Below are positions 1 to 34,852 of a DNA stretch of 34,852 nt, in pieces. The DNA is taken from assembly GCA_009782505.1 (NCBI GenBank), contig WRIW01000018.1, positions 1 through 34,852 of the forward strand. The letters are read 5' to 3'. The notes under the pieces were generated by a model, which saw nothing but the letters and a program-made list of their open reading frames with translations, did not search any database and was not told the DNA's origin. This stretch comes from Clostridiales bacterium (GTDB lineage Bacteria > Bacillota > Peptococcia > DRI-13 > UBA5745). Numbering within the stretch: position 1 is the first letter of the stretch; every line of letters begins with the position of its first letter. The position numbers and the translations under genes are program-made.

Positions 1-228
1 GCTCCGCGCGGCAAAGCCACGCTACGCTCCATGGGCTGCGCAAGCCGATTGCCTAAGAGTGGCATTTGTGGCAGGCTTGCCCATGCTTGACAAGGGCGCT
101 GCCCCATACCCCGTCGCTCCGCGCGGCAAAGCCACGCTACGCTCCATGGGCTGCGCAAGCCGATTGCCTAAGAGTGGCATTTGTGGCAAGCTTGCCCATG
201 CTTGACAGGGGCGCTACCCCATACCCCT
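1..228. repeat. Tandem direct repeat, two copies of a ~115-bp unit
   Basis: The sequence starting at base 1 (GCTCCGCGCGGCAAAG) starts again at base 116 and stays nearly identical to about base 228, with only a few substitutions such as GCAGGCTTGC versus GCAAGCTTGC and CAAGGGCGCTGCC versus CAGGGGCGCTACC. The period is 115 bp. The first copy starts at the window edge, so the array may continue to the left. Short open frames in it are a by-product of repeated GC-rich sequence and have no ribosome binding site. Function unknown. Confidence 0.9.
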
Positions 229-293
229 CACCGATTCTACAGGAAAGATTTTCGTAAGTCAATAAAAAGTTAACAAACTTTTTACAAATGCTC

Positions 294-567
294 GCCATAT
301 GGTGTTATAGTTCGGGGGGCAGGGGCCCAAAACGTGGCGATTTGTAAGCGATGGATTGAACGGCTTCGTCTGCCAGATAGGCAATCGCAAACCTGGCTAA
401 TCCGTGGGTGCGACATGGACGTCGCGCCAGACGGAACGCGACACGGATGTCGCGTTGGAGTCGTTAGGAGTTGCATCAACCGATTTCTATATCTGGCTGA
501 AGCTGTGAACCATCGCGGCAAATGGGCGCGCTTTGGGCTCCTGCCCCCGAACTGTAATACCATATGC
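294..567. repeat. Element bounded by ~40-bp imperfect inverted repeats (MITE-like)
   Basis: The left arm (about 294-333) and the reverse complement of the right arm (about 526-567) share ATATGG, GTT(A/T)-rich sequence, AGTTCGGGGG, CAGG and GCCCAAA, about 35 of 41 positions by eye. They enclose roughly 190 bp with no convincing gene. That interior holds two near-palindromic 16-mers at 410-425 and 438-453. No flanking target duplication was obvious. The structure fits a miniature inverted-repeat element or an intergenic repeat able to form a long hairpin. An 18-bp piece of the right arm recurs at 7057-7074. Confidence 0.6.
410..453. repeat. Pair of 16-bp near-palindromic motifs, 28-bp period
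   Basis: GCGACATGGACGTCGC (410-425) and GCGACACGGATGTCGC (438-453) differ at two positions. Each begins GCGACA and ends GTCGC, so each is nearly self-complementary. The two could also pair with each other across a 12-bp loop. They might be a protein-binding site or the core of a structured transcript; nothing in the sequence decides between these. Confidence 0.5.
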
Positions 568-573
568 TATAAT
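565..573 (+). promoter_or_regulatory. Extended -10 promoter for lplA, likely leaderless
   Basis: TGCTATAAT at 565-573 is a perfect extended -10 (TGn + TATAAT). No good -35 is seen, which is normal for extended -10 promoters. Transcription would begin about 7 nt after the hexamer, at or next to the ATG at 580. The lplA mRNA would then have little or no leader, consistent with the absence of a ribosome binding site. The promoter overlaps the outer end of the inverted-repeat element. Confidence 0.6.
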
Positions 574-579
574 AGCCAT

Positions 580-1563
580 ATGTTCTACATCGAGACGAAA
601 AGCACAGACCCGTACTATAATCTGGCCTTCGAGGAATATATTCTGCGTAACAGACGCGAAGGGGACTGGCTGCTGCTCTGGCGAAACGCCAATACCGTAG
701 TGGTAGGCATGAACCAAAATCCCCTGGAAGAGATCGACGAAGGCTTCGTGAAAGCCCACGGCGTCAGCGTGGTGCGTCGTACCACGGGAGGCGGCGCCGT
801 TTACCATGACCTGGGTAACGTGAACTACTCGTTCATCACCGACGCCGGCCCTGCTGAGCGCCTATCCATGGAGCGCTTCACCGGCGCGGTCTGCCGGGCG
901 CTGGCGCTGATGGGCGTCGGGGCGGAGCCATCGGGGCGCAACGATATCACCATCGAGGGCAAAAAGATATCCGGTACGGCGCAGAGGCTGGACGGGGATC
1001 GGCTGCTTTTTCACGGCACACTCCTGTTCAGGTCGGATATGGACATGGTCGCCGGCGCCCTTCGCATAGACCCGGATAAGTACCGCTCGAAAAGTACGAA
1101 ATCCGTGTCGAGCCGGGTAGGCAATATCTGCGACTATCTGCCGGGGGAGACTACGGTGGAGGATTTCATGGAAGAGCTGCTGTCTGCCCTGACGGAGGAG
1201 CGGTTTACCCGCGCGGAGCTTATTTCCCGGGAAATAGAAGAGGTAGAGCGCCTGGCGGATACGAAGTACAGGACATGGGAATGGAACTACGGGGCGTCGC
1301 CACCTTATGACGCTGTGAGAAAGCGGGCCCGTCGGGAAGGCGGCGCGCTGGAAGCCTATATCAAGGTGGAAAAAGGGCTTATCGCGTCCATCGGCTTTCG
1401 CGGGGATTTCATGGCCCGCGTACCGCTGCGGCCCCTGGAAGCCGCCCTAGCCGGGCGCCCATTCCGAAGGGAAGAGATCGCCGGCTTGCTGGAGGAGTTC
1501 CCCATAGCGGACATGTTCGGGGGAATCGCGGCGGAAGAGATACTGGAGGTATTATTTGACTGA
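580..1563 (+). CDS. lplA: Lipoate-protein ligase A
   Basis: This cytoplasmic enzyme adenylates lipoate (or octanoate) and transfers it to a lysine of E2 or GcvH lipoyl domains. The 327-residue product has the family hallmarks: an N-terminal segment with YNLAFEEY (residues 13-20), the lipoate-binding RRTTGGGAVYHD motif (about 66-77), GRNDI (119-123) and the catalytic-lysine motif GKKISGTA with Lys129. A C-terminal accessory domain follows, as in bacterial LplA. The open frame extends upstream to 334, but homology begins at MFYIETK and an extended -10 box sits just before it, so the ATG at 580 is chosen. The following MFS gene overlaps by 8 bp, implying an operon. The lipoate-dependent partner enzymes are not in this window. 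Confidence 0.9.
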   Translation: MFYIETKSTDPYYNLAFEEYILRNRREGDWLLLWRNANTVVVGMNQNPLEEIDEGFVKAHGVSVVRRTTGGGAVYHDLGNVNYSFITDAGPAERLSMERFTGAVCRALALMGVGAEPSGRNDITIEGKKISGTAQRLDGDRLLFHGTLLFRSDMDMVAGALRIDPDKYRSKSTKSVSSRVGNICDYLPGETTVEDFMEELLSALTEERFTRAELISREIEEVERLADTKYRTWEWNYGASPPYDAVRKRARREGGALEAYIKVEKGLIASIGFRGDFMARVPLRPLEAALAGRPFRREEIAGLLEEFPIADMFGGIAAEEILEVLFD

Positions 1564-2815
1564 GATACTAACGAATGGGGATACAGAGCTGCCAACCCCC
1601 CAGAAATTGACGATATGGAACCGTACTTTCGTATGCTTGTTTATCGCGCAAGCCTTTATGTCCCTGTCGCAGCAGTCGGTGAGTATCCTCATCGCCAGGT
1701 ACGCTACCGAATCCCTGGGCGTGAGCCCGGTGGTCATGGGCAACCTCGTGGGGATGTTTTTCGCGGTTTCCCTGGCTATACGACCCATTGCGGGCCCTTT
1801 GCAAGCTAAGCTGAATAAAAAGAATCTGCTCATCGCCGTTTACTTCACCGGCGGGATCGTCAACCTGGGTTATGCGTTGTTCAATACTACGGCGGCCTTT
1901 GTCACGTTCAGAGCCATTCAGGGCATACAGTACGCCTTCATGGGTTCCCTCACCATGATACTGGCGGTAGACAGCCTCCCCAGGGAGAAGATGGCTTCCG
2001 GCGTGGCGATGTATGGCTTGGGCGGTATTGTTTCACAAACGATAGGCCCGAATTTCGGCCTGTGGCTGAGGGATCTGGGCCCGAAGCTGGCGGAGGGACC
2101 GGAAGGGGTGGCGCTGGGATACAAGCTGGCCTTTTATTTTGCGACCATAATCCTGGCTGTGGCGGTAATCCCCCTCATGATGATCCGATATAAGGATACG
2201 GCCGAAAAGCTTGTCAACACCGATCCCTGGTATAAAGCCATCTTTTCAAAACATACGCTGCCCATGACTCTGGTCATCGTCCTGTCGAGTATTGCCACAG
2301 CGGGCTACAGGAGTTATCTGGATCCCTTTGCCCAGGAAGCGGGTATACCGAATATTGGTTTATTCGCGACTACCACAGCTGTCGTGATGCTGTGCACGAG
2401 ACCTTTCAGCGGAAGGATTATGGATCGGGTCAGCATGAAAAAGATTCTCCCCATTGCTATAGCCCTGACCGCTGTATCTATCGTCGTTATCGCAAAGAGC
2501 AGGACGCTGCCTATGGTTCTGATTGGGGCGGTCATCGCTTCCATTGGGAACGGCTTCGTCCAGCCGGGGCTGCAGGCTATGTGCATACAGACGGAAACCC
2601 CCTCCAGACGCGCCGTAGCCAGCAACACGCTTTACGCGGGAGCGGATCTCGCCGGATGGGCAGGGCCGGTCTGGGGGGGCATGGTGGTCAGCTATTCGGA
2701 TTATTCTACGGCAATATTGTCTGGGCTTATTCCTTTAGGTTTGGCGCTCCTCTGCTTTCTCCTGTTCATGCCGGGCTTCCTGCGCAGGAAGGCTGAAGTG
2801 GAATCATCCTTTTGA
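1556..2815 (+). CDS. MFS transporter
   Basis: This is a 419-residue integral membrane protein of the major facilitator superfamily with about 12 hydrophobic helices, the usual family size. An MFS-type loop after the seventh or eighth helix is visible as SGRIMDRVSMKK. The start is TTG at 1556, supported by GGAGGT at 1545-1550, five bases upstream inside the end of lplA; the two genes overlap by 8 bp and are probably translationally coupled. The substrate cannot be read from the sequence. Pairing with lplA may mean lipoate or another small-acid uptake, but that is only inference from position. The 3' end overlaps the convergent glycosidase-like gene by 12 bp, leaving no room for a terminator between them. 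Confidence 0.85.
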   Translation: MTEILTNGDTELPTPQKLTIWNRTFVCLFIAQAFMSLSQQSVSILIARYATESLGVSPVVMGNLVGMFFAVSLAIRPIAGPLQAKLNKKNLLIAVYFTGGIVNLGYALFNTTAAFVTFRAIQGIQYAFMGSLTMILAVDSLPREKMASGVAMYGLGGIVSQTIGPNFGLWLRDLGPKLAEGPEGVALGYKLAFYFATIILAVAVIPLMMIRYKDTAEKLVNTDPWYKAIFSKHTLPMTLVIVLSSIATAGYRSYLDPFAQEAGIPNIGLFATTTAVVMLCTRPFSGRIMDRVSMKKILPIAIALTAVSIVVIAKSRTLPMVLIGAVIASIGNGFVQPGLQAMCIQTETPSRRAVASNTLYAGADLAGWAGPVWGGMVVSYSDYSTAILSGLIPLGLALLCFLLFMPGFLRRKAEVESSF

Positions 2816-4603
2816 GATGACGCCCGTCACCATGGTCAGGAAGCTATTTGCCGTCCAGGGGCTCCAGGGCCAGGCGTCGGCCTGGATGGGCGGCCTCTGC
2901 TGCTTGGCTTTCTCGCCGTTGTGCTTGTAGTAGTTGTATGGCGCGTAACCCAGGATGATGCCTTCGCGGCTCACATGGTCGCAGAAGCGGCGGGCGACGA
3001 TATCGGCTTCCTTCTGCTTACCGGCAGCCTGAAGCCCTACGGATATGATCATGTTTTGCGGCCCCACCACGCGGCCTAATACGAAAGATACGCCGAAAGT
3101 CTGATTCTCGCTCTGCATATTTTCCGACGCAAGCCCGATATGGGTCAGCCACTGATCTTCCGCGACCATCTTCTCGGCGACCTTATCGATGATGTGCTGG
3201 GGCAGTCGCTTGCCAAGCATGATGGGCTGGAAGTCCGAGAGGCCCAGGGAGTCCACAGGTTTTCCGTTGACCTTGGTGACGAACTTCTCCCCGTCCCAGT
3301 ACTCGTTGATGATGACGTCGCACAGCTTCTTTGCCCTGTCCGCCCATTCGGCGGACTTCTCCGTATAGCTGAAAGACTTCTCCGCCAGCTTGGCGATGGT
3401 CTCCATCAGCAAGACCAGAAACGCGTTGGCGCAGGGGTCCACAGCCGGGAAGCCATCCCGGAACTGGGAGGAGTCGTCCCAGCCGGAGTCGCCGGGGCCG
3501 TATACGACGATCACGTCGTCCCCGAAGCCGGCGTTATGATAAGTGAGCCAATAATCCGCCCAGGCGGCCATCTTCGGATACATGCGCTCCGCTTGCGCCC
3601 CGGTGATGAACCCGTCGCCGAGCTTGCGGAAAAGATAATCCGCCGCGAAGCTCTGGAAGGCGCACTGATGTCCGGACATAGGGGGGTTATTGTAGGACAT
3701 CATGCCGGGAAGCCGCCCCGTACGTTCATCCTGATACAGGAACATGACGCAGATCAGGCGCCAGGCTTCTTCGGGATCGTTTAGCATCGCCATGGCGTTG
3801 TAGCTCTGCTGCCAGGGCGCCGCCGTGCAGGTCCAGGCGTTCTGGTACAGGATATGGGGCTCCTGGAAGTAGCCGATGGCTTTCGTACGATGGCTCCAGA
3901 CGACCCATTGGGCATACCGGGTCATTTCCTCGTAGCCAGGCGCGGGATCCCGGTATATCCCGGCAAACTCCTCGAATTCCCTCCGGTTGCTTTCCACAAG
4001 CTCGTCGAAATCCTCATACTCGCCGAAGGGAAGGAGATGATCCCTGTAGTCGTGGACGGCGGCTTCAAATTCCCCCGTCTCGGCGTCGGGCAAAAAGTCG
4101 ATACGTACCAGGGCATATTCGTTCTTATCCTCATCGAAAATCGTAGTGACATTGTAGTTGCCGGAAATCGCTTTGAAAAACAGCTTCCCGTAGCTCCCGA
4201 ACTCTCCTTCCCAACCGCTTCCGTCGGCCAGGGCGTAGAGGCCTCTGCAGCAAGCGGCGCCTTTACCCGAGGCGGAGCGGAGCTCCAGGCGCAGACCGGC
4301 GTTTTCACCCCGGATACGGAAATGGGAGCGGTCGGTGAGCGCCACTTCCACTTCGGCGCAGCAGGCTTCCAGCTTGACCGATGCTTCGTCAGCGAAATAG
4401 CTGTACTTCACCGGCGCTCCGTTGACCGTCAGCTTCATGTCGAAGAGAAAGTCCGTGAGGCTTAGCCAGGTTCCGGTCCAGTTGTTGCCGATCTGGAGCT
4501 GCCCGAGCTTATAGAAGTCTTCGCTGATAAAGGTATTGGAACCGCTCCTGGCGAAAGAACAACGAATCAAATTATACTTCTCATTGGTACCAAACATACG
4601 CAT
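2804..4603 (-). CDS. Six-hairpin glycosidase-like protein (GH63/GH37-type fold)
   Basis: The 599-residue protein has an N-terminal beta-rich region (about 1-200) and a C-terminal (alpha/alpha)6-type domain. The segment GDSGWDDSSQF (371-381) matches the catalytic SGxD motif of GH63/GH37 enzymes such as trehalase and mannosylglycerate hydrolase, with Asp376 as the likely general acid. Other aromatic-rich segments such as WTCTAAPWQQ (about 257-266) and ADAWPWSPW near the C-terminus suit a sugar-binding cleft. There is no signal peptide, so it should be cytoplasmic. A strong site (GGGAGGAGGG) precedes the ATG at 4603. It lies 15 bp after a paralogue in the same operon. The substrate is unknown; a sugar hydrolase or a related glycoside-processing enzyme is likely. 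Confidence 0.7.
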   Translation of the reverse strand: MRMFGTNEKYNLIRCSFARSGSNTFISEDFYKLGQLQIGNNWTGTWLSLTDFLFDMKLTVNGAPVKYSYFADEASVKLEACCAEVEVALTDRSHFRIRGENAGLRLELRSASGKGAACCRGLYALADGSGWEGEFGSYGKLFFKAISGNYNVTTIFDEDKNEYALVRIDFLPDAETGEFEAAVHDYRDHLLPFGEYEDFDELVESNRREFEEFAGIYRDPAPGYEEMTRYAQWVVWSHRTKAIGYFQEPHILYQNAWTCTAAPWQQSYNAMAMLNDPEEAWRLICVMFLYQDERTGRLPGMMSYNNPPMSGHQCAFQSFAADYLFRKLGDGFITGAQAERMYPKMAAWADYWLTYHNAGFGDDVIVVYGPGDSGWDDSSQFRDGFPAVDPCANAFLVLLMETIAKLAEKSFSYTEKSAEWADRAKKLCDVIINEYWDGEKFVTKVNGKPVDSLGLSDFQPIMLGKRLPQHIIDKVAEKMVAEDQWLTHIGLASENMQSENQTFGVSFVLGRVVGPQNMIISVGLQAAGKQKEADIVARRFCDHVSREGIILGYAPYNYYKHNGEKAKQQRPPIQADAWPWSPWTANSFLTMVTGVISKG

Positions 4604-4618
4604 AGCTCTCCCTCCTCC

Positions 4619-6127
4619 CTAAAGCACTTTGTGCGCCGCCGCGATGAGGGCGGCGGCGTAAAACGGGCACGCGACGCCTTCCGCGTCCGTACGTGCCAGG
4701 GCTTTCTCAATGATATCCTTAGCGGCGGCTTTTTCGCCGGCGTCATACAGGCCGCCCGCCAGCATAAGGCCTACGGCGCTGTCGGAAGCGTCCTGGCCGA
4801 ACTTCGCCGCCAGCTTGCGGACGATCTCTCCCGGAAGGCGCTCGCCAAGGATGATCGGTACCAGCGACAGGAACTTGTCCGGGCCGGAGACCTCGCCTGA
4901 GTACGCGTTTTTGCCGATGAAGTCCTCGCCGTCCCATAACTCGGCTATCAGCAGCGCCTTGAGTCGTTTCGCGTAAGCTTCCCACTTGCGCCCGGCGGCG
5001 ACGTCATACTCAAGATGGGTCAGCTTGCTCATCACTTCGGCGGCAAGGACCAGGTACGCGTTTAGATCCGGCGCCAGCGCCGGTTCCCCTGCTTTGAAGT
5101 ATTCCGGCGACCTTTCCAAGCCGCTCTCGAAGCGGTAGGCATAGAAAGCGAGGCCGTCCTCGTCCGCCGTACGCTCCTTCATGCATTTCCTGACGACGGC
5201 TTCCAGAGCGTGGTAGATACGGTAGATCTCGCCTCTGGAGTCGTTGAGCATATCGCTGTCATACAGCCTGGTTATCGCCACCGCCGCCACAGGAGGCAGA
5301 TCCATGGGGCAGGAGAGGATCATATCCACCGCTTTCGCCGCGTCCTTGAAAGCCATCGACGCGATAGACATGAGTACGTTTGTGGTATAGCGGGAATTAT
5401 ACTTGTTTTGCACGACGACTTCGTTTTGCCCGTCCAGTACCCGGTGGCATAACCATAGGGGATAAGCCAGCTTTGCCTTGAGCCCGCCCCACTCGGCGGG
5501 TATATCCACCAGTCCGCCCATGAATTCCTGGAAATCAGCCCCACCGGCCGCCGCGCACTCGTCAAGGGTCTTGGTGATCGCCGGGGCGTCGGTATCGTCG
5601 GGCAGATCGAATATGTACAGTTCAAAACCACCGCCCTCAGGCTCGACGTATACCACTGGGGCGACGCCGTGGCGCTTATGGATCATCCATGAAGTATCGC
5701 AGGAGACGCTCCCCTTCCCGGCGGCGAAGAGATAGCGGGATCCTCCGGCGGACACCACGGTGCCTTCGGGCTTATTCAAGCCGGAAGTACCCGCCGCATC
5801 CTTGACGGCATTGAAGCGGATCGCGGTATCCCCCGCGACCCGGAGAGCCTTAGCGCCTTTGTCCATAGCAAACCTGACTGTTGCGCCTTTCTCTGTGGTC
5901 AGCTCCAGGAGCGCTTCTGTGGCGGTGTAGGTAAACAGCACGGGTTCGCCGTTTACCAAAGGCTCTACCTTTAAGGCGCCCGGCAGTCCGCTTCCTCCCA
6001 TGTTCAGAAAGCCCCCCACGACCATGGGGGCGCCGGCAAGCCAGAGCTCGCCGTCATGTTCGATGATGATATGGTTAGTCTCGCGATGTCCGAATCCGAA
6101 TCTGGACATGACCGGTTTGATATCCAT
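4619..6127 (-). CDS. Six-hairpin glycosidase-like paralogue with altered catalytic motif
   Basis: The 502-residue protein is a shorter, divergent paralogue of the next gene. AELWDGEDF and PIILGERLPGEIVRKLAAKF parallel NEYWDGEKF and PIMLGKRLPQHIIDKVAEKM of the 599-residue protein, and LNAYLVLAAEVMSKL parallels ANAFLVLLMETIAKL. At the catalytic position it has ESGLERSPEYF (334-344) where the paralogue has DSGWDDSSQF, so the acid Asp is replaced by Glu338 and Trp by Leu. It may be a pseudoenzyme, a partner subunit or an enzyme of altered specificity. No signal peptide is seen. The start ATG at 6127 follows a purine-rich AAGGGGGCGG sequence. It sits 19 bp after the acetoacetate-decarboxylase-like gene. 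Confidence 0.6.
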   Translation of the reverse strand: MDIKPVMSRFGFGHRETNHIIIEHDGELWLAGAPMVVGGFLNMGGSGLPGALKVEPLVNGEPVLFTYTATEALLELTTEKGATVRFAMDKGAKALRVAGDTAIRFNAVKDAAGTSGLNKPEGTVVSAGGSRYLFAAGKGSVSCDTSWMIHKRHGVAPVVYVEPEGGGFELYIFDLPDDTDAPAITKTLDECAAAGGADFQEFMGGLVDIPAEWGGLKAKLAYPLWLCHRVLDGQNEVVVQNKYNSRYTTNVLMSIASMAFKDAAKAVDMILSCPMDLPPVAAVAITRLYDSDMLNDSRGEIYRIYHALEAVVRKCMKERTADEDGLAFYAYRFESGLERSPEYFKAGEPALAPDLNAYLVLAAEVMSKLTHLEYDVAAGRKWEAYAKRLKALLIAELWDGEDFIGKNAYSGEVSGPDKFLSLVPIILGERLPGEIVRKLAAKFGQDASDSAVGLMLAGGLYDAGEKAAAKDIIEKALARTDAEGVACPFYAAALIAAAHKVL

Positions 6128-6146
6128 TATACCGCCCCCTTCCCCG

Positions 6147-6929
6147 TTATTTAAGATAATCGTGAACCAGGTAGCCGGAAGCCAGCCCGCCGCCTTCCCC
6201 GAATCCGGCCGCGGCTGCCATGCTGTAGTAAGCTTCCACGATCCGGGTGATCTTCGTCTGGCTCCAGGGGTCTTCCGTGGAAGTCACACCCCAGGAGATG
6301 GAGCCGCTGCACTCCCAGGAATCCCTGGCCGGCGCGGCTTCCGCCCTGGCGCCCATGCCGATGCCGACCAGTTGGCATACCTGAGGCGGGTCGCCGACGA
6401 TATAGCTGGGGATACGCTTGAGCAGCAATACATCGCGTATCTCCTTCGGATCGGGATGGCCGGGCTTCTTCGGCCTCACTGAGGCGGAGAAGATGTTGAA
6501 GCCCCGCGGACGCTCCACAGTCATGCAAATCTGCCCTCTGTCCGAGTAGTACTCCATATCGGCAAGCTTCTTCGCGTAGCCGTAGACCTCGCGGCCGGCG
6601 ATCATCGCCTCGCCGGAGTTGACGAAAAGATTGGTGATGTAGTTGTAAGGTTTTCCCTTGTAGGAGACGTGGTAGATCAGGTTCGCTTCGCAAAAGGGAG
6701 ACGAATCCGAGACAAAGTGGGCGTAGGAGCAAAGGAGGGTCCCCGTGGGCGTGTCGTCCAGGAATTCCAGGGGCTCCGGGAGCCGGTGGGCGACGCTGTC
6801 ATAATCCATTTCAAACTTGATCCGGAAGCTTTCCCCCCGCGCCCAGGTCGGCGGCCCCGGTACGTAGGGGTCTGTGACCGGCATGGTGGCGCCGAAATCT
6901 TCAAACTTGAGTAAACCTTTCTTTCCCAT
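6147..6929 (-). CDS. Acetoacetate decarboxylase family protein
   Basis: The 260-residue protein belongs to the acetoacetate decarboxylase (ADC) family, which uses a Schiff-base lysine for decarboxylation or for aldol/retro-aldol chemistry. The key motif GREVYGYAKKL contains adjacent lysines (120-121 from the chosen start), matching the Lys115/Lys116 pair of clostridial ADC. Upstream ETxE-like and arginine elements are less clear. Two in-frame ATGs exist: the one at 6935 abuts the GGAAGGAGA site with no spacer, whereas the one at 6929 is 6-7 bases away, so 6929 is chosen. It heads the short series leading to the two glycosidase-like genes. It may act on a beta-keto acid rather than acetoacetate; many ADC-family members have other substrates. 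Confidence 0.82.
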   Translation of the reverse strand: MGKKGLLKFEDFGATMPVTDPYVPGPPTWARGESFRIKFEMDYDSVAHRLPEPLEFLDDTPTGTLLCSYAHFVSDSSPFCEANLIYHVSYKGKPYNYITNLFVNSGEAMIAGREVYGYAKKLADMEYYSDRGQICMTVERPRGFNIFSASVRPKKPGHPDPKEIRDVLLLKRIPSYIVGDPPQVCQLVGIGMGARAEAAPARDSWECSGSISWGVTSTEDPWSQTKITRIVEAYYSMAAAAGFGEGGGLASGYLVHDYLK

Positions 6930-7023
6930 AATCATTCTCCTTCCGCTTTATCGTATAGTGGTACATAGGGCGCCTTGGACCGGTACCCGGGTTCAGCGCC
7001 TGAGTCCGCCCGGACCCCGCTCA

Positions 7024-7032
7024 AGTATAACA
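7024..7032 (-). promoter_or_regulatory. Extended -10 candidate upstream of the ADC-like gene
   Basis: Read on the minus strand, TGTTATACT forms an extended -10 with TATACT at 7024-7029. It lies about 95 bp before the ADC-like start. The corresponding -35 (TGGCTA) is poor. It would allow separate transcription of 6929-2804 from the upstream MATE/MoaF genes. Confidence 0.4.
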
Positions 7033-7056
7033 TGTTCGCCGACGGATAGCCATACG

Positions 7057-7074
7057 GCGCGCTTTGGGCTCCTG
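7057..7074. repeat. Third copy of an 18-bp repeat core also found at 526-543
   Basis: GCGCGCTTTGGGCTCCTG at 7057-7074 is identical to 526-543 and related to the left arm of the element near base 310. The flanks also resemble each other (CGAACTGTA versus CCTGTACTGTA). It lies in the 181-bp gap between the ADC-like and MATE genes, where no gene is seen. This makes it a dispersed intergenic repeat rather than a single hairpin. Confidence 0.6.
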
Positions 7075-7110
7075 GCTCCTGTACTGTAGCCGGGGGCAGG
7101 GGTAGCCCTA

Positions 7111-8493
7111 TCACCCGACCTCCCGCATCTTTAGCGTAAGCAGCCTCCCCCGGTCGAGCTTGACCTTGTAGTATATAGCACAGAGCAGTAATGAGAACGC
7201 CGTCGCCGCGGGGGTGCCGATGCCGATGTGGAAGAGCGTTGCGCCGGGCAGAAGGGATAGCGCCCAGGATAATGGTATACGTACCAGGAAAGCGGCGGCA
7301 GTTTCATGCAGAGCGACAAAGGTGGTTATGCCGCAGCCGTTGAGGAAGCCGTTGATGCAAAATACAAAACCTACAAGCACGCAGTCCCATGAAAACGACG
7401 TCAGGAACAAGGCGCTGTCGCGGATGACCTCCGCGTCCCTGGCGAAAAAGGCGACGATGGCTTCAGGATACAAGTTGGCAAATACCGTTGCCGGAACGGC
7501 GAAGACCAGAGAGATCAATACGCCCAGCTTCGTGGAGCGGGCAGCCCTCTCCGGCTTACCCGCCCCGATGTTTTGCGCGCTCACCGCCGAAAGCGCGGCG
7601 CCGATGGCAAAGGGGATGACCATATAAAAGTTGATGATATTATTTACGACGCCGTTGGCGGCGGAAGCCGAGACCCCCATCCCGTTGATGATCGCCGCGA
7701 CGACGATGAAGGAAAGCATATTTAGTAAGGTCTGCAATGAGATAGGGAGCCCAAGCCTGACAATGCGCTTGATGACGCCGGGGTCGGGCCGCAGGTGCCG
7801 GATAAAGAGAGGATACGGCAGCTTCGTCTTGTAGAGGTATAGCAGAGCCAGGATGAAGCTGACCGCCTGGGCGATGACCGTGGCGTAAGCGGCTCCTGCC
7901 GCATTCATATGGAGGGCTTGGATAAAAAGGATATCCAGCGCGACGTGGACGGCGAAGGATACGGCTACAAACACCAGAGGCGCCCGGGAGTTGCCCAGGG
8001 CGCGGAGCACGGAGCTGACGGCGGTGTAGCCCATAGTGAAGACAAGGCCCCAGGCGCATATACGCATATACCGCCACGCTTCCGGCGCCGCCTCCGGGGG
8101 GATGTCGATGATCCGCAGAAACTGTCTGCCGAATAAGAACAACAGAAGCGTAACGACGACAGAGGAGGCAAGGAGCAATACCGCGATATTGCCCGTTACC
8201 CGGGCCGAGTCCTCGTCCTTGCGGGCGCCGAAGTACTGCCCCAGGAGAATCGTTCCGCCGGTCATGAGGCCGATGAAGAAGCTCGTCGCCGTGTAGATGA
8301 GAGACGAGGCGTTGCCTACGCCGGCCAGAGCGGCGGGGGTGGAGAAGCGCCCCAGAAACATGATGTTGACAGAGCTATACGCGGTTTGTATCAGATTGGC
8401 CAGCAGCACAGGCAGGGAGAACCGTATCAGCTGCCCGCCGACGCTGCCTTCAGAAAGCAGATTAGTACTGCTCCGCGAGCTATTCGCTTCCAT
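7111..8493 (-). CDS. MATE family efflux transporter
   Basis: The 460-residue membrane protein has about 12 hydrophobic helices arranged as two MatE repeats and is of normal family length. N-terminal features such as GSVGGQLIRFSLPVLLANL and PAALAGVGNA are typical of MATE antiporters, which export drugs, toxic metabolites or aromatic compounds using Na+ or H+. The start at 8493 has no good ribosome binding site of its own, but the upstream MoaF-like gene ends only 5 bp before it, so translational coupling is likely. The substrate cannot be told; co-occurrence with MoaF-like and regulator genes suggests export of a compound sensed by the regulator (inference). Confidence 0.88.
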   Translation of the reverse strand: MEANSSRSSTNLLSEGSVGGQLIRFSLPVLLANLIQTAYSSVNIMFLGRFSTPAALAGVGNASSLIYTATSFFIGLMTGGTILLGQYFGARKDEDSARVTGNIAVLLLASSVVVTLLLFLFGRQFLRIIDIPPEAAPEAWRYMRICAWGLVFTMGYTAVSSVLRALGNSRAPLVFVAVSFAVHVALDILFIQALHMNAAGAAYATVIAQAVSFILALLYLYKTKLPYPLFIRHLRPDPGVIKRIVRLGLPISLQTLLNMLSFIVVAAIINGMGVSASAANGVVNNIINFYMVIPFAIGAALSAVSAQNIGAGKPERAARSTKLGVLISLVFAVPATVFANLYPEAIVAFFARDAEVIRDSALFLTSFSWDCVLVGFVFCINGFLNGCGITTFVALHETAAAFLVRIPLSWALSLLPGATLFHIGIGTPAATAFSLLLCAIYYKVKLDRGRLLTLKMREVG

Positions 8494-8498
8494 ACAAG

Positions 8499-9182
8499 TT
8501 ACGCAAACAACTCCCGGTCGAAATCAGGGAACTCGCCATAAGCGCCGATGGTCTTGACGCCGGACTTCATATAAACACAGCCTGCCATCAGCATATGCTC
8601 ATAATCCTGAAGCGTGATGATACGTTCGTGGCCTTCCGGCATGTAGAGGCGCGAACCGGCATGCCCCTCTATATCCACAAGATAGATCCCGGCTTTGATC
8701 TTCACGTATTTCGCGGGATACTCCACAAAATCTTTTTCTCTCGGCGACCATGACGCCCGGCATAAATCGCTTCGATTATAGACATGGTCGGTAAACTTGT
8801 CGCAGCCAAGCACCCAGCGTACGCCGGTTCCGGTCATCTCATCGGTGAACCCATGGGTCGCTTCCGGCGCGCCCCGGCCGATCACGCCGAAGACATAACC
8901 CTCCGATAGGACAAGAGTTGCCCGCCCCTCGCTAAGTTCGATCACCGCCACATTTTCCCCGAAGCGCAGGAAATATGTATCCGCTTCGATTTTCAGGCAT
9001 TCGTATTTATAGTCCCGCGCCCCTTCGCCGAAGTCGAAGGAAAGCTTTTCCTTACCCGCGAAAGCGAGGGAATACTCTTTATCGGCGTCTTTGATGATCA
9101 GACTGCTATCCTTAAGGTCGTAGTTGTGGGCGAATCTATACTGGTCGACGCCGTATTTCACGCCGTAATTCGAATGATTCAT
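8499..9182 (-). CDS. MoaF-like (calycin-type) protein, copy 2
   Basis: The 227-residue protein looks like the MoaF family, with an N-terminal and a C-terminal beta-rich half. Features shared with the adjacent paralogue include HGFTDEMTGTGVRW, YVKIKAGIYLVDIEG and LQDYEHMLMAG. The MoaF name comes from a monoamine-regulated operon in enterobacteria; family members are small-molecule-binding or enzyme-like proteins of uncertain activity, and involvement in molybdopterin synthesis should not be assumed. There is no signal peptide or membrane segment. It lies 31 bp after the paralogue and 5 bp before the MATE gene. GGAGAATCCTG-like sequence precedes the ATG at 9182. Confidence 0.65.
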   Translation of the reverse strand: MNHSNYGVKYGVDQYRFAHNYDLKDSSLIIKDADKEYSLAFAGKEKLSFDFGEGARDYKYECLKIEADTYFLRFGENVAVIELSEGRATLVLSEGYVFGVIGRGAPEATHGFTDEMTGTGVRWVLGCDKFTDHVYNRSDLCRASWSPREKDFVEYPAKYVKIKAGIYLVDIEGHAGSRLYMPEGHERIITLQDYEHMLMAGCVYMKSGVKTIGAYGEFPDFDRELFA

Positions 9183-9213
9183 CAGGATTCTCCTTTCTTA
9201 CTGCGCCGCCGGA

Positions 9214-10077
9214 TCAGACGACATAGGGGTTGGGCGCGTTCAGGAACGCGGGATCCAGCTCTACAGGGTTACCAAAGGCGCCGAATAAGATGTTGGTAGG
9301 GATCGGTCTGCCCTCCGCCATATTTGTCCCGAAAGTTCGGCCGACGTGATACATGCGGTCGTAATTCTGCAGGAAAGCCATATTATTGCTACGGAATTTA
9401 TTCGTCTCTCCATCGATCCGCTCGCTGTGGACTTCGGTCAGGACGAAGAAATACATGTTTTCCTTGATCTTGATATATACCGCCGGTTCGTCCGACGAGG
9501 GGGTGTTGTTGACGGGGCTCGAAAGGCTCTGCCTGGCTAAGCTATTCTGCGGGAGGGCGATCCGATAGTAGTTGGCGCAGTAATACGCGTGCTGGGTCCA
9601 CATGCCTGACCGCCAGTGCCATTCCACCGTAGTTCCAATGAGGTCTGAAGTGAAGCCATGGCGCGCAAACGGTAAAGCTTCGCCGTCGGAGCGAATGGCG
9701 CCGAAGTCGTAGTGGCTATAGACGAGAAGCGGGAATTTTGGATTGAGACCCGTCCTGCAAGTCAGCATAGTCACAAGGCGCTGCTCCAAGTCAATGACAA
9801 AGGTGACCCCCGCGCGGGGATCGGATCCGCTTATCTCGAAGCGCAGCATGTAGGTTGTGTCGTCCGCTTTCAGGCATTGAAATATTTCCTTCTTTGGCGA
9901 CTCTCCGGCTTTGTTCCACGTGAGAGCATCTTTTCCGGTTATGCTAAGCTCATAGTCATAACCGTCGTCCATGACGAAAAAAAAGCTTTCGCCCTCCAAC
10001 TCATAGCAGGGAGGTTGTGTAAACTGGTTGATGCTGTACGTCTTCCTGGGATAGTCCTTAAGATTCAATACGATCAT
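9214..10077 (-). CDS. MoaF-like (calycin-type) protein, copy 1
   Basis: The 287-residue protein is longer than, and paralogous to, the next gene. Shared blocks are HGFTSDLIGTTVEWHW, YIKIKENMYFFVL and LQNYDRMYHVG. The N-terminal half carries YELEGESFFFVMDDGYDYEL, a strand-rich block expected of a lipocalin/calycin-like fold. It has an extra C-terminal tail ending NAPNPYVV. It starts 17 bp after the PucR-like regulator, which suggests regulator and target are co-transcribed. Function is unknown; a role in binding or transforming an aromatic or amine compound is an inference from family and context. Confidence 0.65.
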   Translation of the reverse strand: MIVLNLKDYPRKTYSINQFTQPPCYELEGESFFFVMDDGYDYELSITGKDALTWNKAGESPKKEIFQCLKADDTTYMLRFEISGSDPRAGVTFVIDLEQRLVTMLTCRTGLNPKFPLLVYSHYDFGAIRSDGEALPFARHGFTSDLIGTTVEWHWRSGMWTQHAYYCANYYRIALPQNSLARQSLSSPVNNTPSSDEPAVYIKIKENMYFFVLTEVHSERIDGETNKFRSNNMAFLQNYDRMYHVGRTFGTNMAEGRPIPTNILFGAFGNPVELDPAFLNAPNPYVV

Positions 10078-10094
10078 CTCCTTATTTTAATTTA

Positions 10095-11723
10095 TCAAAC
10101 GGAAACTTCCATCGTGGAAAAGAAGAATTCACCATAGTAATCCAAGAGCCGATAGGCGAGCAAAAGCTTGAAACATAGTTCCGGATCGGATAAATCCACA
10201 TTGAACTGCTTCTCGATTTTCGCGATACGGTAGAGCACACTATTTCGATGCATATGCATATTTTCTGCGGTTTCCGTCGCGCGTTTACCGCTTATCAGGA
10301 ATTCATGAAGCAACTGAAGATCATTGATAGCGTCTTCTCTGTCATTAATCCATAACGCGAACAATAGTTCCATACTGTCGGTGTTTCCAAACAAAGTATA
10401 GTTTTCCTGATAGGCATGGTCGAAAATCGAATAAATATAATATGTCTCATAAGCGAACAAGCTTGCCCCATCGAATTCATTTGTATTGATCAGGCGGCAG
10501 TTCAGGCTCGAGTTGCTGTTGTGGATTTGAGACCCGTATTTCGCAGCCAGGACCGCTTGTTGGAAAGCGTCCCTCATGTGTTCGACGCCTTTATAAGGGG
10601 AACTAAAACCGCACACGGCGCTGTATTTCTCCAGTAACGCGGCGAACTGATGATAAAACCCTTTCGCTTTCAACTCTTTTTTTGTCCGGCCGGATACGAT
10701 TACGATATCGTCGTCACGGGGAACAATTCGGGCATCAGGCCAAATGTCACGCAGCTTTTCAAAGAGTGAATTAAGGTTGTTTTTATTCGGCTGTCCTTTG
10801 AATGTGACCAGATAAACGCTTATAAACGATTGAGGATCCATACCGCATGACTCAGCCCGCATTTTAATCACGGCAGGATCGCTAACTCTGCCGTCTATGA
10901 GATCGAGGATCAATACGCCATAACTCTCTTTAAAGGTGCTAGAAATCCCCGGAACAAATTTTACATAAGCCTTTATCTGCTCCAATAACATGGCAAATAA
11001 ATCTACCAATGCGTCGTTAAGCGGCTTATGATCGAATAACATGGCAATGCGAAGGAAGTAGTTATCATCCACGATCACTGTATATGTTGCCATGACATAC
11101 TTAGAATATTTGAAGCTGGATTTGATCTCGATATTTCGTTGGTTTTTATTTTCCCACAGTACATTAGCCCGGATAAACCGGTTAATCAAATCATTGCCAA
11201 ATGCCCGGGTACTGACAGCTTCGCTAAGTTCTCTATCGTCATTTTCCGGATTTAGCGCAAAAGCGATGAGTGAAAAATTTGAATCATTGATCATGATGGA
11301 GTTACCAATGAGATTCATACTGCTGTCCAGTAGCTTTTGCAGGTTTTTCTCCATAATGCTTTGTACCATCTCATGGTTCCAATGCTCGATAGTCATGAAC
11401 AATTCTTGTATCTTGAGATGAATATCATCTTTTGTCCAACCATCAAAAAGTAACACCCCAGTTTCGTCCGGGATGAGGAGTTCTTCGTCGCTTAGGTCGT
11501 TGGCACATGCGAATAGAGGGCGGGCTTTCTTACCGAAATCCAACTCACGATAAAGACAGAGCTCCGACGCTAAGCAGACATAGATGACTTCAGGGCTCTG
11601 TACATCATCTCCCGCTTGTATTATTCGCGAGCCGGAAACCATCGCCAGTGGATTTATGGCGCCTCTCGTTTCATAGCAATCGTCACCCAGTAAATAGAGA
11701 ACGACCCTGGCTGGAAGATACAT
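10095..11723 (-). CDS. PucR/CdaR-like transcriptional regulator
   Basis: The 542-residue protein ends in a PucR-type helix-turn-helix (about 470-530) with the block MHMHRNSVLYRIAKIEKQF followed by DLSDPELCFKLLLAYRLL, diagnostic of this family. Upstream of it is a GGDEF-derived CdaR-like segment (about 270-400). The N-terminal part (IIQAGDDVQSPEVIYVC) resembles the purine-catabolism-regulator-like sensor domain. The chosen ATG at 11723 follows GGAAGGAG. A second reading frame just upstream (to about 11790) encodes LSVILEYLSLKRLQEGAG, which looks like the missing start of this domain, so an N-terminal truncation or frameshift is possible. It probably controls the downstream MoaF-like and MATE genes, or the divergent 11926 gene, in response to a small molecule. 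Confidence 0.85.
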   Translation of the reverse strand: MYLPARVVLYLLGDDCYETRGAINPLAMVSGSRIIQAGDDVQSPEVIYVCLASELCLYRELDFGKKARPLFACANDLSDEELLIPDETGVLLFDGWTKDDIHLKIQELFMTIEHWNHEMVQSIMEKNLQKLLDSSMNLIGNSIMINDSNFSLIAFALNPENDDRELSEAVSTRAFGNDLINRFIRANVLWENKNQRNIEIKSSFKYSKYVMATYTVIVDDNYFLRIAMLFDHKPLNDALVDLFAMLLEQIKAYVKFVPGISSTFKESYGVLILDLIDGRVSDPAVIKMRAESCGMDPQSFISVYLVTFKGQPNKNNLNSLFEKLRDIWPDARIVPRDDDIVIVSGRTKKELKAKGFYHQFAALLEKYSAVCGFSSPYKGVEHMRDAFQQAVLAAKYGSQIHNSNSSLNCRLINTNEFDGASLFAYETYYIYSIFDHAYQENYTLFGNTDSMELLFALWINDREDAINDLQLLHEFLISGKRATETAENMHMHRNSVLYRIAKIEKQFNVDLSDPELCFKLLLAYRLLDYYGEFFFSTMEVSV

Positions 11724-11849
11724 CGACCCGCTCCTTCCTGAAGCCGTTTCAACGATAAGTACTCAAGTATCACGGATAATTGTATATCTGTCAGTGCAAT
11801 GCTGTCGCTACTATTGCTATTTCCCCGATACTGTATTATCTTAACCATA

Positions 11850-11878
11850 AATATACCAAACCTGGTGAGAGAAAACAA
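11850..11878 (-). promoter_or_regulatory. Promoter of the PucR-like regulator gene
   Basis: On the minus strand TTGTTT (11873-11878) and TATATT (11850-11855) are separated by 17 bp, and TGG precedes the -10, giving an extended -10 promoter. Transcription would start near 11843, leaving a leader of about 120 nt before the ATG at 11723. The same 202-bp gap separates the divergent UroD-like gene at 11926, so this is a shared control region; no clear + strand promoter was found in it. Confidence 0.55.
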
Positions 11879-11925
11879 TCGTTACAATCAGCGAGGGAGA
11901 AGTAAGAAAAAGGGGGAATGACGGT

Positions 11926-12960
11926 ATGACAATGACAGAACGTGAAAACCTGTTGAGGGTAGCTCGCGGGCAAGAACCGGCATGGGTGCCCCGAAAAGGG
12001 TCGCCGCGATTCAATGATGACCCAGAGAATCACAAGCCCAGTTGCATGAGCGCGATGGCAATGCTATTTCCGCCAAGGCGCGGTCCAGGCGGCGGGCGCA
12101 TCGACGTTTTCGGCGTTGAGTATGAGCCGACAGACAGCACAGGCGGGCTTGAGCTCCCCATGCCAAACAAATTTATTCTGGACGATATCACGAAATGGCG
12201 GGATGTGATCAAAACCCCAAAACTTGAGGGGATAGACTGGGGGGCAGTGGCGAGTAAAGCAGTGGAACATATTGACCGCAACGAGTCCTGTGTGATGATG
12301 GGAACTCATGTGGGCTATTTCCAGCATCTCATGAGTTTCATGGGATTTACAGAGGGGCTCATCGCAATTCAAGAGGAGCCTGACGAATGTATGGCTCTTT
12401 TCGAGTATCTTGCGGATTATTTTGAAACGATCGCGAAGAACTTGATAGGCTATATCAAGCCTGATTTCTATGGCATCACTGATGATACGGCTACAGCCCG
12501 CAGCCCATTTATATCCATGGAAACGTACAGAAGAGTGATTAAGCCTTTTCACGCCCGTCTTGCTAAGATAGGCGTTGATCACGATGCGTTCATCGAGATG
12601 CACAATTGCGGAAGATGTGAGGATGCGATTGATGATTGGCGGGAGTTCGGCGTATCCTTCTGGAATCCGGCTCAGGTCACGAATGATTTAAAAGGGATAA
12701 AGAAAAAATATGGGAATGACTTTGTATTGGTCGGATGCTGGGATTCGCAAGGCCCGGCTGGTTGGCCTGGCGCTACAGAGGAAATGGTTCGTCAGGCTGT
12801 ACGGGATTGCATTGACGATTATGCCGCCGGTGGTGGTTTTTGTTTCTATGGGTCGCTATATGGTTCAAAGGACGCGGAAGAAGAAGCCAGAAGGCATGCC
12901 CTATGGATAACAGATGAATATAATAAATACGGTAGGACCTACTATCAAAGGAAAGGGTAA
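11926..12960 (+). CDS. Uroporphyrinogen decarboxylase superfamily protein (methyltransferase-type)
   Basis: The 344-residue protein belongs to the UroD/MtaA superfamily, which includes haem-pathway decarboxylases and zinc-dependent corrinoid methyltransferases. It carries a candidate zinc site: HNC at 226-228 (MHNCGR) plus Cys271 in VLVGCWDS, resembling the His-x-Cys...Cys ligands of MtaA/CmuA-type methyltransferases. This favours methyl-group or C1 chemistry over true UroD; no haem genes are nearby. The start ATG at 11926 follows AGGGGGA. It is transcribed divergently from the PucR-like regulator. A paralogue occurs at 15648. No corrinoid-binding protein is found in the window, so its partner would lie elsewhere or the activity is different. 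Confidence 0.75.
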   Translation: MTMTERENLLRVARGQEPAWVPRKGSPRFNDDPENHKPSCMSAMAMLFPPRRGPGGGRIDVFGVEYEPTDSTGGLELPMPNKFILDDITKWRDVIKTPKLEGIDWGAVASKAVEHIDRNESCVMMGTHVGYFQHLMSFMGFTEGLIAIQEEPDECMALFEYLADYFETIAKNLIGYIKPDFYGITDDTATARSPFISMETYRRVIKPFHARLAKIGVDHDAFIEMHNCGRCEDAIDDWREFGVSFWNPAQVTNDLKGIKKKYGNDFVLVGCWDSQGPAGWPGATEEMVRQAVRDCIDDYAAGGGFCFYGSLYGSKDAEEEARRHALWITDEYNKYGRTYYQRKG

Positions 12961-13058
12961 CATCTTTGCTAGGAAATATTAGGCAGGGATGGTTTTACTA
13001 TGCTTTTTTGTAGAAATTTAAAAAAACTGCCTTATTTGTCTGCAAATCATACAATGAC

Positions 13059-13086
13059 TTTACAAATATGGTTATGATACTATTGT
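13059..13086 (+). promoter_or_regulatory. Candidate promoter for the solute-binding protein operon
   Basis: TTTACA (13059-13064) and TATTGT (13081-13086) are separated by 16 bp in an AT-rich stretch about 70 bp before the start codon. CAAATcatACAAT (about 13044) and ATTGTATTTG (about 13082) form an imperfect inverted repeat around it that could be an operator. The 198-bp gap from 12961 otherwise holds nothing recognisable. Confidence 0.35.
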
Positions 13087-13158
13087 ATTTGGATAACGAG
13101 GTGCTGTCTTTGTTGCATCAACTAAGAAGCCAGTAAAGAGAAAATGGAGGGAGAATCG

Positions 13159-14802
13159 ATGAAAAAGACCTTATGTGTTTTATTTACCGTATCAGTACTG
13201 CTCTTTCTGTTAGCCGCTTGTGGTGGCGGAGGAACGGCTGATGCGCCTGCAACACAGGCGCCAGGCACAAGTACGCCGTCGTCACCGTCAAACCCATCGA
13301 CGTCTACTCCTGCCGTACCTGCGGAGCCAAAAGGCCCGAACGGGCAGGAATATGGCGGAATGGTACGGATTATCTCATCAGGGGATAATTCACTGCCTTT
13401 CGGGACGCCGTGGGTCACGGCTACGATCAACCCGGTCATGATCGTTCCCTTTGCCGAAGCCCTTTGCGGTGAAACTACCGAAGGGGTGATCCTTCCGAGC
13501 CTGATGGAAAGCTGGGAGATCAAACCTGAGGAAAGCGTAATCATTATGAACGTCAGGAAGGGCGTGAAGTTCCACGATGGGTCGGATCTGACAGCTGAAG
13601 TGGTGGAATGGAACTTCAAAATGTCTCAGGACTCCGGTTATCTGAACCCGGGCATAGCGAAAGTCGAGGCTATAGGCGACTATCAGATTGCTGTCTGGAT
13701 GAACGGGTATCTTAACAACTGCCTTAATATCCTTGCTTCACACGCCTTCTCCCTGTGCTCTATGGAAAACTTTATCAAGAACGGAGAAACCTATGCCGGG
13801 GAGAACCCGGTCGGTACCGGCCCATTTAAATTCAACAATAAAAAGATTGGTATCAGCATTACATACGACAGGTTCGACAATTATTGGCAGGAAGGAAAGC
13901 CTTACCTAGACAACATAGAATATGTATTTATTACTGACGTTATGACACAAAATGTGGCGATGATGTCCGCGACTTCAGACGCTGCGGATGTCATAGGAGT
14001 CTCATCCGCCGAGCAGATGGCTTTACTACGAGATGATCCGAATCTGACGCTCAACCTGCTGCCCATCGGGCCGACCATCATGATGCCCAGCGGCATCAAT
14101 AAAGATTCGCCGTGGAACAAGCTTGAGGTCAGACAGGCTTTGGCCTGGGCTCTTGACAGGGAAGCGATCTGTGAAGCCAGAGGATTCGGCATCTTTACTC
14201 CCGCGACACAATTTGTTGGCGAAGGTTATAAAGGCCGCCTGCCGGATGAGGAAGTAGCGGGAACATTGGGTTACGACCCGGTGAAAGCCAGAGCGTTGCT
14301 CGCTTCAGCCGGCTATCCGAACGGATTTTCTTCGGAACTATTCGGTACCACATCAGTGGACCGAGAGACAGTTGTTGCGATCCAGAACATGCTGACCGAT
14401 ATAGGTATCGACTGCGAGATATCCTTCCCGGAGGCGGGCGCGTCGACCAATCTGACCCAAAACGGCTGGGAAGGCGTCTTCTTCGGCATGGCCAGAGCAC
14501 AGGCTAGCATAACCACACTGTACAGGCGTTTTATCGACCCGGGATTCACCTACAACGTGAGTATTTATCGGCCTGATACCGACGAGTTCCGCGATTTGTA
14601 CGCCCTATCTCGTTCCACACCCGAGATGGAGCATTCCATCATGCAGGAGTTGTCGCGAATCATCCGGGACGACATGATTGTCATTCCGATTTATGATACC
14701 TATGAAGCCTATGTGATAAGAAATAATGTCCATGACTCCGGTCATACCAAGTACGGCGCCACGACCATCTATCTGCCTCAGGATATGTGGCGATCCAAGT
14801 AA
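13159..14802 (+). CDS. ABC transporter substrate-binding lipoprotein, family 5
   Basis: The 547-residue product starts with a lipoprotein signal peptide: KK, a hydrophobic run and the lipobox LAAC with Cys21, followed by a flexible Pro/Ser/Thr-rich linker to about residue 58. The rest matches family 5 (oligopeptide/dipeptide/nickel-type) binding proteins, for example VRKGVKFHDGSDLTAEVVEWNF, NPVGTGPFKF and LEVRQALAWALDREAI. It would be anchored outside the membrane and deliver a solute to a permease. ATG at 13159 is chosen over 13144 because GGAGGGAG precedes it by 5 bases. No permease or ATPase genes adjoin, so it is an orphan. The aldolase-like gene follows after 62 bp. The ligand is unknown; the neighbours suggest an aromatic or polar acid. 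Confidence 0.9.
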   Translation: MKKTLCVLFTVSVLLFLLAACGGGGTADAPATQAPGTSTPSSPSNPSTSTPAVPAEPKGPNGQEYGGMVRIISSGDNSLPFGTPWVTATINPVMIVPFAEALCGETTEGVILPSLMESWEIKPEESVIIMNVRKGVKFHDGSDLTAEVVEWNFKMSQDSGYLNPGIAKVEAIGDYQIAVWMNGYLNNCLNILASHAFSLCSMENFIKNGETYAGENPVGTGPFKFNNKKIGISITYDRFDNYWQEGKPYLDNIEYVFITDVMTQNVAMMSATSDAADVIGVSSAEQMALLRDDPNLTLNLLPIGPTIMMPSGINKDSPWNKLEVRQALAWALDREAICEARGFGIFTPATQFVGEGYKGRLPDEEVAGTLGYDPVKARALLASAGYPNGFSSELFGTTSVDRETVVAIQNMLTDIGIDCEISFPEAGASTNLTQNGWEGVFFGMARAQASITTLYRRFIDPGFTYNVSIYRPDTDEFRDLYALSRSTPEMEHSIMQELSRIIRDDMIVIPIYDTYEAYVIRNNVHDSGHTKYGATTIYLPQDMWRSK

Positions 14803-14864
14803 TCCGGATGATGCGAGGATATAAGAAAACAAGATTGATATGATATAAGATGGGAGTGATGAAC

Positions 14865-15638
14865 ATGCCTTCAATGATGACGACCGAGAAATTTGACGGT
14901 ACTATTACGACCGCCGACCAAGCGCGCAAAATGTGCGTGATCGGTAATCGGATGCTCGCGAATGACAGAGTACTGGACGCTTTTGGCCATGTGACCGTTA
15001 GAAACCCGGAGAGACCGGATACATTCTTCATCTCATGGGCCACGTCTCCTGCTTTTGTCACTCTTGATGATCTTCAATTGTGTGATTTCGATGGAAATAT
15101 CCTATCAGACGACAAACGCAGGCCTTATGGTGAACGCATCCTTCATGCACGTATCTTCAAAGCGCGTCCGGATGTCAATGCTGTCTGCCACGGACATCCC
15201 TCATCTCTGATTCCTTTCTTTTGCACCGATACGCCATTGAGACCGTTGACCGCAGGCGGGGCACTTTTCTTTGAAGGCGTTCCACTTCTCAAAGAATGGG
15301 ATCCCGAATCCGGAGTACATATTGCGACGATTGCTGCGGGAGACAGCCTAGCTGAAGCGCTAGGTAATGGTCGTGCCGCCTTGATTCGTAGCCATGGGAT
15401 GGTCACGGTAGGCGACTGCGTCCAGATTCTGTGTACCGTATCCAATTCCTTAGTTGGTACTGCAGCTACACAGTATACGGTGCTCCAACTTGGCGCCGAA
15501 CCATTTTATCTGAGTGCGGGAGAAGCGGAAAAGGCTGTGGAAACATCATTAGGCGCTATCGGCATTGAGAGATCTTGGAATTATAAAGTTAAACACATCA
15601 AGGAAATCTTCCCTGATATCAAAGACCTTTTTGATTAG
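14865..15638 (+). CDS. Class II aldolase/adducin family protein
   Basis: The 257-residue protein is in the AraD/FucA-like zinc family, which includes sugar-phosphate aldolases and epimerases and also some aromatic decarboxylases such as 3,4-dihydroxyphthalate decarboxylases. The metal ligands are visible: His109 and His111 in CHGHPSS and His177 in RSHGMV. Glu90 in YGERILHARIF occupies the usual catalytic acid/base region. Three in-frame ATGs lie within 16 bases; 14865 is chosen because GGGAG at 14852-14856 is 8 bases upstream, while the others overlap or abut the site. It is 9 bp before the second UroD-like gene. Next to a dihydroxyphthalate-decarboxylase-like gene, a decarboxylase role is as plausible as an aldolase role. 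Confidence 0.82.
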   Translation: MPSMMTTEKFDGTITTADQARKMCVIGNRMLANDRVLDAFGHVTVRNPERPDTFFISWATSPAFVTLDDLQLCDFDGNILSDDKRRPYGERILHARIFKARPDVNAVCHGHPSSLIPFFCTDTPLRPLTAGGALFFEGVPLLKEWDPESGVHIATIAAGDSLAEALGNGRAALIRSHGMVTVGDCVQILCTVSNSLVGTAATQYTVLQLGAEPFYLSAGEAEKAVETSLGAIGIERSWNYKVKHIKEIFPDIKDLFD

Positions 15639-15647
15639 GAGAGAAAA

Positions 15648-16631
15648 ATGGCTGTCAAAAATGAAATCACAGAAAAGGAAAACATGATCCTATGCATAGA
15701 AGGGAAAAAACCCGCCTGGTTGCCGTCGTTTTACGATGCCTGCGTCCAGACGGGGGTTTCCCCCTTCGGCAGACGCTTAGATGAGAAAACCGGATTTGCC
15801 GTCGATATTTTTGGCGTGGAATTTACGAGGACGGAAGACGGCCCGCTACCTGCTTCAAACCTGGATCAAAGCTTCACTCTCAAGGACATACATAAGTGGC
15901 GAGATATCATGCCGCAAATCGATTTGAAGGCGGTGGACTGGGCGGCTGAAGCGGCGCGGATAAAGAGTACGGCGCCGGTGGATAAAATGCTTTTATACGG
16001 AGGCGGCCCTGTTTGGGAAGAGTTGCATTATATGATGGGCTTTGAGGAAGCGTTGATTGCCCTGATTGAAGAACCTGAAGAGGTATCGAATTGTCTGAAT
16101 GCGATAGCGGATTTCTGGATCGAAGCTTTACGGCTTTTCTGTAAGCATATGAAGCCGGATATGGTTGTTTTTGCGGAGCATATGGCCACCGGAAACGGCC
16201 CGCTTATGTCTCCCGCCACATATCGTAGCGTACTAAAGCCGATACACAGAAAGATGTTCGGCGCAGTACGAGAGCTTGGCATACTGACGGAGCTACATTG
16301 TGATGGCTATATCGAACCACTACTTCCAGACTTCGCGGAAATCGGCGTGCAATGCCTGCAGCCCTTTCAGATATTTAACGACATCAACCGATTTAAGCAG
16401 GAATGTCAAATCACGGCAATCGGAGGTTGGGATACTTTTGGCCGTGGAAATCAATTTGATTCCACGGAAGAGGAGTGCCGTCAGTCTGTGCGAACCGCAA
16501 TGGATGCTTATAGTCCAGGCTACCGATATGCTTTTCTTCAGGGCGGTGCCGCGCCCAGGTACAAACAAAACTCCGAATGGCTGGCTGACGAGGCTCGTAA
16601 GTACGGCAGAACATTTTATCAGGAGGGATGA
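15648..16631 (+). CDS. Uroporphyrinogen decarboxylase superfamily protein, paralogue with altered metal site
   Basis: The 327-residue protein is a paralogue of the 11926 gene, with matching VDIFGVEFTRTEDG, KDIHKWRDI, GFEEALIALIEEPEE and C-terminal KYGRTFYQ blocks. The metal-site region reads ELHCDG (215-220), with His and Cys adjacent instead of His-x-Cys, and the downstream Cys of the paralogue (GCWD) is Gly here (GGWD). It may therefore bind metal differently or not be a zinc methyltransferase. AGGAGAG precedes the ATG by a normal distance. The stop codon overlaps the start region of the next gene (ATGA), so the two are translationally coupled. The reaction is unknown. Confidence 0.75.
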   Translation: MAVKNEITEKENMILCIEGKKPAWLPSFYDACVQTGVSPFGRRLDEKTGFAVDIFGVEFTRTEDGPLPASNLDQSFTLKDIHKWRDIMPQIDLKAVDWAAEAARIKSTAPVDKMLLYGGGPVWEELHYMMGFEEALIALIEEPEEVSNCLNAIADFWIEALRLFCKHMKPDMVVFAEHMATGNGPLMSPATYRSVLKPIHRKMFGAVRELGILTELHCDGYIEPLLPDFAEIGVQCLQPFQIFNDINRFKQECQITAIGGWDTFGRGNQFDSTEEECRQSVRTAMDAYSPGYRYAFLQGGAAPRYKQNSEWLADEARKYGRTFYQEG

Positions 16632-16633
16632 AA

Positions 16634-17626
16634 ATGTCAAAGAGGCTACAGCTTACCATGGCTTGCGACGCGTATGACCGCATGCAGGCTCTTGTGGACG
16701 GAACCATCAAACCGGAAGGGATAGACCTGATTTGTATCGCAAACACCGGCGCCGAGACGTTCTGGCGTATGCTGCGACATAAGGAATTCGACATGTGCGA
16801 GATGTCTCTCTCTTCGTATGTAGCGACGTTGTTTCAAGAGGATCCTGATTTCATCGCCATACCGGTATTCCCATCCCGGTTAATGCGGCACTCCGCGATC
16901 TTTATCAATACAGAGAGCGGTATCAACTCGCCGAAGGATATAATTGGGAAACGAGTCGGCGTACCGGAGTGGCAGATGACCGCTACGGTATGGATCAGGG
17001 GCGTAATGCAGGATGATTACGGTGTACCTATAGACAGTGTCAAGTATTTCTCCGGCGGTGTGATCCATCCGGGGAGAGTGGAAAAAATACCCATTGACTT
17101 GCCGCCAAATATAAGCCTTACCCCAATTCCTGAGGATAAAACTCTCTCCCAGATGTTGGAGGACGGAGAACTCGATGTATTGTATTTTGCAGGCGTTCCG
17201 CCCATTTATCGTACCGGAAAGCATGTCAAACGATTATTTGAGAATTGGGCGGAGGTGGAGCAGGAATACTTCCGTAAAACCCAAATCTTTCATATCATGC
17301 ACACTTTCGTACTGAGGCGTGATCTTTATGAGAGATATCCGTGGATAGCTCAGTCAATGATGAAAGCAATGATCGCATCAAAGGATAAAGCCGCCAGGGA
17401 GATGGGGAATTCAGGCGAATTAAAGGTCATGCTTCCTTGGATCGTCGATCACATTGAGAAAACACGCGCCCTCATGGGGGATGATTTCTGGCCCTACGGA
17501 CTTGAGGCAAATAGACATACTCTGGAGACGTTCCTTCGCTACTCTTATGAGCAGAGTTTGTCAAAACGGCTTCTAAAACCCGAGGAACTATTCGCACCAG
17601 AGTCCTTGGAATCATTTAAGATTTGA
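16634..17626 (+). CDS. 4,5-dihydroxyphthalate decarboxylase-like protein
   Basis: The 330-residue protein has the fold of a periplasmic binding protein but no signal peptide, as in the 4,5-dihydroxyphthalate decarboxylase (Pht5) family. Family-like blocks are GTIKPEGIDL, WRMLRHKEFDMCEMSLSSY, IAIPVFPSRLMRHS, INSPKDIIGKRVGVPEWQMTATVW and IRGVMQDDYGV. Known members decarboxylate 4,5-dihydroxyphthalate to protocatechuate in the cytoplasm. AGGAGGG at 16621-16627 abuts the ATG at 16628, so the ATG at 16634 (6-base spacing) is preferred. It is the last gene of this group and is followed by a hairpin terminator. Some relatives are annotated only as ABC-binding proteins, so the substrate is uncertain, but the lack of a secretion signal argues for an enzyme. 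Confidence 0.75.
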   Translation: MSKRLQLTMACDAYDRMQALVDGTIKPEGIDLICIANTGAETFWRMLRHKEFDMCEMSLSSYVATLFQEDPDFIAIPVFPSRLMRHSAIFINTESGINSPKDIIGKRVGVPEWQMTATVWIRGVMQDDYGVPIDSVKYFSGGVIHPGRVEKIPIDLPPNISLTPIPEDKTLSQMLEDGELDVLYFAGVPPIYRTGKHVKRLFENWAEVEQEYFRKTQIFHIMHTFVLRRDLYERYPWIAQSMMKAMIASKDKAAREMGNSGELKVMLPWIVDHIEKTRALMGDDFWPYGLEANRHTLETFLRYSYEQSLSKRLLKPEELFAPESLESFKI

Positions 17627-17670
17627 TTCATTTAAAAGTACCGCGATGGTAAAGCATTCCGACGCAGCAG

Positions 17671-17716
17671 AAGAACCTGTGGATATGAGAGATCCCGCCG
17701 GTTCTTTTGCTTTTTG
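17671..17716 (+). terminator. Rho-independent terminator
   Basis: AGAACC (17672-17677) pairs with GGTTCT (17699-17704), and inside it GGAT pairs with ATCC around an ATGAGAG loop. The stem runs into TTTT and then GCTTTTT. It lies about 45 bp past the stop of the dihydroxyphthalate-decarboxylase-like gene and closes the 13159-17626 operon. Confidence 0.7.
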
Positions 17717-17756
17717 CGTTAATAATAATCAAAAAGGAAGCGGAATTTAGTCCCGC

Positions 17757-18032
17757 TCAGTTCCAATCAGGATCAAGCAGGAAATCCCTGATGTTCCTGT
17801 GCTTGACCCCATCGCGGCTCATGTCAAACTCGTCCAGCGACACGACGTACTTCGGAAAATTATCCCGTATAGACTCGTATGCTCCGAACTCGCGCTGGAT
17901 CGTCTCCTCTGACGCGAGAAGGTAGGAAACCTGTACGTAGAGCTTCTCCGTCTTTTTTTCGCAGACGAAGTCTATCTCTTTCGTCTTCGCTTTTCCCACC
18001 GTGATTTTATATCCCCTACGAAGCAGTTCCAT
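17757..18032 (-). pseudogene. 5'-truncated remnant of a DUF4143-type AAA ATPase
   Basis: The 91-residue frame matches only the C-terminal end of the common ATP-binding proteins carrying DUF4143: LLRRGYKITVGK, KEIDFVCEKK, KLYVQVSYLLASEETIQREFGAYESI and FPKYVVSLDEFD. The family is usually around 400 residues, and the Walker A and B ATPase domain is missing. In-frame reading upstream reaches a stop at about 18072 after some 13 codons without homology. No ribosome binding site is evident. It is a decayed fragment between two operons and probably marks an old rearrangement. Confidence 0.75.
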
Positions 18033-18134
18033 AAGATATATCTTAATGATTGCATATTTTCGTAAAGAGTTTCAGGTATGTATGCAAGCCCACAGGGTAC
18101 ATCATACCTTCTTTCCGTTCGCTATCATTTTGTG

Positions 18135-18140
18135 TATAAT
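18135..18140 (+). promoter_or_regulatory. -10 element upstream of the bicupin gene
   Basis: A perfect TATAAT lies about 59 bp before the bicupin start codon. The -35 position (TTTCCG) is weak. Transcription would start near 18147. Confidence 0.45.
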
Positions 18141-18198
18141 AGCCACAGGACGCGTAGGAAACGAATTGAAGAATAATATTTCGGAAAGGAATGATCTC

Positions 18199-19179
18199 AT
18201 GACGCACCCATATTTTATGGACTTCAACAGCAAAGACAGCTGGATGTATGCCACGGAATTCATTCGCCCAAACGGAGATAAGGGTGAAGAGCAGCGAACC
18301 CTCAACTTACCGGAAGGCCCGGACAGGTTATTCTACATCACCGACTCTGTCATGTATCCCCCGTCCGCTGATAGCACCGCTGCCGATTTGCACTGCCACG
18401 AGCACTATGTGGGTTGGGAAGTCTTTTTCGTCGACGAGGGAAACATGGACTTGTTTGTAAACGGGATGAAGGTCTTCGTCGAAGAAGGGAGCGTACTTCA
18501 CTTACAGCCATATGAAGCCCACGCGATGCGATTCTATTCCCCTGTTAAGTATCGCCTGTTTGCCCATGGATTAACCATTAATCCGTACACGGCGGTCATA
18601 CCAACCCTGTTTGCCCGGGATCCCAATTTTCGGGAAGACCCGGAGTACCCCGCGATAGCGCGGCGCGGCGGAAGCGATACCGGCGCTTACGGACGCGAAG
18701 CCCCTGTCTGGGAAGAAGTCCCTGTCGAGAAATGCTCCACAGTACGCCATATCAGCCGCCCAATGGCGACGTTTGAGTTAGAAGGCGTCACCGCGAAAAT
18801 GATTTCCGCGCGCTGGGAAAACGGCGGTGTGTGCGAGATGTGGGCTTATGAGATGGAGAAAGGGTTTGTCGCCAAAACGCGCAAATTCAGCACCCTCCCG
18901 CAGCTATACTACGTCACGGCGGGCCAGGTGAAGTTTACGGTGTTTGATGAAGAGTTCATGGCTAAGCCGGGATGCGTCGTCAAGGTTCCGAAGCTCGCGA
19001 ATTGCACGATCGAAGCATTGTCCGACGCCGTGGTATATGATACGGGCGGGTTGCCGCGTATGCAGGCGTATATGCTCGACCGCGCTTCGATCCTGAAGTA
19101 CGACCCGGAGCGGGCAAAGGATCCGGCTACGTTCGATGAGCTCAGGGAGAAATTCGGCATACAGCTTCAGATCGGGTGA
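18199..19179 (+). CDS. Bicupin protein
   Basis: The 326-residue protein has two cupin-like halves. The first carries metal-ligand-type residues in HCHEHYVGWEVFF (His65, His67, Glu74) and His108 in YEAHAMRF. The second (about 230-300) has YYVTAGQVKFTVFDEEF and KPGCVVKVPKLANCTIEAL but lacks the histidines. Start ATG 18199 follows AAAGGA and a TATAAT promoter; the longer upstream frame would begin upstream of that promoter. It is monocistronic and convergent with kdgK. Cupins include dioxygenases, sugar isomerases and sensors; the function here is not evident. It contains no DNA-binding domain, so it is not an AraC regulator. Confidence 0.72.
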   Translation: MTHPYFMDFNSKDSWMYATEFIRPNGDKGEEQRTLNLPEGPDRLFYITDSVMYPPSADSTAADLHCHEHYVGWEVFFVDEGNMDLFVNGMKVFVEEGSVLHLQPYEAHAMRFYSPVKYRLFAHGLTINPYTAVIPTLFARDPNFREDPEYPAIARRGGSDTGAYGREAPVWEEVPVEKCSTVRHISRPMATFELEGVTAKMISARWENGGVCEMWAYEMEKGFVAKTRKFSTLPQLYYVTAGQVKFTVFDEEFMAKPGCVVKVPKLANCTIEALSDAVVYDTGGLPRMQAYMLDRASILKYDPERAKDPATFDELREKFGIQLQIG

Positions 19180-19243
19180 TCTTGGTCACTTGGGCCGGGC
19201 GCCCGTTCTGCCGGGTGGCCATTCGGGCCGGGTAGTCGGCGCC

Positions 19244-20266
19244 TTACCTTTGCACCCGGCCCGAGCCGTCGCCTTCAGCCAGCTTCATCACTTCGTCGAC
19301 GCTTACGTGATTGAAATCGCCCTCGACGGTATGATTAAGGCAACCTGCCGCAGCGGCGAACTCTACGGCTTCCTGGGGCCCGAAATCATTCAGCAGAGCG
19401 TAGATCAGGCCCGCGGTGAAGCTGTCGCCGCCGCCTACGCGGTCGACGATGTGGACGGCGTATTTCTTCGAGAAGCTAAACGCAGCGCCGTCATAGAGCA
19501 TAGCCGACCAGTTATTGTCGCTGGCGGATATGGATTCCCGGAGGGTGACGCCGACCTTCCGAAAGCCAAAACGCTCCATGAGTTGCGTGGCTACGTCCTT
19601 GTAGCCCTCCCGGCTCACCTGCCCGGCGGTGACGTCGGTATCCGCGGCGCGGATACCGAATACGTCCGCGGCGTCCTCCTCATTGGCGATGCAAATATCC
19701 ACATACTCCATGAGCCCGGTCATCGCGGCGCGTGCTTCTTCTTTTGTCCAGAGATTCTTGCGGTAGTTCAAGTCGCAGGATACGACGAGGCCTTTGGCCT
19801 TCGCGGCTTGACAGGCGTCGATGCAGATTTCCGCTACATTTGGCCCCAGCGCCGGCGTGATGCCGGTGAAATGGTACCAGTCCGCGCCGTCGAAAATGGC
19901 GTCCCAGTCGAAGTCCTCTCGGCCCGCCAGGGCGATGGCGGAGCCTGCCCGGTCGTAAATCACTTTCGAAGCCCGCTGACTCGCGCCTTTTTCGCAAAAG
20001 TAGACGCCCGCGCGGCTGCCGCCGCGTACTATCCGCGACGTGTCCACGCCGTAGCGCCGTACTTGATCCACCAGGCTTTGGCCGATCTCATGCTCCGGAA
20101 GCTTGGTGACAAAGGCAGCCTCCATGCCGAAGCCGGAAAGGGATACGGCCACATTAGCTTCCGCGCCGCCGGGAGTGGCGAGATATTTATCCGCCTGAAC
20201 GAAGCGGTAGTAGCCTTCCGGGGCGAGCCGCAGCATTATCTCGCCAAAGGTAACGATTCTGCTCAT
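19244..20266 (-). CDS. kdgK: 2-dehydro-3-deoxygluconate kinase (PfkB family)
   Basis: The 340-residue protein is a PfkB/ribokinase-family sugar kinase, most like KDG kinases, which phosphorylate 2-keto-3-deoxygluconate to KDPG with ATP in the cytoplasm. The N-terminal GEIMLRLAP (8-16), the sugar-binding PGGAEANVA (32-40) and the C-terminal signature DRVGGGDSFTAG (275-286), with Asp281 as the catalytic base, are all intact. GGGAGGAA precedes the ATG at 20266. It lies 34 bp after eda, so the pair would convert KDG to pyruvate plus glyceraldehyde 3-phosphate, the standard end of hexuronate breakdown. It is convergent with the bicupin gene. Confidence 0.88.
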   Translation of the reverse strand: MSRIVTFGEIMLRLAPEGYYRFVQADKYLATPGGAEANVAVSLSGFGMEAAFVTKLPEHEIGQSLVDQVRRYGVDTSRIVRGGSRAGVYFCEKGASQRASKVIYDRAGSAIALAGREDFDWDAIFDGADWYHFTGITPALGPNVAEICIDACQAAKAKGLVVSCDLNYRKNLWTKEEARAAMTGLMEYVDICIANEEDAADVFGIRAADTDVTAGQVSREGYKDVATQLMERFGFRKVGVTLRESISASDNNWSAMLYDGAAFSFSKKYAVHIVDRVGGGDSFTAGLIYALLNDFGPQEAVEFAAAAGCLNHTVEGDFNHVSVDEVMKLAEGDGSGRVQR

Positions 20267-20300
20267 GGATATTCCTCCCTTACTCTAAACGGGCTTGTTT

Positions 20301-20960
20301 TCACGGAGCGCCGTTGTCGCGGGCGTCCCTATAGGCCGCGACGATCTGCGCCGCTTCCGCGCAAAGGCGAGTGATCTCAGTGAAATCACCGGCATGGATC
20401 AGGTCGGCAGCCGCCAGCCACGAACCGCCGCAAGCAAGTACCTTTTCGTGACTCAGGTACTTGCCGATATTCGCCGCGTTTACTCCGCCGAAGGGCATGA
20501 ACCTGAGCATCGGATATGGCGCGGATATGGCTTTGATGTAGTCCAGCCCGCCGGACAGCTCCGCCGGGAAGAGTTTCACGGCGTCCAGCCCGAATTCGAT
20601 GGCTTGCTCCATATCGGAAGGCGTCAGGCAGCCGGGAATGACAGGGTAGCCTTGCTTCACGCAGTGCCCCACTACCTTGGGATTGAATCCGGGAGTGACG
20701 ATGAATCGTGCCCCGGCGTCGATAGCCTTGTCCGCCTGCGCCGTAGTCAGTACGGTGCCCGCGCCCAGTAGGATATCCGGCAAAGCCAACGCGATGAGCC
20801 GGATGGCTTCTTCCGCCTGTGCCGTGCGGAATGTCACCTCGGCGCAGGGGATACCCCCCGCGGCGATGGCCTTAACCAGGGGTACGGCTTTCCCTCCGTC
20901 GTCGATCTGGATGACCGGCACGACCCCGATCTTATGGATGCGTTCAAAGATTTGATGCAT
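20301..20960 (-). CDS. eda: KDPG (2-keto-3-deoxy-6-phosphogluconate) aldolase
   Basis: The 219-residue protein is a class I KDPG/KHG aldolase of normal size, splitting KDPG into pyruvate and glyceraldehyde 3-phosphate. The catalytic Glu41 is in AEVTFRT, GAGTVL is at 66-71 and the Schiff-base Lys129 lies in AVKLFPAE. The phosphate-binding region near GGVN (residues about 158-161) is also present. AGGAGGTT precedes the ATG at 20960. The gene is 12 bp downstream of the SnoaL-like gene and followed by kdgK, so all three are probably one operon. Confidence 0.93.
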   Translation of the reverse strand: MHQIFERIHKIGVVPVIQIDDGGKAVPLVKAIAAGGIPCAEVTFRTAQAEEAIRLIALALPDILLGAGTVLTTAQADKAIDAGARFIVTPGFNPKVVGHCVKQGYPVIPGCLTPSDMEQAIEFGLDAVKLFPAELSGGLDYIKAISAPYPMLRFMPFGGVNAANIGKYLSHEKVLACGGSWLAAADLIHAGDFTEITRLCAEAAQIVAAYRDARDNGAP

Positions 20961-20972
20961 ACCCGAACCTCC

Positions 20973-21860
20973 TCAATCGCACTCCGCCGAAGTCTGCGGG
21001 CCTACGCCTTCCCAGTCCACAAAGGTGATCCCGTGGTCATGGAAAGCGAAGATGTATTTGATCAGGCCGTATTCGATCTTAAATATGTCGGTGACATAAC
21101 CCGTGGGCGACGACGGCTCCTGAGCGATCATATGGTTCGTGGATATGCATACGCCGGTGTCCTCGTCCACCACCGGGAAGCGGCGCTTGATGCACTCCCA
21201 CTTGAAGCGGGCGGTAGTATAGTTCGTCTTCATGCTGCTCGAATGAGTCATAGAGTCGGTCACCGGCGTGCCGACCTCAAAGAGCCTTACGTCCGGATGT
21301 ATCGGCACGAGACCGGGATCGATGAGCTTATTGACGCCGTCCCAGTATTGTGAGGCGATCTTGATCATTTCCTTGCGGGTAGAGCGGGCGTCTGCGGGAA
21401 GAGGGGCTTCGAGTATGCGGGGCGGCTCCATCTGCTCCGGGCGGACGCCGAGGCCGGCGCCGGTCTCTCGCCGGGCGATCTCTTCGATTTCGCAAATCTG
21501 GCCGTCTTCATTCGCCGTGAGGCGCACAAAGTAGATCCACCACCTCTGCATCCACCGCTCGGGGCTATCCACGATCTCTTCTTCCGGGCCGCTCATCGCC
21601 CATAGCGGGCGCGCCATATTGTTTGTCACGACGCCGCTGAAGCAGACGGTCTGGGTGACCTCGTCCACGAAGGTTTGGCGATAGGGGATCCTTCTGCGCG
21701 CCTCAGCCCATATGTCGCCGGAGCCCAGAGGCGCCTGGGCGCCCTGATAAGTCGCCTTCACATTTTTTGCTACCGGTACGCTTTTTGGGTCGCAGTGAAT
21801 GAGCGCTTCCAGAAAATTAGCCATGAGTACCAGGAGTTCTCTTTTCTGCATATCTTTCAT
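20973..21860 (-). CDS. SnoaL/NTF2-like protein, possibly DUF8021
   Basis: The 295-residue protein starts with an NTF2-like pattern (LLVLMANFLEALIHCDPKSVPVAKNVKATYQG) and resembles the DUF8021/SnoaL-like proteins of unknown role; a second half with YWDGVNKL may be another copy of the fold. No signal peptide or membrane segment is seen. GAAAGG directly abuts the first ATG, so a start at the Met codon at 21851 is also possible. As the first gene of the eda-kdgK operon it may act on a uronate or deoxysugar acid, for example as an isomerase or dehydratase, but this is only inference from position. Confidence 0.6.
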   Translation of the reverse strand: MKDMQKRELLVLMANFLEALIHCDPKSVPVAKNVKATYQGAQAPLGSGDIWAEARRRIPYRQTFVDEVTQTVCFSGVVTNNMARPLWAMSGPEEEIVDSPERWMQRWWIYFVRLTANEDGQICEIEEIARRETGAGLGVRPEQMEPPRILEAPLPADARSTRKEMIKIASQYWDGVNKLIDPGLVPIHPDVRLFEVGTPVTDSMTHSSSMKTNYTTARFKWECIKRRFPVVDEDTGVCISTNHMIAQEPSSPTGYVTDIFKIEYGLIKYIFAFHDHGITFVDWEGVGPQTSAECD

Positions 21861-21919
21861 CCTTTCTAATTCAGACGCCCGGGATTCGCATCGCCCGGTC
21901 GGATAGGAGGTTTAACGAT

Positions 21920-21949
21920 ATTTTAGCAGATATGCCAAATCGAAAGCAA
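21920..21949 (-). promoter_or_regulatory. Promoter of the SnoaL-like/eda/kdgK operon
   Basis: On the minus strand TTGCTT (21944-21949), an 18-bp spacer and TAAAAT (21920-21925) preceded by TGC form a plausible promoter with an extended -10. The expected start near 21913 leaves a leader of about 50 nt. The 199-bp gap is shared with the + strand promoter of the reductase operon. Confidence 0.55.
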
Positions 21950-21978
21950 GGGGACCATATGGCGCTTCGAAAAAAACC

Positions 21979-21987
21979 TGATATAAT
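21979..21987 (+). promoter_or_regulatory. Extended -10 promoter of the SDR/reductase operon
   Basis: TGATATAAT at 21979-21987 is a perfect extended -10. There is no good -35. It would start transcripts near 21994, about 66 nt before the SDR start codon, and could drive 22060-27196. It is divergent from the promoter at 21920-21949. Confidence 0.6.
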
Positions 21988-22059
21988 GAAAAAGCTGATA
22001 AAGTTGAAAAAGCGTTGCAGCCTTCAGATGATGAATTAACACGAAGGAGGAGGTCCAGC

Positions 22060-22857
22060 ATGAATACCCCAAGCATAAGCACGATGAAAGGCGCCTTCGA
22101 TCTGAGCGGAAAGAACACCATCGTCACCGGCGGAAACGGCGGCCTTGGCTTCGGCGTCTCCAAAGCCTTCGCGGAGTCCGGAGCCAACGTAGCCGTACTC
22201 TGCCGAGACATGGGAAAAGCGGCTGGCGCCCTGAAAGAGTTAGGCGCCAATGGCGGCAAGTATGAAGCCTTTTCTTGCGACGTCACGGACATGGCTGACG
22301 TACGCAAAGCCGTCGGGGAAGCGTATAAGTCCTTCGGCAACATCGATATCCTGGTAAACAACGCCGGCGTTTCCACCAATACGAGGCTTTTCGATATGGA
22401 CGAAGAGCTTACCGAATGGCATAGGGTGGTGGATACCGACCTGACCGGGCTCGTCAATATGACTTACGTTGTCGGCAAACGCATGAGGGATTCGGACAAG
22501 GGGGGCAACATCATCAACGTGACGTCCAACGCCGGGCTGATCATCAACCGGGACTTGTTCCTCTCCCCCTACAGCGCGGCGAAGGCGGCGGCGAATCATT
22601 TCACCCGGTCGATGGCGATGGAGCTGGGTTTGTACGGCATCAGGGTCAACGCCATCGCCCCCGGATTCATCAACGACGGCTTCGGGAAGAATTCCTCGCC
22701 GGAGCGCGACAAGCAGATATTCGCCGCCCAGGCCTTAGACCGCAGGGGGACGGCTATGGAAGTGGGCGCCCTGGCGGTCTATCTGGCTTCGGCCGCGTCG
22801 GGCTTTACCACAGGGGCCGTGATGGTGATGGACGGCGGGTATTCGCTGTCCTGCTAG
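22060..22857 (+). CDS. Short-chain dehydrogenase/reductase (gluconate 5-dehydrogenase/3-oxoacyl reductase type)
   Basis: The 265-residue classical SDR has the NAD(P)-binding motif TGGNGGLG (23-30), NNAG (100-103), the catalytic Ser156 and the Tyr171-x3-Lys175 pair (YSAAK). It ends with a normal MVMDGGY block. An Arg (CRD) after the second strand may favour NADP. AAGGAGGAGG precedes the ATG at 22060; the frame continues upstream without homology. It lies 16 bp before the first reductase-subunit gene. It could be a sugar-acid dehydrogenase linked to the divergent eda-kdgK operon or a hydroxyacyl dehydrogenase serving the reductase product. The sequence alone does not choose. Confidence 0.85.
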   Translation: MNTPSISTMKGAFDLSGKNTIVTGGNGGLGFGVSKAFAESGANVAVLCRDMGKAAGALKELGANGGKYEAFSCDVTDMADVRKAVGEAYKSFGNIDILVNNAGVSTNTRLFDMDEELTEWHRVVDTDLTGLVNMTYVVGKRMRDSDKGGNIINVTSNAGLIINRDLFLSPYSAAKAAANHFTRSMAMELGLYGIRVNAIAPGFINDGFGKNSSPERDKQIFAAQALDRRGTAMEVGALAVYLASAASGFTTGAVMVMDGGYSLSC

Positions 22858-22873
22858 TAAAGGAGGTAAACGT

Positions 22874-23791
22874 ATGGTTCTGCAGTACGCCAAATGGCCC
22901 GAAATCCAATGGATGTCGGACGATGCCGGTTGGAAAGAGGCGAAGACGATCACCGCGGGCGTAGACATAGGTACAACAAGCGCCCAAGCCGCCGTCGTCG
23001 CCGACGGACAGCTCGCGGCGTACGCCGGCATCCGCGCGGGAACCGATTTCCGCAAAACGGCCGATGAAGTCATGGCTCTTGCCCTGGGCGCGTCGGGCAT
23101 AACCCTTGAGCGTCTGAGCGCGGTAGGCGCCACGGGATTCGGCAAGCGCAACGCGGCTTTCGCTACGGAAAGCCTGGACGAGGTATCCTGCCACGGCAAG
23201 GGGGCGCGCTTCATCTACGGATCGGAAGTCACCACCGTCGTGGATCTCGGCGCCCAGACCGTGACCGCCATCAAGCTATACGAGTGGGACCGGGTATGGG
23301 ATTTCGCCATGAACGATATCTGCGCCACGGGGATGGGGCGCAATATCGAGATGGTCTGCGACCTGCTCCACGTACCCATCGGGGAGATCGGGGAGTACTC
23401 CCTGGATCTGGGCGGGAAGCCCGACCCGGAGCCCGTGAGCACTACCTGCTACAACTATGCCGGTACGGAGACCATGGGGCTCTTCCGGCCGGAGTTCCGA
23501 GGAGATACGCTGAACGGAAACGAGATCTGCGCTTCCCATCTCTTCGCCGTGGCATGGCGCGTATTGGGCGTGATCGGCAAGCTTCAGTCCCTTGAGCCGG
23601 GCGATATCAAGGTAGAAGGGAAGCTGGGCTTCACCGGCGGGCTGGCCCACAACGCGGGGGTTACCCGGCGCATCGAGAGGGAACTGGACACTACGGCGCT
23701 GACAAGCGAATACGACCCCATGCTGGCCGGCGCCATCGGCGCGGCGCTGCTTGTACTCCCCGAAGCCGCAGAAAGGGGGGGTGTGAGATGA
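22874..23791 (+). CDS. BcrA/BcrD-type ASKHA ATPase subunit of a benzoyl-CoA reductase-like complex
   Basis: The 305-residue protein is in the BadF/BadG/BcrA/BcrD ATPase family, which couples ATP hydrolysis to low-potential electron transfer. It has the phosphate-binding DIGTTSAQAA (31-40), VDLGAQTVTAIK (123-134) and FTGGLAHNAGV near the C-terminus. The cysteines expected to hold the bridging [4Fe-4S] cluster are present: Cys150 in NDICATGMG and Cys192 in TTCYNYAGTE. AGGAGGTAAA gives a strong start. It overlaps the next gene by 4 bp. A second, different ATPase closes the operon, so a heterodimeric activator as in BcrAD is likely, rather than the homodimeric activator of 2-hydroxyacyl-CoA dehydratases. 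Confidence 0.85.
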   Translation: MVLQYAKWPEIQWMSDDAGWKEAKTITAGVDIGTTSAQAAVVADGQLAAYAGIRAGTDFRKTADEVMALALGASGITLERLSAVGATGFGKRNAAFATESLDEVSCHGKGARFIYGSEVTTVVDLGAQTVTAIKLYEWDRVWDFAMNDICATGMGRNIEMVCDLLHVPIGEIGEYSLDLGGKPDPEPVSTTCYNYAGTETMGLFRPEFRGDTLNGNEICASHLFAVAWRVLGVIGKLQSLEPGDIKVEGKLGFTGGLAHNAGVTRRIERELDTTALTSEYDPMLAGAIGAALLVLPEAAERGGVR

Positions 23792-24984
23792 GCGCGGAGG
23801 CAACTATAACGCGAGGCGCAGACGCCTTGGGCGCAGCCTTCGATTTCAAAAGCCTGGTGGATAAGCGCCACGATTACGCCAGGGCATGGAAGGCGAAGAC
23901 CGGGGGCAAGGTACTGGGCTGGTTCGAACCGTACTTCCCCGAAGAGATCGCCTACGCCGCGGGAATGCTGCCGGTGAGGATACTGGCGCGGCACGAAGTA
24001 GACGACATATCGGACAAATGGATATACAGCTCCTGCTACCCGGTGAGGGACATGGTAAACCAGCTCCTCAAGGGTAGATACGACTATGTGGACGGCTTGG
24101 TCAACGTGGAGGGCTGCCAGTGGATGTACAACGCCTTTGAAGTAATGATGAACAACAGGGAAAGCCTGTTCTACCATTATCTCTTCCTCCCGGACTACAC
24201 AAACGCGGCTACGTCCAAGGACGTCGCGAAAAATGAGTTTGCCGTGCTCGCCGACCGGTTCAAGGGGTGGACGGGGAAAAGCATCACAGATGCGGACTTG
24301 GACGCCGCCATCGAGGTATACAACCACAATCGGCTGCTCCTGCGCCGGATCAACGAACTCCGCCGGGCGGACAGGCCGGTGATCTCCGGCTCGGAGATGA
24401 TGAACCTCGTCCTGGCAGACCAGGTGATGGACAAGGCCGAGATGAACGTCATCCTTGAAGATTTCATCAAAGAGCTGGGGTTGAGGAAGCCCGGGCCCGA
24501 CAAGATCAGGCTGATGATCGTAGGCAGCGAGACCTGGGACGCCCGGCTGGAAGAGCTGGTTGAAGCTCAGGGGGCAAACGTAGTCGCCGACGAACTGGAT
24601 AACGGGACTTCATACTACTGGAACAACGTGCTGCCTCAGGAGGACAGGCTCATGGCCCTGGCTTTGCGGTACCTGGGCCGCCCCCACAGCGCGCTTAAGG
24701 ACAACAACTACCGGCGCAGGCCCCAGCATATATTTGAGTTGGCGGAAGACTTCAATGTGGACGGCGTCCTGCTGGAGAAGCAGATCTACTGCCACTCCCA
24801 TGGCTCGGATATGTACGCCGTGTGGAAGATGCTCCGGGAGAGATACATACCTTATCATTACTTCGAACGGGGCAGCCTGCTGCCGGAGGACGAGACCGCT
24901 GCCCGGTTGGAAGCCTTCTTAAGCATGCTGAAGCCGGGCTTGAACCATCTGGCCGGTTGGCATAAAAAGTTTGGGGAGGACTAG
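23788..24984 (+). CDS. BcrC/HgdB-type subunit of a benzoyl-CoA reductase-like complex
   Basis: The 398-residue protein belongs to the 2-hydroxyglutaryl-CoA dehydratase D-component/benzoyl-CoA reductase family. It has exactly three cysteines, Cys83 (YSSCYPVRD), Cys110 (VEGCQWMY) and Cys335 (IYCHSHGSD), each in a family cluster-ligand position, so a [4Fe-4S] cluster in the active-site module is likely. It would form the catalytic pair with the following BcrB-like subunit. The ATG overlaps the preceding stop (ATGA), with GGGGGG-rich sequence upstream, and the next gene begins 5 bp after its stop. Size is near that of BcrC. It could also serve an atypical dehydratase, but the four-gene set favours a reductase. 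Confidence 0.85.
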   Translation: MSAEATITRGADALGAAFDFKSLVDKRHDYARAWKAKTGGKVLGWFEPYFPEEIAYAAGMLPVRILARHEVDDISDKWIYSSCYPVRDMVNQLLKGRYDYVDGLVNVEGCQWMYNAFEVMMNNRESLFYHYLFLPDYTNAATSKDVAKNEFAVLADRFKGWTGKSITDADLDAAIEVYNHNRLLLRRINELRRADRPVISGSEMMNLVLADQVMDKAEMNVILEDFIKELGLRKPGPDKIRLMIVGSETWDARLEELVEAQGANVVADELDNGTSYYWNNVLPQEDRLMALALRYLGRPHSALKDNNYRRRPQHIFELAEDFNVDGVLLEKQIYCHSHGSDMYAVWKMLRERYIPYHYFERGSLLPEDETAARLEAFLSMLKPGLNHLAGWHKKFGED

Positions 24985-24989
24985 GCCAT

Positions 24990-26306
24990 ATGAAAAATAA
25001 ACAAATATGGGAAACCCGGCCCCTGGAGTTTTGGGATAAAGCCAAGGAGCTCCGCGCTCGTTGGCAGGAGTCCTCAAGCGACGCGAAAAGGGTTCTGGGC
25101 CAGGGCAGCACCTATGATATCGACTGGGCGGAATGCTTTCCCGCTATGAATATTGTGGAGGACAATCCCGGCGGCTCCATGATCCAGGCTAAGGATTCGC
25201 CCTACGCCAGGAAGTGTCGCCTCGCCAGTGAAATCCGGGGCTGGGGCAGGGAGATATGCGGCTATACAAACAACCTGTGGGGATCTATGTATCTGGGCTA
25301 CGAACAGGATGGTTTGCCTTTCCCGCCGCGGAAATTCGTCGTATTCATGCCTGCCGAATGCGACCAGCATACCAAGCGGGGGCAGCAGTGCAGGGATTTC
25401 GCTCCCGTGCCCGGCTGGATGTCGGACTGCACTATCTACCTGGGAGAGGACGATCCGGTCAGAGACGAATTATTCCGTGAGCATAAGGTTTACTGCAATT
25501 TCAAGCAGATCAACGACCTGGAGCGGATATTCGGGCAGAAGTTCGACGATGAGAAGCTGAGCAAGATGATGGACTACAGCGAGGAAGTCATCGAATACTC
25601 CCGGGACATCATCATGCTCATGGGTAGGACCATACCTTCGCCCCTCTCCGTCAAAGACTTGTATTCGGTATATACCATCGGCCATCTCACTAAAGTGGAT
25701 CCCGAGGATACGGTCAACTTCTGGAAGATGGTTCGGGACGAGGTGCAGTGGCGGGCGGATAACCAAATCGCCGCGGTAGGCAACGAGAGGTTTCGCTGGG
25801 TGGAGGCCCATCCCCCTTCCTGGCATTTCCTGAAGTACTACCGGTACATGGAGAAGTACGGCGCCGTATGCCTGGGGTCTCAGTATACCGCGCAAAACTG
25901 CGGGCTGCTGGAGTATAAGCCGGACGGGGGCATCGACCGCCGCGTCAGTATGAAGTACCCCAAGGATACGCCCATCGCGACCAGGGAGGACGCCCTCCGC
26001 ATGATGCTGGGGCCGGATCCCAGGGAGCCCCGGGCCTGGAAGTCAGACGAATATATCCGCCAGGACTCCATCGTGGAGTTCGCGGATATCATGCGAGCCG
26101 ACGGCGCTTTGCTGCCCCTGTGGCGCGGAGGCGTAGGCTGCACCCTCACCAGGAAGGAGCAGGCCATGCGTCTGCGTAAGGCAGGGCTCAGCGTGATCTA
26201 CTACGAAGGCAGCCAGCCGGGGGATCGTACGGACCTGGACGAGCAGCGCTTCCTGGATCAGCTGGATACCTGGATGGAAAGCTTTGGCTACGAGATGTTA
26301 GATTAG
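24990..26306 (+). CDS. BcrB/BzdO-type subunit of a benzoyl-CoA reductase-like complex
   Basis: The 438-residue protein matches the larger catalytic subunit (BcrB, BadE, BzdO) of class I benzoyl-CoA reductases. Characteristic segments are GWGREICGYTNNLWGSMYLG (about 84-103), MPAECDQHTKRGQQC (120-134) and WRGGVGCTLTRKEQ (378-391). Cys90, Cys124 and Cys384 are the likely cluster ligands among ten cysteines. GGGGAGGA precedes the ATG. In characterised systems this pair reduces the aromatic ring of benzoyl-CoA to cyclohexadienoyl-CoA, with two ATP used per two electrons. The substrate here is inferred only from family. It is followed by the second ATPase gene after 11 bp. Confidence 0.87.
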   Translation: MKNKQIWETRPLEFWDKAKELRARWQESSSDAKRVLGQGSTYDIDWAECFPAMNIVEDNPGGSMIQAKDSPYARKCRLASEIRGWGREICGYTNNLWGSMYLGYEQDGLPFPPRKFVVFMPAECDQHTKRGQQCRDFAPVPGWMSDCTIYLGEDDPVRDELFREHKVYCNFKQINDLERIFGQKFDDEKLSKMMDYSEEVIEYSRDIIMLMGRTIPSPLSVKDLYSVYTIGHLTKVDPEDTVNFWKMVRDEVQWRADNQIAAVGNERFRWVEAHPPSWHFLKYYRYMEKYGAVCLGSQYTAQNCGLLEYKPDGGIDRRVSMKYPKDTPIATREDALRMMLGPDPREPRAWKSDEYIRQDSIVEFADIMRADGALLPLWRGGVGCTLTRKEQAMRLRKAGLSVIYYEGSQPGDRTDLDEQRFLDQLDTWMESFGYEMLD

Positions 26307-26317
26307 GGGGCGGGAGT

Positions 26318-27196
26318 ATGGCAGCAGAGCGGAGCGCGGGCGCCGGCGGCGCGGGACTGGTCACAGCCGGGATCGACGCGGGGATCGCGTATACGAAAGT
26401 AGTCATCCTGAAGGACGGCGCGGTGGTGGGCAGAGGAATCGGCCCCACCGGCGGCGTGGACCGGAGGGAAAGGATAGAGGAAGCTTATCAGCGCGCGTTG
26501 GAAGACGCGGGGCTTGACGCCGGGGAAGTGAAAGGAGTCGTGGTCACAGGCAAGGGCAAACACGACGCGGGCTTCGCCGGGAAGCGGATATCGGAGTTGC
26601 TGGCGACGAAGAGAGCCGTGGAGCGCATGAGCCCCGGAGCCACATGTTTAGTATCCGCAGGCGCCGACGAGACCATCGTATCGGCTTCGGCTGGGGAGGG
26701 CGGAGCGGGGGAGTACGCCTTCAACCAAAAGTGCTCGGCAGGCTTGGGATTATTTCTCGAGTATATGGCAGATCGCCTGAGCATGGATATAGGGGAGCTG
26801 AGCAGCCTGGCGGACGGCGTGGCGGCCCCGGAAGCCTCGCAAGCCGCTGAGGGCGTGGCGATCCCGGAAGCCGCAAAGGCCGGAGAAGCCGCAGTGAACG
26901 AAGGCTGCGTCGTATTTGCTGAGCTGGACGCCCTGAGCCTGCTGAATCATGGCGTATCCCCCGCCGATGTGGGCCGGGCGGTAAACCGGGCGGCGGCGGC
27001 CCGGGTGAGCGCCGTCATCAACGATATCACTTATCCGTCGGCAGATCGCGTCGTACTTGTGGGCGGCCTGGCGAAAAACAATGCATTTGTGAGGGCCTTG
27101 GAGACACTGTCCGGCATAAAGCTTACCGTCCCGGACGACGCCGAGTACGCCGGAGCCCTGGGCGCGGCGCTGGCGGCAGCGGACAGCGCTCAGTGA
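26318..27196 (+). CDS. Second BcrA/BcrD-type ASKHA ATPase subunit
   Basis: The 292-residue protein is a second member of the BcrA/BcrD ATPase family, clearly different from the 22874 gene. It has the phosphate loop GIDAGIAYTKVVI (18-30), the cluster ligands Cys139 (NQKCSAGLG) and Cys197 (EGCVVFAELDAL), and a C-terminal VLVGGLAKNN block. Between the two cysteines lies an alanine-rich insertion (about 166-190) containing two imperfect copies of GVAxPEAxxAxE, longer than expected for the family. GGGGGCGGGAG precedes the ATG. It is the last of the four reductase genes; a 140-bp gap with its own promoter follows. Confidence 0.85.
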   Translation: MAAERSAGAGGAGLVTAGIDAGIAYTKVVILKDGAVVGRGIGPTGGVDRRERIEEAYQRALEDAGLDAGEVKGVVVTGKGKHDAGFAGKRISELLATKRAVERMSPGATCLVSAGADETIVSASAGEGGAGEYAFNQKCSAGLGLFLEYMADRLSMDIGELSSLADGVAAPEASQAAEGVAIPEAAKAGEAAVNEGCVVFAELDALSLLNHGVSPADVGRAVNRAAAARVSAVINDITYPSADRVVLVGGLAKNNAFVRALETLSGIKLTVPDDAEYAGALGAALAAADSAQ

Positions 27197-27258
27197 GCGC
27201 CATAGCCCCCGCCCTCGCCCGAGCTGACGCCGTAAGTAAGCGCCGGCGAAATCTATCA

Positions 27259-27287
27259 TTGATACAAGCGCGTATCTGCGCTATACT
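27259..27287 (+). promoter_or_regulatory. Promoter for the first CoA-transferase gene
   Basis: TTGATA (27259-27264) and TATACT (27282-27287) are separated by exactly 17 bp, close to the consensus for the housekeeping sigma factor. Transcription would start near 27294, giving a leader of about 43 nt before the ATG at 27337. Confidence 0.75.
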
Positions 27288-27336
27288 TTCAGTATTATCC
27301 TGTATTCACTTCATCACGATATAAGGAGGTCTCATC

Positions 27337-28890
27337 ATGAAAACCAAGGTAATGAAACTGGAGGAGGCCATAGGCCTGGTCAAGGACGGCGACGCAGTGG
27401 CGACCTCGATGGCGGGGAACATAGGCAACGCCGGCTATCTGATCAAGGGCCTGGAGACCCGCTTCCTGGAGACAGGCTCGCCGAAAGGGCTCACCAAGTA
27501 CTCCGGCTGCGGCCATCCCAGCGACGCGATGTTTGCCCATCCGGGCTTCATCAAGCGCTTTGTGGGGTCTCATCCCGGCCCTTGCCCCCCAATGCTGGCG
27601 ATGATCGATAATAATGAACTGGAAGCCTACGGCCTGCCTCAGGGCATCATCCAGCAGCTATACCGCTGCACGGCGGCGAAGCAGCCCGGCCTGCTGTCCA
27701 AGATCGGCATAGGCACCTACGTCGATCCCAGGCAAGTCGGCGGCAGGCTAAACGACGTATCCAAAGACAGCACAAACCAGATCATGGAGGTCGGGGGAGA
27801 GGAATGGATATTCTACAAGAGCTTCCCCGTAGACGTGGCATTGATCCGCGCGACCACAGCGGACGAAAGCGGCAATATAGCCATCGAAGAAGAAGCCCTC
27901 AAGCTGGAGATACTGGAGATCGCCCTGGCGGCGAAAGCTTCGGGGGGTAAAGTACTTGTCCAGGTGAAAAACGTCGTAGCCAACGGTTCGCTGAAGGCTA
28001 AAGACGTGGTGATCCCGGCGGAAGCCGTAGACGCGGTGGTGGTCGTGGAGGACATCCAGGCTTATCATATGCAGACGAACAGGACTTACTACAATCCCTT
28101 CCTCAGCGGACAGCTCAGGGCGCCCCAGGGCGCGGTGGCGCCGCCTCCCGAGGTATTGGACATGGCGGAGCTCATCGGGCGGAGGGCCGTGTACGAGCTG
28201 TATCCCGGCGCGGTGGTCAACGTAGGCCTGGGCGTAGGCGTGGGCGTCTGCTCGGTAGCGGCCACGGAGAACATGGTAGACCGCGTCACCTTTACCCTGG
28301 AGCTTGGCGCCTTTGGCGGCACGCCTACGCCGAAAAGCGATTTCGGCGCCACGGTTAATCCCACGTCCTTCATTGCTCATCCGTCCATGTTTGACTTCTA
28401 TCACGGCGGCGGCCTGGACATCGCCTTCCTGGGGTCCGCGGAAGTAGACCGGGAGGGTAATGTGAACGTAAGTAGATTCGGGGAGATCAAGGCCGGCCGC
28501 GCCCAGGGCGGCTTCATCGACATCAGCCAGTCCGCTAAGAAGGTGGTATTCTGCACCTATCTGAAAGCGGGAGGGCTCAAGGCGGAAGTCGCGGGGGGGA
28601 AGATCGAGATCGGCCAGGAAGGCAAAGAGATCAAGTTCGTGGAGAAAGTCAATGAGATCACTTTTAATGGTAAGCTGGCGGTGGAAAGAGGGCAGGAAGT
28701 CGTCTATATCACGGAGCGCTGCGTATTTAAACTGACGAAGGAAGGCGTCGTTCTCACGGAGATCGCCCCCGGCGTAGACCTGGAGAAGGACGTCCTTGCC
28801 CAGATGGCGTTTAAGCCGGTGGTCAGCAAGGATCTGAAGGTCATGGACGCCCGGATATATGTCCCCGGCAGAATGGGTTGTTTTGACTGA
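27337..28890 (+). CDS. Class I CoA-transferase, fused alpha/beta (YdiF-like), copy 1
   Basis: The 517-residue protein is an acetoacetyl-/propionyl-type class I CoA-transferase in which the alpha and beta halves are fused. It moves CoA between acyl groups through a glutamyl-CoA intermediate. Glu322 in LELGAFGG is the likely catalytic Glu. Other family blocks are IRATTADESGNIAIEEE, AELIGRRAVYELYPGAVVNVGLGVGVG and DIAFLGSAEVDREGNVNVSRFG. AAGGAGGTCTC precedes the ATG. It begins the downstream module, separated from the reductase genes by a promoter. It probably activates the pathway acid with CoA from acetyl-CoA or another acyl-CoA. A divergent second copy is at 30304. Confidence 0.88.
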   Translation: MKTKVMKLEEAIGLVKDGDAVATSMAGNIGNAGYLIKGLETRFLETGSPKGLTKYSGCGHPSDAMFAHPGFIKRFVGSHPGPCPPMLAMIDNNELEAYGLPQGIIQQLYRCTAAKQPGLLSKIGIGTYVDPRQVGGRLNDVSKDSTNQIMEVGGEEWIFYKSFPVDVALIRATTADESGNIAIEEEALKLEILEIALAAKASGGKVLVQVKNVVANGSLKAKDVVIPAEAVDAVVVVEDIQAYHMQTNRTYYNPFLSGQLRAPQGAVAPPPEVLDMAELIGRRAVYELYPGAVVNVGLGVGVGVCSVAATENMVDRVTFTLELGAFGGTPTPKSDFGATVNPTSFIAHPSMFDFYHGGGLDIAFLGSAEVDREGNVNVSRFGEIKAGRAQGGFIDISQSAKKVVFCTYLKAGGLKAEVAGGKIEIGQEGKEIKFVEKVNEITFNGKLAVERGQEVVYITERCVFKLTKEGVVLTEIAPGVDLEKDVLAQMAFKPVVSKDLKVMDARIYVPGRMGCFD

Positions 28891-28943
28891 CAAAGCGGGC
28901 GCCGCCGGAAGCGAAGAAGACAAGTAAAAGGAGGATTAGCAAT

Positions 28944-29138
28944 ATGAAACAACACTTCATCGTACAAGCGATCATGACGGTTCATCCGAAGGACTGCCTC
29001 GTCCCGGTGGGAGCGGTCTGCACCCGGGAAGAGCTGCACGGGGTACTGAAGACACAGAATGTCAAAGGCTACAAGATGAAAAGTATTGACGACGAGCCGG
29101 TGGCTGATTGGGAAAAAGCGGATTGGGTGATGATATAG
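28944..29138 (+). CDS. Small protein of unknown function (64 residues)
   Basis: A 64-residue frame with a strong, well-spaced AAAGGAGGATTAGCAAT before ATG sits between two pathway genes on the same strand, which supports a real gene. The protein has two cysteines (DCLVP, VCTREEL), an N-terminal strand-like HFIVQAIMTV, and an acidic C-terminal half with ADWEKADWVMI. No signal peptide, membrane helix or family was recognised. It may be an accessory protein for the CoA-transferase or reductase, or an unrelated small domain. Its 53-bp distance from the CoA-transferase suggests co-transcription. Confidence 0.6.
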   Translation: MKQHFIVQAIMTVHPKDCLVPVGAVCTREELHGVLKTQNVKGYKMKSIDDEPVADWEKADWVMI

Positions 29139-29212
29139 CCCGGGTGCGCGAAGTGGAGCAATGAGCTGCTGTCAATGGATGCAGGCGCAGCGGCGGGAGT
29201 AAGGAGGTCGAC

Positions 29213-30199
29213 ATGAAGGTTGCGATTTTAGGCGCGGGAGCTATGGGCTCTTTGGTAGGGGCGCATATCAAGAAAGGCGGCGGCGAGGTCTACTTCGTCG
29301 ACGTTTTCGAGGAACATATGAAAGCGGTGGCGGAGAAAGGCATATCCATGGACTTGGAGGACGGAGCGGGGCCTCAGCCGGAGACGGTCAAGGTAGACGG
29401 CGCCGTGGTCAATGGGGACAGCGTGGGCGTGTGCGACGCGGTGATCGTCTTGGTGAAATGCTACGATACGGAGACCGCCATCGAAGGAAACCGGGCGCTT
29501 TTCGGGAAAGACACCGTAGTGATCACCCTCCAGAATGGGGTGGGCGGCGCGGATCTCATCGCGAAGCATTTCGACGCGGATCATATAGGGCTCGGCGTGC
29601 TCAAATCATCCGCAAACATACTGGGGCCGGGCAGGATCATGGGCAGAACCCGTTTCCCCAATAGCCCGAAGGGGATATATTTCTCTCCCTCTAAGTGGGA
29701 AACACCCTACCGCCATGTATACGACGAACTGGAAAGGCTTCTCAACGCGGGGGGGATGCCGGCGGAATGCAACGAGCGTACCGAGGAATTCGTCTGGGAT
29801 AAGTTATGCACAAATGTGATGATCAACGGCGTCGCCGCCTTGCTCCAACTGGCAGGCGAGTATCTCGCGAACCATGAGGACGGGGTAAGGCTCATGAACG
29901 AGTTGGCCAGGGAAACCTGCGAGGTGGCTACGGCAAGGGGCATCAAGAATATGGAGGCGTCGAAGTACGTAAGGGAGCCGAAACCCGGCTACAACGCCCC
30001 CGAGGTGAAGACGCCCCACTATGTCTCCATGGTATCCGACGCCTACTATAAGCGGAGGACGGAGATCGATTTCATGAACGGGGCCGTGGTCAAGGAAGGG
30101 AAAAAGCACGGCATACCCACGCCGTACAACGAGACGGTCTGCCGGCTGGTCCGGATCATGCAGGATACTTACGATACGCGCTACGTGCCGCTTACCTGA
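29213..30199 (+). CDS. Ketopantoate reductase (ApbA/PanE) family oxidoreductase
   Basis: The 328-residue protein has the N-terminal Rossmann motif GAGAMG (7-12), the LVKCYDT and TLQNGVGG segments, and a C-terminal helical domain with the probable catalytic Lys197 in VWDKLCTNVMINGVAAL and IDFMNGAVVKEGKKHGIPTPYNE. These are standard for the ApbA/PanE fold, which reduces 2-oxo-acid groups with NADPH. No other pantothenate genes are nearby, so it is more likely a pathway-specific 2-hydroxy/2-oxoacid oxidoreductase than true PanE. AAGGAGGTC precedes the ATG. It sits between the two CoA-transferase genes, with a separate promoter after it. Confidence 0.85.
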   Translation: MKVAILGAGAMGSLVGAHIKKGGGEVYFVDVFEEHMKAVAEKGISMDLEDGAGPQPETVKVDGAVVNGDSVGVCDAVIVLVKCYDTETAIEGNRALFGKDTVVITLQNGVGGADLIAKHFDADHIGLGVLKSSANILGPGRIMGRTRFPNSPKGIYFSPSKWETPYRHVYDELERLLNAGGMPAECNERTEEFVWDKLCTNVMINGVAALLQLAGEYLANHEDGVRLMNELARETCEVATARGIKNMEASKYVREPKPGYNAPEVKTPHYVSMVSDAYYKRRTEIDFMNGAVVKEGKKHGIPTPYNETVCRLVRIMQDTYDTRYVPLT

Positions 30200-30223
30200 G
30201 GGCTTGCAACGTAGGCGCGGCGT

Positions 30224-30252
30224 TTTACAAGAATAAGGATTTATGTTATCAT
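30224..30252 (+). promoter_or_regulatory. Promoter for the second CoA-transferase/SDR/thiolase operon
   Basis: TTTACA (30224-30229) and TATCAT (30247-30252) are separated by 17 bp and TGT precedes the -10, giving an extended -10. Transcription would begin near 30259. The Shine-Dalgarno AAGGAGG (30283-30289) lies an unusual 14 bases before the ATG at 30304; an in-frame TAG at 30295 rules out a closer start. Confidence 0.7.
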
Positions 30253-30303
30253 TTTGCTATCGTATGGCAGCAGATCAATCACAAGGAGGCATAATAGAAT
30301 CAC

Positions 30304-31857
30304 ATGAAAAACAAAATCGTTACAGCGGCGGAAGCGGCCGCCAAAGTCCCGGACGGGGCATTCATCGGCATCAGCGGCGTAGGGCCTCACGGCGTAGCCC
30401 AGGAGGTCTACGAAGCTATCGCGGCCAGGTATGAGAGCGAAAAGCATCCCAAAGACATCTCCCTTATCCACTCCGGCGGCAACATGAGCTCCAAAGTATT
30501 TGCCGCAGACGGACTGATGGGGGCCTACTACAGCGGCCTGCCCAATCTGGACAGCGACCTCATGGCCAGCGACCGCTTCCCCGTATACGCCCTGAGCCAG
30601 GGCATCGCCTGCCAGCTCTACCGGGCCCAGGCCAACGATACCCCCTTCCTCACGAAAGCGGGGGTCAATACTTTCCTGGATCCCCGCATCGAAGCCGGGG
30701 CCATCAACGGGAAAGCGAAAGCGAAGCCCATCGTGGAAGTCGTGACACTGGGAGGCGAGGAGTACCTGCACTACCAGACGCCAAAGATCACCTGCGCCAT
30801 CATCCGGGCCACTACGGCGGATATGGAAGGCAACCTCATCAACGACGAGGAATACGTGAAGTTCGAGATGCTGTACCTGGCTATGGCGGCTCACAACAAC
30901 GGCGGCGTCGTCATCGCCCAGGTGAAGAATATCGTGAAAAACGGTTCCCTTAACGGCGGCGATATCAAAGTGCCGGGCATGCTGGTGGATTATGTCGTAC
31001 CCTGCACGGACTATGGCAAATACCACATGCCCCAGAATAATACGCCTTTCTCCGCGGCTCTGACGGGCTTCCGCAAGGCGGACGAGAGCCTCATCCCCTT
31101 CGAGAGCTACGCTCCGGACGGTGAGCGTCTGGCGGTGGTACGCCGGGCGGCGACGGAGCTGTGGCCGGGCTGCGTATGCAACATCGGCATCGGTATGCCC
31201 GTAGGGGTATCTTATGTAGTGTCTAAGGAAGGCATACAGGACATGTTTGTCCTGAGCAACGAGCTTGGGGCTGTGGGCGGCCACCTTGGGGGGGCGTTCT
31301 TCTTCCCGGGCTCCTTCAATGCCCGGGCTTACCTGAACCACCACGAGATGTTTGACTTCATCAACGGCCACGGGCTTGACATCACCTTCCTGGGCGCCGC
31401 CGAGGTAGGCGAGGACGGCTCGGTGAACGTGACCCGTATCGGGGGGAGGATACACGGCTCCGGCGGCTTCGTCAATATCGCGGCCAGCACGAAGAAGATC
31501 GTATTCATCAGCTCCATGACCATAGGCGGGAAGCACGCCATAGAAGACGGCACGCTGAAGATAACGACGCCTGGCAGAGGCGGCAAATTCCTAAAGCAGG
31601 TGGATCAGATCAGCTTCAACGGTAAGGATATAGCGAAACGTGGCCAGGAAGTCTGGTATGTGACGGAGCGGGCTGTATTCAAGTTCATCGACGGGAAGAT
31701 CACGCTGATGGAGTACGCTGACGGGCTCGACGTAGAGAAGGACATCCTGGCTTATATGGAATTCAAGCCGGAGATATCCCCCGACCTGAAGCCCATGCCG
31801 AAGTACTGCTTCGAGACGGGGCGCATCGGACTCAAGGAGCAGTGGCTCAGCAAATAA
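30304..31857 (+). CDS. Class I CoA-transferase, fused alpha/beta (YdiF-like), copy 2
   Basis: Also 517 residues and a paralogue of the 27337 gene, with parallel ALIRATTADxxGN-type, RRAATELWPGCVCNIGIGMPVG and DITFLGAAEVGEDGSVNVTRIG blocks. The likely catalytic Glu320 is in LSNELGAVGG. It has its own promoter and is followed by an SDR and a thiolase, so it may act on acetoacetate-like or product acids while copy 1 acts on the starting acid, or the two may differ in substrate only. The long spacer before the ATG could reduce or regulate translation. Confidence 0.88.
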   Translation: MKNKIVTAAEAAAKVPDGAFIGISGVGPHGVAQEVYEAIAARYESEKHPKDISLIHSGGNMSSKVFAADGLMGAYYSGLPNLDSDLMASDRFPVYALSQGIACQLYRAQANDTPFLTKAGVNTFLDPRIEAGAINGKAKAKPIVEVVTLGGEEYLHYQTPKITCAIIRATTADMEGNLINDEEYVKFEMLYLAMAAHNNGGVVIAQVKNIVKNGSLNGGDIKVPGMLVDYVVPCTDYGKYHMPQNNTPFSAALTGFRKADESLIPFESYAPDGERLAVVRRAATELWPGCVCNIGIGMPVGVSYVVSKEGIQDMFVLSNELGAVGGHLGGAFFFPGSFNARAYLNHHEMFDFINGHGLDITFLGAAEVGEDGSVNVTRIGGRIHGSGGFVNIAASTKKIVFISSMTIGGKHAIEDGTLKITTPGRGGKFLKQVDQISFNGKDIAKRGQEVWYVTERAVFKFIDGKITLMEYADGLDVEKDILAYMEFKPEISPDLKPMPKYCFETGRIGLKEQWLSK

Positions 31858-31862
31858 CCGGG

Positions 31863-31919
31863 CGCAGCCCCATCTTGTGGGCAGAGCCCCATCTTGTGGG
31901 CAGAACCCCATCTTGTGGG
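31863..31919. repeat. Three tandem 19-bp repeats
   Basis: CGCAGCCCCATCTTGTGGG, CAGAGCCCCATCTTGTGGG and CAGAACCCCATCTTGTGGG are consecutive at a 19-bp period, with a further partial copy (CGCAGCCCAC) after them. They fill the gap between the second CoA-transferase and the SDR gene. A diverged similar stretch (GCGCCCCGCGGGATCGTGGGCGC) occurs at about 34080-34102, before the ABC gene. Function unknown. Confidence 0.8.
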
Positions 31920-31952
31920 CGCAGCCCACTTAGAGAAAGGAATGAGTGATAT

Positions 31953-32789
31953 ATGGAACTAAAGAATGTTAAAGCTGTCGTCACCGGCGGCGGATCGGGT
32001 ATGGGCAGAGCGGCGGCGGAAGCCATCGCCGCGGCGGGCGGCAAGGTCTGCATCGTGGATTTCAACGAGGAGCGCTGCAAGGAAGTAGCGGCAGGCCTGG
32101 GGGACGCCGGGTACTATGAGCTGGCCGACGTGTCGGACTCGGCCCGGGCGGAAGCCATTGTGAAAGGCGCCGTGGAGAAGTTCGGTTATGTGAACGTCGT
32201 GATCAACTGCGCCGGCGTCGGTTCCGGCACCCGCATACTGCCCAGAGAAGGCGGCGTATTTCCCATCGATACATTTAAACGGGTCATCGAGATCAACCTG
32301 TATGGCACGTTTAACTTCACCTGCCAGGGCGCCCTGGCCATGAGCACGGCTCCGGAGAACGAAGACGGGGAGCGCGGCGTGATCATCAATACCACATCCC
32401 TGGCTATCGAGTCCGGCCAGATCGGCCAGGCGGCGTACAGCGCTTCCAAAGGCGCGGTCCACTCCATGACTCTGCCCATCGCCCGGGAGCTGGCGCGGGT
32501 AGGCATACGGATCAACACCATCACTCCGGGCCTGGTCGCGACGAATATGTCCGGCGTGGAAGGCCTGCTCAGGGCCGAGCGCGGCGAAGCGCCCCCTCCG
32601 GGCAGCGGCCCGCCTCCTCCCAGGAGGCCTATGGAAGAGAGCCCGGCAGCTAAGGACTTCATCTTCCCCCGCAGGCAGGGCACGACGGCGGAGTTCGCCT
32701 CGCTGGCTATGGAGATCATACGCAACGGCCATCTGAACGGTGGCGCTTACGCCCTGGACGGCGCTATCCGGTTCAGCCCGAAGTGGTGA
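31953..32789 (+). CDS. SDR, 3-hydroxyacyl-CoA dehydrogenase type (HSD10-like)
   Basis: The 278-residue SDR has TGGGSGMG (11-18), Asp36 (IVDFNEE) favouring NAD, Ser149, Tyr162 and Lys166 (YSASK). The segment GVIINTTSLAIESGQIGQAAYSASKGAV is typical of type II 3-hydroxyacyl-CoA dehydrogenases, which oxidise 3-hydroxyacyl-CoA in beta-oxidation. The substrate-lid region has a proline-rich insertion (about 212-228, PPPGSGPPPPRRP) unusual for the family. AGAAAGGAATGAGTG precedes the ATG. Followed after 22-34 bp by a thiolase, it would feed a 3-oxoacyl-CoA to it. Confidence 0.83.
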   Translation: MELKNVKAVVTGGGSGMGRAAAEAIAAAGGKVCIVDFNEERCKEVAAGLGDAGYYELADVSDSARAEAIVKGAVEKFGYVNVVINCAGVGSGTRILPREGGVFPIDTFKRVIEINLYGTFNFTCQGALAMSTAPENEDGERGVIINTTSLAIESGQIGQAAYSASKGAVHSMTLPIARELARVGIRINTITPGLVATNMSGVEGLLRAERGEAPPPGSGPPPPRRPMEESPAAKDFIFPRRQGTTAEFASLAMEIIRNGHLNGGAYALDGAIRFSPKW

Positions 32790-32823
32790 GCGGCTTATCT
32801 AAGAAAAGAGGATGATGAATTCT

Positions 32824-34065
32824 ATGTCGAACAGATGTGTTATCACCAGTTACGCCAGGACCCCTTTGAGCAGCCAGAGCGGCAAGGAGTTCCAGGAGAT
32901 GCCTATTCCCGAGCTGGCCGTGATACCGGTGAAAGCCGCCATTGAGCGCTCCCATCTTGGCAGGAGCGATGTAGGCGGCCTGGTCATGGGCAACGCGGAT
33001 TCCCACGGGCAGGCGCAGAACCTTGGCCGCCATGTGGCTCTTAAAGCCGGCCTGGATTATGAGACCGCCTTGGCCTACACGGTACACAGGGTATGCGGCT
33101 CCGGCTTTACCGCCGTCACCAACAGCATGATGGAGATATGGGCGGAGGAGAGCAGCGTAATGATCGCCGCGGGAGCGGAGATGCTGTCCCACTCCTCAGT
33201 ATCCCTTCCTTTATCGTTCGCCTGGACGGGTATACCCAGAGGCGGCATCAAGCTGGGCGGCGGCAACTATGAGGGGGACGCCTGTACCCCCAACGAGATC
33301 TACGGCGTGATGTACGGACCGGCTTTCACCGTAGAGAAGGCGGCCCGCCTGACGAAGATCCCGCGAGAAGACTGCGACCAGTTTGCCTACGAAAGCCAGA
33401 TGAAGGTCAAGAAAGCCCAGGAAACGGGGCGCTTTGATACAGAGATCGTACCCATCGAAGCCCCGGTCACCGACCGGAAGGGCAAGGTCTCCAAGGTCAC
33501 CTATGACCGGGATCTACACCCCAAGCCGAACACCACCGCCGAGGTGCTGGCTACCCTGAGGCCCGCCTTTGAAGAAGACGGCGTCATCACGGCGGGCAAC
33601 GCTTCGGGCAACACAGACGGGGCGGCCGCCATGGTCATCATGACGGAGGACGAGTGCAAGAAGCGGGGGCTGACCCCCATCGCTTACCTCAATGCCTTCG
33701 CCTACGGCGGCGTGGATCCCACGCTGATGGGTACAGGACCCGTACCTGCCATACAGAAGCTCATGAAGAAAACCGGCATTACCTTCGACGACATGGACGT
33801 ACTGGAGATCAACGAAGCCTTCGCCCCCCAAGTGCTGAGCTGCCTGCGTATGCTGGATCAGTACATGGACAAACCCCTGTACCAGCGGCTGAACCCCAAC
33901 GGCGGCGCCATCGCCCTGGGCCATCCCACGGGCTGCACAGGGGTGCGCATCACTATGTCGGTAGCCGAGCAGCTTCGTATCACCGGCAAGAAGTACGGCG
34001 TAGCCAGCGCCTGCATAGGCGGCGGCATGGGCGCCGCTATCCTGCTGGAAAACGCCCAGGTTTAG
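32824..34065 (+). CDS. Thiolase (acetyl-CoA acetyltransferase family)
   Basis: The thiolase of 413 residues (from the Met at 32824) has all catalytic elements: Cys91 in HRVCGSGF, the NEAFAPQ block, His367 in GGAIALGHPTGCTG and Cys397 in ACIGGGMG. It cleaves 3-oxoacyl-CoA with CoA, or condenses two acetyl-CoA. Three in-frame ATGs (32812, 32815, 32824) follow AAAAGAGG; the first two abut the site, so the third is preferred, although 32815 is possible. With the SDR upstream it forms a classic final beta-oxidation pair. Direction cannot be told from sequence. Confidence 0.92.
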   Translation: MSNRCVITSYARTPLSSQSGKEFQEMPIPELAVIPVKAAIERSHLGRSDVGGLVMGNADSHGQAQNLGRHVALKAGLDYETALAYTVHRVCGSGFTAVTNSMMEIWAEESSVMIAAGAEMLSHSSVSLPLSFAWTGIPRGGIKLGGGNYEGDACTPNEIYGVMYGPAFTVEKAARLTKIPREDCDQFAYESQMKVKKAQETGRFDTEIVPIEAPVTDRKGKVSKVTYDRDLHPKPNTTAEVLATLRPAFEEDGVITAGNASGNTDGAAAMVIMTEDECKKRGLTPIAYLNAFAYGGVDPTLMGTGPVPAIQKLMKKTGITFDDMDVLEINEAFAPQVLSCLRMLDQYMDKPLYQRLNPNGGAIALGHPTGCTGVRITMSVAEQLRITGKKYGVASACIGGGMGAAILLENAQV

Positions 34066-34143
34066 ACCCGGCTGGGGCTGCGCCCCGCGGGATCGTGGGC
34101 GCGCAGCTCATTTTAGATCAAGCGCAGGGAGGTAATCGAATCT

Positions 34144-34852
34144 ATGATTGAGGTACAGAACCTCACCAAACGCTACGGCGCTAAGACCGCTGTGGACAAT
34201 ATCAGCTTTTCCGTAGCGGGGGGAGAGATACTGGGCTTCCTCGGGCCAAATGGAGCCGGCAAGACGACCACAATGAATATTATCACCGGTTATCTGTCGT
34301 CCAACGAAGGAACCGTCACCGTAGGCGGCAGCGAGATACTGGCGGAGCCCATCAAGGTCAAGAGCCAGATCGGTTACTTACCCGAGTTGCCTCCATTGTA
34401 CATGGACATGACAGTCAGAGAATACCTCGGTTTCCTCTTTGACCTGAAGAAGGTCAAGGGGAAGAAAAAAAGCCAAGTGGACGAGGTCTGCGAACGGGTT
34501 CATATCGACGACGTGAAAAACCGTCTGATCAAGAATCTATCCAAGGGATACCGGCAGCGCGTGGGCCTCGCCCAGGCGCTGCTGGGGAATCCTCCCGTCC
34601 TGATCCTAGATGAACCTACCATCGGCCTTGACCCTAAACAAATCATCGAAATGCGCAACCTGATCCTGGAGCTTGGGCTCCAGCATACCATCGTCCTGTC
34701 TTCCCATATCCTCTCAGAGATCCAGGCGGTCTGTAAGCGGATCATCATCATCCATCAGGGGGCGCTGGTAGCCGACGGTACGCCGGAAGCCATATCCCAG
34801 TCCCTGAGCGGAGCGAGTCGACTGAACATCCGCGTGGCGGGGCCGTATACGG
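34144..34852 (+). CDS. ABC transporter ATP-binding protein (3' end cut by window)
   Basis: A 236-codon open frame runs to the window edge without a stop. The protein starts MIEVQNLTKRYG and has Walker A GPNGAGKTT (34-42), the ABC signature LSKGYRQR, Walker B VLILDEPT and the H-loop SSH. It resembles ATPases of two-component ABC exporters of the GldA/ABC-2 type, where a permease gene usually follows. AGGGAGGT is 10 bases before the ATG. The 78-bp gap after the thiolase contains a GC-rich repeat but no gene. Confidence 0.9.
   Translation, partial: MIEVQNLTKRYGAKTAVDNISFSVAGGEILGFLGPNGAGKTTTMNIITGYLSSNEGTVTVGGSEILAEPIKVKSQIGYLPELPPLYMDMTVREYLGFLFDLKKVKGKKKSQVDEVCERVHIDDVKNRLIKNLSKGYRQRVGLAQALLGNPPVLILDEPTIGLDPKQIIEMRNLILELGLQHTIVLSSHILSEIQAVCKRIIIIHQGALVADGTPEAISQSLSGASRLNIRVAGPYT

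Follow-up and report, generated by a model that had tools for sequence, protein, structure and literature searches.

Which enzyme is encoded by the four closely spaced genes at positions 22874–27196 of a 34,852-nucleotide stretch of a clostridial contig (the window): a benzoyl-CoA reductase, a 2-hydroxyacyl-CoA dehydratase with its activator, or another member of the same superfamily? A sequence-only reading of the window had proposed a complete four-subunit complex resembling class I benzoyl-CoA reductases (BCR), tightly packed, in a non-standard gene order and acting on a CoA ester.

A four-gene locus with the subunit set of class I benzoyl-CoA reductases

The four ORFs lie on the forward strand, are all intact, start with ATG and follow the order Q-N-O-P. 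Q (22874–23791) encodes a BzdQ-like ASKHA ATPase with the ATP motif GVDIGTT and predicted cluster cysteines C150 and C192, N (23788–24984) a BzdN/BcrC-like subunit, O (24990–26306) a BzdO/BcrB-like catalytic subunit (PDB profile match 6.7e-62), and P (26318–27196) a second ASKHA ATPase with predicted cluster cysteines C139 and C197. Pfam assigns Q and P to BcrAD_BadFG and N and O to HGD-D, all above cut-off. The best NCBIfam models are BzdQ for Q, BzdN for N, BzdO for O and the general activase model CoA_E_activ for P (135 bits), and the Bzd equivalog cut-offs are missed by Q (193 of 380 bits), N (216 of 454 bits) and O (167 of 449 bits). The locus has the subunit content of class I BCR in the broad sense, i.e., two HGD-D subunits and a pair of different BcrAD-type ATPases, all encoded in one operon. 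The complete complex proposed from the letters alone is present, and it is closest to the Bzd type; the cysteine counts given for it also proved exact, with two cluster candidates in each ATPase and only three (C83, C110 and C335) in N.

The close packing was likewise confirmed: Q and N overlap by 4 bases, and gaps of 5 and 11 bases separate N from O and O from P, with a purine-rich Shine-Dalgarno-like stretch 5' of each ORF. An SDR-family dehydrogenase gene (SDR1, 22054–22857, forward strand; Pfam adh_short_C2 6e-54) ends 17 bp 5' of Q and is probably transcribed together with it; promoter and terminator scans gave matches at chance level only. The gene order is indeed non-standard, the Bzd order being N-O-P-Q. 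We found the Q-N-O-P quartet again in four related genomes and in two other gut MAGs, a recurrence which argues that the arrangement is not due to chance, and the cluster-bridging cysteine pair is invariant in every copy of Q and P.

Downstream, on the same strand, follow a fused FadX-like CoA-transferase (27337–28890; Pfam CoA_trans; NCBIfam Staph_FadX 405 bits, below cut-off), which is a candidate activator of the acid substrate, a ketopantoate-reductase-family dehydrogenase (29213–30199; TIGR00745 190 bits, above cut-off), a second FadX-like CoA-transferase (30304–31857), a second SDR-family dehydrogenase (SDR2, 31953–32789) and, 23 bp after it, a thiolase (32812–34065; TIGR01930 374 bits, above cut-off). 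The CoA-transferases, SDRs and thiolase that had been taken as hints of a new aryl- or enoyl-CoA reductase are all present, and a CoA ester is supported as the probable substrate. Its identity, however, cannot be read from the neighbourhood alone, many sister quartets being located in unrelated surroundings (beside ispD, thyX, a chemotaxis receptor or transporters) without common catabolic neighbours. Across the genome, five of the six CoA-transferase matches (three of the four loci) lie no more than 7 kb from an O gene, in regions that make up 7.5% of the genome (p 0.0016). A plasmid search produced one weak match, from Rhizobium.

A new subfamily, sister to the Bzd type, with altered cofactor sites

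All 26 family members group as a single clade in the N tree (support 100/99), sister to BzdN and three Bzd-type loci (94/98), with MbdN, HadC and the double-cubane protein DCCP branching outside both. The O tree separates the family from Bzd with 99/100 support, so that neither subunit is nested inside the Bzd sequences. Q groups in one clade with BzdQ of the control loci described below, and P likewise with BzdP (SH-aLRT 100 for both), which identifies them, on phylogenetic grounds, as the predicted orthologues of BzdQ and BzdP. The nearest solved structures to N and O are BzdN and BzdO of Aromatoleum (PDB 8s02): the AF2 model of N matches 8s02_B with TM 0.88/0.93 and rmsd 1.5, that of O matches 8s02_C with TM about 0.79, and both fit these chains better than HadBC, Mbd or DCCP. 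The 3-methylbenzoyl-CoA reductase Mbd/MBR (PDB 9g87, 9gai) has the same four subunits, but is far more distant (O profile E 4e-7). DCCP/DCCP-R (PDB 6eno, 7yyl), from the same superfamily, can be rejected, as a single HGD-D gene there carries the full double-cubane ligand set that N and O lack, and the similarity is only distant (13–22% identity).

The ligands of the [8Fe-9S] double cubane of BzdN are Cys36, 73, 100, 263, 293 and 327 (PMC11971306). The three cysteines of N correspond to Cys73, Cys100 and Cys327, which are Cys in all family N sequences covering these sites. Wherever the copies cover position 263, it is Asp; most copies have Glu, Asp or Pro at position 36 (two have Cys) and Ser or Asn at position 293 (one has Cys). 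By comparison with HAD in PMC11971306, the retained ligands would form the proximal half of the double cubane and those lost its distal half; in alignments, MbdN also lacks the three distal ligands.

In BzdO, the [4Fe-4S] cluster is bound by Cys95, Cys128 and Cys380, Glu65 and His131 are catalytic, Trp46, Tyr97, Leu302 and Leu383 surround the ring, and the helix at residues 15:32 touches CoA (PMC11971306). O keeps C90, Y92, C124, H127 and Y299, and BzdO positions 95, 97, 128, 131 and 298 are conserved throughout the family, as is, in O, the N-terminal CoA-contacting arm (LxxWxKAKELR). In contrast to Bzd, the family has Asn for Glu65 in an E-D-N-P motif (Asn59 in O, adjacent to Asp58 and Glu57), Pro for Gln274, a variable residue for Leu302, Gly for Cys380 and an invariant Cys for Leu383. 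The third cysteine of O (C384) is thus displaced by three residues, in a region where the alignment is gapless for about 30 residues. Since HadB (NRSC) and MbdO (VKSC, with no His131 equivalent) both have their third cysteine at the 380 position, this shift is peculiar to the new clade among the characterised relatives compared. AF2 confidence in O falls below 50 at residues 125–145 and 380–383, around two ligand loops, so the model confirms the fold but not Cys384 as a cluster ligand.

Three control quartets from other Bacillota (L078, L079 and L080), with the order N-O-P-Q and O subunits 31–35% identical, keep all canonical residues; the changes are therefore clade-specific, and a canonical Bzd enzyme can be rejected. 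The proposal that the locus uses the same set as BcrABCD/BzdNOPQ stands for the subunits and fails for the cofactor sites. We conclude that the quartet, 28–34% identical to Bzd, represents a new subfamily sister to the Bzd type and not a Bzd enzyme, given the missing double cubane and position-380 cysteine, the equivalog scores and the separate position in the trees. Our literature searches, with subscription journals outside their coverage, returned no earlier description of it.

In having three cluster cysteines, N resembles HadC. (R)-2-hydroxyisocaproyl-CoA dehydratase (HadBC with HadI; PDB 3o3m, 4eht) shares with the quartet the folds, the three-cysteine N-type subunit and an ASKHA activator. 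An ordinary 2-hydroxyacyl-CoA dehydratase with its activator was rejected, in agreement with the sequence-only reading, by the trees, in which the quartet is nearest Bzd, by the two ATPase lineages and by the retained His131. A dehydratase-like recycling of electrons is a different proposal, in which one injected, ATP-activated electron would be reused and a hydroxylated CoA ester would lose water, or a different leaving group, in O via a ketyl radical, as in 2-hydroxyacyl-CoA dehydratases. CoA-transferases and a ketopantoate-reductase-family dehydrogenase next to the quartet resemble dehydratase operons; the ATP cost would be affordable for fermenters; and N is limited to the three cluster cysteines that it has in common with HadC, which needs no two-electron store. 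A tree uniting the clade with HadC and MbdN, with long branches involved, fits less well, yet the AU test does not reject it (p-AU 0.077). We nevertheless consider this recycling somewhat unlikely: the subunits are nearest to Bzd, two distinct ATPases replace the one homodimeric activator, His131, absent from HadB (PMC11971306), is kept, HadB has both the Glu and the position-380 cysteine that the new clade lacks, and MbdN, annotated as a reductase subunit, shows that the distal ligands can also be missing there.

The loss of the proton-donating Glu65 and the remodelled ring pocket would also fit an enzyme that reductively strips an aryl-CoA of a substituent on its ring or side chain, by dehydroxylation or demethoxylation, without dearomatisation. 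Methyltransferase genes occur near O at 4 of 15 loci; this statistic is weak and post hoc (p 0.02). An ATP-dependent cleavage of aryl C-F bonds in which a class I BCR takes part has been reported (PMC4992971) and also counts in favour. On balance, substituent removal appears quite unlikely.

Finally, the subunit set and the fold would suit an ordinary benzoyl-CoA reductase such as anaerobic benzoate degraders use, but this is very improbable, considering that none of the subunits reaches an equivalog cut-off, that canonical residues kept in true Bzd-type loci are altered clade-wide, and that neither a benzoate-CoA ligase nor a ring hydrolase of the benzoyl-CoA pathway was detected above cut-off in the genome (83% complete, so that these absences weigh little). 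CdhC is also absent from the genome, with the same reservation.

Multiplied O genes and orphan O subunits

The main novelty is located beyond the window. The host genome (1.98 Mb, 83% complete, 73 contigs) has 14 O genes and two further fragments at contig ends (i.e., 14–16), but only six N genes. A genome of the same family (G006, 96% complete) also has 14 O matches, and two genomes of the same genus (G001 and G002) have eight each. O matches were present in 4 of the 60 genomes searched; most other relatives had none, including two near-complete genomes assigned to the same genus. The O tree contains paralogue lineages common to several species, indicating that the expansion is older than these species.

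Seven O genes whose upstream sequence is visible have no adjacent N (three on contig C2 and one each on C4, C31, C40 and C42). On C2, one such orphan lies directly 5' of a quartet, producing an O-Q-N-O-P arrangement with two O genes. One orphan adjoins genes for URO-D-type methyltransferases, a corrinoid protein and a methyltetrahydrofolate methyltransferase; the genome has 18 URO-D matches. At least seven switches between the orphan and quartet states are needed on the tree. Orphan O orthologues from different genomes have intact ligands and dN/dS values of 0.03–0.10, similar to those of quartet members, and are under strong purifying selection. That the orphans are decayed copies in a chimaeric or mis-binned MAG is hardly credible: the draft is fragmented and several paralogue copies do lie at contig ends, but contamination is only 1.36%, the same expansion is seen in G006, G001 and G002, and the orphans are intact and constrained.

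Sequence variation among the O paralogues is unevenly distributed. The equivalents of BzdO positions 302–307, the ring-contact loop that follows Tyr298, fall between the 88th and 100th percentiles of variability, but none of the catalytic positions varies, a pattern to be expected if the paralogues differ in substrate.

The named relatives are MAGs, mostly from termite guts: Peptococcaceae bacterium (Gx485), Clostridiales bacterium (Th196P3), Family XIII bacterium (Po218) and an uncultured Flavonifractor; Gx485 stands for Glyptotermes (PMC11707648) and Th196 for the humus feeder Termes hospes (PMC7024585). A literature search found no paper joining termites with an expanded BCR-like family.

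Proposed electron delivery and candidate chemistry

In class I BCR, ATP hydrolysis in the ATPase pair, here Q/P, pushes single electrons into N and then into O. The quartet probably delivers electrons in the same way, as a heterotetramer: the Q/P pair would hold a bridging [4Fe-4S] cluster, ATP would drive single low-potential electrons from ferredoxin to N, and N would pass them to the [4Fe-4S] cluster of O, beside which the CoA ester would be held. N would carry a single cubane, or a HadC-like [4Fe-5S] cluster, instead of [8Fe-9S]; with probably one cubane, fewer electrons would be stored. In O, an iron-bound water would still face His127, in spite of the missing Glu65 proton donor, and Cys384 could either take over cluster binding or line the pocket. 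O would be the multiplied specificity module, its several versions sharing a small number of N/Q/P sets.

The chemistry and the substrates of the family are probably new. We favour, giving it about an even chance, the reduction of aromatic acids from lignin or humus, carrying hydroxyl or methoxyl substituents, in the form of their CoA esters. The Bzd affinity of the subunits, the structural matches, the retained O residues and N-terminal arm, and the contrast with the control loci argue for such an aryl-CoA reductase, as do the hypervariable loop, the excess of O over N genes, the selection on orphans and the O-Q-N-O-P locus, together with the CoA-transferases near O genes and the orphan beside methyltransferase and corrinoid genes. 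Against it stand the missing double cubane and the missing Glu65, both tied to two-electron ring reduction in BzdNO, the cost for a fermenter of one ATP per electron, and the many sister quartets without shared catabolic neighbours. The ring would also have to be cleaved downstream in some unusual way, as this 83%-complete MAG has no ring hydrolase above cut-off and a single crotonase-family ORF.

Tentatively, the family could be a modular one of gut Clostridia, in which a few electron-injecting Q/P/N sets possibly serve many exchangeable O subunits, each tuned through its loop to a different plant aromatic, and in which an active-site Fe-S cluster on a relocated cysteine would perform radical chemistry other than the Birch reduction of benzoyl-CoA. 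The relocated cysteine and the lost double cubane make it possible, as in a natural experiment, to see which elements of the recently solved BzdNO mechanism (PMC11971306) each kind of chemistry requires. The anaerobic breakdown of plant aromatics in animal guts is poorly known. By analogy, a bacterium with some fifteen catalytic subunits of BCR type would play for aromatic acids the part that carriers of many reductive dehalogenase genes play for organohalides.

O genes and quartet arrangement

The genome of the window carries, on its contig C2, an O-Q-N-O-P operon in which a single N gene is accompanied by two O genes (L017 14942-19882 plus L018 3-668), and two further orphan O genes, i.e., O genes without an adjacent N, lie 3.6-7.3 kb upstream. 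Canonical Bzd-type class I BCR operons with the order N-O-P-Q are present in other Bacillota (loci L078, L079 and L080). In a genome of the same genus (G002), one O gene is spread over two overlapping frames (L070 8240-9564), and in one of the same family (G006), the O gene at L056 6607-8034 is adjoined by an extra partial O match (contig position 8918-9304); both could possibly be decaying copies or assembly errors.

ATPase variants

At the cluster cysteine of the window ATPase Q (22874-23791, residue 149), the motif NDICATG is shared with its nearest relative, encoded at L048, whereas the remaining Q copies have DKCA. Contig C2 also encodes a single chain of 995 residues with two BcrAD-type ATPase matches (L030 8204-11191).

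Methyltransferases and other genes

Two MGH1-like glycoside hydrolase genes lie side by side on the minus strand of the window (2804-6127), followed by an acetoacetate-decarboxylase-family gene (6147-6935). The 392-residue protein encoded at 18001-19179 has cupin matches in each half and no match in NCBIfam. The window also encodes two URO-D/MtaA-type methyltransferase-like proteins (11926-12960 and 15648-16631); between their genes lie one for a family 5 substrate-binding protein and another that is class II aldolase/decarboxylase-like. The genome of the window has 18 URO-D matches. On its contig C4, an orphan O gene lies within a corrinoid methyltransferase cluster (L020 6141-14900), which comprises three URO-D genes and genes for a corrinoid protein and a methyltetrahydrofolate methyltransferase; an aldehyde:ferredoxin oxidoreductase gene adjoins this cluster.
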